DNA from: Phytoactinopolyspora alkaliphila
GTDB lineage: Bacteria; Actinomycetota; Actinomycetes; Jiangellales; Jiangellaceae
Direction of reading: 5' to 3'
Assembly (NCBI RefSeq): GCF_010550695.1
Contig: NZ_JAAGOB010000003.1
Location: 310,001 to 374,000, forward strand
Length of the DNA stretch: 64,000 nucleotides
Part shown: positions 1-64,000 of the stretch, one piece after another
Numbering within the stretch: the first letter of the stretch is position 1
Layout: each line of letters starts with the position of its first letter
Notes under the pieces: model-generated
The model's input: the letters and a program-made list of their open reading frames with translations, nothing else
Database searches by the model: none
What the model was told of the DNA's origin: nothing
Program-made: the position numbers and the translations under genes

Positions 1-29
1 TCCGGACTTGATTGTTGAGGTATGGGTAC

Positions 30-1070
30 ATGCGTCTGAAGCACCGTAGCGCGACGATCGCGCTCGTGGCGGGTGCCATGCTGGTTCCGACAACCGCGTC
101 CGCCATCCCGGGCGGCGAAGAGGGCGGCGGCGAGGAGACCGGGAGCGGGTACAGCGTCGAGGTACGGCTCTCCGGAGACGGCGCGCCGGGCGGTGGCGGT
201 GACGGTTACACCATCCACGTACCGCCTGTCTGCTGGTGGGAGCCGATTGCGGTCATGCCAGGAGTCGACATCACCGACCCTGAAGAGATCCGCGAGTACT
301 TCGAGGAAGAGATCCGTCCCTGGCTCAGAGGGCACGCAGCGGCCGGCTATTTCGCCTGGCCCTCCTATGAGGTCTTCGAGGACGCGATACGGCGTGCTGG
401 AGCTGGCGAAGAGATCACTTTCTACCAGATCGAAGGTGCGGACAAAGAGGCCAAAATGGCGTGCTCACCTCAGATTAACCACTACGATGGCGAGGACATA
501 CCCGTCGCATACTGGCCATTTGCCACTGGGGAGCAGCCGGATCCGGTCGTCGACCCCGAGGACCTCGCTGAGGCGGCTCGAGACGAGATGGTGATCGAGG
601 CACCGGAGATCGACCGGAACCCGCAGGGCGCCGGGGCATTGGGCGGCGCGACGCTCGTCGGCTTCGACACGTGGTTCTGGGTGACCAACCCGGAGGAGAG
701 CATCGGCGGCGCCGACGGTGAGCGCAGGATCCGGGCCGAGGTGGTGGGCGGCACCGTCTGGGCTGAGGTCACCGCGCAGACGGACGGATTGACCGTCGCA
801 TCCCCCGCAGGCAGGGCGGACTGTGAGCCCGCTCTCGCCATCAAGGCGTGGTCGCCGGGATCCAGCGACGCCGAGGGTTGCACGGTGAGCTTCACGCGAG
901 CTTCTGTTCAGTACCCCGACGGCTACCCTGTCTCGGCTTCGGTCGAGTGGGCAGCCACGTGGGAGGGCGTGACGCAAGACGGGGAGCAGGTCGGCGGTGA
1001 CCTGGCAGGCCGTTCTGAGTCGGTTGTTGTCAATGTGCCGGTGGCGGAGAGCCAAGCCACCGTCCGCTGA
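30..1070 (+). CDS. Secreted protein of unknown function
   Basis: I do not recognise this family. The ATG at 30 gives a classical signal peptide (MRLKH, a hydrophobic stretch, then TTASA before IPGG), so it is preferred over the TTG at 12. The mature chain of about 320 residues starts with an acidic Gly/Glu-rich segment, then has a PPVCWWEP motif. Four cysteines are spread through the protein (VCWW, MACSP, ADCEP, EGCTV), compatible with two disulfides outside the cell. The C-terminal half alternates short hydrophobic and polar strands (FDTWFWVTNPEE, AEVTAQTDGL, ASVEWAATWEG) and looks like a beta-sandwich. There is no membrane anchor or sortase signal. A hairpin terminator follows at once. It is probably an exported structural or binding protein; no enzymatic motif is visible. 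Confidence 0.7.
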   Translation: MRLKHRSATIALVAGAMLVPTTASAIPGGEEGGGEETGSGYSVEVRLSGDGAPGGGGDGYTIHVPPVCWWEPIAVMPGVDITDPEEIREYFEEEIRPWLRGHAAAGYFAWPSYEVFEDAIRRAGAGEEITFYQIEGADKEAKMACSPQINHYDGEDIPVAYWPFATGEQPDPVVDPEDLAEAARDEMVIEAPEIDRNPQGAGALGGATLVGFDTWFWVTNPEESIGGADGERRIRAEVVGGTVWAEVTAQTDGLTVASPAGRADCEPALAIKAWSPGSSDAEGCTVSFTRASVQYPDGYPVSASVEWAATWEGVTQDGEQVGGDLAGRSESVVVNVPVAESQATVR

Positions 1071-1080
1071 CGCACGAACG

Positions 1081-1117
1081 ATCCTCCGGCGGCCGCACCC
1101 GGCCTCCGGAGGATTTT
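1081..1117 (+). terminator. Intrinsic terminator after the secreted protein gene
   Basis: A 9-bp perfect stem, ATCCTCCGG (1081-1089) with CCGGAGGAT (1106-1114), is followed by a short T run. It begins 11 bases after the stop codon of the secreted protein gene and separates it from the nucleoside transport operon. Confidence 0.75.
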
Positions 1118-1251
1118 CATTTCAGAACATTCCTTTGCGTTCTGGTAACAACACCCAGTTGAGCTCGCCCTAACTCGGACACAACGGATACGCTCTCGCT
1201 CACTCGGGCTCGCAACAGCTGCTCGAGTCAGGTTTGTGAAGGGAGCTGCCC

Positions 1252-2301
1252 GTGCGCCGGGTCATGAAACTTGCCGCGGGATTCGCCACCGCGGCCATGC
1301 TGCTCACAGCATGTGCGAGCGACGATGACGGTACCGACGACCCCACCACCGGCACCGACGGTGAGGGCGCGTCCGGAGAGGACGTCCAGGTCGGCATGGC
1401 CTTCGACGTCGGTGGCCGGGGAGACCGGTCCTTCAACGACTCGGCTGCGGCTGGTCTCGACCGGGCGGGCGAGGAACTGGGCGTCACATTCCAGGATCTG
1501 TCTCCCGCGTCGGACGGCTCCAACCGCGATGAGTTGCTGCGCGAGCTCGCCGACGGTGGCCACAACCCGATCCTCGGTATCGGTTACGCCTTCTTCGAGG
1601 TCATGGACACCGTCGCCGACGAGTACCCCGACGTGCAGTTCATTCGGATCGACGGGCCGCCCAGCGACCGCGAGAACGTCGCCGTCATGACGTTCGCCGA
1701 AGAGCAGGGCTCTTTCCTCATGGGAGTGGCGGCGGCGCTGAAGACCGAGACCGGTCAGGTCGGCATCGTCGGCGGTAACGAGGGCGAGGTCATCAACGCG
1801 TTCGGCGCCGGATTCAAGCAGGGCGTGGAGGCGGTCGACCCGTCGATCGAAATTGAAGACCAGCGCTTGTCTCCCGGCGAGGAGCCGGCCGGGTTCGCCG
1901 ACCCCGCCGGCGCCCGGGTGGCCGCCGAGGCGATGTACCAGCGCGGCGTCGACATCATCTACACGCCCGCCGGTGATTCCAACGTCGGCACGTTCCAGGC
2001 CGCGGCCGAGGCCGGCAAGTGGGCCATCGGCACCGACTCCGACCAGTATGAAACGGTCGGGGACCCGGAGCTGCAGGAAGCGATCCTGACGTCGATGCTC
2101 AAGCGGGTCGACAGCGCTGTGTTCGAAAGCATCAACACCTTCATCGAGGGCGGGGACGTCGAGTCCACGTCCTACGACCTGTCCGACGAAGGCGTGGGCT
2201 ACTCCACCAGCGGCGGGTTCATCGACGACATCACCGACGAGCTGGACGACTACAAACAGCAGATCATCGACGGTGAGATCGAGGTCAGCCGCACCGAGTG
2301 A
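1252..2301 (+). CDS. BMP-family substrate-binding lipoprotein (nucleoside ABC transporter)
   Basis: Extracytoplasmic substrate-binding lipoprotein of the basic membrane protein (Bmp/PnrA/TmpC) family, whose characterised members bind purine and pyrimidine nucleosides. The signal peptide ends in the lipobox LLTAC with the lipidated Cys at residue 21, followed by an acidic Asp/Thr/Gly linker. The family signature DVGGRGDRSFNDSA opens the first lobe, and IIYTPAGDSN and AIGTDSDQ lie in the second. The GTG start at 1252 has a GAAGGGAG ribosome site ten bases upstream. It is the first gene of a tightly packed operon with the ATPase, two permeases and cytidine deaminase, which supports nucleosides as the cargo. 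Confidence 0.93.
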   Translation: MRRVMKLAAGFATAAMLLTACASDDDGTDDPTTGTDGEGASGEDVQVGMAFDVGGRGDRSFNDSAAAGLDRAGEELGVTFQDLSPASDGSNRDELLRELADGGHNPILGIGYAFFEVMDTVADEYPDVQFIRIDGPPSDRENVAVMTFAEEQGSFLMGVAAALKTETGQVGIVGGNEGEVINAFGAGFKQGVEAVDPSIEIEDQRLSPGEEPAGFADPAGARVAAEAMYQRGVDIIYTPAGDSNVGTFQAAAEAGKWAIGTDSDQYETVGDPELQEAILTSMLKRVDSAVFESINTFIEGGDVESTSYDLSDEGVGYSTSGGFIDDITDELDDYKQQIIDGEIEVSRTE

Positions 2302-3908
2302 CCGTGGACGCCGAGCCAGCGCCGGTCATCGAGCTGACCGGCATCACAAAGCGCTTCCCCGGGGTGGTCGCCAATCGCGACGTCCACCTCGCGGTGCGAC
2401 ATGGCGAAGTGCACGCCGTCGTCGGTGAGAACGGCGCGGGCAAGTCGACGCTGATGAAGATCCTCTACGGCATGTACAAGCCGGACGAGGGCACCATCAG
2501 CGTCGACGGTCACCCGGTCGAGTTCGGAAGTCCGAAGGACGCCATCGCCGCCGGCATCGGCATGGTGCACCAGCACTTCATGCTGGCGGACAACTTCACC
2601 GTCCTGGAGAACATCGTGCTCGGCGCAGAGCCCCGGGCCGGGGTTCGCCTCGACTTCGCGGCGGCCCGAGAGCGGATCGAGGAGACGTCCGAGCGGTACG
2701 GCTTGGGCTTGCGTCCTGACCGGCTGGTCGAAGAGCTCAGCGTGGCCGACCGGCAGCGGATCGAGATCGCCAAGGTGCTCTACCGGGGCGCCCGCGTGCT
2801 CATCCTGGATGAGCCGACGGCAGTTCTCGTCCCGCAGGAGGTGGACGCGCTCTTCTCCAACCTGGCAGAACTGCGTGCCGCCGGGCTGTCGGTGATCTTC
2901 ATCAGCCACAAGCTCGACGAGGTGCGCCAGGTGGCGGACCGGATCACGGTGATCCGCCGCGGGTCGACGGTCGCCACCGTGGACGACCCACAGGCCACGT
3001 CGTCGCGGCAGCTGGCACACCTGATGGTCGGAAGTGAACTGCCCACACCGGAGACCACCGAGTCGACCGTGACCGACGTGGTCGAGCTGGCGGCCTCGGG
3101 TCTCGCGCTCAGTTCGCAAGACGGCCCTGACCTCCTGCATGACGTCACCTTCGAGGTCCGGCGCGGCGAGATCGCCGGCTTCGCCGGCGTCGAAGGGAAC
3201 GGGCAGAGCGAGCTGGTCGAGGCCATCATGGGCCTGCGCAAGCCCGATGCCGGGCTGCTGAGGCTGGGCGACGACGACATGACGTCGTGGCCGGCTCACC
3301 AGCGGCGGATGGCCGGCATCGGTTTCATCCCCGAAGATCGGCACCGGCAGGCCCTGCTTCTCGACGCGCCCCTCTGGGAGAACCGGCTGCTCGGGTGGCA
3401 GGGCAATCCGCCCGCCGGTGGGCGGTTCTGGATCCGGCCGCAGGCTGCCCGGGCCGAGGCCGCGACGATCATGCGGGAGTACGACGTGCGGGCGCCCGGG
3501 CCGGACACGATCGCCGACGCGCTCTCGGGTGGTAACCAGCAGAAGTTCGTCATAGGCAGGGAGATGAGCACCACGTTGCGTGTGCTCGTCGCCGCTCACC
3601 CCACGCGCGGCGTGGACGTGGGCGCTCAGTCCGCCATCTGGGACCGATTGCGTGAGGCGCGCGCCGCCGGGCTTGCGACGGTACTGGTCTCCGCCGACCT
3701 GGAGGAGCTCCTCGGCCTGTCCGACACGCTCTACGTGCTATTCCGCGGGCGGATCGTCGCCAGGCTCGATCCGGCCGAGGTGACGCCGGAACTGCTAGGT
3801 AGCTACATGACCGGAGCCGCCGGGCAGGAAGGCGCACGCTTCACAACGGGGGACGCCGCCGGGGAAGAGCAGGCGGCGCGGGCCGACACGGAGGAGGAGA
3901 GCCGGTGA
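2298..3908 (+). CDS. Nucleoside ABC transporter ATP-binding protein (tandem NBDs)
   Basis: A 536-residue double ATPase of the sugar/nucleoside importer type. The first nucleotide-binding domain has Walker A GENGAGKST at residues 43-51, a degenerate signature LSVADRQ near 147 and Walker B LILDEPTAVL near 168. The second domain has a degenerate P-loop (GVEGNGQSE), a good signature LSGGNQQ and a weak Walker B (LVAAHPTRGVDVG). This asymmetry is typical of the RbsA/YufO group, where one site hydrolyses ATP. The GTG start overlaps the stop of the lipoprotein gene by four bases (GTGA), so the two are probably translationally coupled. Confidence 0.93.
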   Translation: MTVDAEPAPVIELTGITKRFPGVVANRDVHLAVRHGEVHAVVGENGAGKSTLMKILYGMYKPDEGTISVDGHPVEFGSPKDAIAAGIGMVHQHFMLADNFTVLENIVLGAEPRAGVRLDFAAARERIEETSERYGLGLRPDRLVEELSVADRQRIEIAKVLYRGARVLILDEPTAVLVPQEVDALFSNLAELRAAGLSVIFISHKLDEVRQVADRITVIRRGSTVATVDDPQATSSRQLAHLMVGSELPTPETTESTVTDVVELAASGLALSSQDGPDLLHDVTFEVRRGEIAGFAGVEGNGQSELVEAIMGLRKPDAGLLRLGDDDMTSWPAHQRRMAGIGFIPEDRHRQALLLDAPLWENRLLGWQGNPPAGGRFWIRPQAARAEAATIMREYDVRAPGPDTIADALSGGNQQKFVIGREMSTTLRVLVAAHPTRGVDVGAQSAIWDRLREARAAGLATVLVSADLEELLGLSDTLYVLFRGRIVARLDPAEVTPELLGSYMTGAAGQEGARFTTGDAAGEEQAARADTEEESR

Positions 3909-5041
3909 CGCGCCTGCTCGGATGGTGGCGGCGCATCGCCCCGACACTCGTCGCCCTGGGCGTCGCCCTGGCCGTCACGGCAGTCTTCATCCTCATCATC
4001 GGCGAGAACCCCATCGCGGCGCTCGTCGCCCTGTTCGACTTCGGTGAGACCCCGGTCGCGCAGGCCAACTCGATCGGCGTGTGGATCAACCGGGCTGCGC
4101 CGCTGTTCCTCGCCGGCCTAGCCGTGAGCATCGGCTTTCGCATGGGGCTGTTCAACATCGGCGTGGAAGGCCAGTACCGGATCGCCACCGTCGTGGCTGC
4201 TGGGCTCGGTGCCGCGATCGTCCTGCCCGCGCCTCTGCACATCCTGGTGATCACGCTGATCGCGATGGCGGCCGGTGCCGCCTACGCGGCGATTCCGGCG
4301 ATCCTCAAGGTGACCCGCGGCGTCAGCGAGGTCATCTCCACCATCATGCTGAACGCGATCGCCATCGGCATCGCCGCGTATCTGATCCGCTCGCCGTTCG
4401 TGGACCCGGAGCTCGGCGCGGGCGAGAACGTCGCCACCACCAGGTTGCCCGAATCCGCGCACTTCCCCGGTCTGAACGAACTGTTCGGCGTCCTCGGCCT
4501 GGAAGAGCCCCGGCGCCCGGTGCACGGGTTCGTCGTCGTCGCGATCGTCGTCGGGGTCGTCGTCGCTGTCATCCTCTCCCGTTCCCGGTTCGGCTTCGAA
4601 CTGCGAGCGAGCGGGCTGAGTGCGCTCGCGGCGACCGCTAACGGGATCTCGTCGCGTGCCATGGTGGTCAAGGCGATGCTGTTCTCTGGAGCCCTGGCCG
4701 GATTGGTCGGACTGTCCGACCTGCTGGGCTCGGCGCACCGGTTCCAGCCGGACTCGTTCGTCGCCGGCTATGGGTTCACCGGCATCGCGGTGGCCCTGCT
4801 CGGGCGCAACCGGCCAGGCGGCATCGCGCTGGCGGCCCTGCTCTTCGCCTTCCTCGATCGTGCCGGTCCCCGGTTGCAGTCCGAAGGGATTCCCCCGGCA
4901 GCGGTGACGATCATGCAGGGCATTGTGGTGCTGTCTGTGCTGATCGTCGACGAGGTGGCGCGGCGGCGGCTGCGTCGTCGTGAAGAACGACGCGCCCGCG
5001 CCCAGGACCAGGCCACGACCCCGGTGGAGGTGGCGTCGTGA
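3905..5041 (+). CDS. Nucleoside ABC transporter permease (first)
   Basis: Integral membrane permease of 378 residues in the BPD_transp_2 (branched-chain amino acid/ribose/nucleoside) family. Many hydrophobic helices alternate with short loops; the family motif FNIGVEGQYRI lies in the first third and the conserved cytoplasmic stretch RASGLSALAATANGIS in the second half. It starts with a GTG overlapping the stop of the ATPase gene by four bases and overlaps the next permease in the same way. It should form a heterodimeric channel with that permease. The C-terminus is a short charged Arg-rich cytoplasmic tail. Confidence 0.92.
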   Translation: MTRLLGWWRRIAPTLVALGVALAVTAVFILIIGENPIAALVALFDFGETPVAQANSIGVWINRAAPLFLAGLAVSIGFRMGLFNIGVEGQYRIATVVAAGLGAAIVLPAPLHILVITLIAMAAGAAYAAIPAILKVTRGVSEVISTIMLNAIAIGIAAYLIRSPFVDPELGAGENVATTRLPESAHFPGLNELFGVLGLEEPRRPVHGFVVVAIVVGVVVAVILSRSRFGFELRASGLSALAATANGISSRAMVVKAMLFSGALAGLVGLSDLLGSAHRFQPDSFVAGYGFTGIAVALLGRNRPGGIALAALLFAFLDRAGPRLQSEGIPPAAVTIMQGIVVLSVLIVDEVARRRLRRREERRARAQDQATTPVEVAS

Positions 5042-6312
5042 CCGGCAGCACGGGACCCAAGATCATGACCCGCCCCGAAGGCGCCGCGTTGCGCCTCTCG
5101 CGGACTCGCAGGATGCTGCTCATCCTCGCCCTGGGATTCGTGGCGCTGTCCGCGGTACGCGTGATCACCGGGGAAACTGTCCTGACCAGCAGCGGCACCG
5201 CGCGCGCCATGCTGATCCTCGCGTTGCCGATCGGCATGTGCGCCTTGGGCGGGCTGGTCGCCGAGCGGGCCGGAGTGATCAACATCGGCCTCGAAGGCAT
5301 GATGATCCTCGGAACGTGGGGTGCCGGATTCGGCGGGTGGCACTATGGGCCATGGGGAGCGCTGCTCGGCGCCCTGATCGGCGGCGCGTTCGGCGGTCTC
5401 ATCCATGCGCTGGCCACAGTGACGTTCGGTGTCGACCACATCGTCAGCGGCGTGGCGATCAACCTGGTGGCGGCAGGCTTGGTGCGGTTCCTGTCCGAGG
5501 CCGTCTACGCCGACGGCGCGCAGGGCGGCGGGCCGACCCAGTCCCCGCCGATCGGGTCCGCGGCGAGTTTCAGCATTCCGGTGCTGTCCTCGGGACCGAA
5601 CCTGCTCGGGCGCCTGGAGGACACCGATCTTCCGGTGCTGTCCGACCTCGGCGGTGTCCTGTATGGGCTGACCAGCGGGTTGACCGCCTTCGCGTTGATC
5701 GCGCTGGCCATGCTGCCGCTCACCTGGTTCGTGTTGTGGCGCACCGCCCTTGGCCTGCGCTGGCGTTCTGCCGGCGAGAATCCGGTAGCGGCGGAGTCGC
5801 TGGGCGTCAACGTCTACCGCATGAAATACCTCGCGGTGATCACCAGCGGCGCGCTTGCCGGCCTGGGTGGCCTTATGCTGGTGCTGTTCACGGGCTCCTA
5901 CCGCGAAGGACAGACCGGTGGACGCGGTTATATCGGCCTCGCGGCGATGATTTTCGGAAACTGGCGGCCCGGAGGGTTGGCCGCCGGTTCCGGACTCTTC
6001 GGGTACTCCGATGCTGTCCGTCTCCGCGCGTCAAGCTCGGCCGCTGTGCTGGCACTTTTGCTGTTCGTGGGTATCCTGCTGGCCGCCGTGGGTGTGTGGG
6101 ATCTGTACCGCCGGCGCTTCGTGCTCAGCGCGGTGCTGCTGGTCCTGGCCGGAGCGGCCATCGTCGGCTCGCTGGCGCTCGACGCGCTGCCCAGCGAGGT
6201 CACCACCATGACTCCGTACCTGGTCACTCTCGCGGTGCTGGCCTCGGCGACGCAGCGGCTCCGGCCACCTGCCGCCGACGGCATGCGATATCGGCGCGGT
6301 GAGGAACACTGA
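5038..6312 (+). CDS. Nucleoside ABC transporter permease (second)
   Basis: Second permease of the importer, 424 residues, with the paralogous family motif INIGLEGMMILG and the conserved loop RSAGENPVAAESLGVNVYRMK. Its C-terminus is longer than its partner's by roughly 100 residues and adds two or three hydrophobic segments (LALLLFVGILLAAVGVW, AVLLVLAGAAIVGSLAL). The GTG start overlaps the preceding gene by four bases. The ORF runs 14 bases past the most upstream possible start of cdd, but cdd probably starts further down (see next entry). Confidence 0.92.
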   Translation: MTGSTGPKIMTRPEGAALRLSRTRRMLLILALGFVALSAVRVITGETVLTSSGTARAMLILALPIGMCALGGLVAERAGVINIGLEGMMILGTWGAGFGGWHYGPWGALLGALIGGAFGGLIHALATVTFGVDHIVSGVAINLVAAGLVRFLSEAVYADGAQGGGPTQSPPIGSAASFSIPVLSSGPNLLGRLEDTDLPVLSDLGGVLYGLTSGLTAFALIALAMLPLTWFVLWRTALGLRWRSAGENPVAAESLGVNVYRMKYLAVITSGALAGLGGLMLVLFTGSYREGQTGGRGYIGLAAMIFGNWRPGGLAAGSGLFGYSDAVRLRASSSAAVLALLLFVGILLAAVGVWDLYRRRFVLSAVLLVLAGAAIVGSLALDALPSEVTTMTPYLVTLAVLASATQRLRPPAADGMRYRRGEEH

Positions 6313-6346
6313 CTCGGCGGAGGTTCGTGTGGGCGGAGGTGAGCAC

Positions 6347-6766
6347 GTGAGGGCCGACGAGGTCCAGTGGGACGTCCTGCGGGCGGCAGCCGTCGATGCG
6401 GCACAGCGAGCGTACGCGCCGTATTCGTCGTTCCCCGTTGGTGCGGCGGCGCTCGTCGACGACGGCCGGGTCGTCACGGGCTGCAACGTGGAGAACGCCT
6501 CCTACGGCGTGACCCTTTGCGCCGAATGCGGCCTGGTGTCCGCCCTGGTCGCGTCTGGCGGCGGCCGGCTCGTCGCGTTCACGTGCGTAGGCGGGCAGGA
6601 CCGAGCCAGGATCATGCCCTGCGGGCGCTGCCGCCAGCTACTGTGGGAACACGGTGGCGCCGCCTTGCAGGTCGACACACCAGAGGGGATCCTCAGCATG
6701 GCCGAGGTGCTTCCGCAGGCCTTCGGCCCGGACGATCTGCATGCTGGCGGCGTACGGCCAGACTGA
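6347..6766 (+). CDS. cdd: Cytidine deaminase
   Basis: Zinc-dependent deaminase converting cytidine/deoxycytidine to uridine/deoxyuridine. The small homotetrameric type is indicated by length (139 residues) and motifs: the substrate loop FPVGAAAL, NVENASYG, the CAE zinc/proton-transfer motif in TLCAECG, and PCGRCRQ with the other two zinc cysteines. I place the start at GTG 6347 because GGAGGTGAG lies just upstream with good spacing. GTG 6329 (also preceded by GGCGGAGG) and GTG 6299 are in-frame alternatives giving a longer N-terminus. It is the last gene of the nucleoside importer operon, so imported cytidine is deaminated at once. Confidence 0.95.
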   Translation: MRADEVQWDVLRAAAVDAAQRAYAPYSSFPVGAAALVDDGRVVTGCNVENASYGVTLCAECGLVSALVASGGGRLVAFTCVGGQDRARIMPCGRCRQLLWEHGGAALQVDTPEGILSMAEVLPQAFGPDDLHAGGVRPD

Positions 6767-6845
6767 GACCGTCGCGCCGGCGTTGTTAGGGGAACGTTGT
6801 GAGCGCAATGGGGAGACTGCGTCGTCGCGCACCTAGGCTGTCTGT

Positions 6846-8186
6846 GTGCCGACAACCACGGGATTCTCGTCCGAGCTGCGAATTCTGCTGCGCAGACCGG
6901 GCTTCCGGCGCTTGTTCGGTGTCCGGATCGCCGGTCAGTTCGGTGACGGAGTGCTGCAGGTGGCGCTCGCGTCGTACGTCTTCTTCTCTCCCGAACGCCA
7001 GACCGGTGCGGCGGCGACGGCGGCCGCTTTCGCTGTGCTGTTGCTGCCCTACTCGGTGATCGGACCGTTCGCGGGCGTGCTGCTGGACCGCTGGCAGCGC
7101 CGCCAGGTGTTGCTGTTCACCAACCTGTGCCGCGCGGCGCTCTCCCTGGCGATGGTGTGGCAGGTGACCGATGGCAATGTCGGCCCGCCGTTCTTCATCA
7201 CGGTGCTGGCCATGCTGTCGCTGAACAGGTTCGTCCTGGCCGGGCTGAGTGCGTCGGTGCCGCGCGTCGTCGAGCGCGACGAGCTGGTGATGGCCAACTC
7301 GGTGGCGCCCACCTCCGGGGCGGTGGCGATGATCGCGGGAGTGGGTGCCGGTTACCTGACTCAGCGGTGGCTGTTCGGGTCCGACGCCGAGGAGTCCGCC
7401 GAGGGTCCCATCGTGCTGCTGGCGACACTGCTGTATCTGGTCGCCGCGCTGCTGTCGTTGCGGATCGGGCGCACGACCCTGGGCCCGGGCGGGGACGATG
7501 GCGAGGGTTCTGGCGACGGCGGCGTGGAACGGATCCCGGTGACCCTGGCTGCGCGGCAGGTCGTGGACGGCATGGCCGAGGGCGCACGGCACATCGCCGC
7601 GCGCAAGCCGGCCCTGTGGGCGCTCACCGCGATGGCGTCGACGCGGTTCTTCTACGGGCTGACCCTGATCGCCGCCATCCTGCTGTCCCGCAATTACTTC
7701 CACGACCCGGCCGACGTCGACGCCGGACTGGGAACGTTGGCGATGCTTCTGGGGATCTCCGGTGCAGGATTCATGGTCGCGGCACTCCTGACCCCCGTGG
7801 CCACCCGGCAGATGCGCAAGGAGACCTGGGCCGCGTTGCTCCTGGCGGCCGCTGCCGTGGTCGTGCTGGTGCCGGGGACGCTGTTCACCGTTCCTGCCAT
7901 GGCGGTGGTGGCAGGTGTCCTCGGCCTGGCGACACAGGGTATGAAGATCGTCGTTGACACCGTGGTGCACGAGAGCGTGGACGACGAGTACCGCGGGCGG
8001 GTCTTCTCGTTCTACGACGTGGCGTTCAACGCCAGCTTCGTCCTGGCGGCCGGCGCGGCGGCGCTCCTTCTGCCTGCCACCGGGCAGTCGTACCTGATCC
8101 TCGTGGTCATCGCTACTGGATTCGCGGCGACAGCGGTCGGCTACCACGTGGGCGTCCATCGCCGAGCCGCGGAGCGTATGTCCTGA
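6846..8186 (+). CDS. MFS transporter
   Basis: Major facilitator superfamily protein of 446 residues with about twelve hydrophobic segments. The N-terminus ILLRRPGFRRLFGVRIAGQFGDG and the GVLLDRWQRRQVLL loop between helices 2 and 3 match the MFS-1/MFS-3 drug or siderophore exporter type. A cytoplasmic loop rich in Gly/Asp (GPGGDDGEGSGDGG) lies between the two six-helix halves. It starts with GTG, 79 bases after cdd and on the same strand, so it may be part of the same transcript. Substrate cannot be read from the sequence. The TGA stop lies inside the first unit of the repeat-rich spacer that follows. Confidence 0.85.
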   Translation: MPTTTGFSSELRILLRRPGFRRLFGVRIAGQFGDGVLQVALASYVFFSPERQTGAAATAAAFAVLLLPYSVIGPFAGVLLDRWQRRQVLLFTNLCRAALSLAMVWQVTDGNVGPPFFITVLAMLSLNRFVLAGLSASVPRVVERDELVMANSVAPTSGAVAMIAGVGAGYLTQRWLFGSDAEESAEGPIVLLATLLYLVAALLSLRIGRTTLGPGGDDGEGSGDGGVERIPVTLAARQVVDGMAEGARHIAARKPALWALTAMASTRFFYGLTLIAAILLSRNYFHDPADVDAGLGTLAMLLGISGAGFMVAALLTPVATRQMRKETWAALLLAAAAVVVLVPGTLFTVPAMAVVAGVLGLATQGMKIVVDTVVHESVDDEYRGRVFSFYDVAFNASFVLAAGAAALLLPATGQSYLILVVIATGFAATAVGYHVGVHRRAAERMS

Positions 8187-8521
8187 CGCCGTTGGGTCGT
8201 CCTGGGTGCGTCGTCGCGTCGTCCGTACCCTCATCGGGCGTTGTCCTGACGCCGTTGCGTCGTCCTGACTCCTTTCCGTCGCGCCAAACGGCGATGTGGG
8301 GGCATATGACGCGGCTGTGGGGCGTCAGGACGGATGAAAGACGTCAGGACCGTGAGCGGGCGCCGTGTTCGCTGGTTGCTGACGCGCTGGCCGCGAGGAT
8401 CGTCTTCGGGCAGGATCGGTAAGGGCGCCCCACCCGGTGCCGCCGCACCGGGCGCACTCTCGCCGAGTCCGACGTCGTCGGGCGCGACGAGACCATCAAG
8501 ACGAACAAGGCGGTCTGAACT
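8187..8521. repeat. Non-coding spacer with TCCTGACGCCGTT repeats and inverted arms
   Basis: This 335-base spacer holds no convincing gene. It carries two partial copies of a TCCTGACGCCGTT unit (8180 and 8244), the latter followed by CGTCCTGACTCC (8261-8272), and two inverted counterparts, GGCGTCAGGACG (8321-8332) and ACGTCAGGAC (8341-8350), so it can fold into an imperfect hairpin. A related spacer lies at 29170-29330 (see findings). Confidence 0.7.
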
Positions 8522-9823
8522 GTGAAAAGCAGCGGTGAAACCCGATTCGACGCAGTGGACGTCATCCGTGCCAAGCGGGACGGGCAGGAGCTCGCCGACG
8601 CCCAGATCGACTGGGTGATCGACGCCTACACTCGCGGTGGCGTCGCCGACGAGCAGATGGCCGCCTTGGCGATGGCCATCCTGCTGAATGGCATGTCCCG
8701 GCGGGAGATCTCCCGCTGGACCGACGCTATGGTCCGGTCCGGGACGCGCATGGACTGGACCGCAGCCGGCCGGCCCACCACCGACAAACACTCGACCGGC
8801 GGGGTCGGCGACAAGATCACGCTGCCGTTGGCACCCACGGTGGCGGCCTGTGGCGCCGCCGTCCCGCAACTTTCCGGGAGAGGGCTCGGACACACCGGCG
8901 GCACATTGGACAAGCTCGAGTCCATACCCGGCTGGCGTGCGTCGTTGTCGGCAGAGGAGATGCAAGCGGTGGTCCGGGACGCCGGGGCCGTGGTGTGCGC
9001 TGCGACGGAGAACCTCGCCCCCGCAGACAAGAAGCTCTACGCTCTGCGGGATGTTACCGGCACCGTGGAGGCGATCCCGCTCATCGCCAGTTCCATCATG
9101 AGCAAGAAGATCGCCGAAGGCACCGGTGCGCTGGTCCTGGACGTGAAGGTCGGCTCAGGGGCGTTTATGAAGGACACCGAGTCGGCGCGGGAGCTGGCCC
9201 GCACCATGGTGGACCTGGGCAGCGACGCCGGCGTCCGGACGGTTGCGTTGCTGACCAATATGCAGACACCGCTGGGTCTCACGGTGGGCAACGCGCTGGA
9301 AGTACGCGAATCCGTCGAGGTGCTCGCGGGCGGCGGGCCGGAGGACGTCGTCGAACTTACCGTGACGCTCGCCCGGGAGATGCTGGCAGCAGCGGGAATC
9401 GACGGCAAGGATCCGGCTGAGGCGTTGCGGGACGGTTCCGCGATGGACGTCTGGCGGGCGATGGTGACAGCGCAGGGCGGTGCTGTGGACGCGCCCCTGC
9501 CCCGGGCGCGCGAAACCCATACCGTGCTCTCCCCGGCTGACGGGGTGCTCAGCCGCCTGGATGCCTACGGTGTGGGAGTCGCGGCCTGGCGGCTGGGTGC
9601 CGGCCGAGCGCGCAAGGAGGACACCGTGCAGGCCGGCGCCGGGGTGGAGATTCACGTCAAACCCGGCGCGGTCGTGGCCGGCGGCGAGCCGTTGCTGACC
9701 CTGCACACCGACGAGCCGGAGCGATTCGACCGTGCCCTTGACGCACTCGACGGGGCGTTCACGATCGCTCCCGTGGGTTCGCGCCCCGATCTGCTTCCCC
9801 TGGTGATCGACCGGGTGGCGTAG
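8522..9823 (+). CDS. deoA: Thymidine / pyrimidine-nucleoside phosphorylase
   Basis: Phosphorolyses thymidine (and possibly uridine) to the base plus (deoxy)ribose-1-phosphate. At 433 residues it has the usual length and the three usual regions: alpha-helical dimer domain (DVIRAKRDGQELADAQIDWVI), phosphate-binding segment KHSTGGVGDKITLPL with the signature SGRGLGHTGGTLDKLES, and the C-terminal domain with KDTESARELARTMVDLG. GTG at 8522 is the only sensible start (MKSSGETRFDAVDVI). It lies downstream of the importer, cdd and the MFS gene on the same strand. Substrate preference between thymidine and uridine cannot be settled here. Confidence 0.95.
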   Translation: MKSSGETRFDAVDVIRAKRDGQELADAQIDWVIDAYTRGGVADEQMAALAMAILLNGMSRREISRWTDAMVRSGTRMDWTAAGRPTTDKHSTGGVGDKITLPLAPTVAACGAAVPQLSGRGLGHTGGTLDKLESIPGWRASLSAEEMQAVVRDAGAVVCAATENLAPADKKLYALRDVTGTVEAIPLIASSIMSKKIAEGTGALVLDVKVGSGAFMKDTESARELARTMVDLGSDAGVRTVALLTNMQTPLGLTVGNALEVRESVEVLAGGGPEDVVELTVTLAREMLAAAGIDGKDPAEALRDGSAMDVWRAMVTAQGGAVDAPLPRARETHTVLSPADGVLSRLDAYGVGVAAWRLGAGRARKEDTVQAGAGVEIHVKPGAVVAGGEPLLTLHTDEPERFDRALDALDGAFTIAPVGSRPDLLPLVIDRVA

Positions 9824-9841
9824 CGCGGCGCCGTCGGGCCC

Positions 9842-9895
9842 AACGATCAGGTGACCAAACGGACCTCGTGGCGTGGGTTTGGTCACCTGATCGTT
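9842..9895. terminator. 19-bp perfect inverted repeat, likely bidirectional terminator
   Basis: AACGATCAGGTGACCAAAC (9842-9860) and its exact reverse complement (9877-9895) flank a 16-base loop. The position between convergent deoA and ackA suggests termination from both sides. The core CGATCAGGTGAC is shared with repeat family A. Confidence 0.75.
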
Positions 9896-9954
9896 TAGCG
9901 TCCGAATGGCGAGATTGGATCGGACGACGAACGAGCACGCAGGAGCCGTGTGCC

Positions 9955-10009
9955 GTCACCTGATCGCCCGGCGCTCAACGATCAGATGACACATCGACGA
10001 TCAGGTGAC
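9955..10009. repeat. Repeat family A, copy 1, overlapping the ackA stop codon
   Basis: GTCACCTGATCG (9955-9966) faces a 30-base unit at 9980-10009 made of two direct GATCAGRTGAC boxes 19 bases apart. Near-identical units lie at 45136, 57866 (inverted) and 58076. The end of this copy encodes the last codons and stop of ackA (GTC ACC TGA on the minus strand). Confidence 0.8.
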
Positions 10010-11191
10010 CAAGGCGACGGACTGGCGGGCGATCTCCAGTTCTTCGTTGGTGGGGACGACAAGCACCGCCGTGGCGGCTCCGTCCGGGGAGATGTGCCGG
10101 GGCCGCTCGCCGCGCGAAGCGTTGCGCACGTGGTCGATCTCGATACCCAGCTGCCGCATACCGGCGATCGAGTGCGAGCGCACCCACGCGTCGTTCTCGC
10201 CGACGCCGCCGGTGAACACCACGGCGTGGGTCTCGCCGAGGACGGCGAGGTAGGCACCGACGTACTGGCGGATCCGGTAGCAGTACACGTCCCGTGCCAG
10301 CCGGGCGTCGGCGTCGCCCTCCAGCGCCAGCCGCTGGACTTCGCGCATGTCATTGACTCCGCACAGGCCAAGCAGGCCGCTGCGCCGGTTGAGCAGGTCG
10401 TCGAGCTCGTCGACCGACCAGCCGGCCTCACGCCGGAGGTGAAACAGGATGCCGGGGTCGAGGTCACCGCTGCGGGTGCCCATCACCAAGCCCTCGAGCG
10501 GAGTGAGCCCCATCGAGGTGTCGGCTGACTTGCCGCCCCGCACCGCCGTGGCGGATGCGCCGTTGCCGAGGTGCAGGATGATCAGGTTGGTGCGTGCCGG
10601 GTCACGTTCCAGGAATCGGGAGGCTTCTTTCGTGACGTAGGCGACCGACGTGCCGTGGAAGCCGTAACGGCGCACGTGATTCTGTGCGGCCACCTCGCGG
10701 TCGAGAGCGTAGGTGTAGGCCACTGGCGGCAACGTCTGGTGGAACGCGGTGTCGAAGACCGCCACGTGCGGCAGGTCCGGAAGGACCTGGCGGGCCACTC
10801 GGATGCCGGCCAGGTTCGGCGGATTGTGCAGCGGAGCGAGCGCCGAGAGCTCGTCGATGGTGCGCTCGACGTCGTCGTCGACCCGTACCGGCGCGGAGAA
10901 GCGCTCACCACCGTGGACCACCCGGTGGCCGACGGCGACCACACCGGCGTCGGAAAGCCGTGGGCCGTGCTCCTCGAGCGTGCCGAGCATGGTCTTCAGA
11001 GCGGACTCGTGATCCGGCAGCTGGGGATCCTGCTGCACGACGCCCTCGGTGGACTCGTGCCGGACATGGCCGGTCTCCTCGCCGATCCGTTCCATCAGCC
11101 CTCGCGCAAGGACGCGCGCGTCGTGGGCGTCGATGAGCTGATACTTGATCGACGACGAACCGCAGTTGAGCACGAGTACCGTTGCGCTCAT
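10001..11191 (-). CDS. ackA: Acetate kinase
   Basis: Interconverts acetate + ATP and acetyl phosphate + ADP. Length is 396 residues. Motifs are the N-terminal LVLNCGSSSIKYQL phosphate-binding strand, GHRVVHGG, FDTAFHQTLPP with the RRYGFHGTS segment, HLGNGAS, and TGGVGEN near the C-terminus. The ATG at 11191 has GAGGTG upstream. Its usual partner pta lies on the same strand but 1055 bases upstream, separated by an LLM oxidoreductase gene in the other orientation. It converges with deoA, and the 3' end runs into a family A repeat. Confidence 0.97.
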   Translation of the reverse strand: MSATVLVLNCGSSSIKYQLIDAHDARVLARGLMERIGEETGHVRHESTEGVVQQDPQLPDHESALKTMLGTLEEHGPRLSDAGVVAVGHRVVHGGERFSAPVRVDDDVERTIDELSALAPLHNPPNLAGIRVARQVLPDLPHVAVFDTAFHQTLPPVAYTYALDREVAAQNHVRRYGFHGTSVAYVTKEASRFLERDPARTNLIILHLGNGASATAVRGGKSADTSMGLTPLEGLVMGTRSGDLDPGILFHLRREAGWSVDELDDLLNRRSGLLGLCGVNDMREVQRLALEGDADARLARDVYCYRIRQYVGAYLAVLGETHAVVFTGGVGENDAWVRSHSIAGMRQLGIEIDHVRNASRGERPRHISPDGAATAVLVVPTNEELEIARQSVALVT

Positions 11192-11285
11192 CAGTCACAC
11201 CTCGTCGTATCCCATGGGTTGCGGGTCTTCAGCCGGGCTTGCGCGGCGTCCTTAGTCTGTCAGTCTCTACGGGTACCGTTCTCGC

Positions 11286-12242
11286 ATGGTGTTGAAACGA
11301 GCCCACGTCGGTATGTGCTTTGACCGGACCTTCCCCGCCTCGCTGGTGGTTGACCTAGCACGGCGGCTCGATGCCGGTGCGGACCAGTTGTGGGTGATCG
11401 AGGACTGCTTCTACACCGCAGGCGCCAGTCTTGCCGCTTCGGCGCTCGCTGTGAGTGAGCGACTCACCGTAGGCATCGGCATTCTTCCGGCCGTGGCGCG
11501 CACCGCGGCGGTGACGGCTATGGAGATCGCGACGTTGTGTGCCCTCGCTCCGGGACGGGTGCTTCCGGGCATCGGCCACGGGGTGCAGTCTTGGATGGGC
11601 CAGATGGGTGTGCGGCCGGAGTCTCCGCTGACAGCCCTGGAGGAGGTAATGGACGCCGTACGGCGCCTGCTCGACGGTGAGCGGGTCACCGTCCATGGCA
11701 CCTATGTCACGCTCGACGACGTCCAGCTGCATCACCCGCCGGCTGACGTGCCGCCGCTCCTGGCGGGTGTGCGGGGGCCCAAGTCGATGGCACTGGCAGG
11801 CCGGGTGGCCGGAGGCGTCGTGCTCGCCGAGCCGGCCAGCCCCACGTACGTCCGGTGGGCGCTGGACCAGGCCGGACGGCCGGACCAGTTCCACACGGCT
11901 GTCTTCTCGGTGCTTTGTGTCGAACGTGAGCGTCGTGCCGCCTACACCATCATGGCTCCCTGGCTGGCCTCCCTGCTCGACAACCCCACCGTGGGCATCA
12001 CCACGTTGCCGTTCTATCAGGAGCTCATCGAGCGCTACCGCCAGCACGGCAACGAGGGGCTGGCCAGCATGCCCGCGGAATGGTGGACCGAGATCGCGCC
12101 CATCGGCACCATGGATGACGCCATCGAGCATGTCAGCGCACTTGAGGCAGCCGGCGTGGACAGCATCGGGCTGTTCCCCGCTCCAGACGTCGAGATCGCC
12201 ATGTCACAGGTGGAAGACGTCCTGGAGATCGCCGCACGGTAG
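11286..12242 (+). CDS. LLM-class (luciferase-like) flavin/F420-dependent oxidoreductase
   Basis: TIM-barrel oxidoreductase of the luciferase-like monooxygenase superfamily, 318 residues. Features typical of the F420-dependent subgroup include the N-terminal VGMCFDRTFPAS strand, LWVIEDCFYTAGA, TVGIGILPAVARTAAVTAMEIATL, and GRVLPGIGHGVQSWMGQMG. The substrate is unknown. The gene lies between pta and ackA on the opposite strand and its stop is only three bases from the pta stop, so it looks inserted into a former pta-ackA operon. The cofactor (F420 or FMN) cannot be decided from sequence alone. Confidence 0.85.
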   Translation: MVLKRAHVGMCFDRTFPASLVVDLARRLDAGADQLWVIEDCFYTAGASLAASALAVSERLTVGIGILPAVARTAAVTAMEIATLCALAPGRVLPGIGHGVQSWMGQMGVRPESPLTALEEVMDAVRRLLDGERVTVHGTYVTLDDVQLHHPPADVPPLLAGVRGPKSMALAGRVAGGVVLAEPASPTYVRWALDQAGRPDQFHTAVFSVLCVERERRAAYTIMAPWLASLLDNPTVGITTLPFYQELIERYRQHGNEGLASMPAEWWTEIAPIGTMDDAIEHVSALEAAGVDSIGLFPAPDVEIAMSQVEDVLEIAAR

Positions 12243-12245
12243 ACG

Positions 12246-14315
12246 TCAGGTGTGCCGGGCCTGGATGGCGGTGATGGCAATGGTGTTCACGATGTCGCGC
12301 ACCAGAGCCCCGCGGGACAGATCATTGACCGGTTTGCGGAGACCCTGCAGGACGGGGCCTACCGCCACCGCCCCGGCGCTACGCTGCACCGCTTTGTAAG
12401 TGTTGTTGCCGGTGTTGAGGTCAGGGAAGATGAAGACGGTAGCCCGGCCGGCCACGTCGCTCTCCGGGAGCTTTGTACGCGCCACTCCAGCGTCCACCGC
12501 GGCGTCGTACTGGATCGGTCCCTCGATGAACAGGTCGGGCCGGCGTTCCCTGGCCAGCGCCGTGGCAGTGCGGACCTTGTCTACGTCGGCGCCGGACCCG
12601 GACTCACCGGTGGAGTAGGAGAGCATCGCGATCCGCGGCTCCACGCCGAACTCCTCGGCTGTCTGCGCCGAGGAGATCGCGATATCCGCGAGCTGCTCAG
12701 CGTTCGGATCCGGGTTCACCGCACAGTCCCCGTACACCAGCACCCGGTCGCGCAGACACATGAAGAAGACACTCGACACCGTGGAGACGCCCTCGCGGGT
12801 CTTCACCACCTCGAACGCCGGCCGGATGGTGTGCGCCGTCGTGTGCGCGGCGCCGGACACCATGCCGTCGGCGAGGCCGAGGAGAACCATCATGGTCCCG
12901 AAGTACGAGACGTCGGCGACCTGGTCATGCGCGAGCTCAAGGGTCACGCCGCGGTGCGACCGCCGGTCCGCGTACTCGTGGGCGAATCGCTCACGCCACT
13001 CGCTGGTCCGCGGGTCGACCACCTGTGCCGCGGTGATGTCCACGCCGATCCGGGTGGCCTTGGTGTGCACGATGTCGGGGTCGCCGAGCAGGGTAAGCTC
13101 CGCGATGCCCCGGCGCAGGACGGTGTCAGCGGCGCGCAGCACGCGTTCCTCGTCGCCTTCCGGCAGCACGATGTGCCGGACGTCGTCGCGCGCTCGGTCC
13201 ACGAGCCGATGCTCGAACATCAGCGGCGTGACGGCCTCACTGCGGGTGACGTCGAGACGGTCGAGGAGTTCCACCTCATCGACGTGCTGGTCGAACAGGG
13301 TGAGCGCGGTCTCCACCTTGCGGGCGGAATCGCGGGTCAGCCGGCCCCGGACGGCGGCGAGGGCCGTGGCGGTGGCGAACGTGTCGTCTTTGGTGGTGAT
13401 GATCGGCAGGTTCACGTTCAGTCCGTCGATCAGCGTGACGATCTGCTCGGGCAGCGAGAAGCCGCCGTTGAGCACCACCGCCGCCAAGGTTGGGAACGTC
13501 CGCGACGCGTGCGCCATGAGCACGCCGAGCAACACGTCGGAGCGGTCGCCGGGGGTGACCACCACGGCGTCGTCCACCAGCCGGTCCAGGACGTTCGGCA
13601 ACGTCATACCGGCGACGACGAACTCGCGGACCTCGCGACCCAGCAGCGCGGGATCGCCCCGGTACAGCTCGCCGTCCACATCCAGGAGGTCGCCTACGGT
13701 CGGCGCGGACAGGAGTGGCTCCTCGGGCAGCGTGTAGGCGGGCGTCGACACTCCGAGCGCTGTGGAGCCGAGTGCCTCGCGCGCCTGGTCGAGCAGCGCC
13801 GGCGCCACCCGGTTCGCCACGATCCCCAGCAGCTGTCCCGAGTTCGCCGCCAGCTCTCCGGCGGCGGAATCCGCCACCGTCCGCAGGTTCGCCGGGGTCC
13901 GGTCTCGTCCGTTGACCACCAGGAGGACCGGCGCGCCGAGGTTGGCCGCGATCCGCGCGTTGTAGGAGAACTCGGTGGGGTTGTCCACGTCGGTGTAGTC
14001 GCTGCCGACCACAACGACGGCGTCGCATCGCTGGGCCACCTGGTGGTAGCGGTCGAGGATGGTGCTCAACGCGGCGTCCCGGTCGGCATGAACGTCGTCG
14101 TACGTGACGCCCGCACACAGCTCGTACGGAAGGTCGACGCCGTCGTGCGCCAGGAGAAGCTCCAGCACGTAGTCCGGGCGGCTCCCGCTTCGCACGATCG
14201 GACGGAACACGCCGACCCGGCCGATGCGCCGGGTCAGGGCTGTCACCACACCCAGCGCCACCGTCGATTTTCCGGTCTCGCCCGTCACCGAGGCGATGTA
14301 CACGTTCTGAGCCAC
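12246..14315 (-). CDS. pta: Phosphate acetyltransferase (three-domain form)
   Basis: Interconverts acetyl-CoA + phosphate and acetyl phosphate + CoA. The 689-residue long form has an N-terminal P-loop domain (VTGETGKSTVALGV, residues 9-22) of the dethiobiotin-synthetase-like type, a central DRTGG regulatory domain, and a C-terminal catalytic PTA domain with MLSYSTGESGSG, PIQYDAAVD and FPDLNTGNNTYKAVQR. The long form is known in E. coli and actinomycetes, where the N-terminal part tunes activity to NADH and pyruvate. With AckA it would turn acetate from deoxyribose breakdown into acetyl-CoA. The 5' end faces add. Confidence 0.97.
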   Translation of the reverse strand: MAQNVYIASVTGETGKSTVALGVVTALTRRIGRVGVFRPIVRSGSRPDYVLELLLAHDGVDLPYELCAGVTYDDVHADRDAALSTILDRYHQVAQRCDAVVVVGSDYTDVDNPTEFSYNARIAANLGAPVLLVVNGRDRTPANLRTVADSAAGELAANSGQLLGIVANRVAPALLDQAREALGSTALGVSTPAYTLPEEPLLSAPTVGDLLDVDGELYRGDPALLGREVREFVVAGMTLPNVLDRLVDDAVVVTPGDRSDVLLGVLMAHASRTFPTLAAVVLNGGFSLPEQIVTLIDGLNVNLPIITTKDDTFATATALAAVRGRLTRDSARKVETALTLFDQHVDEVELLDRLDVTRSEAVTPLMFEHRLVDRARDDVRHIVLPEGDEERVLRAADTVLRRGIAELTLLGDPDIVHTKATRIGVDITAAQVVDPRTSEWRERFAHEYADRRSHRGVTLELAHDQVADVSYFGTMMVLLGLADGMVSGAAHTTAHTIRPAFEVVKTREGVSTVSSVFFMCLRDRVLVYGDCAVNPDPNAEQLADIAISSAQTAEEFGVEPRIAMLSYSTGESGSGADVDKVRTATALARERRPDLFIEGPIQYDAAVDAGVARTKLPESDVAGRATVFIFPDLNTGNNTYKAVQRSAGAVAVGPVLQGLRKPVNDLSRGALVRDIVNTIAITAIQARHT

Positions 14316-14347
14316 ACCCCGACCCTAGCGTGCATACGTCTCCGTTC

Positions 14348-14401
14348 CATGATCATCGATGGTCTAGCGGACTAGGCCCCGACGCATCGTCGATGATCAT
14401 G
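14348..14401. repeat. Inverted repeat in the pta-add divergent spacer
   Basis: CATGATCATCGA (14348-14359) and its exact reverse complement (14390-14401) flank a 30-base loop. As the spacer is divergent, this is more likely an operator or a mobile palindrome than a terminator. The core TGATCATC recurs near 35812 and 54220. Confidence 0.55.
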
Positions 14402-14438
14402 AGGGAGAAGGGTGGGAGCCTCGTGTAGCGTCGCCATT

Positions 14439-15569
14439 ATGGTGCCCACCCAGGCGGAGGTTCTCGCAGCACCGAAGGTGGTCTTGCACGACCACCTCGA
14501 CGGTGGGCTGCGCCCGGAGACCGTCATCGAGCTCGCGGCGGAGGCCGGCCACGAGCTGCCAGCGGACTCGGCCGAGGCCCTGCGCGACTGGTTCGTCGCG
14601 GCTGCCGATTCGGACTCGCTGGAGCGGTACCTGGAGACGTTCGAGCACACGGTCGCCGTCATGCAGACTCGGGAGGCGCTGAGCAGAGTCGCCGCCGAGT
14701 GCGCGGAGGATCTGGCCGCCGACGGCGTCGTCTACGCCGAGGTCCGCTACGCGCCGGAACAGCACTTGGAAGGAGGGCTCACCCTCGACGACGTGGTGGA
14801 CGCCGTCGAGACGGGCTTCCGGCTGGGGGAGCGCCGAGCCGCCGACGACGGCCGCCCCATCCGGGTGGCGACACTGCTCACGGCGATGCGTCACGCTGCG
14901 CGCTCGAGCGAGATCGCCGAGCTCGTGGTGCGGTACCGGGACGCGGGGGTGGTCGGGTTCGACATCGCCGGCGCGGAGGCGGGCTTCCCTCCCACGCGTC
15001 ACCTGGACGCGTTCGAGTATCTGCGCAGGGAGAACGCGCACTTCACCATCCATGCGGGCGAGGCGTTCGGGTTGCCGTCCATCTGGGAGGCGCTTCAATG
15101 GTGTGGCGCCGATCGGCTCGGGCACGGTGTGCGGATCGTCGACGACATCCAGGTGGCGGAATCGGGCGAGGTCACGCTGGGCAAGCTGGCCGCCTACGTC
15201 CGTGACAAGCGCATCCCGCTCGAGTTGTGCCCGTCGTCGAACATTCAGACCGGGGCGGCGTCGTCCATCGCGGAGCATCCGTTCGGCCTGCTCGCCAAGC
15301 TGCGGTTCCGCATCACGGTCAACACCGACAACCGGCTGATGAGCGCCACATCGATGTCCCGGGAGCTGTCCCTGCTGTCCGAGGCGTTCGGCTACGACCT
15401 GGACGACTATCAATGGTTCGCGGTCAACGCCCTGAAAAGCGCGTTCATTCCGTTCGACGAGCGGCTGGTCCTGATCAACGATGTCGTCAAGCCGGGCTAC
15501 GCTGCGCTTCGGGCCCAGCGTACGTTGGCTGACCTGCGGCCCGGCCCGGTCAGTCCTCGTTCGGCATGA
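14439..15569 (+). CDS. add: Adenosine deaminase
   Basis: Zinc hydrolase converting adenosine/deoxyadenosine to inosine/deoxyinosine. Visible motifs are the N-terminal metal ligands in [23 protein letters not shown], the zinc His and catalytic Glu in [15 protein letters not shown], and the metal/catalytic Asp pair in [10 protein letters not shown] take ATG 14439 ([19 protein letters not shown]) over GTG 14412, which would add nine uncharacteristic residues. Length is 376. Its 3' end overlaps the convergent pspC-like gene by 20 bases. The product inosine is a substrate for the purine nucleoside phosphorylase at 26162-26986. Confidence 0.95.
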
Positions 15570-15759
15570 TCAGCCACAGCGCGAGGTAGATGACGAACTG
15601 CGGGCCGGGTAGCAGACAGGAGATCAGCGCGATGATGCGCACCCGGGTGGGGGTGGTGCCGAACCTGCGTGCCAGCCCAGCACAGACACCGGCCAGAATG
15701 CGGCCTTCGCTGGGCCGGACGAGTCCGCGTCGCTTCGTGGGAAAGTATGTCGTGGTCAT
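15550..15759 (-). CDS. PspC-domain small membrane protein
   Basis: A 69-residue protein of the PspC (phage shock protein C) family: basic N-terminus ([27 protein letters not shown]), then [31 protein letters not shown] forming one membrane helix. The GVCAGLAxxF and YLxLWLIMP motifs are the family hallmarks. Full PspC acts in envelope stress; these minimal versions have no assigned partner. The gene converges with add and overlaps its last 20 bases. Confidence 0.85.
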
Positions 15760-15877
15760 GGTTCGACGCTACGTCTGCGGGGACTTTGGGCACATCCAGT
15801 AAGCCCCCGATCTTCGCCGTCAGGGGTCCCCCTGAGAATGCCGGTCTTTCCGCCGGCGGCGTGTCGCGCTTTACGCG

Positions 15878-15898
15878 GTACTACGTAAAACGTAATAC
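15878..15898. promoter_or_regulatory. Candidate PadR operator
   Basis: GTACTACGT (15878-15886), a 3-base AAA spacer and ACGTAATAC (15890-15898) form a 21-base dyad with one mismatch, about 25 bases before the padR start. PadR-type regulators usually bind such dyads (TAC-rich ends, AT centre) in their own promoters, so autoregulation is likely. Confidence 0.6.
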
Positions 15899-15923
15899 TC
15901 ATCCGTGTCTCGAAGGGAGACCC

Positions 15924-16325
15924 ATGGATACGAGTCAGCTTCTCAAGGGCGTGCTGGATCTTGCCGTGCTCGCCGTGATCCGGGATGCGGATGGCTACGG
16001 CTACGACGTGGTGCGCCGGCTGCGGGCGGCCGGGTTCGACGAGGTGGGCGACGCCTCTGTGTACGGGACGTTGCGCCGCCTGTACAGCGCGGGGGTGCTG
16101 ACCACCTACGTCGTGCCGTCCGAGGAGGGCCCGCATCGCAAGTACTACAGCCTGAACGGGCCCGGCCGCGACCGCCTGGATCGTTCGGCGAAGACCTGGC
16201 GGGAGTTCACCGGGGCCATGAACGAGTTGCTCGATCAGCGTACGCCCGGCGAGCACACGCCCGGCCCGCCTGCGTTCGGCCAGCGCATTCCCGGCCGGGC
16301 CGATCAGGAGACGAAGGAGTCGTGA
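15924..16325 (+). CDS. PadR-family transcriptional regulator
   Basis: A 133-residue PadR regulator with a winged-helix DNA-binding domain: LLKGVLDLAVLAVIRDADGYGYDVVRRLRAAGF, then SVYGTLRRLYSAGVLTTY and the wing PHRKYYSLNGPGRDRL. The ATG at 15924 follows CGAAGGGAGA, a good ribosome site; the reading frame extends upstream but that part looks non-coding. Its TGA stop shares one base with the ATG of the next gene. PadR plus a downstream membrane protein with a HAAS-like N-terminal domain is a common arrangement in which the pair is co-regulated. Confidence 0.92.
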   Translation: MDTSQLLKGVLDLAVLAVIRDADGYGYDVVRRLRAAGFDEVGDASVYGTLRRLYSAGVLTTYVVPSEEGPHRKYYSLNGPGRDRLDRSAKTWREFTGAMNELLDQRTPGEHTPGPPAFGQRIPGRADQETKES

Positions 16326-17635
16326 TGAACACGAACAAACTGAGGAACACCGTGGTGGAGACATATGCCGCGGCGGTCCGGGACGAGCTGGGTGCCTTTC
16401 CGGCCGACGACGTCGCGGAGATCATGGACGATGTCCGCGAGCACCTGGAGCAGGTGGCCGCGGAATTCGGCGAGACGCTGACCACTCCGCGGCTGGTGGA
16501 CCGGCTCGGCGCTCCGGCCGAGTACGCGCGGGAGTTGAGCGCCGCTGCCGGGCTTACGCCTCCGCCGACGGCCGATGCCGCGACCTCTGGGACGGCGTTC
16601 TGGCGTCCCGCGATGCGCCTGGTGACCGCAGCGTTTGCTGCCGCCGCGGTGGTGCTCATCGGGTTCGCCGTGCTCGATGTGCTGTTCATATCTGGTGACC
16701 CGGGCATGCTGCTCGGCACCGCCGCTGTGTGTGCTGTCATCGCCGCCGCCGGTGCCGCTCTGCTGGTGGCCCACCAGGAGCCCGCCGCCGAGCTGCGGCT
16801 GATTCCGGGAGCGGGAGCGCTGGCGGCCGCGATGTGGTGGGTCCGTGGGAGGCCGTGGGGCGAGCCCGCGGTCGAGTTCGTGACCTCCCTGCGCCCGGCC
16901 TGGTGGGTCGTCCGGGCGGCCGTCGTCGGCATCGCCGTGGCGGGTATCACGACGCTCGCGATGGGCGCTTTCAGTTTTGTGGTCGCCTTGGTCGCTTCGA
17001 TCTGGCTGGGCCGGAAGAGCCGCGCGCAGGAGATGCACGGCCGCGCTGCCCGCCTGGTGCCCGCTGCCAATGTGGCGCTGGCCGTCGGTGCGCTCGTCGT
17101 GTGCGCGGCGATCGCGTCCGGCGCCCGGCCGTCCGATCCCGAGTACGTCTCGTACGACGCCGGCTACCAGGACGGATACAACGACCACCTGCATCAGTCG
17201 AGCGCCCATAGAACCGGCGACATGACCGAAGATGACTGGGTCCCGCTGGGGAACGACGTCGCGTACGGCCCGGACGGTGAGCTGCTGCACGATGAGGACT
17301 GGGTTTCGGTGGAGAACATCTTCGCGTACGGCCCGGACGGCGAACTTCTGCGTGACGTCCGCCTGTTCGATCAGGATGGGAACCCGATCGAACTCCAGCC
17401 GTTCGGGGAGTGCTACGACGAGGAGACGGACCGCACGCTGCTGACGACGGTGACCAGCCCGTGGGGCTCGCACGTGTATCCGCGGTACTCCGTCGAGGAC
17501 GACGGATACGGCGGTTGCACCGAGCCGGCACTGAAGCCCCCGTTCGGGGACCGGCTGCCGGGCGCGGCCGCGGGGCCGAGCGTATCCAGGGACACGGATG
17601 CGGCGACCGAGCCGGAGGACGAGGAGGACAAGTGA
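16325..17635 (+). CDS. Membrane protein with HAAS/DUF1700-like N-terminus
   Basis: A 436-residue membrane protein, co-transcribed with padR. Residues 1-75 (VVETYAAAVRDELGAFPADDVAEIMDDV, EHLEQVAAEFG, LVDRLGAPAEYAREL) resemble the HAAS/DUF1700 module that often accompanies PadR and is thought to sense or signal at the membrane. Hydrophobic helices follow near 98-120, 128-148, 196-228 (probably two) and 247-265. The C-terminal 170 residues are acidic and probably extracytoplasmic, with two copies of a YGPDGELLxD unit around residues 299-335. No catalytic motif is seen. The ATG overlaps the PadR stop by one base. Confidence 0.8.
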   Translation: MNTNKLRNTVVETYAAAVRDELGAFPADDVAEIMDDVREHLEQVAAEFGETLTTPRLVDRLGAPAEYARELSAAAGLTPPPTADAATSGTAFWRPAMRLVTAAFAAAAVVLIGFAVLDVLFISGDPGMLLGTAAVCAVIAAAGAALLVAHQEPAAELRLIPGAGALAAAMWWVRGRPWGEPAVEFVTSLRPAWWVVRAAVVGIAVAGITTLAMGAFSFVVALVASIWLGRKSRAQEMHGRAARLVPAANVALAVGALVVCAAIASGARPSDPEYVSYDAGYQDGYNDHLHQSSAHRTGDMTEDDWVPLGNDVAYGPDGELLHDEDWVSVENIFAYGPDGELLRDVRLFDQDGNPIELQPFGECYDEETDRTLLTTVTSPWGSHVYPRYSVEDDGYGGCTEPALKPPFGDRLPGAAAGPSVSRDTDAATEPEDEEDK

Positions 17636-17660
17636 GGTCGGCGGCGATGGAAAGGAGCGC

Positions 17661-18875
17661 TCAGCGGCCGCCGGGCGGTTCCAGATCCGTGCACTCCCGC
17701 AGATCCGCGAAGTCCGTCCGCATCTCGTGTGCGTCGGCGCCGTCGGCGAACTCGGGAAGACCGCTCGACCCGATTCTGGCCGGGGCCCATTCCTCACCGA
17801 CCGCCACGCCGTCGTCCACCGTCAGGGTTAGCAGGCCTGTCGTAGTCGTCGCCGCAGAGGCCTGTGTGTACCAGGCGAAGTTTCCCAGCCCGAAGGCGAC
17901 GTACGCGTCGTCGAGCAGCCCCGCGCCCTGCAGCCGGTGCGTGTGACTGCCGACGACGACGTCCGCACCGGCCTCGGCGAGCGCACCTGCGAGGTTGGCC
18001 TGGGAATCGTTGGGGCAGGCGTCGCCCTGGACGCCCCAGTGCATGTACACCACGACGACGTCGCTCTCGGCCCGCGCGGCCGCCACTGCGGCGAGCAACG
18101 GCTCCGGGTCGAGCGCTACGGCGATGCCGGGACGATCCGGGGCGGCCGCCCATTGCTCGGTAGGGTCGGCGGTGGGATCGTCCGGGAGCGAGGCGCCCAG
18201 TACCGCGACCGTGGTTCCGCGGATATCGTGGAGCGCGGGTGTGAACGCCGCTTCCAGGTCCTCGCCGATCCCCACGATGGAGAGTGCCGGGCTGCCTTCA
18301 GCGGCCCGCTCGGCGGCCGCCAGGGTCTCGTTGAGTCCCTCCGGGCCGTAATCCATCGCGTGGTTGTTGGCCATCGTCGCGACGTCCACGCCGGCTGCGG
18401 CGAGTGCGTCGAACGCTGACGGGGGCGCCTGGAACGTGTACCGCTTCGGCTCCGGAGTGCCGCCCGAGCCGACGGACGTCTCCAGGTTGACGATCGTCAG
18501 ATCCGCCTCGGAGAGGCGCGTCGAGATGGGATCCAGGGCGCGCTCAGGCTCGTCCAGCCGAGACCTGAGGTCGCCTTCGAAGTGCATATCGCCGGCGAAC
18601 GAGATGGTGACGGGTTCGGCGCCCGGTCCAGGCGGCTCGTCGGACGGGTCCGGCGTCGAGGCCTGGGGTGACGTCGCCGGGCCGGATGCCGAAGCCGGGC
18701 CCGATGCGGTCGGTTCGGTGGTCGAGGTAGGGCCGGATGCAGGCGACGGAGGCGTATCCGGTCTCGGTGTCGTATCCGTACCTTCGCCGGCCCCCGCGCA
18801 CCCGGCCGCCATCGCCCCTGAAACGAGGAAAGCGGTCAGCGTCGCAGCGCGCTGCCTGGACCGCTGAACCCACAT
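17661..18875 (-). CDS. CapA-family (PGA_cap) metallophosphatase-like lipoprotein
   Basis: A 404-residue exported lipoprotein (basic N-terminus, hydrophobic stretch, MAAGC lipobox) with a low-complexity Ser/Pro/Thr/Gly linker of about 60 residues and then a CapA/PGA_cap domain. Visible metallophosphatase-like motifs are FAGDMHFEGD, VNLETSVG, MANNHAMDYG, VYMHWGVQG and VVGSHTHRLQG. CapA proteins take part in poly-gamma-glutamate capsule anchoring in Bacillus; the many actinobacterial homologues are uncharacterised. No other capsule gene is nearby, so a capsule role is not supported here. Its 3' end is 26 bases from the end of the convergent membrane protein gene. Confidence 0.85.
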   Translation of the reverse strand: MWVQRSRQRAATLTAFLVSGAMAAGCAGAGEGTDTTPRPDTPPSPASGPTSTTEPTASGPASASGPATSPQASTPDPSDEPPGPGAEPVTISFAGDMHFEGDLRSRLDEPERALDPISTRLSEADLTIVNLETSVGSGGTPEPKRYTFQAPPSAFDALAAAGVDVATMANNHAMDYGPEGLNETLAAAERAAEGSPALSIVGIGEDLEAAFTPALHDIRGTTVAVLGASLPDDPTADPTEQWAAAPDRPGIAVALDPEPLLAAVAAARAESDVVVVYMHWGVQGDACPNDSQANLAGALAEAGADVVVGSHTHRLQGAGLLDDAYVAFGLGNFAWYTQASAATTTTGLLTLTVDDGVAVGEEWAPARIGSSGLPEFADGADAHEMRTDFADLRECTDLEPPGGR

Positions 18876-19033
18876 CCTTCCCAGACTATGCTCGCGGTCC
18901 GGCGTTCCTGGCGTTCAGCATTGGAGATGCCACGCGAACAGCCGGTCGTCGGCGCGTGGCACATGACGGCGAACTCGGCCATGATCGCCGCGAGGGGCGG
19001 CTCGCACTGAGGAAGCATGGTGTCGTGGGGACA

Positions 19034-19085
19034 GCACCAAGCTTCCTTGGTGCATGGCGGGCGCAACACCAAGCTTTCCTTGGTG
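19034..19085. terminator. Two tandem hairpins downstream of the short ALDH gene
   Basis: GCACCAAG/CTTGGTGC (19034-19041, 19046-19053) and CACCAAG/CTTGGTG (19067-19073, 19079-19085) are two near-identical hairpins in a tandem duplication of about 31 bases (unit ends TGGCGGG). They lie in the 240-base gap between the ALDH 3' end and the capA 5' end and could terminate ALDH transcription. Nothing else is recognisable in that gap. Confidence 0.6.
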
Positions 19086-19115
19086 CGTGGCGGGACAGCA
19101 CTGATCGGCGTGGTG

Positions 19116-19988
19116 TCAGATGCCGACCGGGTGCCAGACGGTCTTGGTCTCGAGGAACGACGTGATCCGGTCGAGCCCCGGTTCGGCGGTCCAGTCCGGC
19201 TCGTCGGCCGGGGCCCGGACCACGCGTTTGAGGTTCTCCGCGGCGGCAAGCTCCAGCTCCCGGGCGTGCTCGTCGTCACCCGCCGCACCGGCCAGGTCTA
19301 CCGCGTTGACATCCATGTGTGCGGCGAGCCACGGCGCGGTGTCGCCCATCCGGCCCGTCAGGATGTTCACAACGCCACCAGGTACGTCCGACGTGGCCAG
19401 GACCTCACCGAGCGTGATGGCCGGCAGCGGGCGTTCGTACGACGACGCCACCACGGCCGTGTTGCCGCTGACCAGCACCGGAGCCAAAACGGACACCAGG
19501 CCGAGGAGCGACGAGCGCTGCGGCGCCAGGACAGCGACCACACCCGTGGGCTCCGGCACCGAGAAGTCGAAGTAAGGCCCCGCCACCGGGTTGCTCGACC
19601 CCACCACCTGGGCGATCTTGTCCGTCCAACCCGCGTACCAGACCCAGCGATCGATCGACTCGTCGACAGCCTTCTCCGCCTTGCCACGGCTGAGGCCCTC
19701 ACCGGCCGCGACCTCGTCGACGAACTGCGCGCGGCGCCCTTCCATCACCTCGGCCACCCGGTACAGCACCTGGCCGCGGTTGTAGGCGGTGGCACGGGAC
19801 CAGCCCGCAAACGCCTTGCGAGCGGCCACGACGGCATCCCGGGCGTCCTTGCGCGACGCATGCGCCGCGTTCGCGAGGAACCGGCCCTTCGTGTCGGTGA
19901 CCTGATAGGACCGGCCCGACTCCGAACGCGGGAACTTCCCGCCGATGTACAGCTTGTACGTCTTCTTCACGGCCAGCCGTTCGCTCAC
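19116..19988 (-). CDS. Short aldehyde dehydrogenase-like protein, probable pseudoenzyme
   Basis: ALDH-superfamily protein of 290 residues, far shorter than the usual 480-500. The N-terminal NAD-binding part is recognisable (KLYIGGKFPRSESGRSYQV, KDARDAVVAARKAFAGWSRATAYNRGQVLYRVAEVMEGR, PGGVVNILTGR). The catalytic domain is missing: there is no GQxCxA-type cysteine, and the catalytic Asn region reads LAPQRSSLLG. I place the start at GTG 19988, which has GGAGGG upstream; the open frame to 20090 lies in front of it. It follows the full-length ALDH gene on the same strand with about 90 bases between. Similar short ALDHs beside deoC occur in other actinomycetes, so it is probably an evolved partner, not a fresh truncation. 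Confidence 0.75.
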   Translation of the reverse strand: MSERLAVKKTYKLYIGGKFPRSESGRSYQVTDTKGRFLANAAHASRKDARDAVVAARKAFAGWSRATAYNRGQVLYRVAEVMEGRRAQFVDEVAAGEGLSRGKAEKAVDESIDRWVWYAGWTDKIAQVVGSSNPVAGPYFDFSVPEPTGVVAVLAPQRSSLLGLVSVLAPVLVSGNTAVVASSYERPLPAITLGEVLATSDVPGGVVNILTGRMGDTAPWLAAHMDVNAVDLAGAAGDDEHARELELAAAENLKRVVRAPADEPDWTAEPGLDRITSFLETKTVWHPVGI

Positions 19989-20079
19989 GCGCCACCCTCC
20001 ATCCGCAGATAGGCGCCGTGCTTTCTGGTCGCGATCTGGTGCTCGCTCGTTTCGCGGACGGCACCGCTCGTTCCTCGCG

Positions 20080-21534
20080 TCACCGGCCACTCCGCTCGCT
20101 CGGCACCAGATACGCTCCTAGCCCATGCCGGCCGCCCTCGCGCCCGTAACCGGACTCCTTGTACCCGCCGAACGGTGACGTCGGGTCGAACTTATTGAAG
20201 GTGTTCGCCCAAACCACACCGGCACGCAGCTGCTGAGACATCCATAGGATCCGCGACCCCTTGTCCGTCCACACACCGGCCGACAGGCCGTACGGGGTGT
20301 TGTTGGCCTTCTCCACCGCCTCGGCCGGAGTGCGGAACGTGAGCACCGACAGGACCGGGCCGAAGATCTCCTCCCGGGCGATCCGGTGTGCCTGGCTCAC
20401 CCCGGTGAAGACCGTGGGCGCGAACCAGAACCCTCGCTCGGGGAGAACGCACTCCGGAGACCAGCGCTCGGCGCCCTCGGCCTCGCCCACCTCGGAGAGC
20501 TCCCGGATGCGGGTCAGCTGTTCCGCGGAGTTGATCGCGCCGACATCGGTGTTCTTGTCCAGCGGGTCGCCGACGCGCAGAGTGGCGAGGCGCCGCTTGA
20601 GCCGGGCCAGGACGTCGTCGTACACCGACTCCTGCACAAGAAGCCGCGAACCAGCACAGCACACATGCCCCTGGTTGAAGAAGATGCCGTTGACGATGCC
20701 CTCGACGGCTTGGTCGAGAGGTGCGTCGTCGAAGACGATATTGGCCGCCTTGCCGCCGAGCTCCAGCGTGGCCTTCTTCGACGTCCCGGCGACGCTGCGG
20801 GCGATCGCCTTGCCGACCTCGGTGGAGCCGGTGAAGGCCACCTTGTCCACGTCCGGGTGCTCGACCAGCAGCCGGCCGGTCTCCCCGGCGCCGGTGAGGA
20901 TGTTCACCACGCCGGGCGGCAGGTCGGCCTGCTGGCAGATCTCGGCGAACAGCAGCGCCGTCAACGGCGTGGTCTCGGCCGGCTTCAGGACCACCGTGTT
21001 CCCGGTGGCCAGCGCCGGCGCGATCTTCCAGGCGAGCATCAGCATGGGGAAGTTCCACGGGATGATCTGGCCCGCCACGCCGTGCGGCCGCGGGTCGACG
21101 CCGTATCCGGCGTACTCCAGCTTGTCGGCCCACCCCGCGTAGTAGAAGAAGTGTGCCGCCACCAGCGGGATGTCCACGTCACGTGACTCGCGGATCGGCT
21201 TGCCGTTGTCGATGGACTCCAGCACCGCGAGCTCTCGGGCGCGTTCCTGGATGATCCGTGCGATCCGGAACAGGTACTTGCCGCGATCCCGGCCGGACAT
21301 CTTCGACCAGGTCTGGCTGAACGCCTTGCGGGCGGCGGCGACGGCTCGATCGACGTCCGTCACGCCGGCCTGCGCGATGTCGGCGAGTACTTCTTCGTTG
21401 GCCGGGTTGATCGACTTGAACGACGCGCCGTCCGCCGGATCGGTGAACTCGCCGCCGATGAACAGCCCATACGAGCTCTTGATGTCGACGACGGCCCGCG
21501 ACTCGGGCGCCGGCGCATACTCGAACGTCACCAT
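20080..21534 (-). CDS. Aldehyde dehydrogenase (NAD+-dependent)
   Basis: Full-length ALDH of 484 residues. Motifs: FIGGEFTDPADGASF, IIPWNFPMLMLAWKIAPALATGNTVVLKPAE (Rossmann and catalytic Asn), FTGSTEVGKAIA, the general-base Glu in LELGGKAANIVFDD, and the nucleophilic Cys in NQGHVCCAGSRLLV. The ATG at 21534 (MVTFEYAP) starts five bases after the deoC stop, so the two are one operon. DeoC releases acetaldehyde, and this enzyme is well placed to oxidise it to acetate (inference from context). The reading frame extends upstream through deoC but that part is a shadow. Confidence 0.93.
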   Translation of the reverse strand: MVTFEYAPAPESRAVVDIKSSYGLFIGGEFTDPADGASFKSINPANEEVLADIAQAGVTDVDRAVAAARKAFSQTWSKMSGRDRGKYLFRIARIIQERARELAVLESIDNGKPIRESRDVDIPLVAAHFFYYAGWADKLEYAGYGVDPRPHGVAGQIIPWNFPMLMLAWKIAPALATGNTVVLKPAETTPLTALLFAEICQQADLPPGVVNILTGAGETGRLLVEHPDVDKVAFTGSTEVGKAIARSVAGTSKKATLELGGKAANIVFDDAPLDQAVEGIVNGIFFNQGHVCCAGSRLLVQESVYDDVLARLKRRLATLRVGDPLDKNTDVGAINSAEQLTRIRELSEVGEAEGAERWSPECVLPERGFWFAPTVFTGVSQAHRIAREEIFGPVLSVLTFRTPAEAVEKANNTPYGLSAGVWTDKGSRILWMSQQLRAGVVWANTFNKFDPTSPFGGYKESGYGREGGRHGLGAYLVPSERSGR

Positions 21535-21539
21535 CGTGA

Positions 21540-22490
21540 TCAGTCCAGGGTGAAGTAGTCGGGGCCGGCGTAGCGGCCGGTGGTCATCTTCTGCCGCTGC
21601 ATGAGCAGGTCGTTGAGCAGGCTCGACGCCCCGATCCGGAACCAGTCCGGGCTCAGCCAGGCGGCGCCCGCTGTCTCGTTGACCAGCACCAGGTACTTGA
21701 TGGCGTCCTTGGTGGTCCGGATGCCGCCGGCCGGCTTGACGCCCACCTGGCGCCCGGTGATGTCGAGGAAGTCGCGGACCGCCTCGAGCATGATCAGGGT
21801 GACCGGCAGGGTCGCCGCCGGCGATACCTTGCCGGTGCTGGTCTTGATGAAGTCGGCGCCGGCCAGCATCGCCAGCCACGAGGCGCGGCGGACATTGTCG
21901 TAAGTGGCGAGTTCGCCCGTCTCCAGGATGACCTTCAGGTGGGCGCTGCCGCAGGCTTGCTTGACCGTGCTGATCTCCTCGAAGACCTGCGCGTACCGGC
22001 CGGCGAGAAACGCTCCGCGATCGATGACCATGTCGACCTCGTCGGCGCCGGCGGCCACCGCGGCACGTGTGTCGGCCTGTTTGACCTCCAGCGTGGTACG
22101 TCCGGACGGGAAGCCGGTGGCGACGCTGGCCACCTTGACGCCGCTCCCGCGCAGGGCTGCTTCGGCGGTGCTCACCAGGTCCGGGTAGACGCAGATGGCG
22201 GCGACCCGGGGGACGCTGGGGTCGGACGGATCGGGACGCTGCGCCTTGGCGCACAACGCGCGGACCTTGCCGGGGGTGTCCTGGCCCTCGAGCGTGGTGA
22301 GGTCGATCATGGAGATGGCCAGGTCGATGGCGAACTGCTTGGCCGTGGTTTTGATGGAACGGCTGGCCAGCGTGGCCGCCCGTGCTTCCGCGCCTACCTG
22401 ATCGACGCTGGGCAGGCCGAGCAGGAACTGGCGCAGCGACGCCTGTGACGACGTCACGTCGGCCAGGTGCGCCTCATTGAGCACAGTCAC
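21540..22490 (-). CDS. deoC: Deoxyribose-phosphate aldolase
   Basis: Class I aldolase cleaving 2-deoxyribose-5-phosphate to glyceraldehyde-3-phosphate and acetaldehyde. The Schiff-base lysine lies in DFIKTSTGKVSP and the second active-site lysine in GVKPAGGIRT; AICVYPDLV and ATGFPSGRTTLEVK are other family motifs. I choose GTG 22490 (MTVLNEAHLADVTS), giving 316 residues, the size of actinobacterial DeoC. The open frame continues far upstream over the divergent nagA gene but without coding features. It is first in an operon with the two ALDH genes. Confidence 0.94.
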   Translation of the reverse strand: MTVLNEAHLADVTSSQASLRQFLLGLPSVDQVGAEARAATLASRSIKTTAKQFAIDLAISMIDLTTLEGQDTPGKVRALCAKAQRPDPSDPSVPRVAAICVYPDLVSTAEAALRGSGVKVASVATGFPSGRTTLEVKQADTRAAVAAGADEVDMVIDRGAFLAGRYAQVFEEISTVKQACGSAHLKVILETGELATYDNVRRASWLAMLAGADFIKTSTGKVSPAATLPVTLIMLEAVRDFLDITGRQVGVKPAGGIRTTKDAIKYLVLVNETAGAAWLSPDWFRIGASSLLNDLLMQRQKMTTGRYAGPDYFTLD

Positions 22491-22764
22491 GAGTCCGAGT
22501 CTAGTGCCCTGCGTGAGAACTCCTTTGTCACCGTCTCTGCCGCCCATGCGGCGCCTTGCTGCGTTGTCGTCGTCGCTCGATGGTTCCACATCGAACTCCT
22601 CCTCCGCCTTGCGATGCATCCACCTGGATGACAGATCCGGCAACAGACTCCCCACGCAGGGCACTGGGCGCTGGCACCGCCAGGGTCGGAACCGTCCGCA
22701 TGCGAGGCTGTACGGCGGGCGGACGCCGCCCCGAGACTCAGGACGACGATTGCGGAGGGACGAC

Positions 22765-24039
22765 GTGGGAGAGCGTGACGACGCCGAACGTGTGGTGGTG
22801 ACCGGGGGGCCGATGGTACTGCCGCAGGGTATCCGTGACGGTCTCGCGGTGGTGGTCGAAGAGCGGCGGATCACCGCGGTGCGGCCACGCACGTCCACCG
22901 ATATCGCGGACGGTGACGCTGATAGCGCCCAGGTCGGCCACGCCGTCGCGGACCGGCAGGAGAGCGGCACGCGGGTCGTGGACGTCGGCGGCCGGCTGAT
23001 CACGCCTGGCCTGATCGACCTCCACGTCCACGGTGGCTGGGGCATGTCCTTCGACCGCTCGAACCAGCCGGGAGGCTCCGACGCCGTTCCCGAACTGCTG
23101 CGCCGCTTCGCTCGCGCCGGTGTCACGTCCATCCAGGCGAGCCTGGTCTCCGCCGAGGTGGACGAGCTGGCTGCCCGGCTGGACGCGATCGCCGCTGGTG
23201 GCCGGGTCCACCGCGACGCTTCCGACGGTGCGGAACTGCTCGGTGTCCACCTCGAGGGTCCGTTCCTGACCCGCGCGCAATGCGGCGCGCATGATCCCGC
23301 GGTGCTGCGGGCACCGTCGTCGGACGACGTCGCCGCCCTACTTGAGCACAGCGGGAGCATCGCGATGATCACCCTGGCGCCGGAGCTTCCCGGTGCGGTC
23401 GAGGCCGTCCGGCGGTTCGCGGAAGCCGGCGTCGTGGTCGCGGCTGGGCACAGCGAGTCTTCTCCCGCCGAGCTCGCCGAGGCCGCTTCGGCGGGCCTGA
23501 GTCACATCACACATTTGTGGAGCGGCCAATCGAGCGTCACCAGGAAAGGGCCGTGGCGCGTGCCGGGCCTGCTGGAGGCGTCGCTCGCGTCGAATTCGCT
23601 GACCGCTGAGGTGATCGCGGACGGGCGGCATCTACCGGCCGAGCTGCTCGAGATCGCCCGCCGATGCCTGGGAGAGCGGCTGATCGTCGTCTCCGACGGT
23701 ACCGAAGGGACGGGGATGCCCAGCGGCTACCGTTACGATCTCGGCACCGTGCGCTGCGAAGTGGGCGACGGGGTCGGCGTCGTCATTGGAGCCGACGCGT
23801 TCGGGGGAAGCACCACCACCGTGGCGCAGATGCTGGAGCACCTGTGCACCGATCTCGGCTGGCCGGTGACCGAGGTGGTCGCGATGGCCACCAGCCGGGC
23901 CGCCGATGTGGCGGGCGTGGGCGCGCGCAAGGGGACCATCGCGGTCGGCATGGATGCCGATCTGGCCGTCTTCGACCCGGGCTTCAGCGCCTGGGGAACG
24001 ATGCTCCGCGGCCACTGGCTCTCCGCTACCGCGGCCTAA
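22765..24039 (+). CDS. nagA: N-acetylglucosamine-6-phosphate deacetylase
   Basis: Amidohydrolase that deacetylates GlcNAc-6-phosphate to GlcN-6-phosphate. Motifs: GLIDLHVHGGWGMSF (metal site region), LGVHLEGPFL (metal Glu), AAGHSESS and ITHLW (metal His residues), and the catalytic Asp in VVSDGTEGTGMPSG. The usual THLFNAM motif is altered to THLWSGQ, so substrate range may differ. The start is GTG 22765, preceded by GCGGAGGGA; the frame is open back to 22477 but that part reads as low-quality sequence. It is divergent from deoC with a spacer of about 270 bases. The TAA stop overlaps a long palindrome. Confidence 0.88.
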   Translation: MGERDDAERVVVTGGPMVLPQGIRDGLAVVVEERRITAVRPRTSTDIADGDADSAQVGHAVADRQESGTRVVDVGGRLITPGLIDLHVHGGWGMSFDRSNQPGGSDAVPELLRRFARAGVTSIQASLVSAEVDELAARLDAIAAGGRVHRDASDGAELLGVHLEGPFLTRAQCGAHDPAVLRAPSSDDVAALLEHSGSIAMITLAPELPGAVEAVRRFAEAGVVVAAGHSESSPAELAEAASAGLSHITHLWSGQSSVTRKGPWRVPGLLEASLASNSLTAEVIADGRHLPAELLEIARRCLGERLIVVSDGTEGTGMPSGYRYDLGTVRCEVGDGVGVVIGADAFGGSTTTVAQMLEHLCTDLGWPVTEVVAMATSRAADVAGVGARKGTIAVGMDADLAVFDPGFSAWGTMLRGHWLSATAA

Positions 24040-24125
24040 ATGATCATGTAAACCATGCCTTCTCGTGCTTCACCATGCCTGCAGGCCTGGTATCGCACGA
24101 GAAAACATGGTTTACATGATCATTT
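24038..24125. terminator. Nested long palindrome at convergent nagA / mutase ends
   Basis: A 20-bp perfect arm AAATGATCATGTAAACCATG (24038-24057) pairs with 24106-24125. Inside it a second 8-bp perfect stem TCTCGTGC (24061-24068) pairs with GCACGAGA (24095-24102). The outer arm starts within the nagA stop codon and ends 11 bases from the mutase stop, so a bidirectional terminator is likely. Confidence 0.75.
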
Positions 24126-24136
24126 GGGGCAGCTGG

Positions 24137-26011
24137 CTAGAGAGCGAGGACGGCGGATATGCCGTCGCGGAGGGCGGCGAGGCGTTGCCGGGCGACGCTA
24201 CGGGCCGCGTCGACGTCGTCGTTCACCACGTCCTCCACCGCTTCGAGGTAGCACTTCAGCTTCGGTTCGGTCCCGCTCGGCCGGATGATGACCCGCGAGC
24301 CGTTGTCCAGGTAGTAGCGCAGGCCGTCCGTGGGCGGCAGGCCGTAGGCGCCGGTGTGCAGATCCTGGGCCGCCGCCACCGCGGCGCCGCCGAACTCGGC
24401 CGGCGGGTGCCGGCGCAGCCTGCGCATGGCGTCGGTGATGAGCCTCACGTCGCCGACTCGTACGGACAGCTGGTCGGTAACGTGCAGGCCATGCTGCCGG
24501 GCGAGATCATCGAGCACATCGCCGAGCGTGCGGCCGGCCGCCTTCGTCTCGGCGGCCAATTCGGCGAACAGCACCGCCGCGGAGATGCCGTCCTTGTCTC
24601 TCACCGATTCCGGGTCGACGACGTATCCCAGCGCTTCCTCGTAGCCGTACGTGAGGCCCGGAACCCGGGAGATCCACTTGAAGCCGGTGAGCGTCTCGAC
24701 GTGGTCGATTCCGTGCGCCGCCGCGATCCGCCCGAGCAGCCGAGACGAGACGATGGAGTTCACGAAGACACCCGAGCCGGTCTTGCCGGCGAGGTGCGCG
24801 CCCAGCAGTGCTCCCACTTCGTCGCCGTGAAGCATGCGCCACGGACTCCCGGCGGAGGTGGACGCGGGCGAAGGGGACGGGTCAGTGGCCGGCGTGGTGC
24901 CCGGTATGGCCACGGCCAGACGGTCGGCGTCCGGATCGTTGGCGAGTACGACGTCGGCCCCGGCCTGCGTCCCCAGAGTGAGCGCGAGATCGATGGCGCC
25001 GGGTTCCTCGGGGTTGGGGAAGGCGACCGTCGGGAAGTCCGGATCCGGCTCGGCCTGCTCCGGAACCGGTCGGACGTCGGTGAAACCGGCTCTGGCCAGC
25101 GCCTCGACGCATGTGCTTCCACCGACGCCGTGCAACGACGTGAGCACGATCCGCAGGTTCCGGGCCGGCGAGCCGAGCTGGGCGAGCCGTTCGCGTGCGG
25201 CGTCGATACGTTCGCGCAGCGCGGCGATCCGCTCGTCGGCCACGGATTCCTGCCGATCTGAGACGACTCGGCCCGAGCCCGAGCGAGGCGAATCGGGCTG
25301 AGCCGAGGCGGCGCGACCGGGGCCGGAGCCCGGCGTCGCGACGCGCGCGGCGGCGTCGATGTAGGCGTCGACGACATCCTCTCCGATCACCGTCCAGCCG
25401 TCCTCGGCGCGCGGCACCCGGGACGTGTAGTGGACATCGTGGATGTAGGAGGCGATCTCGGCGTCGATGGGGGCGACGATCTGCGCTCCGGCGTCAGGCC
25501 CGCCGAGGTAGACCTTGTAGCCGTTGTCCTGGGGTGGATTGTGGCTGGCGGTGACCATCACGCCCGCGTCGGCGTCGAGGCGCCGGAGGGCGAAGGCGAG
25601 GACCGGTGTCGGAAGCTCGCGCGGCAGGAGCAGCACCTCGACACCCGCGGCCGTCAATACCGCGGCTGTGTCGAGCGCGAAAGTGCGGGATCCGTGCCGT
25701 GCGTCGTATCCGACCACCACCCGGTGCCGCTCTCCGTGTACAGGCTCGCGCATGGAACGCAGGTACTCGGACAGGCCGGCGGCGGCGCGGATGACCACCG
25801 AACGGTTCATCCGGTTCGGGCCGGCTCCGAGCGCGCCCCGCAGGCCGGCGGTGCCGAAGGACAGGAAACCAGCGAATCTGTCCCCGAGGTCGGCCATCGC
25901 GTCGGAGTCGCCGTCGGTGGCGGCCTTGAGCAGGGCGCTCAGTTCGGCTCTCGTCACGGGATCGGGGTCATCGGCAAGCCATGAGTGGGCCTCGTACAGC
26001 ACGTCGTTCAT
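24137..26011 (-). CDS. Phosphohexomutase, PGM2/PmmB-like (possible phosphopentomutase)
   Basis: Alpha-D-phosphohexomutase superfamily, 624 residues. Motifs: FGTAGLRGALGAGPNRMN, the phosphoserine loop VMVTASHNPPQDNGYKVY, the metal loop NDPDADRLAVA, sugar loop GYEEALGYVV and phosphate-binding RPSGTEPKLKCY. The GTAGLRG, TASHNPxxDNGYKVY and GAQI sequences fit the PGM2 subgroup, which includes human PGM2, a phosphopentomutase. The ATG at 26011 has GAGGAGG upstream. An Arg/Ser/Pro-rich insertion of about 50 residues (VATPGSGPGRAASAQ to ERIAALRERID) makes it longer than typical PmmB. Its gene follows punA on the same strand, which fits pentose-phosphate isomerisation. Annotation pipelines would probably call it phosphomannomutase. 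Confidence 0.88.
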   Translation of the reverse strand: MNDVLYEAHSWLADDPDPVTRAELSALLKAATDGDSDAMADLGDRFAGFLSFGTAGLRGALGAGPNRMNRSVVIRAAAGLSEYLRSMREPVHGERHRVVVGYDARHGSRTFALDTAAVLTAAGVEVLLLPRELPTPVLAFALRRLDADAGVMVTASHNPPQDNGYKVYLGGPDAGAQIVAPIDAEIASYIHDVHYTSRVPRAEDGWTVIGEDVVDAYIDAAARVATPGSGPGRAASAQPDSPRSGSGRVVSDRQESVADERIAALRERIDAARERLAQLGSPARNLRIVLTSLHGVGGSTCVEALARAGFTDVRPVPEQAEPDPDFPTVAFPNPEEPGAIDLALTLGTQAGADVVLANDPDADRLAVAIPGTTPATDPSPSPASTSAGSPWRMLHGDEVGALLGAHLAGKTGSGVFVNSIVSSRLLGRIAAAHGIDHVETLTGFKWISRVPGLTYGYEEALGYVVDPESVRDKDGISAAVLFAELAAETKAAGRTLGDVLDDLARQHGLHVTDQLSVRVGDVRLITDAMRRLRRHPPAEFGGAAVAAAQDLHTGAYGLPPTDGLRYYLDNGSRVIIRPSGTEPKLKCYLEAVEDVVNDDVDAARSVARQRLAALRDGISAVLAL

Positions 26012-26073
26012 CGGCGGCCTCCTCGGATCGGTGCGTGGATGCAACCTATCTCGTAGCCCCAGGGCGAATCCCG

Positions 26074-26143
26074 GCATGCCAGGGTTTGTGGTCGCTGTCG
26101 AGGTCGAAATGTCCGATTTGTGGAGCCACAAACCCTGGCATGC
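26074..26143. repeat. 18-bp perfect palindrome between punA and the mutase gene
   Basis: GCATGCCAGGGTTTGTGG (26074-26091) is the exact reverse complement of 26126-26143, with a 34-base loop. Both flanking genes run leftward, so it lies after punA and before the mutase start. It could attenuate or end punA transcription. Confidence 0.65.
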
Positions 26144-26161
26144 GCCGGGATAGAGGGGTGG

Positions 26162-26986
26162 TTAGGGGAGGCGGGCGACAATCGCGGCGAGCAGCGATCC
26201 GATCCGGGGCGCGGCGGCACGGCCGGCCTCGAGTACCTCGGCGTGGCTGAGGGGCTGTGGGCTGATGCCGGCGGCGAGATTGGTCACCAGGGAGATCCCG
26301 AGCACCTCGACACCGGCCTCCCTCGCGGCGATCGCCTCCAGCGCTGTGGACATGCCGACCAGGTCGCCACCGCCACGTTTCGCGAACTGGATCTCTGCGG
26401 GCGTCTCGTAGTGCGGGCCGGGAAACTGGACGTAGACGCCTTCGGGCAACCCGGCGTCCACCTCGCGGGCCACCGCGCGTAGGCGCGACGAGTACAGGTC
26501 GGTGAGGTCCACGAACGTGGCGCCCTCGAGCGGGGACGTGGCGGTCAGGTTGATGTGGTCGCTGATCAGGACCGGTGTGCCAGGAGGCCACTCCAGACGC
26601 AGGCCGCCGCAGCCGTTCGTCAGCACCAGCGTGGAGACCCCGGCAGCCGCAGCCGTCCGGACGCCGTGGACGACGGCCCGCACCCCGCGGCCTTCGTACA
26701 GGTGAGTGCGGGCGCCGAGAACGAGCGCGTGCCGGCCGGTGTCGCCGATCCGGATGGACCGGATGGTGCCGACATGACCGGCCACGGCCGGCCGGCTGAA
26801 ACCGGGGACGTCGGCGCTGGGGAGCTCGGCCACCGTCTCGCCGATCAGTTCCGCGGCTCCGCCCCAGCCGGAGCCCAGGACGAGGGCGACGTCGTGCCGC
26901 TCGATTCCGGTGGCTTCGGCGATATGGCGCGCTGCCTGATCCGCAGCGGCCTGAGGGTCGGCTGCGAGAGTCACGTTCTCGTCCAC
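26162..26986 (-). CDS. punA: Purine nucleoside phosphorylase (trimeric type)
   Basis: Phosphorolyses inosine/guanosine and deoxy forms to base plus (deoxy)ribose-1-phosphate. The 274-residue chain has the trimeric PNP signature: LVLGSGWGG (phosphate Ser), GARTHLYEG (phosphate-binding loop and His), LTNGCGGL, FPGPHYETPAE and the purine-site segment VGMSTALEAIAAREAGVEVLGISLVTNLAAG. Mycobacterial homologues are often named deoD. The ATG at 26986 begins MDENVTLAADPQAAAD. The gene lies upstream of the PGM2-like mutase, so ribose-1-phosphate could be passed on. The gap of 150 bases to the mutase holds a palindrome. Confidence 0.95.
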   Translation of the reverse strand: MDENVTLAADPQAAADQAARHIAEATGIERHDVALVLGSGWGGAAELIGETVAELPSADVPGFSRPAVAGHVGTIRSIRIGDTGRHALVLGARTHLYEGRGVRAVVHGVRTAAAAGVSTLVLTNGCGGLRLEWPPGTPVLISDHINLTATSPLEGATFVDLTDLYSSRLRAVAREVDAGLPEGVYVQFPGPHYETPAEIQFAKRGGGDLVGMSTALEAIAAREAGVEVLGISLVTNLAAGISPQPLSHAEVLEAGRAAAPRIGSLLAAIVARLP

Positions 26987-27181
26987 CGGGTGACTGTATC
27001 GCGCTCGGGGACAGCCCCGAGGCCTCCTCAGGGTCGCTCATTCCGCGGTCCTGCGGCCGCGCGCGGAGAGGTCAGCCCGTGGGGTGACGGCCGGCGCAGG
27101 CGAATACACCCGTGGGCAGACGCTAACGCCGCCGTATTCACGCAGAGTAGTGGATGTCCACGACTGATCGAGGAGGACGTC

Positions 27182-27550
27182 ATGGCCATCCACGCCACCG
27201 CTGTCATCCCGGGTGAGCGACGCGCCGCCACGAGCCGGCCGCGTCGTCTCACCGATGTGCTGTCCGCCCGCGCCGCATGGGCCGCCCGGCGGGTGCGGTT
27301 CCGGCTGGACCGCTTGCTGGTCCGGATTCCGGAGGTGGACGCCGACCCGGCGTCGGTGCAGCGCATTCTCGTCGAGATCGGCCGGCTCGAAGCACGGTAT
27401 GCGACCGGCCGCTGGCACCCGCGGGCCACCCGCGCCCTGACGTCGTTCCAGCGCGAGCTCGGCCTGCGCACCGATGGCGTGGCCGATCGCGCCACCGTGC
27501 ACGCCCTGGCCCGGGCGTGGCACTCGTCGTCGCGATGGGGAGTAAGCTAG
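27182..27550 (+). CDS. Small peptidoglycan-binding-like protein
   Basis: A 122-residue protein whose C-terminal half (ASVQRILVEIGRLEARYATGRWHPRATRALTSFQRELGLRTDGVADRATVHALARAW) matches the PG_binding_1 repeat pattern: short helix, RATRALTSFQRELGLRTDGVADRATVHAL. There is no signal peptide; the N-terminus is Arg-rich (GERRAATSRPRRLTDVLSARAAWAARRVRF). The ATG at 27182 has GAGGAGG seven bases upstream, a strong site that supports a real gene. The frame is open upstream but antisense to punA. It could be cytoplasmic, or exported by an unrecognised route. Confidence 0.7.
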   Translation: MAIHATAVIPGERRAATSRPRRLTDVLSARAAWAARRVRFRLDRLLVRIPEVDADPASVQRILVEIGRLEARYATGRWHPRATRALTSFQRELGLRTDGVADRATVHALARAWHSSSRWGVS

Positions 27551-27612
27551 ACGGGGAACCGGTTTCTCATCGTAGCGGCCGGTGCTGACCCCGAACGTGC
27601 GAAGGAGTGGGT

Positions 27613-29130
27613 ATGACCGCTGGCGGGCGAGTGCTCAAGCTCCGGCCGGACGACTCCGTGGCGGTGACGCTCGACGGCTTACCACCGGGTGCGCCGCTCT
27701 CCCTGGGCGACGACGACGCCGCTCTCGCAGCCCGGGAGGCCGTCCCCCCTGGCCACAAGTTCGCCGTCGTCGCCGTTGCCCAAGGTGCCCCAGTCACCAA
27801 GTACGGCCAGGTGATTGGGTACGCCACCCGGCCCATCGCCGCGGGGGAGCACGTCCACGTGCACAACGTCGGCTTCGCCGACACTGACGACGCCCGGATC
27901 ACCACCGGTGGGGTGGCCGCCCCCGATCCCGTCGAACCCGAGACCTTCCAGGGCATCGTCCGGCCCGACGGCCGGATCGCCACCCGCAACTACGTCGGCA
28001 TCATCACCTCGGTCAACTGTTCGGCCACCGTGGCGAAGCTCGTCGCCGAGAGGGTCCGGGCCTCCGGGATGCTCGCGGCCCATCCCAGTGTTGACGGCGT
28101 CGTCGCCATCACCCACCAGACCGGCTGCGGCCTCGCCTCCGACGGCGAGGGCCTGGAGCTCCTGCGGCGGACCTTGTCCGGATACGCCAGGCATCCGAAC
28201 TTCGGCGGCCTGGTCGTCGTCGGGCTCGGCTGCGAGGTCAATCAGATCGCTGAACTGGAACTCCCCACGAACACAGCCATCACCAGCATGACCATCCAGG
28301 ACGCGGGCGGCACCGCCGCCGCGGTCCGGGCCGGCGTCGAAGGCGTCGGCGTGCTGCTGGAGAAGATGGATGTCGAGCGGCAACCCGTGCCGGTGTCGGA
28401 GCTCATCCTCGGTCTGGAATGCGGCGGATCCGACGGCTACTCCGGCATCACCGCCAACCCGGCGCTCGGTGTGGCGGCCGACCTGCTCGTTGCCCGCGGC
28501 GGCACCGCCGTGCTCGGCGAGACTCCGGAGATCTACGGCGCCGAGCACCTGCTCGCCGAACGAGCGATCGACGACGACGTCGCCGCCCGGCTCCTGGAAC
28601 GGATCGCCTGGTGGCGCGACTACACCGCTAAACACGGCGGCAGCCTGGACAACAACCCGTCGCCGGGCAACAAAGACGGCGGCATCAGCACCATTCTGGA
28701 GAAGTCCCTCGGCGCGGTCGCCAAGTCCGGCACCACCCCGCTCACCGACGTGCGGCTGTTCGCCGAGCCGATCACCGCCAAGGGCCTCGTCTTCATGGAC
28801 ACCCCCGGATACGACCCCGTCTCCGTGACCGGCATGGTGGCCGGAGGCGCCAACGTCGTCTGCTTCACCACCGGTCGCGGCTCGGTCTACGGGTGCAAAC
28901 CGGTACCGAGCCTCAAACTCGCCACCAACTCCGAGATGTACCGGCGCATGTCCGAAGACATGGACATCAACTGTGGTGTCATCGCCGACGGCGAGGCAAG
29001 CGTCCAGGAGGCCGGCCAGACGATCTTCGACCGCATCGTCGCGACCGCCTCGGGTGAGCAGACCGCCAGCGAGATTCTGGGCTTCGGAGACGAGGAGTTC
29101 GCCCCCTGGCAGCTGGGTGCCGTGATGTGA
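27613..29130 (+). CDS. UxaA-family altronate/galactarate dehydratase
   Basis: A 505-residue member of the UxaA/GarD dehydratase family: an N-terminal SAF domain (VLKLRPDDSVAVTLDGLPPG, PVTKYGQVIGYATRPIAAGEHVHVHNV) fused to the catalytic domain (YVGIITSVNCSATVAKLVAERV, HQTGCGLASDGEGLELLRRTL, GLECGGSDGYSGITANPALG, DNNPSPGNKDGGISTILEKSLG). Altronate dehydratase makes 2-keto-3-deoxygluconate from D-altronate. No other uronate or aldarate genes are nearby, so the substrate may differ. ATG 27613 is preferred over GTG 27607 because AAGGAG (27602-27607) is correctly spaced for the former. Confidence 0.9.
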   Translation: MTAGGRVLKLRPDDSVAVTLDGLPPGAPLSLGDDDAALAAREAVPPGHKFAVVAVAQGAPVTKYGQVIGYATRPIAAGEHVHVHNVGFADTDDARITTGGVAAPDPVEPETFQGIVRPDGRIATRNYVGIITSVNCSATVAKLVAERVRASGMLAAHPSVDGVVAITHQTGCGLASDGEGLELLRRTLSGYARHPNFGGLVVVGLGCEVNQIAELELPTNTAITSMTIQDAGGTAAAVRAGVEGVGVLLEKMDVERQPVPVSELILGLECGGSDGYSGITANPALGVAADLLVARGGTAVLGETPEIYGAEHLLAERAIDDDVAARLLERIAWWRDYTAKHGGSLDNNPSPGNKDGGISTILEKSLGAVAKSGTTPLTDVRLFAEPITAKGLVFMDTPGYDPVSVTGMVAGGANVVCFTTGRGSVYGCKPVPSLKLATNSEMYRRMSEDMDINCGVIADGEASVQEAGQTIFDRIVATASGEQTASEILGFGDEEFAPWQLGAVM

Positions 29131-29714
29131 GACCGGCCAAGGCAGGCGGGCGGGAGCCCGGCCGTGCGCTACGCCTGCGTCGGGCCGTCGTGTGGCGTCG
29201 GGTCGTCGTCGGGCGTCGCGTCGTGACGCCTTTTGCTCGTCCTGACTACTTGCAGTCGTGCCTTAGTCCCGGATCTGGCTCCATGGCGCGATGGAAGGGC
29301 GTCAGGACGACAAAATGGGGTCAGGAGACGCGTCGATGTTCTCTGATCGGCTCGGTTTCCGCACCGGCGCCGGCCAAGACGCACACAGCAATCTTCACGT
29401 CTGCTCGGTACGAGACTTCACCGGCTGTTCTTCACACAAGGATCTTCACAGCCGGCGTGGGATCAGCCGTGTTGATCTGGACGGCGAACGGCGGCCCTCC
29501 CTCACACGGCTCGTCGCGCGGTTGTCCGGGTATGGCGTAGAGCGGTCAAGGTTCACACGGCTGTTGACACGAGGCTGCTATGAGCGGCCGGGATGCACAC
29601 CGAGATCTCACCCTGTGCAGGCTGCGCCCCTGTAATGCGCCAGCCACGCTGAGCAACGGGCTGGCCGCGCTCAGCAAACGGCCGCCGTGCCCCGGGTGGC
29701 CACCATGCGGGACA
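29131..29714. repeat. 584-base non-coding spacer with repeat families B and C
   Basis: No credible gene is visible. The left part (29160-29330) repeats TCGTCG/GGCGTCG motifs and carries CGTCCTGACTACTTGCAGTC (29238-29257) with inverted GGCGTCAGGACG (29298-29309), matching the spacer at 8187-8521. The right part (29380-29580) carries several TCTTCAC or TTCACAC boxes (for example 29390-29398, 29429-29437 and 29442-29450) like those after ppc at 50675-50795. The long stretch suggests repeated insertion of small elements. Confidence 0.65.
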
Positions 29715-29723
29715 ATGGCGGGC

Positions 29724-31094
29724 GTGACACGTGTGGTGATTCTTGGTGGCGGTCCGGGCGGATATGAGGCGGCCCTGGTGGCCGCGCAGCTGGGCGCGGA
29801 GGTGACCCTCGTCGACCGGGACGGGGTGGGCGGCTCGACGGTGCTCACCGACTGTGTCCCCAGCAAGACGCTCATCGCCACGGCCGAGGTGGCCACCGAG
29901 GCCGGTGAGTCCGGAGAGCTCGGTATCGCGATCGGCGACGACGTCGGGGTGGACCTGGCCCGCGTCAACGGCAGGGTGCGCAAGCTGGCGCTGGCGCAGT
30001 CGGCCGACACGACCGCCAGCGTGGAGCGCGCGGGCGTGCGGATCGTGCGCGGGACCGGTCGGCTGGCCCCGGGGGACCGGGTCGTCGTCGATCTTCACGA
30101 CGGCGGGACGGACGAGTTCGTCTCCGACGTCGCTCTGATCGCCACCGGTGCGCGGCCGCGGATACTGCCCGACGCCCAGCCCGACGGTGAGCGGATCCTG
30201 ACCTGGGAACAGGTCTACGATCTCGACGAGCTACCTGAACGGCTCGTCGTCGTCGGATCGGGCGTCACCGGCGCGGAGTTCGCCAGCGCGTACAACGCGC
30301 TCGGCTCCGACGTCGTGCTCGTCTCCTCCCGCGACCGTGTGCTGCCCGGTGAGGATGCGGACGCCGCACTGGTGCTCCAGGACGTCTTCGCCCGTCGCGG
30401 CCTCACGGTCATGTCCAAGTCGCGGGCGGCATCGGTGAAGCGGGACGGCGACGGTGTCGTAGTGACCCTGTCCGACGGACGCACGGTCGAGGGATCACAT
30501 TGCCTGATGGCCGTCGGCTCGGTGCCGAACACAGAGGATCTCGGCCTGCAGGACTGCGGGATCGCGGTGGACGACGGCGGCTTCGTCACCGTCGACCGCG
30601 TTTCCCGCACATCCGCCCGCGGTGTCTACGCCGCCGGAGACTGCACCGGTGTGCTGATGCTCGCTTCGGTGGCCGCGATGCAAGGCCGCACCGCCATGTG
30701 GCATGCGCTGGGCGACGCCGTACGCCCGCTGGATCTGAAGACAGTGGCAGCGAACGTCTTCACCTCGCCAGAGATCGCCACGGTCGGGTGGAGCAGCGCC
30801 GCGGTCGAGGCCGGCGAGATCGACGCCCGCACTGTCAAACTGCCCCTCGCCACGAACGCGCGGGCGAAGATGCAGGGTATCCACGACGGCTTCATCAAGC
30901 TGTTCTGCCGGCCCGGCACCGGCATCGTCGTGGGCGGCGTCGTCGTCGCTCCCCGCGCGAGCGAGCTGATCCACCCGATCTCGCTGGCCGTCGAGGCATC
31001 CGTCACCGTCGACCAGCTCGCGCGGGCATTCACCGTGTACCCCTCGTTGTCTGGTTCCGTGGCCGAGGCGGCCCGCCAGCTTCATCTGCACTGA
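29724..31094 (+). CDS. lpdA: LpdA-type NAD(P)H:quinone oxidoreductase (flavoprotein)
   Basis: A 456-residue flavoprotein disulfide reductase family member. FAD motif VVILGGGPGGYEAALVA, NAD motif LVVVGSGVTGAEFASAYNALG, and FAD Asp in GVYAAGDCTG. The redox-active cysteine pair is not intact: the canonical GGTCxxxGC reads GGSTVLTDC, leaving only Cys44. The same loss, and long stretches such as ARPRILPDAQPDGERILTW, are shared (from memory) with M. tuberculosis LpdA (Rv3303c), reported to reduce quinones rather than lipoamide. GTG 29724 gives MTRVVIL; ATG 29715 is three codons upstream and equally possible. Confidence 0.9.
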   Translation: MTRVVILGGGPGGYEAALVAAQLGAEVTLVDRDGVGGSTVLTDCVPSKTLIATAEVATEAGESGELGIAIGDDVGVDLARVNGRVRKLALAQSADTTASVERAGVRIVRGTGRLAPGDRVVVDLHDGGTDEFVSDVALIATGARPRILPDAQPDGERILTWEQVYDLDELPERLVVVGSGVTGAEFASAYNALGSDVVLVSSRDRVLPGEDADAALVLQDVFARRGLTVMSKSRAASVKRDGDGVVVTLSDGRTVEGSHCLMAVGSVPNTEDLGLQDCGIAVDDGGFVTVDRVSRTSARGVYAAGDCTGVLMLASVAAMQGRTAMWHALGDAVRPLDLKTVAANVFTSPEIATVGWSSAAVEAGEIDARTVKLPLATNARAKMQGIHDGFIKLFCRPGTGIVVGGVVVAPRASELIHPISLAVEASVTVDQLARAFTVYPSLSGSVAEAARQLHLH

Positions 31095-31208
31095 CGTCCG
31101 GTTGTCCCGTTGACTCTTCTGGCTCCGGTGCAATAATTCTCGACACCGGGACCTCGTGAGCCCATACGGGATACTGGGGTTTCGGTGGGGGGAAGCCAGG
31201 GGGCGCCA

Positions 31209-32837
31209 GTGACCGAAGTCCTGCCAGAGGCACGAGAGGCTTACCGACGCCGGGAGTGGCGACGCGCGGAAGAGCTGTTCACCGCCGCGGAGGGGCTCGC
31301 TGAGCTGGACGCTGACGACCTGCACGCGTTCGCGGACGCGTCCTGGTGGCTGGGCCACATCGACGAATCACTCGGCGTCAGCTCGCGCGCCTACAGACGA
31401 TATATCGACGAACACCACCCGCGGCCGGCCGCGATGGAGGCACTGAATCTGGCCTATTACCTGGCGCTGCGCGGAGACGTATCGGCAGCGTCCGGTTGGC
31501 TGGGCCGAGCCGTCAGACTGCTGGCCCACGAGACCGACTGTCCTGAGCAGGCGTTCCTCGTGTACGCCCGGGACGTCGAGTTCGCCTTGGACGGCCCGGA
31601 CCTCGACAGCGTCCTTGCGGCCGCCCAGGCCGTGATCGAGGCCGGGGTCCGCCACGACGAGCCGACTCTCGTCGCTCTCGGGCTGACCGGCCGTGGCCGC
31701 GGCCTGATCCGGCAGGGGAAGGTCGCCGCCGGTATGGCGGCGCTCGACGAAGCGATGACGTCGTCGTTGCGCGATGGACTATCCCCGGATTGGGTCGGAA
31801 ACGTCTATTGCAACCTGATGAGCGCGTGTTATGAGGTCGCCGATGTGCGGCGGGCGCGCGAGTGGACCGAGGCAGCAGTGCAATGGGTCGATTCGTTCTC
31901 GGCCGCAGTGCTGTTCGCGGGGATCTGCCGGGTACATCGCTCGCAGGTCTTGCAGAGCTCCGGGGCATGGGAGGAGGCGGAAGTCGAGGCGCTGCGAGTC
32001 TGCACCGACGTCGAGCACATGGCGGTGGGCACCGCGGCGGAAGCCCACTACCAGGTGGGTGATCTCCGGCGACTCCGGGGAGACTTCGCCGGCGCTCACG
32101 AGGCATACAGCCGTTCACATGAACTGGGCCGAGACCCACAACCGGGGTTGGCGCTCCTGCATCTGGCCGAGGGACGGGTCGAGGCGGCCGCTTCGTCGAT
32201 TCGCTCCGCGCTGATCGCCGAGACGTTGAACCGGCCAGTCCGGGCTCGGCTGTGCGCTGCTCAGGTCGAGATCGCTCTCGCCGCCGACGACGTCGATACC
32301 GCATGCAAGGCCGACGCCGAACTCACGGAGATAGCCTCCGCCTACGGCAGTTCAGGCCTGCTCGCCTTGGCCTTTTTCGTGCATGGCCTGGTGGCGCTGA
32401 AGGACGGCGGAGCCGCAGAGGCGCTCCCGATCCTGCGCGATGCCTGCCGTCGATGGCGGGAGCTCGACGCGCCGTATGAATGTGCCCGGGTCCGCGCTGT
32501 CCTGGCGCAGGTCTACGACGAGCTCGGAGACACCGACGCCGCGGAGGCTGAACGACGAGTCGCCGAAGCGACGTTCGTCCGGCTCGGCGCAGTCCTGGAC
32601 ACGCGGGCGCTGAGCATACGGAAGGGCGGGGCTGCCCTACCGGACGGACTCACCGCGCGAGAGGCAGAGGTCCTCGGGCTCGCCGCCCGTGGGAAATCCA
32701 ACCGGCAGATCGCCACGTCGCTGGTACTGAGCGAGAAGACGGTGGCGCGGCACCTGTCGAATATCTTTACCAAGATCAATGTGTCGTCTCGAACCGAGGC
32801 GGCCGCGTACGCCTTCCAGCACCGCCTCATCCGGTGA
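31209..32837 (+). CDS. LuxR-family transcriptional regulator with TPR-like repeats
   Basis: A 542-residue regulator. The C-terminal 65 residues are a LuxR helix-turn-helix (LTAREAEVLGLAARGKSNRQIATSLVLSEKTVARHLSNIFTKINVSSRTEAAAYAFQH). The rest is helical and TPR-like (REAYRRREWRRAEELF, ALNLAYYLALRGDVSAASGWL, EAHYQVGDLRRLRGDFAGAHEAYSRSHELG); no ATPase or sensor domain is present. The start could be GTG 31209 (AGGGGG five bases upstream, chosen) or GTG 31185. It converges on the FAD oxidase gene. Similar LuxR regulators often control neighbouring oxidoreductases, but convergence makes this less direct here. Confidence 0.85.
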   Translation: MTEVLPEAREAYRRREWRRAEELFTAAEGLAELDADDLHAFADASWWLGHIDESLGVSSRAYRRYIDEHHPRPAAMEALNLAYYLALRGDVSAASGWLGRAVRLLAHETDCPEQAFLVYARDVEFALDGPDLDSVLAAAQAVIEAGVRHDEPTLVALGLTGRGRGLIRQGKVAAGMAALDEAMTSSLRDGLSPDWVGNVYCNLMSACYEVADVRRAREWTEAAVQWVDSFSAAVLFAGICRVHRSQVLQSSGAWEEAEVEALRVCTDVEHMAVGTAAEAHYQVGDLRRLRGDFAGAHEAYSRSHELGRDPQPGLALLHLAEGRVEAAASSIRSALIAETLNRPVRARLCAAQVEIALAADDVDTACKADAELTEIASAYGSSGLLALAFFVHGLVALKDGGAAEALPILRDACRRWRELDAPYECARVRAVLAQVYDELGDTDAAEAERRVAEATFVRLGAVLDTRALSIRKGGAALPDGLTAREAEVLGLAARGKSNRQIATSLVLSEKTVARHLSNIFTKINVSSRTEAAAYAFQHRLIR

Positions 32838-32870
32838 TCCCGGTAATCCCGGTGATCGCCCCTGCTGAAC

Positions 32871-32950
32871 GGTGGAATGGTCTTTCAGCGGTGGAGGGTT
32901 GTGTAGCCCAGGGCGTACAAGACCTTCCACCGCTGAAAGAATCTTCCACC
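32871..32950. terminator. Two-part inverted repeat between convergent luxR and FAD-oxidase genes
   Basis: The inner arm TCTTTCAGCGGTGGA (32881-32895) is the exact reverse complement of 32926-32940; the outer arm GGTGGAA (32871-32877) pairs with TTCCACC (32944-32950). It fills most of the 130-base convergent gap, just before the oxidase stop at 32968. A bidirectional terminator is likely. Confidence 0.7.
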
Positions 32951-32967
32951 AAACCCCCAACTCCCGG

Positions 32968-34374
32968 CTACACGCGGGCGGCTGCTGAGGCGAACAGTCC
33001 GGTCGGGTCGTAGGTGCGAAGAACCTGCTCCACACGGGCGTCTCGTCCGTGGGTAGCCTCGCGCGGCACGTCGTTCTCGCCCTCGAACCCGGCGAAGTTC
33101 ATGTACACGCCGCCCGTGGCGAAGGGCCGCATCGCCTGGAAGAACTCGCGGGCCCAGGTCACAACACGCTCGTCGTCCGCGGGGTCGTCCCATATGCAGT
33201 CGATGCTGAAGTTGAATCGGGCACCCCGATGCGGGTACGCGCTCTCGTCCGGGGACACCCGGTCGATGGCGCCGCCGAGGGTGCGGATGATCGTCAGTGC
33301 CAGCGGCGTCGGCCGCTTCTGGTCGAACGCGATGAATGTGGCGATGGCTTCGTCGGAGAGCTCGTTCATGAAGTGCGATTTGAAATAGTAACGACGGCCG
33401 TCGGGCACCATCGGATCGAGCGCGCTCTGCACCTCGACGTAGGGCACGATGCCGCTCTGGTCGATCATCGGCGTTCCCAACTGGCTGTATGGAGCCAGAG
33501 CCGCGGCGGAGTCCGCCGGATCACCCGCATAGAGCGCCGCGGCGAGGCACATCTTGATCCCGTGCAGCTCCGCCGGAATCGACGGGTCCGGCGGGATCGA
33601 CCAGAGTCCTGCCTCGGGACTGACCGTCTCTGGCGCGCTATGTACGGCGTCGCGCCACTTCCGCAGCACCGACTCGGCTTCCTCATACGGGTAGATCACC
33701 TGTGTGATGGCGGCGTCCGGTCCGAACGGGCGGAGCCCGAACGTGAACGACGTGACGACGCCCAGCCCACGTCCAGCACCCTTGGCTGCCCAGAACAGGT
33801 CCGGGTTCTCCGTCGCGCTGACGTCTCGCAACTCCCCGTCCGCGGTGACGATCTCCATAGAGATGACGTTGTCGCAGGCCAGGCCGTAAGCTCGCTGCAA
33901 CTGGCCCATGCCGCCACCGAGGGTAAGCCCCGCGACGCCGGTGATGGACACCTCGCCGCCGGTGGTCACCAGGCCGTGTGCCTGGGTGGCACGGTCCACG
34001 TCGGCCCACCGGGCGCCTCCCTCGACCCTCGCGGTACACGCGGCGGGGTCGACGGTGACGCTGTTCATGAGGGATAGATCGATCACGAGTCCGTCGTCGC
34101 ACACTGCGCTCCCCGCGACCTGGTGACCACCGCCTCGCACACTGATCTCAGGACGGTAGACGCCCGCGATCCGCACGGCAGCGGCGACATCGTCGGTGTT
34201 GATGCAGCGCACGATCACGGCGGGGTGCCGATCTATGACGCCGTTCCAGACTCGGCGAGCCTCGTCGTACCTGGTGTCTTCGGGGGTGATCACCTCGCCG
34301 GCGACGGCGTCACGCAAGTCACCGATCATGTCGGTGGCGGCGGGTGTTGTCGGGGTGTTCTCAACGGTCGTCAT
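32968..34374 (-). CDS. FAD-dependent oxidase, BBE-like family
   Basis: A 468-residue FAD_binding_4/BBE protein. The FAD-linking His is in VRGGGHQVAGSA, followed by VDLSLMNSVTVDP-type strands and GVAGLTLGGGMGQLQRAYGLACDNV. The second attachment cysteine of bicovalent members (usually CxxVGVAG) is replaced by GEVSITGVAG, so only single covalent attachment is expected. The C-terminus GGVYMNFAGFEGE and VLRTYDPTGLFA fits the berberine-bridge substrate domain. ATG 34374 (MTTVENTPTTP) has GAGGAG upstream; the frame extends to 34449. Substrate (sugar, alkaloid or secondary metabolite) is unknown. Confidence 0.88.
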   Translation of the reverse strand: MTTVENTPTTPAATDMIGDLRDAVAGEVITPEDTRYDEARRVWNGVIDRHPAVIVRCINTDDVAAAVRIAGVYRPEISVRGGGHQVAGSAVCDDGLVIDLSLMNSVTVDPAACTARVEGGARWADVDRATQAHGLVTTGGEVSITGVAGLTLGGGMGQLQRAYGLACDNVISMEIVTADGELRDVSATENPDLFWAAKGAGRGLGVVTSFTFGLRPFGPDAAITQVIYPYEEAESVLRKWRDAVHSAPETVSPEAGLWSIPPDPSIPAELHGIKMCLAAALYAGDPADSAAALAPYSQLGTPMIDQSGIVPYVEVQSALDPMVPDGRRYYFKSHFMNELSDEAIATFIAFDQKRPTPLALTIIRTLGGAIDRVSPDESAYPHRGARFNFSIDCIWDDPADDERVVTWAREFFQAMRPFATGGVYMNFAGFEGENDVPREATHGRDARVEQVLRTYDPTGLFASAAARV

Positions 34375-34538
34375 GGTGGACTCCTCGGTCTCCTTGCCGA
34401 GAGACACTAGGGAGAACACCCTGGACTCATCATCGAAAGAATGGCGCAACCCCGGATCTCGCCGATGGGTAGTTCTTCACACAACCCACGAGGACTGGCG
34501 TGGCGATGTGCGTACCGGCCACCGCCCGGGGGGCGGGC

Positions 34539-35762
34539 TTAGAAGTCGAAGCCGCCGCCGAAGTCGCCGCCACCTTCGAACCCGCCGCCGAAGTCCCCAC
34601 CGCCGCCTTCGAAGCCGCCGCCGAAGTCTCCGCCGCCGGCCGCGTCACCTGCTCCGGCCCCGTACGCGAGGGGTGCGGCCATGGTGGTGCCGAGCATGGT
34701 GCCGACCATCATCGCGGGCAGGACGGCGCCGTAGTATCCGGCGGCCCAAGCACCGTACGCGGGTCCGGCGTCCCAGTACGGCCGACGCTCACCATCGGCT
34801 GTGGTCACCAGCCGGGATTCGGGATCCAGACCCTGTTTGACCCGGTACGCGTCCGCGGCGCAGGCCGGTACGCCCCGAGGCACACCGCCCTGCGGCGCCC
34901 ATTGGACGTCCTCCACCGACGGGCCGTGGCTGGGATCGAAGAAACATGGCATCCGCCGCTCCGGCAGCGGCTCTCCGGACATCCGGGCGCCGACACAGCC
35001 AAGGAGCCAGCGGCCCTCCTCCAGCGCGTGGGTGACCGGCTTGAGGTCCGCGGGCTTCTCCGCCCGGTCCGCGTAGAGCTTGGCGTTCTCGTAGAGATCG
35101 AGTGCGCGGCCGTACTCGCGGCGCGCCTCGATCGGCACTTTGGAGTCTTCTCGCACGTCCAGGTCCAGCGCCGAGAGCCGTTCGCCGTAGGCGGTGATGT
35201 CCTCGTCGAGGACACCGCGGACCTGCTCCAGTTCGGCGCGCTCCCGGTTGAGCTTGTTCCGCCGGTACAGGAGAAATCCGCCGCCGCCCGCGGCCAGGAG
35301 GATGGCCAGCGGCAGAATTCCGCCCCCGCCACCGCGCGGGCCGGTACCCCCGCCTTGGCCATCGGTTTGGGTCTCGGCGAGCCCTTCTACTCCGCTGATC
35401 GCGTTCTCGATGAACTCAGGAAGGTCGTTCGAGATCCGGGAGGCCGAGACCACCGTGGGCTGAACGCCGTCAAGGAGTGTCGAGTCCGCGTTGACGCTGA
35501 GATTCGGCAAGACCGCGATGTAGGTGCCGTCTGAACCGACCGCCCGGGGGAACGCAGCGAGGGACGGATTGGCACCGGCGGCAGCGGGCAACACCGCGAC
35601 CCAGATCGGCGTCGATGCGTCGCGGAGCTGTTCGAGCGCGTCGGCTTGTTCGGCGTCGGTGAACGGTATCCCGGCGTCCTCCAGCTCGGCCTCCGCGTCG
35701 GGATGGACATAGAGGCACGAGTCTCTCAATGCCTGTGCTGCGTCATCCCATGCGTTCGACAT
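34539..35762 (-). CDS. Membrane protein with Gly/Phe-rich C-terminal repeats
   Basis: A 407-residue protein of unrecognised family. Residues 1-140 look like a small alpha/beta domain (SCLYVHPDAEAELEDAGIPF, TPIWVAVLPAA, YIAVLPNLSV), then a Gly-rich turn and a membrane helix (ILPLAILLAAGGGGFLLYRR). A coiled, charged part follows (NKLNRERAELEQVRGVLDED), then a segment with Cys and Pro (PCFFDPSHGPSVEDVQW), a second hydrophobic stretch (YYGAVLPAMMVGTMLG) and a tail of GGDFGGGFEGG repeats. The layout resembles TPM/YgcG-type proteins, which also end in Gly-rich tails, but I cannot confirm homology. ATG 35762 (MSNAWDD) is chosen over ATG 35777. Confidence 0.75.
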   Translation of the reverse strand: MSNAWDDAAQALRDSCLYVHPDAEAELEDAGIPFTDAEQADALEQLRDASTPIWVAVLPAAAGANPSLAAFPRAVGSDGTYIAVLPNLSVNADSTLLDGVQPTVVSASRISNDLPEFIENAISGVEGLAETQTDGQGGGTGPRGGGGGILPLAILLAAGGGGFLLYRRNKLNRERAELEQVRGVLDEDITAYGERLSALDLDVREDSKVPIEARREYGRALDLYENAKLYADRAEKPADLKPVTHALEEGRWLLGCVGARMSGEPLPERRMPCFFDPSHGPSVEDVQWAPQGGVPRGVPACAADAYRVKQGLDPESRLVTTADGERRPYWDAGPAYGAWAAGYYGAVLPAMMVGTMLGTTMAAPLAYGAGAGDAAGGGDFGGGFEGGGGDFGGGFEGGGDFGGGFDF

Positions 35763-35804
35763 AACCCCATCATCCAACGTGAGCCGATCCGGCGCCAGCC
35801 TGGG

Positions 35805-35862
35805 GTGGCCGTGATCATCAACGATCTGTGGTGCTCACAAGGGGCGTGTCGTTGATGGCCAC
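35805..35862. repeat. Imperfect inverted repeat between two leftward genes
   Basis: GTGGCC + ATCAACGA on the left (35805-35824, with a 6-base insertion GTGATC) pairs with TCGTTGATGGCCAC (35849-35862). It lies just after the stop of the PPOX gene and before the Gly-rich membrane protein gene, so it may terminate the former. Confidence 0.5.
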
Positions 35863-35878
35863 GGTAGAGCGCCGGAAG

Positions 35879-36274
35879 TCAGCGCCCGGACTGCTCGTTC
35901 ACGCGGTCCACCTTCACCCGGATGGTGATGCGGGTCTCGTGCGGCTTGTGCCATTGGTAGTTCTCGCCGGTGTACTTCCGTGCCAGGCGGTCGATCACGT
36001 CATTGCCGTCCTCGGTGCTCAAGGACGCGGTACCTGTGACGCTGGCCCAGCTGAAGTTGTCGTCGGGGTCCAAGACACTCACCGAGATGGACTGGTTCTC
36101 CCGGAGATAGCGCTCCTTGGCCCGGTCGATCGCGGTGTTGAGGAGGATGTCGTCGCCGTCGACGTCCAGCCAGACGACAGAGTTGTGCGGTGTGCCGTCG
36201 GGACGCAGCACCGTCGCCCAGCCCAGAAGCGGACGGGAGAACAGTTCACGGGCATGGTCGCTCAATGCGGGCAT
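35879..36274 (-). CDS. PPOX-class, probably F420-dependent flavin-split-barrel enzyme
   Basis: A 131-residue single-domain split-barrel protein. Motifs are the N-terminal ARELFSRPLLGWATVLRPDGTPHNSVVWLDVDGDDILLNTAIDRAKERYLREN, then VSVLDPDDNFSWASVTGTASL and a C-terminal HKPHETRITIRVKVDRV strand. This is the pyridoxamine-5'-phosphate oxidase-like family in which actinobacterial members often use F420 and act on quinones, biliverdin or other substrates. No partner gene is obvious. The ATG at 36274 starts MPALSDHA. Confidence 0.85.
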   Translation of the reverse strand: MPALSDHARELFSRPLLGWATVLRPDGTPHNSVVWLDVDGDDILLNTAIDRAKERYLRENQSISVSVLDPDDNFSWASVTGTASLSTEDGNDVIDRLARKYTGENYQWHKPHETRITIRVKVDRVNEQSGR

Positions 36275-36353
36275 CAGGATGTGCTCCTCGCGTATGGGTC
36301 GATCTTCTTGACAAGGGAAGAACGCCGGCCGGCCGCTACGTCATCCCCACAGG

Positions 36354-38150
36354 TCAGCGATCCGGGCGGTCGGCGATACGGCAGATCACGGCACCGTTCG
36401 AGACGGTGGCGCCGACGGCGGCGGTGAGATCGGCGACGACGCCCGCCTTGTGGGCCGTGAGCGGCTGCTCCATCTTCATCGCCTCCAGCACGACGACGAC
36501 GTCACCCTCATTGACCTGCTGGCCTTCTTCGGCGATCACCTTGATGATGGTGCCTTGCATCGGCGAGACGAGTGCGTCGCCCCCGGCTGCGGGCGCGCCG
36601 GCATGGGCCGAGCCTCGTCGCACGGGCTTGCGAGCAGCCCCGGCCGAGGCGCCGGAAGCGCCCAGCCCGGCGGGCAGGACCACCTCGAGGCGTTTGCCGC
36701 CCACCTCGACGGTCACCCGCTCGCGCTCCGCGCCGTCGGACCCGCTCCCCCCGGGACTACCCGTGTATGCCTCGACGGTGTTGTCCCACTCGGTCTCGAT
36801 CCACCGGGTGTGCACCTGGAACGGCTTGCCCGACTCGGCAGGCACGAACGCCGGTTCGTCCAGCACCGCGCGGTGGAACGGGATGACGGTGGCCAGTCCC
36901 TCCACGTCGAACTCGGCCAGCGCCCGGCGGGCGCGCTCGATCGCCTGCTCGCGGGTAGCGCCGGTGACGATCAGCTTGGCCAGCAGGGAGTCGAAGTTCT
37001 GCCCGATGACGCTGCCCTGCTCCACGCCGCTGTCGAGGCGCACGCCCGGGCCCGCCGGCGGGCGGAACGTGGTGACCGGGCCAGGCGTGGGGAGGAAGTT
37101 GCGGCCCGGGTCCTCGCCGTTGATCCGGAACTCGATGGAGTGCCCGCGCACCGGGGGGTCGCCGTACCCGAGTTCCTCGCCCTCGGCGATGCGGAACATC
37201 TCCCGGACCAGGTCGATGCCCGTGACTTCCTCGGTCACCGGGTGCTCGACCTGCAGGCGGGTGTTGACCTCGAGGAAGGAGATGGTGCCGTCGGCCCCGA
37301 CGAGGAACTCGCAGGTGCCCGCCCCGGTGTACCCGGCTTCGCGCAGGATCGCCTTGGACGCCTGGTAGAGCTGGGCGTTCTGTTCCTCGCTGAGGAACGG
37401 TGCGGGTGCCTCTTCGACCAGCTTCTGGTGCCGTCGTTGCAGCGAGCAGTCGCGCGTGGAGATCACTGCTACACCGCCGTGCTGGTCGGCCAGGCACTGA
37501 GTCTCGACGTGGCGTGGCCGATCCAGGTAACGCTCGACGAAGCACTCACCGCGCCCGAACGCCGCCACGGCTTCGCGGACGGCGGACTCGTAGAGCTCCG
37601 GTATCTCTTCGAGGGTGCGGGCCACCTTGAGGCCGCGCCCGCCACCACCAAAGGCGGCCTTGATGGCGACCGGCACGCCGTGCTCCTCCGCGAAGGCGAC
37701 GACCTCGTCGGCGCCGGTGACGGGTTCGGCCGTCCCCGCCACCAGGGGCGCACCAGCGCGCTGGGCGATGTGGCGAGCGCTGACCTTGTCGCCAAGCGCC
37801 ATGATGGCGTCCGGCGACGGGCCGATCCAGATCAGCCCGGCGTCGATCACCGCCTGGGCGAACGCCGCGTTCTCAGCCAGGAAGCCGTAGCCGGGATGCA
37901 CGGCGTCGGCTCCGGACCGCGCCGCGACGTCGAGCAGCTTGCCTATCGCCAGATATGTATCTGCGCTCGTGTCACCGCCGAGGGCGTAGGCCTCCCCGGC
38001 CATCCGCGCGTGCGGGGCGTCGCGGTCGGAGTCCGCGTACACGGCGACACTGCCGATGCCCGCGTCCCGGCAGGCGCGCACGATCCGCACCGCGATCTCG
38101 CCGCGATTGGCGACGAGTACCTTGCTGATCCGACGGTTGCCGACGCTCAC
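36354..38150 (-). CDS. Acyl-CoA carboxylase alpha subunit (biotin carboxylase + BCCP)
   Basis: A 598-residue fusion of biotin carboxylase and biotin carboxyl carrier protein. The BC part starts [24 protein letters not shown]-grasp motifs [17 protein letters not shown] and the active-site [25 protein letters not shown] and [16 protein letters not shown] are present. The C-terminal BCCP has the biotin site EAMKMEQP. A Gly/Ala/Ser-rich linker separates them. The GTG at 38150 (MSVGNRR) is the start. Such AccA3-type subunits are shared by several carboxyltransferases in actinomycetes. The gene is divergent from an acyl-CoA dehydrogenase and carboxyltransferase pair. Confidence 0.95.
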
Positions 38151-38237
38151 CTGGCTGCTCCTCCTCCGACTGGTAGGGGAGTCTAGTGTCCATGTGTCTG
38201 GTTTGGCGCACAGCCTGAAAGCACGCCGGAGTGTGCC

Positions 38238-38295
38238 TGGTGAGCACCACTCGGGCGTCAGCGGTCAGCACCACCCCGAGTGGGATTCTTCTCAC
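38238..38295. promoter_or_regulatory. Imperfect inverted repeat in the carboxylase/dehydrogenase divergent spacer
   Basis: CCACTCGGG (38246-38254) pairs exactly with CCCGAGTGG (38274-38282); outside it, GGTGAG (38238-38243) pairs with CTCACC (38290-38295). The spacer is divergent, so an operator shared by both genes is possible. Confidence 0.4.
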
Positions 38296-38433
38296 CATCG
38301 CGACAACACCACATCGATCAACCGTGAGACGGTGGTGACTACGGTAGAAGGGTCGCTCACCATGGACGACCCCGTGGTAGGACGGCAGCACCGTCAGGCG
38401 ACAGCATGGTCAGTCTGGAAGGGCAGGAGAACA

Positions 38434-39600
38434 ATGGCGTTCGAGCTCTCCGCGGAACACGAGTCGTTCCGCGCCGTGGTCAGGGATTTCGCCAGTGCCG
38501 AGATCGCGCCGCACGCGGAACGGTGGGATCGTGACCACCACTTTCCGGTGGACGTGGTCCGGGCCATGGGCGAACTGGGCGTGTTCGGACTCACCGCTCC
38601 GGAGGAGTACGGCGGGTCCGGCGGCGATCTCACCAGCCTGTGCGTGGCGATCGAGGAGATCGGCCGGGTGGACCAGTCCCTGGGGATCACCCTGGAGGCA
38701 GCCGTCGGACTCGGCATCAACCCGATCCTCACCTACGGCGACGATCACCAGAAACAGCGGTGGCTGCCGGACCTGGTGGCCGGCCGCGCGCTGGCCGGGT
38801 TCGGCCTGACGGAGCCGGGGTCCGGTTCGGATGCCGGAGCTACCTCCACACGCGCCGTCCTCGACGGTGATGAGTGGGTCATCGACGGCTCCAAGCAGTT
38901 CATCACCAACTCCGGCACCGAGATCACCTCGTGCGTGACCGTGACAGCGCGCACCGGCGAAGGCACTGCGCAGCGGCCCGAGGTCTCCACGATCATCGTC
39001 CCTTCCGGAACCCCTGGCTTCACCGTCGAACCTGCCTATAACAAGCTGGGCTGGCATGCCTCCGACACTCATCCGCTGACGTTCTCTGGGGCCAGAGTCC
39101 CGGCCGACCATCTGCTCGGCACCCGAGGTCAGGGTTTCGCGCAGTTCCTGGCTACGCTCGACGACGGCCGGATCGCCATCGCCGCCCTAGCGGTCGGGTG
39201 CATCCAGGCGATGCTGGACGCGTCAGTCACCTACGCCAACGAGCGCACTGCCTTCGGGGTACCTATCGGCAGCAAGCAGGGTGTCGCGTTCCAGGTGGCC
39301 GACATCCAGGTGATGGCCGAGGCCGCGCGGCTGCTCACCTACAAGGCGGCCGCACTGCGTGACGCCGGCGCGCCGCGTGACGCGGTGAAGAAGGCTGCGG
39401 CCATCGCCAAGCTCTACGCCACGGAGTCGGCCGTCACCGCCACGCGCATCGCCACCCAGGTACACGGCGGATACGGCTTCATGGAGGAGTATCCCGTGGC
39501 ACGCTTCTACCGTGACGCGAAGATCCTGGAGATCGGCGAAGGCACCAGTGAGATTCAGCGGATGCTCATCGCTCGCGGGTTGGGCCTGCCGGTCGAGTGA
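38434..39600 (+). CDS. Acyl-CoA dehydrogenase
   Basis: FAD enzyme of 388 residues. Motifs: GLTEPGSGSDAGA (FAD/substrate signature), DGSKQFITNSG, TIIVPSGTPGF, KLGWHASDTHPLTFSGARVPADHLLG, and the C-terminal VHGGYGFMEEYPVARFYRDAKILEIGEGTSEIQRMLIARGL. The catalytic Glu of short/branched-chain members corresponds to the second signature (YRDAKILEIGEGTSE). ATG 38434 has AGGAG five bases upstream. It overlaps or abuts the carboxyltransferase gene, suggesting a joint role in branched-chain or odd-chain acyl-CoA catabolism, such as the leucine pathway (inference). Confidence 0.92.
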   Translation: MAFELSAEHESFRAVVRDFASAEIAPHAERWDRDHHFPVDVVRAMGELGVFGLTAPEEYGGSGGDLTSLCVAIEEIGRVDQSLGITLEAAVGLGINPILTYGDDHQKQRWLPDLVAGRALAGFGLTEPGSGSDAGATSTRAVLDGDEWVIDGSKQFITNSGTEITSCVTVTARTGEGTAQRPEVSTIIVPSGTPGFTVEPAYNKLGWHASDTHPLTFSGARVPADHLLGTRGQGFAQFLATLDDGRIAIAALAVGCIQAMLDASVTYANERTAFGVPIGSKQGVAFQVADIQVMAEAARLLTYKAAALRDAGAPRDAVKKAAAIAKLYATESAVTATRIATQVHGGYGFMEEYPVARFYRDAKILEIGEGTSEIQRMLIARGLGLPVE

Positions 39601-39608
39601 GGACGGAC

Positions 39609-41138
39609 ATGGGTGAAGACCATTTCGCCGACGTCGGAGCGGCCCGCGAGGCGACGCTGCGCCCCTCGGACGCCGGAGCGGCAAAGCTCAAGGCCCAGGG
39701 CAAGCTGTACGTCCGGGACCGGCTGAACCTACTGTTCGACGAGGGCACGTTCGTCGAGGACAGTCAGCTCGCCAACGCGATGGCGTCAGGACTACCCGCC
39801 GACGGCGTGGTCACTGGGCGCGGCCTGGTGGACGGGCGCCCCGCGCTCGTCGTCGCCAATGATCCCACCGTGAAGGCCGGGTCGTGGGGCGCGCGGACGG
39901 TCGAGAAGATCGTCCGGGTCACCGAGCTCGCCCTGCGTGACGAATTGCCGGTGTTCTGGTTCATCGACTCGGCCGGTGCGCGGATCACCGACCAGGTGGA
40001 GCTGTTCCCCGGCCGGCGCGGGGCCGGGCGGATCTTCCACAACCAGGTGGCGCTGTCCGGGAAGGTGCCGCAGATCTGCTGCCTGTTTGGCCCCAGCGCC
40101 GCTGGCGGGGCGTACATCCCGTCGTTCTGCGACATCGTCGTCATGGTCGAGGGCAACGCCTCCATGTACCTCGGCTCGCCGCGGATGGCGGAGATGGTGG
40201 TGGGGGAGCGGGTCACGCTGGAGGAGATGGGCGGTGCACGGATGCACGCCACCGTCTCTGGTTGCGGGGACAACCTCGCCGTCGACGACGCCGACGCCAT
40301 CGACCAGGCGAAGGCATTCTTCTCTTACCTTCCGTCCACGTGGCGCTCGGCCCCGCCCGTCTACACGAGCGCCGCGCCCTCACGCACGTTCGGACGTGAT
40401 CTGGTTCCGGCCGACGAGGGCTTGGGCTACGACATCCACGACGTCATCGACGCGATCCTGGACGAGGACTCCTTCTTCGAGGTCAAGCCGTTGTTCGCGG
40501 CCGAGCTGGTGACCGGGTTCGGGCTGCTCGAGGGGCAAGTCGTGGGCGTCGTCGCCAATCAGCCCGCCGTCAAGGGCGGCGTGCTCTTCGTTGACTCGGC
40601 CGACAAAGCAGCTCGGTTCATCTGGCTGTGCGACGCGTTCAACGTTCCGCTCGTGTACCTCGCTGACGTGCCCGGATTCATGATCGGCTCCGAGGTGGAG
40701 AAACAGGGCATCATCCGCCACGGCGCCAAGATGATCACCGCCGTCTCCGAAGCGACCGTGCCGACCGTGTCGCTGATCATCCGCAAGGCATACGGCGCCG
40801 GTCTGTACGCCATGTGCGGACCCGGGTTCGGGCCGGACGCCTGCCTTGCCCTGCCCACGGCCAAGATCGCGGTGATGGGCCCCGAAGCGGCGATCAACGC
40901 GGTGTACTTCAACAAGATCGCCGCGATCGAGGACGAGGCCGAGCGGGCGGAGTACGTCGCCGGTCTGCGCCAGGAGTACGAGGCGGACATCGACATCCTG
41001 CGGCTCGCCTCGGACCTCGTCATCGACGCTATCGTCGAACCGGAGCAAGTGCGCGACCAGCTCGTGGCCAGGCTCGCCGCCGCCGTGCACAAGGACCGCA
41101 GGTTTTCCGACCGCCGGCACGGAGTGCCGCCGGTTTGA
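39609..41138 (+). CDS. Acyl-CoA carboxylase carboxyltransferase (beta) subunit
   Basis: Crotonase-fold carboxyltransferase of 509 residues with the two usual halves: RARDRLNLLFDEGTFVE-like start (VRDRLNLLFDEGTF), GPSAAGGAYIPSFCDIV (oxyanion glycines), then LVTGFGLLEGQVVGVVANQPAVKGG and LADVPGFMIGSEVEKQGIIRHGAKM with KAYGAGLYAMCGPGF. The GAYIP and MCGPGF motifs are like AccD1/methylcrotonyl-CoA type subunits. ATG 39609 follows GTGAGGAC; GTG 39597, overlapping the preceding stop by four bases, is the alternative. It should pair with the divergent alpha subunit. Confidence 0.92.
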   Translation: MGEDHFADVGAAREATLRPSDAGAAKLKAQGKLYVRDRLNLLFDEGTFVEDSQLANAMASGLPADGVVTGRGLVDGRPALVVANDPTVKAGSWGARTVEKIVRVTELALRDELPVFWFIDSAGARITDQVELFPGRRGAGRIFHNQVALSGKVPQICCLFGPSAAGGAYIPSFCDIVVMVEGNASMYLGSPRMAEMVVGERVTLEEMGGARMHATVSGCGDNLAVDDADAIDQAKAFFSYLPSTWRSAPPVYTSAAPSRTFGRDLVPADEGLGYDIHDVIDAILDEDSFFEVKPLFAAELVTGFGLLEGQVVGVVANQPAVKGGVLFVDSADKAARFIWLCDAFNVPLVYLADVPGFMIGSEVEKQGIIRHGAKMITAVSEATVPTVSLIIRKAYGAGLYAMCGPGFGPDACLALPTAKIAVMGPEAAINAVYFNKIAAIEDEAERAEYVAGLRQEYEADIDILRLASDLVIDAIVEPEQVRDQLVARLAAAVHKDRRFSDRRHGVPPV

Positions 41139-41170
41139 CTTTGGCCGTGCTCGGTGAGGTGGATGTGCCC

Positions 41171-41424
41171 CGGGGGGTGGCCGGCGGTGGCGGTGGCTGT
41201 GCCCGGGGAAGGTGGCGGTGACCGGTGGCGGTAGCGGTGGCGGTGGCTGTGCTCGGGGGGTGGCCGGCGGTGGCGGTGGCTGTGCCCGGGGAAGGTGGCC
41301 GGCGGCACGCCGAGATCCGTCGTGGCGCTGCGGGTTGTTGGGGTGGGTCGTGGAGCGTGTCGTGTGAAGAATGGCCGGGTGGGCGCGGTCGTGAAGATTG
41401 CCGTGGGAAGAATGGCCGGGTGGG
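41171..41424. repeat. Direct repeats downstream of the carboxyltransferase gene
   Basis: The roughly 300-base gap to maf has no gene. A 46-base segment at 41171-41216 is repeated at 41254-41299 (83-base period) and contains GGTGGCGGTGGCTGTG; a further GGTGGCGGTGGCTGTG lies between. GAAGAATGGCCGGGTGGG occurs at 41366-41383 and again at 41407-41424. The purine-rich GGTGGC runs resemble slipped-strand duplications. Confidence 0.65.
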
Positions 41425-41437
41425 GCGGGCCTGCCCG

Positions 41438-42079
41438 TCATCGGCGCCAGAGTTCGGTGATCGGCACTCCGAGGTCGGCCAGAAGGTTGCGCAGCAGGGG
41501 CAGGGAAAGTCCGATGACGTTGTGCGGGTCGCCCTCCACGCCGGAGACGAACGGGCCGCCCAGGCCGTCGATGGTGAACGCACCGGCCACTCGCAGCGGC
41601 TCGCCGGTAGCGACATAGGCGTCGATCTCGGCGTCGGTGAGGTCGGCGAAATGGACCCGCGTGGATGCGGTGGATCCGATCGCGCCGCCGGTGCCGCCCA
41701 TAGCTGCCGAGCGGACGTCCACCAGCCAGTGACCTGTGTGCAGGACACCTGAACTTCCGCGCATGGCCTGCCATCGCGCCGTCGCCTCGGCCGCGCCGGC
41801 GGGTTTGCCGTGGATGGCTCCGTCGATCTCGAGCACGGAGTCGCAGCCGAGCACCAGGAAGTCGCCGGAGGTCGTGGCGCTGATCGCCTCGGACTTCGCC
41901 CTGGCCAGGGTGAGCGCGGCATCCTCCGCACTGATGGAGCCGAACCTGGCTGTCGCCTCAGCCAGCACCTTTTCTTCGTCCACGCCGGGCGGATGCACCA
42001 CGGGCTCGATGCCGGCTGAGCGCAGAGAGGCGAGGCGCGCGGGTGATGTCGAGGCGAGAAGCAGGCGGGTGACCGTCAC
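41438..42079 (-). CDS. maf: Maf-family nucleoside triphosphate pyrophosphatase
   Basis: House-cleaning pyrophosphatase of 213 residues that hydrolyses dTTP/UTP or modified nucleotides. The N-terminal LLASTSPARLASLRSAGI is the Maf signature (SxSPxR), followed by LARAKSEA, LGCDSVLEIDGAIHGKPAGAAEA, HTGHWLVDVRS and DGLGGPFVSGVEGDPHNVIGLSLPLL. Actinobacterial Maf genes commonly lie beside accD5/accE5 as here. The gene starts ATG/GTG MTVTRLLL at 42079. It is flanked by repeat-rich spacers. Confidence 0.94.
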   Translation of the reverse strand: MTVTRLLLASTSPARLASLRSAGIEPVVHPPGVDEEKVLAEATARFGSISAEDAALTLARAKSEAISATTSGDFLVLGCDSVLEIDGAIHGKPAGAAEATARWQAMRGSSGVLHTGHWLVDVRSAAMGGTGGAIGSTASTRVHFADLTDAEIDAYVATGEPLRVAGAFTIDGLGGPFVSGVEGDPHNVIGLSLPLLRNLLADLGVPITELWRR

Positions 42080-42256
42080 GCGGCCACACTCTACCGAAGT
42101 TGATCACTGTCATCGTCTGGTGCGGTGAACTCAAGCCCTAGAAGTAGGTCCGGACGGCGCAGAGGACACGATGTGCGTCGTACCACCGGAGTGGTGCGCC
42201 ACTGGTCGAACGTGACGCGCGCAAGATGCGACGCTGTCGGCGCGCGAGCGCGCGGC

Positions 42257-42310
42257 GGTGGAGGAGTGAGCCTGATGTCGTGATGACAACACCGGATTCA
42301 CTCCTCCACC
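42257..42310. terminator. 13-bp perfect inverted repeat in the maf-DUF885 spacer
   Basis: GGTGGAGGAGTGA (42257-42269) and TCACTCCTCCACC (42298-42310) flank a 28-base loop. Genes on both sides run leftward, so it probably ends DUF885 transcription. Confidence 0.6.
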
Positions 42311-42377
42311 TACGGGCGGGGCCGTCGTACGGGCGGGCCGTCGTACGGGTGGGGCCGTCGTACGGGCGGGGCCGTCC
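42311..42377. repeat. Tandem TACGGGCGGGGCCGTCG repeat
   Basis: Four units of 16-17 bases (42311, 42328, 42344, 42361) directly follow the palindrome. The last unit runs into the DUF885 stop codon (42377-42379), and a partial fifth continues into the gene end. Confidence 0.75.
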
Positions 42378-44068
42378 TACAGGCGGGTTAGGGCGTCCTT
42401 CAGGGGGTCGAGCCCCAGCGCCCCGAGGTCCAGAGCTGCGCGGTGGAATTCCTTGAGGTCGAACGCCGCGCCCTTGCGCTTCCGCGCGTCGTCGCGCGCA
42501 CCCAGCCAGATGCGTTCGCCGATCTTGTACGAGGGAGCCTGGCCCGGCCACCCGAGGTACCTCGTGATCTCGAACCGGTTGACCTCCGGAGACTGACGCG
42601 TGTGTTTCGTGAGGAAGTCGAGAGCGGCGGCGCCGGTCCACGGTCCGGCCGGGAGGCCGTCCCGCCGGACCACCTCGGCCGGGATGTCGAGCTGGAGATG
42701 AACGCCGATGTCAATGACCACCCGGGCGGCACGCAGCGCCTGGCCGTCGAGCATGCCGAGACGGTCGGCGGGGTCGTCGAGATATCCGAGGGTCTCCATG
42801 AGCCGCTCCGCGTACAGCGCCCAGCCCTCACCGTGCCCGGAGACCCAGCAGAACATCCGCTGCCAGCGGTTGAGGGCCTCTTTGCGATAGGCCACCTGCG
42901 CTACCTGGAGATGGTGCCCGGGGACTCCCTCATGGAAGACCGTCGTCTTCTCCCGCCAGGTGGAGAACGTCTCGATTCCCTCCGGCACCGACCACCACAT
43001 GCGGCCGGGCCGGGTGAAGTCCTCACTCGGCCCGCTGTAGTACATGACGCCGTCCTTGGTGGGGGCGATGCGGCATTCCAGCGTCTGGATCGGTTCCGGG
43101 ATGTCGAAATGGGCGCCGTTCAGTTCGGCCACGGTGCGGTCCGACAGATCCTGCATCCACTGCCGGAACGGCTCCGATCCGTGAATGTTGCGGGCCGGAT
43201 CGGCGTCGAGGACGGCCACCGCCTCGTCGACCGAGCCGCTGGGGACGATGAGGCCTGCCGCCTGGGCCATCTCCGCCTCGATTCGGTACAGCTCGTCCAG
43301 GCCCCAGGCGTAGGTCTCGTCGAGGTCGATCTCGGCGCCGAGGAAATAGCGGCTGGCCACTCGGTAGGCGTCGCGGCCGATGTGGTCTTCGGGCCGGGCG
43401 CGTGGTGCGACGCGATCGGCTAGAAAGCCGGCGAAATCCGTGTACGCCTCGGACGCGGTCGCGGCCAGCCGGTCCAGCTCCGAGCGCCGGCCCTCGGGCG
43501 CGGTGGCGGCGAGCTCGTGAAAGAGCCTGTCCGTGGCGACCTGCCCCGCTTGCTCGATCACAGCGGCGACCTGGCGACGCGCAGGCAGCAGGCCCGCGGC
43601 GATGTCCTGCTCGACGGTGGCCCGGTAGCGCTCCAGGCTCAGCGGCACGTCGCGCAGGCGCGCGGAGATCGCGTCCCAATGCTCCTGGGTCTCGGTCGGC
43701 ATGCCGTCGAAGACCTCACGCACGTCGTGAACTGGGCTGGCGATGTTCCTCAGCTTGCGGTCGAGGCCCGCCTCATGCATCTCGAGCTCCAGCCCGAGGC
43801 GTTCACGCATCGCCTCACCGGCGACCCGTTCTCGCTCGTCCCGCGCCACCGCGGCATCGAGCGCGTGCAGCGTCCGTGTGGTCAGCGCGACCCGTTCGGC
43901 GTACCCGTCGGGCGAGAGATCGGTGGACTCGGCGTCGTGCCCGGCCACACCCGCGTAGGTGGCTTCGAACGGGTCGAGGCGGACGAACTCGTCCACGTAC
44001 CGCTCCGCTACGTCGTCGACCGTGGTGGCGTTCGCGGACTCATCGAGATGCTGGAAGGCGTCGCTCAT
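42377..44068 (-). CDS. DUF885-family putative metallopeptidase
   Basis: A 563-residue member of DUF885, whose members carry a gluzincin-like site. The motif HEGVPGHHLQ (zinc ligands and catalytic Glu) and the later GHGEGWALYAERLMETLGY are the family hallmarks. The rest is helical, with charged N-terminus (DAFQHLDESANATTVDDVAERYVDEFVRLDPFEATYAG). No signal peptide is seen, so it is cytoplasmic. Substrates are unknown; no peptidase activity can be claimed from this window. The ATG at 44068 starts MSDAFQHL. Confidence 0.9.
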   Translation of the reverse strand: MSDAFQHLDESANATTVDDVAERYVDEFVRLDPFEATYAGVAGHDAESTDLSPDGYAERVALTTRTLHALDAAVARDERERVAGEAMRERLGLELEMHEAGLDRKLRNIASPVHDVREVFDGMPTETQEHWDAISARLRDVPLSLERYRATVEQDIAAGLLPARRQVAAVIEQAGQVATDRLFHELAATAPEGRRSELDRLAATASEAYTDFAGFLADRVAPRARPEDHIGRDAYRVASRYFLGAEIDLDETYAWGLDELYRIEAEMAQAAGLIVPSGSVDEAVAVLDADPARNIHGSEPFRQWMQDLSDRTVAELNGAHFDIPEPIQTLECRIAPTKDGVMYYSGPSEDFTRPGRMWWSVPEGIETFSTWREKTTVFHEGVPGHHLQVAQVAYRKEALNRWQRMFCWVSGHGEGWALYAERLMETLGYLDDPADRLGMLDGQALRAARVVIDIGVHLQLDIPAEVVRRDGLPAGPWTGAAALDFLTKHTRQSPEVNRFEITRYLGWPGQAPSYKIGERIWLGARDDARKRKGAAFDLKEFHRAALDLGALGLDPLKDALTRL

Positions 44069-44187
44069 GGCCGCACACTACTTGCCGGGAGGTGAACTGA
44101 GCATCCGAAATTCGCCCTGGATCCGTCTCCGTGCCGTTTGCTGCCGGCGCTTCTGGCGGCGCCTCTGCCGGGCATAGGGTCGACCGT

Positions 44188-44550
44188 ATGGTCAGATTCA
44201 TCTCCGCGCCGCAGCGGATACCCGTTCCCGGTGGCAAGCTGATCGACGAGTTCGTGGGCAGAGTGGCCACGGGGACCGAGGGCGTGTCGGTCGCCCGGAT
44301 GTCGGCGCCGCCGGGCTGGGACGAACCTGCACAGGCACCGGAGTTCGACGAGGTCACGCTGGTGCTGTCCGGGAGTCTCGTCGTCGAGCACGACGGTTCG
44401 GAGACGGAGGTGGGTGCGGGCCAGGCGATTCTCACTCCGGCCGGGGAGACCGTCCGGTATGTGGCGGGACCCGGGGGCGCGGACTACGTCGCCGTGTGCG
44501 TCCCGGCTTTCGGGCCGGACTTGACGCACCGGGCGGGCGAACAGTCCTAG
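44188..44550 (+). CDS. Cupin-domain protein
   Basis: A 120-residue single cupin barrel. The first motif region is FDEVTLVLSGSLVVEHDGSE and the second GAGQAILTPAGETVRYVAGPGG; the metal-binding His residues of classical cupins are largely absent (EVTLVLSG lacks the HxH pair), so it may be non-metal. The ATG at 44188 gives MVRFISAPQR; an upstream ATG at 44131 reads as low-complexity. It could be a small sensor or isomerase; the function is unknown. It starts 119 bases from the divergent DUF885 gene. Confidence 0.8.
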   Translation: MVRFISAPQRIPVPGGKLIDEFVGRVATGTEGVSVARMSAPPGWDEPAQAPEFDEVTLVLSGSLVVEHDGSETEVGAGQAILTPAGETVRYVAGPGGADYVAVCVPAFGPDLTHRAGEQS

Positions 44551-44724
44551 CTCGGCAGGCGCTCCCTGGTCCGGCGATACGTGCGTCTTCAGCGACGCGT
44601 GGTGCCGGTCACCCCGTGGACCTCGGCAGCCCTGTGGAGCGGTCGCTCCATGGACCGGTCGAGGGCTCGCCGGCTCACGTCGTTCGATCGCGCCCTGGCT
44701 TAGGCCCTTCGGCGACTCGCGGAC

Positions 44725-44958
44725 TCAGGATCTCGGCAGCGCGCTGGCGCGCCAGCCGCCCGGGCCGGCCCGCATCGGGGCGCGTGCGGTGCGCCAGTAC
44801 GCGGACCACGTCGAGGGGCGCGGGCCTCCGCTCCCGGCGCTCGCCGCCGACGATGCCTCGGCGGCCTTGGCTGACACGACGGCGGTCAGCGCGGCGAGCT
44901 CTTCTGCCGTCGGATCACCCTGGACCACGCGGATCAGCGGTTCGCTCTCCTCGCTCAT
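44725..44958 (-). CDS. accE: Acyl-CoA carboxylase epsilon subunit
   Basis: A 77-residue AccE/PccE-type small subunit. The N-terminus LIRVVQGDPTAEELAALTAVV is the hallmark, and the C-terminal STWSAYWRTARAPMRAGPGGWRASALPR matches the SxW...PGPGAWR pattern of this family. Epsilon subunits stabilise actinobacterial carboxylase complexes. ATG 44958 (MSEESEPL) is preferred over ATG 44967. It lies about 220 bases downstream of pccB on the same strand, with family A repeats between them. Confidence 0.85.
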   Translation of the reverse strand: MSEESEPLIRVVQGDPTAEELAALTAVVSAKAAEASSAASAGSGGPRPSTWSAYWRTARAPMRAGPGGWRASALPRS

Positions 44959-45001
44959 GCCGCGCATTCTAGTGGCTGTCGGCCCGGTGCGGTCCGGACT
45001 G

Positions 45002-45168
45002 GATCAGATGACGTAACGGCCCGTTGCGACGCTGTTTAGCCTCCTGATCATTTGGTGTCCACATGGTGGAGACGATCAGATGCCTAACACCGTTGCACAG
45101 CCCTGTGTATGTCATCTCGTCGTTCTCGTACGAATGATCAGGCGACATATCGACGATCAGGTGACACA
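45002..45168. repeat. Repeat family A, copies between accE and pccB
   Basis: A 48-base element GATCAGATGACG...CCTGATC (45002-45049) matches 57941-57988 in length, its first 12 bases, an internal AACGGCCC and its end. A 30-base unit (45136-45165) with two direct boxes 19 bases apart ends seven to ten bases before the pccB stop; it matches 9980-10009 and 58076-58105. A single CGATCAGATG box lies at 45073-45082. Confidence 0.8.
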
Positions 45169-45174
45169 TCCGGG

Positions 45175-46764
<1,590 letters not shown>

Positions 46765-46833
46765 GTGATCCTCCGCATCAGATGGTCGCACAGCAGCGTA
46801 GAACACCGGTGCCGGGCGATTCGGGCGGCGTGG

Positions 46834-47856
46834 TCAGCCGGGCGAGCCGTCGACGGTGAGTCCGGGCAGCTCCCGCGACAGGGCCAGCTGGAACATCGTG
46901 TTGGCGAATGCGCCGTCGGCGTGCGGAACCTCCACGCGCACCACGTGGTCGCGCTCCGCCCCGGTTCTGAGAACCGTGCCGGACGGCTCGGCGAAGAGGT
47001 CCGAGTAGGGTCGTCCGCTCGCCGGCGCTCCACTGGTGATCGCGTGACTGATGCCGTCCACGAGACGCTCCGCGTCGTCGGCGGTGGGAGCAGGCACGCA
47101 GACGACACTGACGGGCCTGTCCGTGTCGCCGGATTCCCGGACACCCAGGCCGACGGGATCCGAGCCCACCCGCAGGATCAACGCCGCCACGACATCGTCC
47201 AGGCACGCGGCGATCCCGCCGACGGATGGCGCGTCGGCGAGGCTGCGCTCACCGGGATCGACGATGGACATGTCCGCGGCGATGGCGCCCACCGCGACAT
47301 CGGAACCCGTCGGCATGACGTGCGGTGCGGGAATGCTCAGCGGCTGGCTGACCTCCATCTCGAGGCTCAGCACGTCGTCGCCGGACCAGCCGGAATCCGT
47401 GCTGGCCGAGGTGATGCGCGCCGCGTCCTGGCCGCCCTCGATCAAGGTGACGCTGTGCGGCGGCTGGTTCACGGTGAGGGTCGACGCCGCGGAGCGCAGA
47501 TCGATGCCGAGCACGTCGGGCAGCTCTTCGCGGTGCCGGGCGACCGGGGAGGAACCCCACCCGTCCAGGCTGCCCCAGACGCCGTCGAACGAGCCGCCCG
47601 AAAGCTCGTCGATACGTTGAGTGGCGCCGAACTCGATGTACTCAGCGGCCGCGTCCGAGGCGGCGATCCGGTCGAGGGCGGCACTCAGCGCGGTGCCCCC
47701 GGCGGACGTGTGCAGCTCCTCGACCGTGCCGTCGTCGGAGGCACATCCGGCGAGCACGGCGACGGCTGCGACCACCGCCGATCCCCGCCGCCTGTTGCGG
47801 CGGGCGAGGCCACTCCGGCCCGGTCGCGGGCGGCGGATCGGGTCGCTGGCACGCAT
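46834..47856 (-). CDS. Putative lipoprotein of unknown function
   Basis: A 340-residue exported protein with a basic N-terminus (RRPRPGRSGLARRNRRRGS), a hydrophobic stretch and the lipobox AVLAGC. No known domain is recognised. The mature part is acidic with repeated short strands (ALDRIAASDAAAEYIEFGATQRID, GVWGSLDGWGSSPVA, LLLxxGIDLR-like LGIDLRSAASTLTVNQPP, HVMPTGSDVAVGAIAADMSI) and one Cys pair (AACLDDV, SVVCVPAP). It lies upstream of pccB on the same strand with about 70 bases between and is divergent from ppc. Confidence 0.7.
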   Translation of the reverse strand: MRASDPIRRPRPGRSGLARRNRRRGSAVVAAVAVLAGCASDDGTVEELHTSAGGTALSAALDRIAASDAAAEYIEFGATQRIDELSGGSFDGVWGSLDGWGSSPVARHREELPDVLGIDLRSAASTLTVNQPPHSVTLIEGGQDAARITSASTDSGWSGDDVLSLEMEVSQPLSIPAPHVMPTGSDVAVGAIAADMSIVDPGERSLADAPSVGGIAACLDDVVAALILRVGSDPVGLGVRESGDTDRPVSVVCVPAPTADDAERLVDGISHAITSGAPASGRPYSDLFAEPSGTVLRTGAERDHVVRVEVPHADGAFANTMFQLALSRELPGLTVDGSPG

Positions 47857-47991
47857 GCGGCGACTCTATGACACGGCGATGCCCGTCGGGCGGGGTGGTC
47901 AGCGTCGCCTCCACCGTGCGTGCCAGCGTGACTACCCGTGCCGCCTGGGTGGTTTCATTCTTTGCCATCGCATGGCCTTACGCTAGGCGTC

Positions 47992-50640
47992 GTGTCTCCT
48001 ACCTCTACCGGCTCCCGTGAGGCCGCCCGCTTCGAGATGCCCGACGCGCTCCGCGCCGATGTCCGGGTCCTCGGTGAAGCACTCGGCCAGGTGCTGCGCG
48101 AGTACGGGGGAGCGGGGCTGCTCGACGACGTCGAGCGGCTGCGCGAGCTTGCGATCGCCTCACACCACGAGGACCTCACCGTCGCCGACGACGCCGCGGC
48201 TCAGGCTGAGCGGCTCGTGGATTCCTGGCCGGTCGAGCGCTGTGAAGAGGTCGCTCGGGCGTTCACGGTCTACTTCCACCTCGTGAACGCCGCCGAGGAG
48301 TATCACCGGATCCGCTCCCTGCGCGCGGCGGACCTTGATGAGCACTCGGCGAGCAGCGCCACGTCGGCGGCCGTCGCTGAGATCGCCGCCCTCGCCGGGA
48401 ACGAACAGGCCAGCTCGCTTCTCGCGGGCCTGGAGTTCCGGCCGGTCCTCACCGCGCACCCCACGGAAGCCCGGCGTCGCGCGGTGGTGACGGCGATCCG
48501 CCGGGTGGCCGATCTGCTGGAACGGCGTGACGATCCGCGGGTCGGCGGGTCCGAGGCGGCCGAGACCCAACGGCTCTTGCTGGAAAGCATCGATGTGCTG
48601 TGGCGTACGGCTCCGCTCCGGGCCGAGCGGCCCGGCCCGCTCGACGAGGTCCGCACCGCGATGTCGGCCTTCGACGACGTGCTGTTCCACGTCGTGCCCC
48701 AGGTTTACCGGCGTGCCGACGCCGCCCTGGGCGACTCCACCGAGGTCCGGGCGCCCCGGGTCCCTGCCTTCGTGCGGCTCGGGTCGTGGATCGGAGGGGA
48801 CCGCGACGGCAACCCGTTCGTCACCAGCACCGTGACCCGGCAGGCGATGGCGATCCAGTCGGACCACGTGCTGCGCGCCCTGGAGGCGGCGTGCCACCGG
48901 GTGGGCCGCGGCCTGACCCTGGACACCTCGATGACCCCGCCGTCGCCCGAGGTGAGCCGCATGCTCGCGGATGCTGAAGCAGCACAACCCGAGGTCTACG
49001 CCGACATTGCGGCCCGCTCACCCAACGAGCCACACCGGATCGCGCTGCTCTACGCGGCCGCGAGAGTCGGCGCCACCCGGGGCCGAGACGCCGACCTCGG
49101 CTATCAGAGCGCCGAGGACCTGCTGGGCGAGCTGCGTACCATCCAGGGCAGCCTGGTAGCCGCGGGCGCCAGGAGGCAGGCGTACGGGGAGCTGCAGAGC
49201 CTCGTGTGGCAGGTGGAGTCCTTCGGTTTCCATCTCGCCGAGCTGGAGGTCCGCCAGCACAGCGCCGTGCATCGAGCCGCTCTCGAAGAGATCCGGGCCG
49301 GCGGAGAGTTGTCCGAACGCACTCAGGAGGTTCTCGCGACCATCCGGGTGATGGCGCAGATCCAGTCCCGATTCGGCCCGGACGCCTGCCGCCGGTACAT
49401 CGTCTCCTTCACCCAGTCACCCGACGACATCGCGGCCGTGCACGAACTGGCTCGCTACGCCCTCGACGATCGTGCCATCGCGCTCGACGTGATCCCGCTG
49501 TTCGAGACGGGAGCCGATCTCGAAGCCGCCGTCGAGATCCTGAACGGGGCTCTCGACCTCGCCGAGACCCAATCCCGGTTGGACGAGACCGACCGGCGCT
49601 TCGAGGTGATGCTCGGATACTCGGACTCGGCGAAGGACGTCGGCCCGGTGTCGGCCACCCTGAAGCTCTACGACGCGCAAGCGCGGCTTACCGAGTGGGC
49701 TGCCCACAACAAGATCACTCTGACCATGTTCCACGGCCGCGGCGGCGCTCTAGGCCGGGGCGGCGGTCCGGCGAACCGGGCCGTGCTGGCCCAGGCTCCG
49801 GGATCGGTCGACGGCCGGTTCAAGCTCACCGAGCAAGGTGAGGTCATCTTCGCCAGGTATGGCAACCCCGCCATCGCCCGACGGCACATCGAGCAGGTCG
49901 CCTCCGCGGTGCTGCTCGCCTCCACGCCAGAGGTCGAGCAGCGCGCGCACGCCGCAGCTGAGACGTTCGCCGAGCTGGCGAGCACTCTCGACGTCGCCGC
50001 GAAGGAGTGCTACCACGACCTGGTCCACACCAAGGGCTTCCCCGAGTGGTTCGCCCGGGTGACGCCGCTGGAGGAGGTCGGCTCACTGCCGCTCGGCTCC
50101 CGCCCGGCCCGGCGCGGCCTGACCGTGTCGTCGCTGGACGACCTGAGAGCCATTCCCTGGGTGTTCTCCTGGGCACAGACGCGGGTCAATCTGCCCGGCT
50201 GGTTCGGGCTCGGGTCCGGGCTGGCCGCCGTCGGCGACGTCGACGTGTTGCGCCGCGCACGCGAGGAATGGCCCCTGTTCACGGTCATGCTCGAGAACGC
50301 GGAGATGTCTCTTGCCAAGACGGACCGCCGGATCGCCGCGCGTTACCTCGCCCTGGGTGACAATTCGGACCTGACGGAGAAGATCCTGGCCGAACACGCC
50401 CTCACCACCGAGTGGGTGCTCAACGTCACCGGTCATTCCCGGCTCCTGGAGGACCGGCGAGTGCTGGGCCGCGCGGTCGCGCTGCGCAACCCGTACGTGG
50501 ACGCGCTCTCCTACCTGCAAGTTCGCGCTCTGCGGACCCTTCGGCAGGGAGACGACGACGCTCCCGGCGAGGACGCAGTGCGCCGCCTCCTGCAGATCAG
50601 CGTGAACGGCGTGGCCGCGGGCCTGCAGAACACCGGCTGA
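47992..50640 (+). CDS. ppc: Phosphoenolpyruvate carboxylase
   Basis: Anaplerotic enzyme making oxaloacetate from PEP and bicarbonate. The 882-residue chain carries the catalytic-His motif TAHPTEA (residues 154-160), GGDRDGNPFVT, the second signature GYSDSAKDVG, the Gly-rich MFHGRGGALGRGGGP and the C-terminal NTG end. GTG 47992 is taken as start (MSPTSTGSREAARFEMPDALRADVRVLGEALG); the frame begins 54 bases upstream but reads poorly. It stands divergent from the lipoprotein gene; the 515 bases after it contain short direct repeats and no recognised gene. Confidence 0.95.
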   Translation: MSPTSTGSREAARFEMPDALRADVRVLGEALGQVLREYGGAGLLDDVERLRELAIASHHEDLTVADDAAAQAERLVDSWPVERCEEVARAFTVYFHLVNAAEEYHRIRSLRAADLDEHSASSATSAAVAEIAALAGNEQASSLLAGLEFRPVLTAHPTEARRRAVVTAIRRVADLLERRDDPRVGGSEAAETQRLLLESIDVLWRTAPLRAERPGPLDEVRTAMSAFDDVLFHVVPQVYRRADAALGDSTEVRAPRVPAFVRLGSWIGGDRDGNPFVTSTVTRQAMAIQSDHVLRALEAACHRVGRGLTLDTSMTPPSPEVSRMLADAEAAQPEVYADIAARSPNEPHRIALLYAAARVGATRGRDADLGYQSAEDLLGELRTIQGSLVAAGARRQAYGELQSLVWQVESFGFHLAELEVRQHSAVHRAALEEIRAGGELSERTQEVLATIRVMAQIQSRFGPDACRRYIVSFTQSPDDIAAVHELARYALDDRAIALDVIPLFETGADLEAAVEILNGALDLAETQSRLDETDRRFEVMLGYSDSAKDVGPVSATLKLYDAQARLTEWAAHNKITLTMFHGRGGALGRGGGPANRAVLAQAPGSVDGRFKLTEQGEVIFARYGNPAIARRHIEQVASAVLLASTPEVEQRAHAAAETFAELASTLDVAAKECYHDLVHTKGFPEWFARVTPLEEVGSLPLGSRPARRGLTVSSLDDLRAIPWVFSWAQTRVNLPGWFGLGSGLAAVGDVDVLRRAREEWPLFTVMLENAEMSLAKTDRRIAARYLALGDNSDLTEKILAEHALTTEWVLNVTGHSRLLEDRRVLGRAVALRNPYVDALSYLQVRALRTLRQGDDDAPGEDAVRRLLQISVNGVAAGLQNTG

Positions 50641-51155
50641 TTCGCTCGGCCGCCGTACGCTCGCCGGCCCGCCAGAATCACCACAGCGATCTTCACGGGC
50701 AGGAGTGATCGGCTGGAATCACCACGGTGATCTTCACGGACAGTTTGCCTGGGCTTTTGCGGCGGCTGTTTCTCGCACGGTGATCTTCACGGCAGTTGCG
50801 TGCCCTGCTGTGTGAGCCACAGCCGAGAAAGACCTGCGAACCTCACACGACAGTGCTGCACGACCACACCATGACCGCGTGCATCGGTTCGTTCTCACAC
50901 AGCCCCCACCACACCCAGGTGACGTCAAGTCAATAGGAGCTGTGCCCGCACTCACCCGCCCACCACCGCACTGGAGCAGCGACGCGGCGTGTCACCCGCG
51001 GCAGGGGTCTTGCCGCAGCGGCAAATTCCTCGTGGCGGTAGGAATGCGATCCACGCCGACACCGCGGCCAGCACCATGACTGGGGACGCGTCCCCGCACC
51101 CGAGACAGAACCGTGCGGCTGAATGGGCCAACCCGAGCATCGGTAAGGCCGCGGT
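50641..51155. repeat. Non-coding spacer with ATCTTCACGG direct repeats (family C)
   Basis: GAATCACCACAGCGATCTTC begins at 50675 and GAATCACCACGGTGATCTTC at 50716, each continuing into ACGGRCAG; a third partial copy, GCACGGTGATCTTCACGGCAG minus its ends, lies near 50776-50795. GTGTGAG (50810-50816) faces CTCACAC (50842-50848). Similar TCTTCAC boxes occur at 29380-29580. From about 50900 to 51155 I see nothing convincing; a 62-codon minus-strand frame at 50952-51140 was rejected. Confidence 0.65.
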
Positions 51156-51575
51156 TCACAGCTCGGCCTTCACCCCCATGGAGCGCGCCGTGCCGGCGAT
51201 GGTTCGCATCGCCCCCTCGATATCGGACGTGTTCAGGTCCGGCAGCTTCCGTTCGGCGATCCCGCGCACCTGGTCACGGGTGAGGATGCCGGCATTCTCG
51301 TGGCCTGGCCGCGACGACCCGGACCGGCCGAGTGCCTGCCGGATCAGGAACGACGTCGGTGGGGTCTTGTAGGTCAGCTCGAAGGAGCGGTCCTCGAACA
51401 CCGTCACCACGACGGGGACGATCTCGCCGCGCTGGTGCGTCGTCGCTGTGTCGTAGGCTCGCTTGACCTCGATGAGGTTCACGCCGGTCTGGCCGAGAGT
51501 CTTGCCGACGTCGGCCATGGACGCCTCGCCGGCTGCGAGATTGAGCGTGAGCTGGAACCGGTGCTGCTTCTGCAT
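51156..51575 (-). CDS. Divergent ribosomal protein L11 paralogue
   Basis: A 139-residue L11-family protein (usual length 140-145). The C-terminal RNA-binding half is well kept: VVTVFEDRSFELTYKTPPTSFLI, ILTRDQVRGIAERKLPDLNT, and GTARSMGVKAEL at the end. The N-terminal domain is altered: where normal L11 has AAGxANPSPPVGPALGQ with two consecutive prolines (P22/P23 region), this one reads AAGEASMADVGKTLGQ, one residue shorter and without any of these prolines. It is not in the usual nusG-rplK-rplA operon. GGAAGG precedes the ATG at 51575 and a MerR-type promoter candidate lies further up. It is probably an alternative L11 used under special conditions; the ordinary rplK should be elsewhere in the genome. 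Confidence 0.88.
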   Translation of the reverse strand: MQKQHRFQLTLNLAAGEASMADVGKTLGQTGVNLIEVKRAYDTATTHQRGEIVPVVVTVFEDRSFELTYKTPPTSFLIRQALGRSGSSRPGHENAGILTRDQVRGIAERKLPDLNTSDIEGAMRTIAGTARSMGVKAEL

Positions 51576-51614
51576 GGGAACGTGCCTTCCGCCGGGAATC
51601 GTGGACCTCCGTGG

Positions 51615-51645
51615 ACGCTAGGAACTCCAGTAACTGGAGGGTCAA
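51615..51645 (-). promoter_or_regulatory. Candidate MerR-type promoter of the L11 paralogue
   Basis: On the minus strand, TTGACC (51645-51640) as -35 and TAGCGT (51620-51615) as -10 are 19 bases apart. The spacer contains the dyad CTCCAGT-T-ACTGGAG (51639-51625), perfect in both arms. A 19-20-bp spacer with such a dyad is the hallmark of promoters activated by MerR-family regulators. The start codon lies about 40 bases downstream of the -10, with the ribosome site between. Confidence 0.6.
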
Positions 51646-51769
51646 GGCAGAAAGCTCCCCCCCGGCCACGGCCGCCGGAGGCGCCCTCGACCTGCCGACG
51701 ACGGTCCCCACGCCCGCCGCCGGTGACGCCATGGTTGACTTCCGCTGTGACGGGTGTGAGGGGACAGGC

Positions 51770-52531
51770 ATGTGGCACGTGACGCGCGTTGCCGAGACGG
51801 CGTCGACCAACGCCGACGTGGCTGAACTGGCCCGGAACGCAGCCCCGGAGGGTACCGTTCTCGTGGCCGATCACCAGACCGCCGGGCGCGGCCGACTGGA
51901 CCGGACCTGGGACACCCCTGCGGGCACCAGCTTGACGGTGTCATTCCTCCTCCGTCCTGCGGACGTTCCGCCGGCGAGGTGGCCGTGGCTCCCGCTGGTG
52001 GTCGGCGTCGCCGTCGCCGACGCGGTGCACCACGTCACCGGGATCAGCGCCGCCCTGAAATGGCCGAACGACGTGTTGGTCGGCGACCGTAAGCTCGCCG
52101 GGATCCTCGTGGAGACGGTCGATTCGGCCGATGGGCCGGCCGTCGTCGCCGGCGTGGGCCTCAACGTCACCCAGGGGATGGATCAGCTTCCTGCCGGTGG
52201 GATCTCCCTGGCCAGCGCCGGTGCGGATGTCGGGCGCGACGACGTCCTCGAAGCGCTCGGGATGTGCCTGGAGGAGCGGTACACGTCCTGGCGGTTGGCC
52301 GGCGGCGACCCGGCGGCGGAACTGGCCGACGCGTACCGCCACCGCTGTGCGACGCTGCGGCGGCGGGTGCGGGCCGAGCTCCCCGGCGGCGCCGTCGTCG
52401 AGGGCCGGGCGGCTGACGTCGATCCGGCCGGACGGCTTGTCATCGACACCGCAGACGGACCGGTCGTCGTCGGCGCGGGGGATGTCGTTCACCTCAGGGC
52501 GGTGACCGAACCCGACAGGCCGAGCCGGTAA
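51770..52531 (+). CDS. birA: Biotin-[acetyl-CoA-carboxylase] ligase
   Basis: Attaches biotin to the BCCP lysine of carboxylases such as the alpha subunit at 36354. At 253 residues it is the class I type without the N-terminal helix-turn-helix of E. coli BirA, so it should not act as a repressor. Motifs: ETASTNADV, HQTAGRGRLDRTWDTP (biotinoyl-AMP loop), LKWPNDVLVGDRKLAGIL and VAGVGLNV, then the C-terminal SH3-like strands. ATG 51770 has GAGGGGAC upstream; an in-frame ATG at 51731 would add 13 residues. It is divergent from the L11 paralogue and followed by the PH-domain protein gene. Confidence 0.93.
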   Translation: MWHVTRVAETASTNADVAELARNAAPEGTVLVADHQTAGRGRLDRTWDTPAGTSLTVSFLLRPADVPPARWPWLPLVVGVAVADAVHHVTGISAALKWPNDVLVGDRKLAGILVETVDSADGPAVVAGVGLNVTQGMDQLPAGGISLASAGADVGRDDVLEALGMCLEERYTSWRLAGGDPAAELADAYRHRCATLRRRVRAELPGGAVVEGRAADVDPAGRLVIDTADGPVVVGAGDVVHLRAVTEPDRPSR

Positions 52532-52578
52532 CCGTGGAGAAGACGCCGTCCCGCATGTGAACGTGTCAGGATTCGCCT

Positions 52579-53217
52579 ATGCGCTTTCCAGAGAAGCACC
52601 TCAGCGAAGGTGAATTTGTCGAGTACCACCTGCGCACTCACGCCAAGGCTCTGATCGTGCCGGTGGCCGTCCTGCTGGTCGCCGGTGCGGCCGCCGGGTT
52701 CGGGCTCGGCATCCTCCCGGATGAGCAGAGCACCGGCACGACCGTGGGCCGGTGGGCGATCATCATCGGTGCGGTGCTCGTCGTGCTGATCTGGTCTCTG
52801 TGGCCGTTCCTCACCTGGCTGACCACGACGTTCACGGTCACCAACTACCGGCTGATCACGCGCTCGGGCATCATCTCCCGCACCGGTAGGAACATTCCAC
52901 TGAGCCGGATCAACGACGCGGCCTTCGAGCAGGGCCTGCTCGACCGTATCCTCCGGTGCGGCACGCTGATCGTCTCGGCCGCCAGCGAGGAAGGCCAGAT
53001 CAAGCTCCACGATGTGCCCCGGGTGCACGCGGTGCAGCTGCGGCTGAGCGAGATGGTCTCCGATGCGCGCGACGAGCCCTGGTCGCGGGAGGATTCCGGC
53101 TACTCGGAGGAGCTGGACGAGTGGGAGCACTCCAGAGATTCGGGCCGCGCCGGCCGCCGGGAACGGTCCGGTCGTCGCGGGGAGCCCGGTCGTCGCGAGG
53201 AGCCCGGAGACCGGTGA
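52579..53217 (+). CDS. PH-domain (bPH2) membrane protein
   Basis: A 212-residue protein: two membrane helices (ALIVPVAVLLVAGAAAGFGLGIL, WAIIIGAVLVVLIWSLWPFLTWLTT) followed by a bacterial PH domain (TFTVTNYRLITRSGIISRTGRNIPLSRINDAAFEQGLLDRILRCGTLIV). The C-terminal 45 residues are charged Arg/Glu/Ser low complexity. A similar membrane protein lies beside birA in mycobacteria as far as I recall. The stop overlaps the start of the adenylate cyclase gene by four bases (GTGA), so the two may be translated together. Confidence 0.88.
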   Translation: MRFPEKHLSEGEFVEYHLRTHAKALIVPVAVLLVAGAAAGFGLGILPDEQSTGTTVGRWAIIIGAVLVVLIWSLWPFLTWLTTTFTVTNYRLITRSGIISRTGRNIPLSRINDAAFEQGLLDRILRCGTLIVSAASEEGQIKLHDVPRVHAVQLRLSEMVSDARDEPWSREDSGYSEELDEWEHSRDSGRAGRRERSGRRGEPGRREEPGDR

Positions 53218-54203
53218 GCACGGAGCGTCCCACGACGGACGATCTGGAGCGGCTGCTGCTTGGCGCCTCGCGCCGCTACACATTCGACCAGATCGCCGAG
53301 GCTGCGGGCCTCAGCGTCGAGAATGCCCGCCGCTACTGGCGGGCGCTCGGGTTCCCCGACGTCGGCGACGAGAACGCGTTCACCGTCTGGGACCTCGAAG
53401 CGTTGCGCGGCGTCACGGAGCTTGTGGAGTCCAAGGCGGTCAACGACGCGACGGCTATTCAAATGGTGCGCGCCCTGGGCCGGATGACCGGGCGCCTGGC
53501 CGAATGGCACGTGGAGACGCTCGCGGAGATCGTCGAAGAGTCGGGCAGCGGCGGAGTGGGTGCACAGAGCAGGCTCACCTCGGCGTACCAGATGGCGCAA
53601 CGGCTGCTGCCGGAGTTCGAGCGGCTGCTGATCTACGCCTGGCGGCGTAAGCTCGCGTCGTCGGTGAACCGGCTGGTCGCCATCGCCGAACTGGGGGAGG
53701 CGCCGCTGCTGGCAGCCCCGGCTTCGGTCGGCTTCGCGGACCTGGTCTCCTTTACCCGGCTGTCCCGCGGATTGAGCGTCGAGGCGCTCGGCACGCTGGT
53801 CGAGCAGTTCGAGGCCACCACCAACGACGTCATCTTCGGCTGCGGCGGCCGGGTGGTGAAGACCCTCGGCGACGAGGTGGTCTTCGTCGCCGACAGCGCA
53901 CGGACGGCAGCGACCATCGGCTGCCAGCTGGTGGAGCAGATCGGGATCAACCCGTCGCTGCCGGATATCCGAGTCGGCATCGCCACCGGGCCGGTGGTGG
54001 CTCGCCTCGGCGACGTGTTCGGCACGCCGACGAACTTGGCGGCACGGCTGACCACCGTCGCCGAGCGGAATTCCGTCCTGGTCGACGCCGCGACTGCCGA
54101 CGAGCTGCGTGACGAGCCGAGCGTAGCGCTGCGTGCCTTGCCGCCGACGATGGTCCGGGGCATCGGCGCCGTCGAGGTGTTCACCGTCACGCCGCGCCGC
54201 TGA
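53214..54203 (+). CDS. Class III adenylate cyclase with N-terminal helical/HTH domain
   Basis: A 329-residue cyclase. The catalytic domain (about 170-329) keeps all class III residues I can check: metal Asp176 in GFADLVSF and Asp220 in TLGDEVVF, adenine-specifying Lys216 and Asp267, transition-state Asn274 and Arg278 (NLAARL). So it should make cAMP as a homodimer. Residues 1-110 hold a MerR-like helix-turn-helix pattern (YTFDQIAEAAGLSVENARRYW, FTVWDLEAL) and a helical linker, resembling the regulatory N-terminal domain of the pH-sensing mycobacterial cyclase Rv1264. No membrane helices. It is coupled to the PH protein gene. Confidence 0.9.
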   Translation: MSTERPTTDDLERLLLGASRRYTFDQIAEAAGLSVENARRYWRALGFPDVGDENAFTVWDLEALRGVTELVESKAVNDATAIQMVRALGRMTGRLAEWHVETLAEIVEESGSGGVGAQSRLTSAYQMAQRLLPEFERLLIYAWRRKLASSVNRLVAIAELGEAPLLAAPASVGFADLVSFTRLSRGLSVEALGTLVEQFEATTNDVIFGCGGRVVKTLGDEVVFVADSARTAATIGCQLVEQIGINPSLPDIRVGIATGPVVARLGDVFGTPTNLAARLTTVAERNSVLVDAATADELRDEPSVALRALPPTMVRGIGAVEVFTVTPRR

Positions 54204-54407
54204 CGCTTCCTCGCCCTGCTCATGATCATCAACGGCTGACGGTGTCATCACGCGCCCCCACGTTGAGGATTGTGTGAAGGAGTCCGCTGATCGACACCTG
54301 GGCGAAGGGGGTAGCTCTCTCCCGCCGGAACGTCTCGCCCTAAGCTTTCGACAGTACGAGCGTGCATCGGACTCCGCATCGGTTGCCGTAGCGTACACAC
54401 CGGCTGA

Positions 54408-55721
<1,314 letters not shown>

Positions 55722-55723
55722 CT

Positions 55724-56320
55724 GTGCCACCATCTCGTCGCTCTCCTGGCGCTCGCCCTTCGGGTGGCGCCGGGGCGAAGCGGCGTCCGGCCGCCCGAGC
55801 GCCCCGGGGTGGCCCTCGTCCAGCACGTGACGTGGGCCGCCCGCGGGCTGGCGTCGAGCGATCCGGCCGGCCCCGCGCGACGGGAATTGGCGCGGGCGCG
55901 GGCCGGGTACCGCGGGTCCGGCCGGCCCGGCCGTCGGTCACGGGGCGGGCAGCGGTGCTGGCCCTGGTGCTGGCGGTGCTTCTCGTCTCGTACGCGTATC
56001 CGTTGCGCACCTGGTTCGAGCAGCACAACGAGCGCAAAGCCCTGGAAGAGGAAGCGGAGCAGCTGCGTGAGCAGGTGGCCGACCTCGAGGTGGAGCTGGA
56101 ACGCTGGGAGGACCCGGCGTACGTCGCGATCCAGGCGCGGGAACGGCTCCGGTACGCGATGCCTGGCGAGCAGGGCTACATCGTGATCCATCCCGAGGAG
56201 GAAGAGCCGGAGGACGACGGTCCGGCTGGCCTGCCGCCAGCCGGCGAGGGCAGCTGGCACGAACGGCTCTGGGCTTCCGTGCAGGCCGCCGACGAGATTC
56301 CCGACGAAGAACTCCCGTGA
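55724..56320 (+). CDS. FtsB/DivIC-family septum formation initiator
   Basis: Bitopic cell division protein of 198 residues: a cytoplasmic Arg/Pro/Gly-rich N-terminus of about 70 residues, a membrane helix (AAVLALVLAVLLVSYAYPL), an extracytoplasmic coiled coil (FEQHNERKALEEEAEQLREQVADLEVELERW) and the conserved YVAIQARERLRYAMPGEQGYIV. The acidic C-terminus is variable. FtsB/DivIC connects with FtsL and FtsQ at the divisome. It starts with GTG two bases after the eno stop. The low-complexity N-terminus is as expected for actinobacterial members. Confidence 0.92.
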   Translation: MPPSRRSPGARPSGGAGAKRRPAARAPRGGPRPARDVGRPRAGVERSGRPRATGIGAGAGRVPRVRPARPSVTGRAAVLALVLAVLLVSYAYPLRTWFEQHNERKALEEEAEQLREQVADLEVELERWEDPAYVAIQARERLRYAMPGEQGYIVIHPEEEEPEDDGPAGLPPAGEGSWHERLWASVQAADEIPDEELP

Positions 56321-56363
56321 TGCGACCGCCGACGCGCAGCCGCAGCCGGACCCACCAGGCGTG

Positions 56364-56885
56364 ATGCGGATGGACGAGACCACGGTGACCGACGCCGACC
56401 TGATGACGCTGCGTGACCAGCTCGGGCGGCCGCTGCGCGGCGTGCGGGCCGTCGCGGCCCGATGCGCGACCGGTCACCCGGCCGTGGTCGAGACCGAGCC
56501 CCGGCTGCCCGACGGCACACCGTTTCCCACGGTCTACTACTTGACGTGTCCCCGCGCGGTGGCCGCGGCGTCCACCCTGGAGTCGCTCGGGGTGATGTAC
56601 GAGCTGAGTGCCCGGCTGGACGAGGACGCCGCGCTCGCCGACGCGTACCGTGCGGCGCACGAGGCGTATCTGACCGATCGGGAGAAGATCGGGCATGTCG
56701 AGGAGATCGCCGGGGTCTCCGCGGGCGGTATGCCGTCGCGCGTGAAGTGCCTGCACGTCTTGGCCGCGCACAGCCTGGCGGCCGGGTCGGGTGTGAACCC
56801 CCTGGGCGACGAGGCATTGGAACGGATGGCGGCGCTGGAGGACAAACCGTGGACACCGGACACCTGCACCTGGCGACCGGCGTGA
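56364..56885 (+). CDS. DUF501-domain protein
   Basis: A 173-residue cytoplasmic protein of the DUF501 family found next to enolase and ppx in actinomycetes. The pattern LRDQLGRPLRGVRAVAARCATGHPAVVETEPRLPDGTPFPTVYYLTCPRAVAAASTLESLG is typical, as is the C-terminal GVSAGGMPSRVKCLHVLAAHSLAAGSGVNPLGDEAL. The conserved Cys, His and Arg residues suggest a metal or nucleotide site, but no activity is known to me. Several in-frame starts occur (GTG 56361, ATG 56364, ATG 56370); I chose 56364. Confidence 0.9.
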   Translation: MRMDETTVTDADLMTLRDQLGRPLRGVRAVAARCATGHPAVVETEPRLPDGTPFPTVYYLTCPRAVAAASTLESLGVMYELSARLDEDAALADAYRAAHEAYLTDREKIGHVEEIAGVSAGGMPSRVKCLHVLAAHSLAAGSGVNPLGDEALERMAALEDKPWTPDTCTWRPA

Positions 56886-56949
56886 CGGCAGGATCGCGAT
56901 CATTGGATGGCATGGTGGCGATCACCGGCGCGGACAGGGAGCGCGATAG

Positions 56950-57867
56950 ATGACACGCGTAGCTGCCGTCGACTGCGGAACCAACTCCCTCCGGCTACTC
57001 GTCACCGATATCGGCGACGACGGCTCGCAGCGTGACCTGGACAGGCGGATGCGCATCGTCCGTCTAGGCCAGGGCGTGGACCGCACCGGCCGGCTCGCAG
57101 ACGATGCCCTGCGCCGAACCACAGCCGCCCTGGTCGAATACGCGTCGGTGATCGACGAGCTGGGAGCTGAACGGGTGCGGATGGTCGCCACCAGCGCTAC
57201 CCGGGACGCGTCCAACGCCGCGGAGTTCATCGGCAGCGTCCACGACATCCTCGGGGTCACGCCCGAGGTGGTGACCGGTGACGAGGAGGCCGGGCTCTCC
57301 TTCACCGGCGCCACGTGCGACCTGGACGGCTCGTTGCCGTCGCCCTACCTCGTCGTCGACATCGGCGGTGGTTCGACGGAGTTCGTCTTCGGCTCCACCG
57401 AGCCCGAGGCGGCGCGCAGCGTGGACATCGGCGCGGTACGGATCACCGAACGGCACTTCGCGGCCGACCCGCCTACCGGTGAGCAGATCCGTGCGGCTCG
57501 CGTGGACATCGACGCGGGTGTGGCGGGCGCCGCTGACGACGTTCCGCTCAAGCAGGCTCATACCCTCATCGGGCTCGCCGGGTCCGTGACGACGGTGGGT
57601 GCGATCCACCTGGGACTCGACGAGTACGACCGCGAGAAGGTGCACCACGCGCGTATCCCCGCCGACGCCGTGGCCGCGATCAGCGATCGGCTGCTGGCGT
57701 CGTCGCACCAGGAGCGGTCCGCCATCTCGGTGATCCATCCCGGCCGGGTGGACGTGATCGCGGCCGGCGCCCTGATCCTGCGGCGCGTGATGGACCGAAC
57801 CGGCGCCGGCGAGGTGATTCTCAGCGAGCGGGACATCCTCGACGGGATCGCCCGCAGCCTCGTTTGA
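56950..57867 (+). CDS. ppx: Ppx/GppA-family exopolyphosphatase
   Basis: ASKHA-fold phosphatase of 305 residues acting on polyphosphate or pppGpp. The N-terminal VAAVDCGTNSLRLLV and the second phosphate loop VVDIGGGSTEFVF are clear, with TSATRDASNAAEF between. Actinobacterial short Ppx lacks the C-terminal helical domain of E. coli Ppx, as here. The stop codon TGA at 57865 is followed at once by an inverted copy of the family A repeat. It closes the eno block. Confidence 0.93.
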   Translation: MTRVAAVDCGTNSLRLLVTDIGDDGSQRDLDRRMRIVRLGQGVDRTGRLADDALRRTTAALVEYASVIDELGAERVRMVATSATRDASNAAEFIGSVHDILGVTPEVVTGDEEAGLSFTGATCDLDGSLPSPYLVVDIGGGSTEFVFGSTEPEAARSVDIGAVRITERHFAADPPTGEQIRAARVDIDAGVAGAADDVPLKQAHTLIGLAGSVTTVGAIHLGLDEYDREKVHHARIPADAVAAISDRLLASSHQERSAISVIHPGRVDVIAAGALILRRVMDRTGAGEVILSERDILDGIARSLV

Positions 57868-58108
57868 CACCTGATCGTCGATTTGTCGTCTGATCCGCCG
57901 GGGGGACAGTCGGCGTATGTGGGAGACCTCCGCCGACGACGATCAGATGACGCAACGGCCCCTTTGCTGCTGGTTAGGTCACCTGATCCAGAAGTGTTCG
58001 TATCGTGAGATCCAATCGGATGTCGTACAGGCCGCCTGAGCCGCCGATGTGTCACCTGATCGCGACGTAGGAGCTGATCAGGTGACACATCGACGATCAG
58101 GTGACACA
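57866..58108. repeat. Repeat family A cluster between ppx and the amidase gene
   Basis: Four elements lie in this 260-base convergent gap: an inverted 30-base unit at 57866-57895 starting in the ppx stop, the 48-base element at 57941-57988, a 15-bp perfect stem (ATGTGTCACCTGATC at 58047-58061 with 58076-58090), and a 30-base direct-box unit at 58076-58105. They could terminate transcription from both sides. Confidence 0.85.
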
Positions 58109-58127
58109 CCCGAGGGCTGGGCGCGGG

Positions 58128-60125
58128 TCAGCGGGGTGCGTTCCGGGCGGCCGGGACGATGTCGACGTCGGCTCGGTCGACGAACATCACCCGATGCCCG
58201 AACTGGATCTGCACGTACTCCTTGTCGCCGCTGATCACTGTCCAGTCGCCGGGAGAAGAGCCGTCGTAGGTGGTGGCCCGGTAGTACTCCCCGGTCAGGA
58301 CGGGCCCGGCCGCGTATCGCTGGCCGGCGGGGAAGGTGTACTGCAGCGGGACGATCGGCTGTACGGGCACGCCTTCGGGATAGGCCTCCGGCTCGGGGTA
58401 GGCCCGGCCGTAGACCGGAATGCTGTCCCGTCCGGCCTTGGGCGTCACGACGAACCCGCGCGACCAGTCGGCGGCGGGGTTGTCCGGCGGGTTGTGGAAC
58501 CACGCCTTCTGGCCGAGGTACCAAATGGCGGTCCAGTCCCCGTGATGTCCCGCGATGGCGAACGTCTGCCCGCCCGATGCCCGCGCACCGTGGTCGGAGA
58601 TGTGCATGGTGGCGGGGGAGCCGTTGGGACGCAGCGCGATGTCGTTGACGAGCGGGGCGTCGTGGCTGGGCTCGGAGTGGAGGATGACCGACGACGAGCC
58701 GCGCGACGGGCACGGCACGCCGGCCGTCTCACAGCCGGTGAAGGCCGGGCGGTTGGTGCCGAAGTCCGGGTTCATCGTGACCAGGCCGGTGCGGGGCGTC
58801 CCCGTGGACCGGGACGGCGCTCCCAGCAGATCGAAGTAGTGGCCCCAGTTCCAGTACGGGCCTGGATCCCAGTGCATGCCGGCCACGTTGGCCGGCAGGA
58901 TGCCGGGGATGTTGTCGTGACCGATGATGTGCTCGCGGTCGAGCGGGATGTCGAACTTCTCCGCGAGGTAGCGCACCAGCTTCGCCGACGTGCGGTACAT
59001 CGCCTCGGTGTACCAGGTGCCTTGGGCGGCGAAGCCCTCGTGCTCGAGCCCGATCGACTTCGCGTTGACGAACCAGTTGCCCGCGTGCCAGCCGACGTTC
59101 TCGGCCTTGAGATGCTGAGCGATGTGACCGTCGGAGGCGCGCAGCGTGTAGTGCCAGCTCACCCAGTCCTTGTTCTGTGCCAGCTCGGTGGTGGGCCCGA
59201 AGTACCCCTCCGCGTCATGGATGATGATGTATTCGATCTTCTGCTGTTCCGGCCGGTTTCCGAGGTCGTGGTTGCCGTAGCTGTTGATGTTGGTGCCGTC
59301 GCCGCGTAATTCGTACGGAGCGGGCAGCCACTCACAGGAGATGTCGACAGGACATTCCAGCCCGTCCGGGCGGTCCACGTTGCGAAGCCCCAGCTGGTCC
59401 AGCCAGGAACGGTCCGGTGTCAGGCTGTCCTGCGGCGCCAGGGTGACGAGCTGGCCGTCGTCGGTGCGGCGTTCGGCGCCGTCACGCAGGGTGGCGTAGA
59501 CCTCGTCGGCGAAGAACCGGGCGGCGTCGGTCGTGTCGGCACCGCTGTAGCGGGCGACGGCGCCGTACCAGTCAGCCGGGTCGGTGTCGCCTCCCACAGG
59601 TGCGCCCAGCTCCTCCTGGTAGTGCGCGAGCAATGCCGCGCCACCGCGGATGTTCGCGGCCGCGTCGTCACGCAGGTCGTCTTCCGGTGTTCCGGTCAGG
59701 CCAGCGGCGGCGCTGAGCGTCTCCAGCGACGCCTCGTCGGGCGGGGGAACGTCGGGGTGGGTCACCGCGCCGGACTCACGGGAGTCGTCGCCCCGTGGGT
59801 CCTCGTCGGTGCCGTGGTGGTGACCACCGGCCGGAAGCTGGGCGACATGCGCCGCGTCGGTGAGGTGCATGGGGCCGTAGCCCCCGCTGGTGCTCGGCGA
59901 GCCGATGTTGGTGTCCCAGCGTGACTGGAGGTAGGAGACTCCGAGGAGCACCGATTCCGGCACGCCGAACTCCGCGGCCGCCGCTGCGTACTGAGCCTGC
60001 CGGTCGGCGTCTGGCGGGGAGTCCGCGGCCATCACCGGTGAGATCGCGAATGGGGCGAGCAAAGCCAGACCCGCGGCAGCGGTGAGGAACCGCGCACGTG
60101 GCCCATGGGTGAGACGTCGGTACAT
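58128..60125 (-). CDS. Secreted N-acetylmuramoyl-L-alanine amidase (Amidase_2/PGRP)
   Basis: A 665-residue exported cell-wall hydrolase. The signal peptide ends near ISPVMA. Residues about 40-130 ([26 protein letters not shown]...[10 protein letters not shown]) look like a transglycosylase-like domain, but the expected catalytic Glu is Gln (SYLQSRW). The amidase domain follows, with zinc-region motifs [38 protein letters not shown] and [11 protein letters not shown]. The C-terminal third has SH3-like wall-binding segments. ATG 60125 with AGGAGG six bases upstream fixes the start. Family A repeats lie after the stop. Confidence 0.9.
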
Positions 60126-60342
60126 CGAAGACCTCCTGATAAGGCGGACTGTGACCGGATGTCCCGCGGCGGCGGCACCGTGGGTCAGCGTGCGGATCAT
60201 CCTGCCCGACCTGAAAATGGCACGTCAATACTCGGCGAGCAAACTCTTCGGCTGGAAAAAATTCTGCAGGGCGCTGCACACTGTCCTGCAGAGTGAGCGC
60301 CTGGGGCCTCGATCCGCAGGACGTCGCGTCCGGTCCGGCAGA

Positions 60343-61260
60343 ATGGCAGGCGTGTCCCCGGACGATCCCCGTGAAGCCGCCTCGCGCCCCCACCCCGTCA
60401 CCGGCGTACTGTTTCCGAGCCCTGTTCCCCCTGGCGAGGGCTGGCCGGACGATTCGGCGGACCCCGCCACGCCCGTGGCGGTGAGCGCCGACGACGCGGC
60501 CAGGCTCGCCGCCCGCGCGTCCCTGGACGAGGTGACCGCCCGCTCGTCCGTCTGCCGGGCCTGCCCCCGCCTGGTCGCCTGGCGCGAGGACGTCGCGGTC
60601 ACGAAGCGCAAGTCGTTCGCCGGGCAGCCGTACTGGGGCCGCCCAACCCCAGGCTGGGGCGACCGCGAGCCGCGGGTGCTCGTCATCGGCCTTGCACCGG
60701 CCGCCAACGGCGGCAACCGGACTGGGCGGATCTTCACCGGAGACCGCAGCGGCGACTGGCTGTTCGCCTCGCTGCACCGGGTCGGCGCCGCTTCTCAGCC
60801 GACGTCCGAGCACGCGGCGGACGGCCTGCACCTGTCCGGTGTCCGGATCGTGGCCACGGTGCGCTGCGCCCCACCGGACAACAAGCCGACCCCTGCCGAA
60901 CGGGACGCCTGCTCGCACTGGCTCGACAGGGAGGTCTCGCTCGTCCTGCCGAGTGTCCGATCGGTGGTGGCCCTGGGATCCTTCGCCTGGACGGCCGCGC
61001 TCACCACCCTGGGCCGGGCCGGGCTACGGGTGCCCCGCCCGCGGCCGAAGTTCGGCCACGGTGCCGAAGTCACCCTGGGGCCGCGCGACGCCGACGACGA
61101 GGCCGGCTCCGTATCGACAGGGAACGAACGGGCGGTCACCTTGATCGGCTCGTATCACCCCAGCCAGCAGAACACGTTCACCGGCAAGTTGACCGAGCAG
61201 ATGCTCGACGACGTCCTCGGCCGTGCCCTCAAGGGCAGGGACGTCGGCACTGGCACCTGA
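60343..61260 (+). CDS. Family 5 uracil-DNA glycosylase (UdgB)
   Basis: Iron-sulfur uracil-DNA glycosylase of 305 residues. Cysteines in [12 protein letters not shown] and in [16 protein letters not shown] supply the 4Fe-4S ligands; [19 protein letters not shown] and the C-terminal [13 protein letters not shown] are the family 5 active-site signatures. The Asn/Asp of other UDG families is replaced by Ala-Pro-Ala, as expected for UdgB, which also removes hypoxanthine and other deaminated bases. ATG 60343 (MAGVSPDD) and GTG 60352 are both possible starts. It is divergent from the amidase. Confidence 0.9.
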
Positions 61261-61269
61261 TGAGTCCGG

Positions 61270-62022
61270 CTACGCGGAGCTGCCGCCGTCGATGACGAGA
61301 TCGTGGCCGACCATGTACGACGCCTCGTCCGACGCCACCCAGAGGACCGCCGAGGCGATCTCCTCCAGAGCGCCCACCCGTCCGATCGGGACCTGTGAGC
61401 CGAGCCTGGCAGCCCGATCCGCGTCGGTCTCGCCGGGCAGCATCGACATGGGGGTATCAGACGCGCCGGGACTCACCACGTTGATCCGGATGCCCTCGTG
61501 AATGTATTCGAGCGCAGCCGTCCGGCTCAACGCTGTGACGGCGGCCTTGGACGCCGCGTAGCCTCCCGTTCCGGGGATGCGTGTGTGCGCGCCGATGTTG
61601 GAACCGATGTTGACGATGGCGCCCCCTCCACTGACGCGCATCGCGGCTATCTCATGCTGCATCGACAAGAAGGTTCCGGTGGTGTTCACGCCGAGCATGT
61701 AGGCCCACTGCCTTTCGGCAAGCTCGCTGGTCAGGCCCGTGGCCAGCACGCCGGCGTTGTTCACGGCGACGTCGAGCCGGCCATACCGGTCGACGATCCC
61801 GTCGAGGAGCCGCTCCAGGTCAGCGGAACTGGTGACGTCCGCCGTCACGGCCGCACCACGGCCACCGGCCGCCTCGATCAGCTTGACGGTCTGTTCCAGC
61901 GGTTCCCGGTTGCGCCCGGACACCACAACAGTGCCGTCGTTCTCCGCGAACGCCTGTGCGACAGCACGGCCGATCCCGGATCCTCCGCCGGTGACCAGGA
62001 TGATCTTGTCGTGGTAGTTCAC
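61270..62022 (-). CDS. Short-chain dehydrogenase/reductase (SDR)
   Basis: Classical SDR of 250 residues. NAD(P) motif VTGGGSGIG near residue 9, NNAGVL, catalytic Ser (VNIGSNIG), the YAASK pair and the C-terminal VPIGRVGALEEIASAVLWVASDEASYMVGHDLVIDGG. The GTG at 62022 overlaps the MFS stop by four bases (GTGA) and follows AAAGGAAG. It is the third gene of the tetR-MFS-SDR operon; substrate unknown, perhaps a compound exported or detoxified by the system. Confidence 0.92.
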   Translation of the reverse strand: MNYHDKIILVTGGGSGIGRAVAQAFAENDGTVVVSGRNREPLEQTVKLIEAAGGRGAAVTADVTSSADLERLLDGIVDRYGRLDVAVNNAGVLATGLTSELAERQWAYMLGVNTTGTFLSMQHEIAAMRVSGGGAIVNIGSNIGAHTRIPGTGGYAASKAAVTALSRTAALEYIHEGIRINVVSPGASDTPMSMLPGETDADRAARLGSQVPIGRVGALEEIASAVLWVASDEASYMVGHDLVIDGGSSA

Positions 62023-63422
62023 TGTTGTTCTTCCTTTCTGAAGGTGAATGCAACTGCCGTCGCCGTGATGGCGAACGCGAGGGCGGTGACCGTGAACGCC
62101 GCGGCGTAACCACCGGTGGTGGCCGCCGCCGTAGCGAGCCCGTCGTCCCGCAGTGCTTCGGTGCGCGCCGTGGCGAGGGCCAGGAGCAGCGCGAGGCCGA
62201 CGGTCGGCCCCACTTCCATCGCCGTGTTCACCAGGCCGCCGGCCACGCCACTGCGTTCGGCGGGAACCCTGGACATCGCGGTGACGGTCGCGCCTGAGAA
62301 GGCGAGCCCGGCGCCAAGAGGAAAGAGCGCCAGGGCGGCCAGAACGACCCCGCCGTACGGAGAGTCCACCTGGATACGGCTCAGGAGCAGCATCGACGTG
62401 GCGGCAAGCAGGAGGCCGAGCACCGTGACTCGCCGTACTCCATGTCGGCGGGTGAGGTGGGCGCTGAGCGGTGCCGTGGTGAGGATGAGGAGGAACGGCA
62501 GGAACGCCACGCTGGTCATCGCCGATGATCTGCCCTGGATCTGCTGGAAGTACAGACTCAGGAGGAACGTCCCGACGGTGCTGGCGGCGGCGGTGAGCCA
62601 GATGACCAGCAGCGCCGCGCCGCGGCCTCGGTCCATGAGGAGTTGGATCGGCAGGAGCGGATCGGCCGCATGAACCTGCCGGACGAGGAAGCCGACGAGG
62701 ACCAGAACGCTCGAGCCGATCACGACGAGGCGTCCCTCGAGCACGCCGTAACTGAGCGCCACCAGGCCTGCGGTGACGAGCGTGCCGTCGAGGACCCCGA
62801 GCTGCGAGGCGGGCTGCGCTGACGCTGCCGGCAGGCGTCGGAAGCCGGCGAGCACTCCCGTGGCGATCACTGCCGGAATCAGGAACGTCCAGCGCCATGA
62901 ACCCACGGAGGCGATGAGCCCGGACAGCATGGTTCCCGCGACCGCTCCGGTGATGGACAGTGTTCCCCAGACCGCGAACGCTCGGGAACGGCGGGCGCTG
63001 TCCGGGTAGAGGTGCGTCACCAGCGCCACCGCGGCTGGTGCGACCATGGCGGCGCCGACGCCCTGCGTGAACCGGGCTGCCAGGACGACGACGTGTGCGG
63101 CCGCCAATCCGCCGAGCAAAGAGGTTCCACCGAAGACGGCCAGGCCCGCTACGAACATCCGGCGAGCGCCGAACCGATCGGTGAGACGGCCACCGACCAG
63201 GAGCAGCCCGCCGAAGGAGAGGCCGTAGCCGGCGCTGAGGAGTGCGAGCTCGGCCGGCGAGAGCCCGAACTGCTGCTGTATCGCGGGGAGTGGTACCACG
63301 ATGAGTGTGATGGCGGCGATCAGCGTCACCTGGATCACTCCCAGGAGCGTGAAAGCAATTCTAATATTTGACTGAACGATCCAAAATGCAGGCATGCGTC
63401 GGCTCTCCCGGGAGTTGCTCAT
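62019..63422 (-). CDS. MFS transporter, DHA2-like drug exporter
   Basis: A 467-residue permease with about 13-14 hydrophobic segments and the DHA2 motifs GLSFGGLLLVGGRLTDRFGARRMFVAGL and FTQGVGAAMVAPAAVALVTHLYPDS. Drug or metabolite export is the likely role. The ATG at 63422 is six bases from the TetR stop; ATG 63395 is an alternative. The first codons (63355-63395) are unusually AT-rich with rare codons, so the true start might be further in, with an operator here (see findings). Confidence 0.88.
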   Translation of the reverse strand: MSNSRESRRMPAFWIVQSNIRIAFTLLGVIQVTLIAAITLIVVPLPAIQQQFGLSPAELALLSAGYGLSFGGLLLVGGRLTDRFGARRMFVAGLAVFGGTSLLGGLAAAHVVVLAARFTQGVGAAMVAPAAVALVTHLYPDSARRSRAFAVWGTLSITGAVAGTMLSGLIASVGSWRWTFLIPAVIATGVLAGFRRLPAASAQPASQLGVLDGTLVTAGLVALSYGVLEGRLVVIGSSVLVLVGFLVRQVHAADPLLPIQLLMDRGRGAALLVIWLTAAASTVGTFLLSLYFQQIQGRSSAMTSVAFLPFLLILTTAPLSAHLTRRHGVRRVTVLGLLLAATSMLLLSRIQVDSPYGGVVLAALALFPLGAGLAFSGATVTAMSRVPAERSGVAGGLVNTAMEVGPTVGLALLLALATARTEALRDDGLATAAATTGGYAAAFTVTALAFAITATAVAFTFRKEEQQ

Positions 63423-63428
63423 CGAATG

Positions 63429-64000
63429 TCAGTGCAGGAGCGCGATGGCCTGTGCTGCGGCGTCCTGGACGCGATCCGGGCTGGCGGAGCCCTTGCCGAT
63501 CACGCGTATGCCCTGCAGGAAAACGAGGATGAAACGGGCGAGCGTACGCGGATCGGTCTCCGGTGCGATCTCGTGCTGGGCACGCGCCCGGATAAGCGCG
63601 GAGGTCAGTGCCGCTTCCAAGCTGGCCCAAGACGATTCCACGAAACGTGCCACCTGTTCGTCGCCCGGAACCAGTTCGCTGGCCGCGTTGACCACCATGC
63701 AGCCTCGTCGCCGTTTGTCCTGTGCCGACTCGTCGGCGTACCGCTGGATCAGGCTCCGTATCGCGGGCAATGCCGGCCCGGGTTGGGAGAGAAGTTCCAC
63801 TGGATTCTGATCCCGGGCTTGCATATATCGGGCGAGCGCCTTGACGTACAGTTCGTGCTTGCTGCCGAAGGTGGCATAGATGCTGGCCCGGCCGATGCCG
63901 AGATGTTCGACGATGTCGGACATCGACGTCGCCTCGTAGCCGCGCTCCCAGAACAGGTCTAGTGCGCGCTGCAGTGCCGCGTCGGGGTCGAACTCTTTGG
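63429..64000 (-). CDS. TetR/AcrR-family regulator (N-terminus beyond window)
   Basis: TetR repressor, cut by the right window edge. The visible reading frame continues from the edge through the helix-turn-helix: EFDPDAALQRALDLFWERGYEATSMSDIVEHLGIGRASIYATFGSKHELYVKALARY, then an all-helical ligand-binding domain. Only the first few residues are missing. The stop is six bases before the MFS start, so tetR, MFS and SDR form one leftward operon, probably autoregulated and ligand-induced. Confidence 0.92.
   Translation of the reverse strand, partial: KEFDPDAALQRALDLFWERGYEATSMSDIVEHLGIGRASIYATFGSKHELYVKALARYMQARDQNPVELLSQPGPALPAIRSLIQRYADESAQDKRRRGCMVVNAASELVPGDEQVARFVESSWASLEAALTSALIRARAQHEIAPETDPRTLARFILVFLQGIRVIGKGSASPDRVQDAAAQAIALLH

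Follow-up and report, generated by a model that had tools for sequence, protein, structure and literature searches.

Nucleoside genes in the window

The window, a stretch of 64,000 nucleotides from Phytoactinopolyspora alkaliphila, raises the question of how pentose-1-phosphates released from nucleosides become pentose-5-phosphates. Purine-nucleoside phosphorylase, the product of punA, yields ribose-1-phosphate and deoxyribose-1-phosphate, and thymidine phosphorylase, the product of deoA, also makes pentose-1-phosphates. The preliminary description had noted nucleoside phosphorylases and the deoxyribose-5-phosphate aldolase DeoC at this locus with no visible deoB, and had suggested that the mutase encoded beside punA is the missing phosphopentomutase. 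The features concerned are as follows.

1252..6312, plus strand: BMP-type ABC importer encoded by four genes (called from their codon composition)
6299..6766, plus strand: cytidine deaminase, cdd (NF004064, 186.4 bits, cut-off 74)
8522..9823, plus strand: thymidine phosphorylase, deoA (NF004490, 634.2 bits, cut-off 269)
14412..15569, plus strand: adenosine deaminase, add (NF006847, 625.5 bits, cut-off 412)
19116..19994, minus strand: half-length aldehyde dehydrogenase paralogue (profile match limited to the first ∼250 of ∼480 positions)
20080..21570, minus strand: aldehyde dehydrogenase adjoining deoC (listed aldehyde dehydrogenase models all below equivalog cut-offs)
21540..22532, start approximate, minus strand: deoxyribose-5-phosphate aldolase, deoC (TIGR00126, 193.4 bits, cut-off 117.3)
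24137-26131, minus strand: listed open reading frame of the mutase
24137..26011, minus strand: PGM2-clade alpha-D-phosphohexomutase of 624 aa, proposed phosphopentomutase (Pfam domains I-IV, motifs)
26162..26986, minus strand: purine-nucleoside phosphorylase, punA (TIGR01698, 330.5 bits, cut-off 302.6)

Both phosphorylases and the aldolase are indeed present, with punA passing the PUNP cut-off. The aldehyde dehydrogenase adjoining deoC possibly oxidises acetaldehyde. The importer may carry nucleosides, as its neighbourhood suggests; for the three of its four proteins that were scanned, the best NCBIfam matches were BMP/B6-type ABC models, below cut-off.

The mutase and its family

The mutase most likely starts at the ATG at 26011, 150 bp downstream of punA, because a Shine-Dalgarno-like GAGGAGG lies just upstream and several aligned relatives start there. 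All four PGM_PMM Pfam domains (PF02878, PF02879, PF02880 and PF00408) are above their cut-offs, and together with the TxSHNP and DxDxDR motifs, the Glu sugar loop and the SGT loop they place the protein in the alpha-D-phosphohexomutase superfamily. The motifs GTAGLRG, TASHNPPQDNGYKVY and DPDADR, on which its PGM2-type character had been proposed, were all found in the translation. By its motif, the catalytic residue would be Ser156 in TASHNP; the metal loop is D359-P-D361-A-D363-R in the context ANDPDADRLA, the sugar loop is Y-G-Y-E458-E459-A460 (YGYEEA), and the phosphate loop is R577-PSGTEPK, the positions of RPSGTEPKLK being invariant or nearly so across relatives. The predicted structure has a pLDDT of 90.8 and a pTM of 0.91. 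The protein carries PGM_PMM domains only, and neither the PF01676 nor the TIGR01696 metalloenzyme domain of DeoB.

The features described for the PGM2 group (cd05799) in PMC5570346 recur here: the metal loop DPDADR, a pair of Glu in the sugar loop (FAFEE being the eukaryotic form), and a phosphate loop that has Pro, Glu and a later Lys and keeps the first Arg alone. The feature that separates PGM2 from PGM2L1, no Ser after the Glu pair, is also seen, as the residue is Ala460. Comparison of the sugar loop with PGM2, proposed in the preliminary description, therefore gives the PGM2 type, as far as the description in PMC5570346 goes.

Seven NCBIfam models matched the mutase, and it reached the cut-off of none. 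The best match was archaeal-type GlmM (TIGR03990, 150 bits, cut-off 439); the others include GlmM (TIGR01455, 89.8 bits vs 447.55), glucose phosphoglucomutase (TIGR01132, 60.6 bits vs 778.05) and the phosphomannomutase/phosphoglucomutase ManB (NF007088, 56.3 bits vs 618). Three other superfamily members of the genome do pass NCBIfam cut-offs, as GlmM, phosphomannomutase/phosphoglucomutase and glucose phosphoglucomutase, and the hexose jobs are thus filled. "PmmB-like", the name used for the mutase in the preliminary description, is a database-style label, and no search here put it on this protein.

Mycobacterial PmmB (Rv3308/MSMEG_1695) and cg0788 (pmmB) of Corynebacterium glutamicum, which we take to belong to the same actinobacterial family, presumably also lie next to deoD/punA. 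If the mutase were, as the usual label says, a phosphomannomutase, it would be a second enzyme of GDP-mannose supply, and its position beside punA a historical accident. Overexpression of M. tuberculosis pmmB in M. smegmatis gave ∼0.6 mU/mg of phosphomannomutase activity in lysates, the same as manB, and disruption of MSMEG_1695 halved lipoglycan mannose and arabinose, which complementation restored (PMC3229593). However, the genome already holds a phosphomannomutase/phosphoglucomutase that scores 708.1 bits on NF007088, above its cut-off, and the recognised neighbours of the mutase are nucleoside genes; we regard this explanation as improbable. The interpretation in the preliminary description, that the phosphomannomutase label may be wrong, is supported; given the weak activity of the mycobacterial homologue (PMC3229593), "wrong label" may become "secondary activity".

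No DeoB detected in the genome

The whole-genome check for deoB was negative with three profiles. Over the 5.5-Mb, 99.98% complete genome, PF01676 gave only three matches, at most 21 bits and below the cut-off of 24.3, which were judged by eye to be phosphatase or sulfatase types; TIGR01696 (DeoB) at E 0.001 and NF009049 at E 1e-15 gave no match. The genome thus has no DeoB detectable by these profiles despite two nucleoside phosphorylases and DeoC, which we count in favour of a phosphopentomutase role for the mutase.

Sugar loop and clade structure

The three other superfamily members of the genome are hexose mutases with the loop E-x-S, carrying Ser at the position of Ala460. In human PGM1, Glu and Ser of this loop hold the C3 and C4 hydroxyls of the sugar (PMC7101342). 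The loop E-E-A is present in all of the best 80 of 559 related loci, the 559 being stretches confirmed in a genome scan. Among the 88 Actinomycetota genomes that carry the mutase clade, Ala follows the Glu pair in 86 and Ser in two (G186 and G252); the second Glu is replaced by Gln in some members. The clade is split from a PgcA-like clade with 99% SH-aLRT, and in Actinomycetota this sister clade keeps the Ser. One further locus (L103), with the loop EES, is in neither the alignment nor the tree.

As a stand-alone diagnostic, the loop residue was rejected. Both genomes with Ser carry the mutase beside punA and deoC and have no DeoB, and therefore Ala is not decisive; Fusobacterium, which has Ala although it lies inside the PgcA-like clade, also counts against the loop as a diagnostic. 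In the 2.1-Mb record of F. vincentii, deoB and deoC are both missing.

Two other explanations bear on the loop. The mutase could make glucose-1,6-bisphosphate, the activator of the other mutases, like mammalian PGM2L1 or Synechocystis Slr1334, and PGM2L1 does share the CDD group cd05799 with PGM2 (PMC9426568). Yet PGM2L1 has Ser after FAFEE, whereas PGM2 is described without it (PMC5570346) and the mutase clade has Ala with two exceptions; Slr1334 is placed in a different group, cd05800. We consider this role highly improbable. Alternatively, the mutase could be a general phosphohexomutase of low specificity, for example a back-up phosphoglucomutase, with pentose phosphates among its substrates. 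Members of the PgcA-like sister clade are in some cases encoded next to manA, galE, capsule or GH130 genes, and hexoses are thus handled within the wider family; bacterial PGM2-type enzymes may remain efficient phosphoglucomutases (PMC5570346), and C. glutamicum without pgm retains some Pgm activity through another enzyme (PMC3755335). Against this stand the well-supported separation from the PgcA-like clade and the loss, in most of the mutase clade, of the hydroxyl-holding Ser, and we find such a generalist unlikely.

Co-occurrence with DeoB and DeoC

In 296 Actinomycetota genomes, the mutase clade and canonical DeoB over cut-off (109 genomes) were never found together (Fisher 1.3e-22, uncorrected for kinship). 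At the level of the 67 families, the 86 Ala-type genomes are spread over 20 and DeoB over 31, without any overlap (1.3e-7, hand count); the two Ser-type genomes belong to a family (f22) in which other genomes have DeoB. Five incomplete DeoB matches (G021, G135, G111, G132 and G202) are below cut-off, and counting them keeps the overlap at zero. Two loci (L163/G122 and L165/G170), not PGM2-type or incomplete, were omitted from the tree and the clade counts. A DeoC match (E 0.001) is present in 84 of the 88 clade genomes. By contrast, of the 22 Actinomycetota genomes that carry the PgcA-like sister clade, 9 also have DeoB. Among 246 genomes of the window's own class, none had canonical DeoB over cut-off and 214 had PGM2-type proteins, classed by score alone.

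This pattern upholds the phosphopentomutase reading of the preliminary description. A phosphomannomutase role would not predict the exclusion of canonical DeoB, and synthesis of glucose-1,6-bisphosphate would leave both the exclusion and the gene neighbourhood unexplained. On the other side, 40 genomes with deoC lack both DeoB and any classed PGM2-type protein; we count them against the proposal, and the absence of DeoB alone therefore proves nothing.

Strict exclusion from every DeoB-like protein was rejected, as a few genomes carry both the clade and a PRK12383-type relative of DeoB. These proteins are the subject of a second NCBIfam phosphopentomutase model (NF009049/PRK12383) and score below the cut-off of TIGR01696; presumably they correspond to YhfW of E. 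coli, a family whose function is unproven. NF009049 was over cut-off in one of the 296 genomes (G162), in one of 14 control genomes, and in all three class-survey genomes scanned (G501, G414 and G162), each of which has the mutase clade. Five further class genomes with the clade have similar weak TIGR01696 scores, by score only.

Searches of five single replicons from other phyla (four records spanning 1.8-2.7 Mb and a 0.6-Mb Vibrio replicon) found no DeoB. The Acetoanaerobium record has the loop E-E-S and deoC, without deoB. We assume that deoB of Vibrio sits on the main chromosome, which would mean coexistence of the clade and DeoB outside Actinomycetota.

Neighbourhoods of related genes

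Of the best 80 of 559 related loci, 73 have a homologue of punA and 63 one of deoC; homologues of the full-size and half-length aldehyde dehydrogenases occur at 33 and 31 of the same loci, respectively. In an even draw, at least one of punA, deoC, deoA, cdd and add lies within ∼7 kb at 48 of 88 clade loci vs none of 22 sister-clade loci. Many clade loci outside the window's class have no recognisable nucleoside neighbours, which counts against the proposal. The plasmid collection gave 22 regions, nine with no annotated features, and no nucleoside genes were found near the clade I mutase in the one annotated Vibrio region.

Proposed role

The domains, the motifs, the locus and the absence of detectable DeoB are observed, as is the fact that the clade and canonical DeoB exclude each other within one phylum. 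Together they make it likely, on the evidence of sequences, that the mutase is a phosphopentomutase that takes the place of DeoB and may retain some residual activity on hexoses. PunA and DeoA would cleave nucleosides to the base and ribose-1-phosphate or deoxyribose-1-phosphate. By analogy with the family, the mutase, phosphorylated at Ser156 and with Mg bound by D359, D361 and D363, would phosphorylate C5, the bisphosphate would flip, and the enzyme would recover the C1 phosphate. The presumed products are ribose-5-phosphate, which would enter the pentose phosphate pathway, and deoxyribose-5-phosphate, which would pass to DeoC. Glu458 is retained, and Ala460 stands in place of the Ser that helps hexose mutases to grip the C3 and C4 hydroxyls; as a furanose, a pentose lacks a free hydroxyl at C4, and the replacement may reflect this.

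More broadly, it seems more probable than not that the whole class Actinomycetes dropped canonical DeoB and runs the catabolism of nucleosides and DNA sugar through a PGM2-type phosphohexomutase with the hexose-gripping Ser changed to Ala. If so, a "phosphomannomutase" gene of very many genomes, including mycobacteria, would be a phosphopentomutase, and the reported effects on mannose would be secondary. This would fill a missing step of nucleoside catabolism in a large bacterial class, letting bacteria without DeoB use nucleosides; it would also correct a widely copied gene name and call for reinterpretation of the mycobacterial lipoglycan study. PMC5570346 left open whether the PGM2-type enzymes of bacteria act on pentoses or on hexoses; our results suggest that both kinds of mutase exist, depending on the clade, with a one-residue difference in the loop.

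Comparison with known systems

Human PGM2 is a phosphopentomutase (EC 5.4.2.7). It resembles the mutase in TASH, DPDADR, the two-Glu loop without Ser and the Pro/Glu phosphate loop (PMC5570346), and differs in having FAFEE rather than the YGYEEA of the bacterial protein, a comparison by motif description only. The family profile matched 54 solved sequences (E 1e-10), none of them named PGM2. The yeast phosphoribomutase Pgm3/Prm15, eukaryotic unlike the mutase, presumably belongs to the same superfamily. It likewise acts after purine nucleoside phosphorylase, and its deletion raised ribose-1-phosphate (PMC4039369).

In Thermococcus kodakarensis, TK1777 uses the phosphohexomutase fold on pentose phosphates and is linked to DeoC (PMC11641776). 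Among the matches listed, 50 solved chains align to the model of the mutase (Z 26-39.5), including TK1777 (PDB 9ix8, Z 36.9, 27% identity) and the hexose mutases 9du5 (Z 39.5) and 1wqa (Z 37.8). As the latter two match at least as well as 9ix8, fold similarity is silent on the substrate, and it was rejected as substrate evidence.

Unlike the role proposed here, mycobacterial PmmB was reported as an additional phosphomannomutase (PMC3229593); no pentose-phosphate assay of an actinobacterial PmmB was found in the open-access literature, among the matches listed. Similar arrangements, likened by description only, are known in Mollicutes, to which the mutase does not belong: JCVI-syn3A gene 0733, which encodes a putative phosphoglucomutase and neighbours deoC and a nucleoside phosphorylase gene, was proposed to be a phosphopentomutase (PMC6609329), and the deoC operon of M. 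genitalium and M. pneumoniae includes a gene for a putative phosphomannomutase along with one for a cytidine deaminase (PMC13274396). Bacterial PgcA, a phospho-sugar mutase of Bacillota, belongs to the same PGM2-like family as the mutase, in the sister clade; it has the loop Ser except in Fusobacterium, with some genes beside hexose metabolism, whereas the mutase clade mostly has Ala. DeoB (TIGR01696, metalloenzyme superfamily) would catalyse the same reaction as that proposed for the mutase from an unrelated domain family.

The mutase and its locus

The window is a nucleoside-catabolism region. In addition to an importer, followed by genes for cytidine deaminase, thymidine phosphorylase and adenosine deaminase, it carries a minus-strand set comprised of punA, the mutase, deoC, and two aldehyde dehydrogenase genes. 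PunA and DeoA liberate pentose-1-phosphates, and the substrate of DeoC is deoxyribose-5-phosphate. Therefore, a phosphopentomutase is expected. The relevant features are:

1252-6312, BMP-type ABC importer
19116-19994, minus strand, second aldehyde dehydrogenase gene, matching the family profiles over roughly their first half only
22477-24039, between the mutase and deoC on the opposite strand, nagA-like gene (TIGR00221, 202.8 bits, below the cut-off of 225.65)
24137-26011, minus strand, phosphohexomutase (ORF opening at 26131, likely start 150 bp past punA)
26162-26986, minus strand, punA, same direction as the mutase

The likely start of the mutase, judging from the sequence, is ATG 26011: GAGGAGG lies immediately 5' of it, and several aligned relatives start at the equivalent position. 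The protein has 624 residues and all four PGM_PMM domains, and its predicted structure has a mean pLDDT of 90.8 and a pTM of 0.91. Ser156 (catalytic), D359PDADR (metal loop), and R577PSGTEPK (phosphate loop) show little or no variation across two alignments, one of 18 and one of 43 sequences. The PGM2-type motifs listed in the preliminary description are present. The 150-bp gap also contains a perfect 18-nt inverted repeat (26074-26143, 34 nt between the arms), which is probably a dispersed element, as the 18-mer has 27 genome matches at ≤2 mismatches versus none for the reversed control.

Around the best 80 of 559 relatives, that is, the nearest ones kept by the genome scan, stretches of up to 8 kb on each side contained punA in 73 and deoC in 63 loci; a homologue of the half-length dehydrogenase was kept near deoC in 31 of the 80, and no homologue of the nagA-like gene was seen. 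For example, in the relative L008, punA, the mutase, deoC, and the two dehydrogenases are co-directional, with no space for a nagA-like gene.

DeoB and paralogues in the genome

The initial observation that no deoB is visible holds genome-wide. In the genome (99.98% complete), a search for the DeoB domain PF01676 yielded three matches, all below the cut-off and by eye resembling phosphatases or sulfatases, and neither TIGR01696 (canonical DeoB) nor NF009049 (PRK12383-type DeoB relatives) had any match. The PF02878 search identified four members of the alpha-D-phosphohexomutase superfamily. The three paralogues pass the models for GlmM (572.8, cut-off 447.55), PMM/PGM (708.1, cut-off 618), and glucose PGM (903.4, cut-off 778.05), respectively, while the window mutase reaches the cut-off in none of the seven NCBIfam models matched.

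The sugar-binding loop and two clades

The published hallmarks of PGM2 and PGM2L1 are DPDADR, a sugar loop with two glutamates (FAFEE), and a Pro/Glu phosphate loop; a serine behind the Glu pair occurs only in PGM2L1, and its loss in PGM2 was suggested to be possibly related to pentose preference (PMC5570346). In PGM1, a loop Glu and Ser hold the C3 and C4 hydroxyls (PMC7101342). Compared with PGM2, as had been proposed, the window protein (YGYEEA) has the two glutamates and no following serine; in its three hexose-mutase paralogues, the loop reads GGEQS, GGEHS, and GGEES. Since the C4 hydroxyl is not free in a furanose pentose, there would be nothing for the serine to grip, which may explain its loss. 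The E-E-A loop is present in all of the best 80 of 559 loci (76 and the window matched by pattern; three, then L087, read individually).

A quick tree of 132 rows of varying composition and with unknown root, combining homologues from 296 Actinomycetota genomes with those from other phyla (a plasmid collection, 22 regions, one unused), divides into two parts with SH-aLRT support of 99%. Besides the window protein, clade I takes in Vibrio/Photobacterium and those Actinomycetota members that fall outside the PgcA-like group; it carries Ala in the loop, the exceptions being genomes G186 and G252, which have Ser. The PgcA-like sequences form clade II, made up of Bacillota, Bacteroidota, Fusobacterium, Neochlamydia, and a single group of 22 Actinomycetota genomes; its members have Ser in the loop, except for Fusobacterium, whose L101 and L109 carry E-E-A; the F. 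vincentii record (2.1 Mb) has neither deoB nor deoC.

In an even draw, punA lay within ∼7 kb of 39 of the 88 clade I loci versus none of the 22 clade II loci, and one or more of a set of five nucleoside genes lay near 48 versus none; distant homologues are undercounted here, as the queries were window proteins. Many clade I loci beyond the class of the window genome showed none of these neighbours, and the sole annotated clade I region of the plasmid-collection set (Vibrio) had no nucleoside gene. The mutase adjoins manA, galE, GH130, or capsule genes in four annotated clade II regions; the remaining ones have no clear link, one having a 5'-deoxynucleotidase neighbour.

Co-occurrence with DeoB

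Among the 296 Actinomycetota genomes, 109 have canonical DeoB (TIGR01696 over the cut-off) and 112 a PGM2-type protein. None of the 88 clade I genomes has DeoB, and 84 have deoC (E 0.001); of the 22 clade II genomes, nine have DeoB and 14 deoC at the same threshold. For clade I against DeoB, the Fisher test gives 1.3e-22, with the genomes being kin to one another. At the level of 67 families, counted by hand and themselves related, the Ala-type clade I (86 genomes) occurs in 20 and DeoB in 31, with none shared (1.3e-7). Family f22 contains both Ser-type clade I genomes and two DeoB genomes, with either protein but never both per genome. The Ser-type proteins (L181 and L186) adjoin punA and deoC in genomes lacking DeoB, and these genomes could serve as natural test cases for the role of the loop. 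In the class of the window genome, 246 genomes include no DeoB over the cut-off and 214 with PGM2-type proteins.

Exclusion from all DeoB-like proteins is ruled out by NF009049 members that coexist with a PGM2-type enzyme. NF009049, the second phosphopentomutase model used, is over the cut-off in one of the 296 genomes (G162, clade I); three weak TIGR01696 matches in the class survey are its members, and five more genomes score alike. In some genomes from the family and class of the window, such DeoB relatives, over the NF009049 cut-off (L256, L257, and L259), accompany a PGM2-type enzyme. Therefore, the exclusion applies to canonical DeoB only, within Actinomycetota, the phylum examined. The Vibrio main chromosome presumably carries deoB, in which case Vibrio would have clade I and DeoB together. 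Forty of the 296 genomes have deoC but lack both DeoB and any classed PGM2-type protein, suggesting another phosphopentomutase or unrecognised enzyme, another route, or another use of DeoC.

Function of the mutase

Rv3308, the PmmB of M. tuberculosis, is presumably a member of clade I. The alternative is that PmmB acts as a phosphomannomutase. Overexpression of M. tuberculosis pmmB in M. smegmatis gave ∼0.6 mU/mg lysate of this activity, the same as manB, while disruption of MSMEG_1695 halved lipoglycan mannose and arabinose, which complementation restored, and the authors concluded that PmmB is an additional phosphomannomutase (PMC3229593). In the literature text available, this lysate activity and lipoglycan defect are the only direct experiment found. 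However, the activity is low, overexpressed members of the superfamily can be promiscuous, and pentose phosphates are absent from the accessible part of that account. Bacterial PGM2-type enzymes may still be efficient phosphoglucomutases, a point that the authors left for investigation (PMC5570346).

Still, the absence of DeoB, the exclusion, the locus, the paralogue inventory, and the loop chemistry together support the proposal that the mutase is the missing phosphopentomutase and the phosphomannomutase label may be wrong. On sequence grounds, pentose phosphates are likely to be its main substrates, with hexose activity quite possible as a secondary function. In the open-access text surveyed, actinobacterial PmmB is neither said to have this function nor assayed for it. 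Phosphopentomutases of the phosphohexomutase type are described for human PGM2 (PMC5570346), yeast Pgm3 (PMC4039369), and T. kodakarensis (PMC11641776), and one has been proposed for JCVI-syn3A (PMC6609329). Given the human, yeast, and T. kodakarensis precedents, the mutase would thus represent a new bacterial clade of an already known kind.
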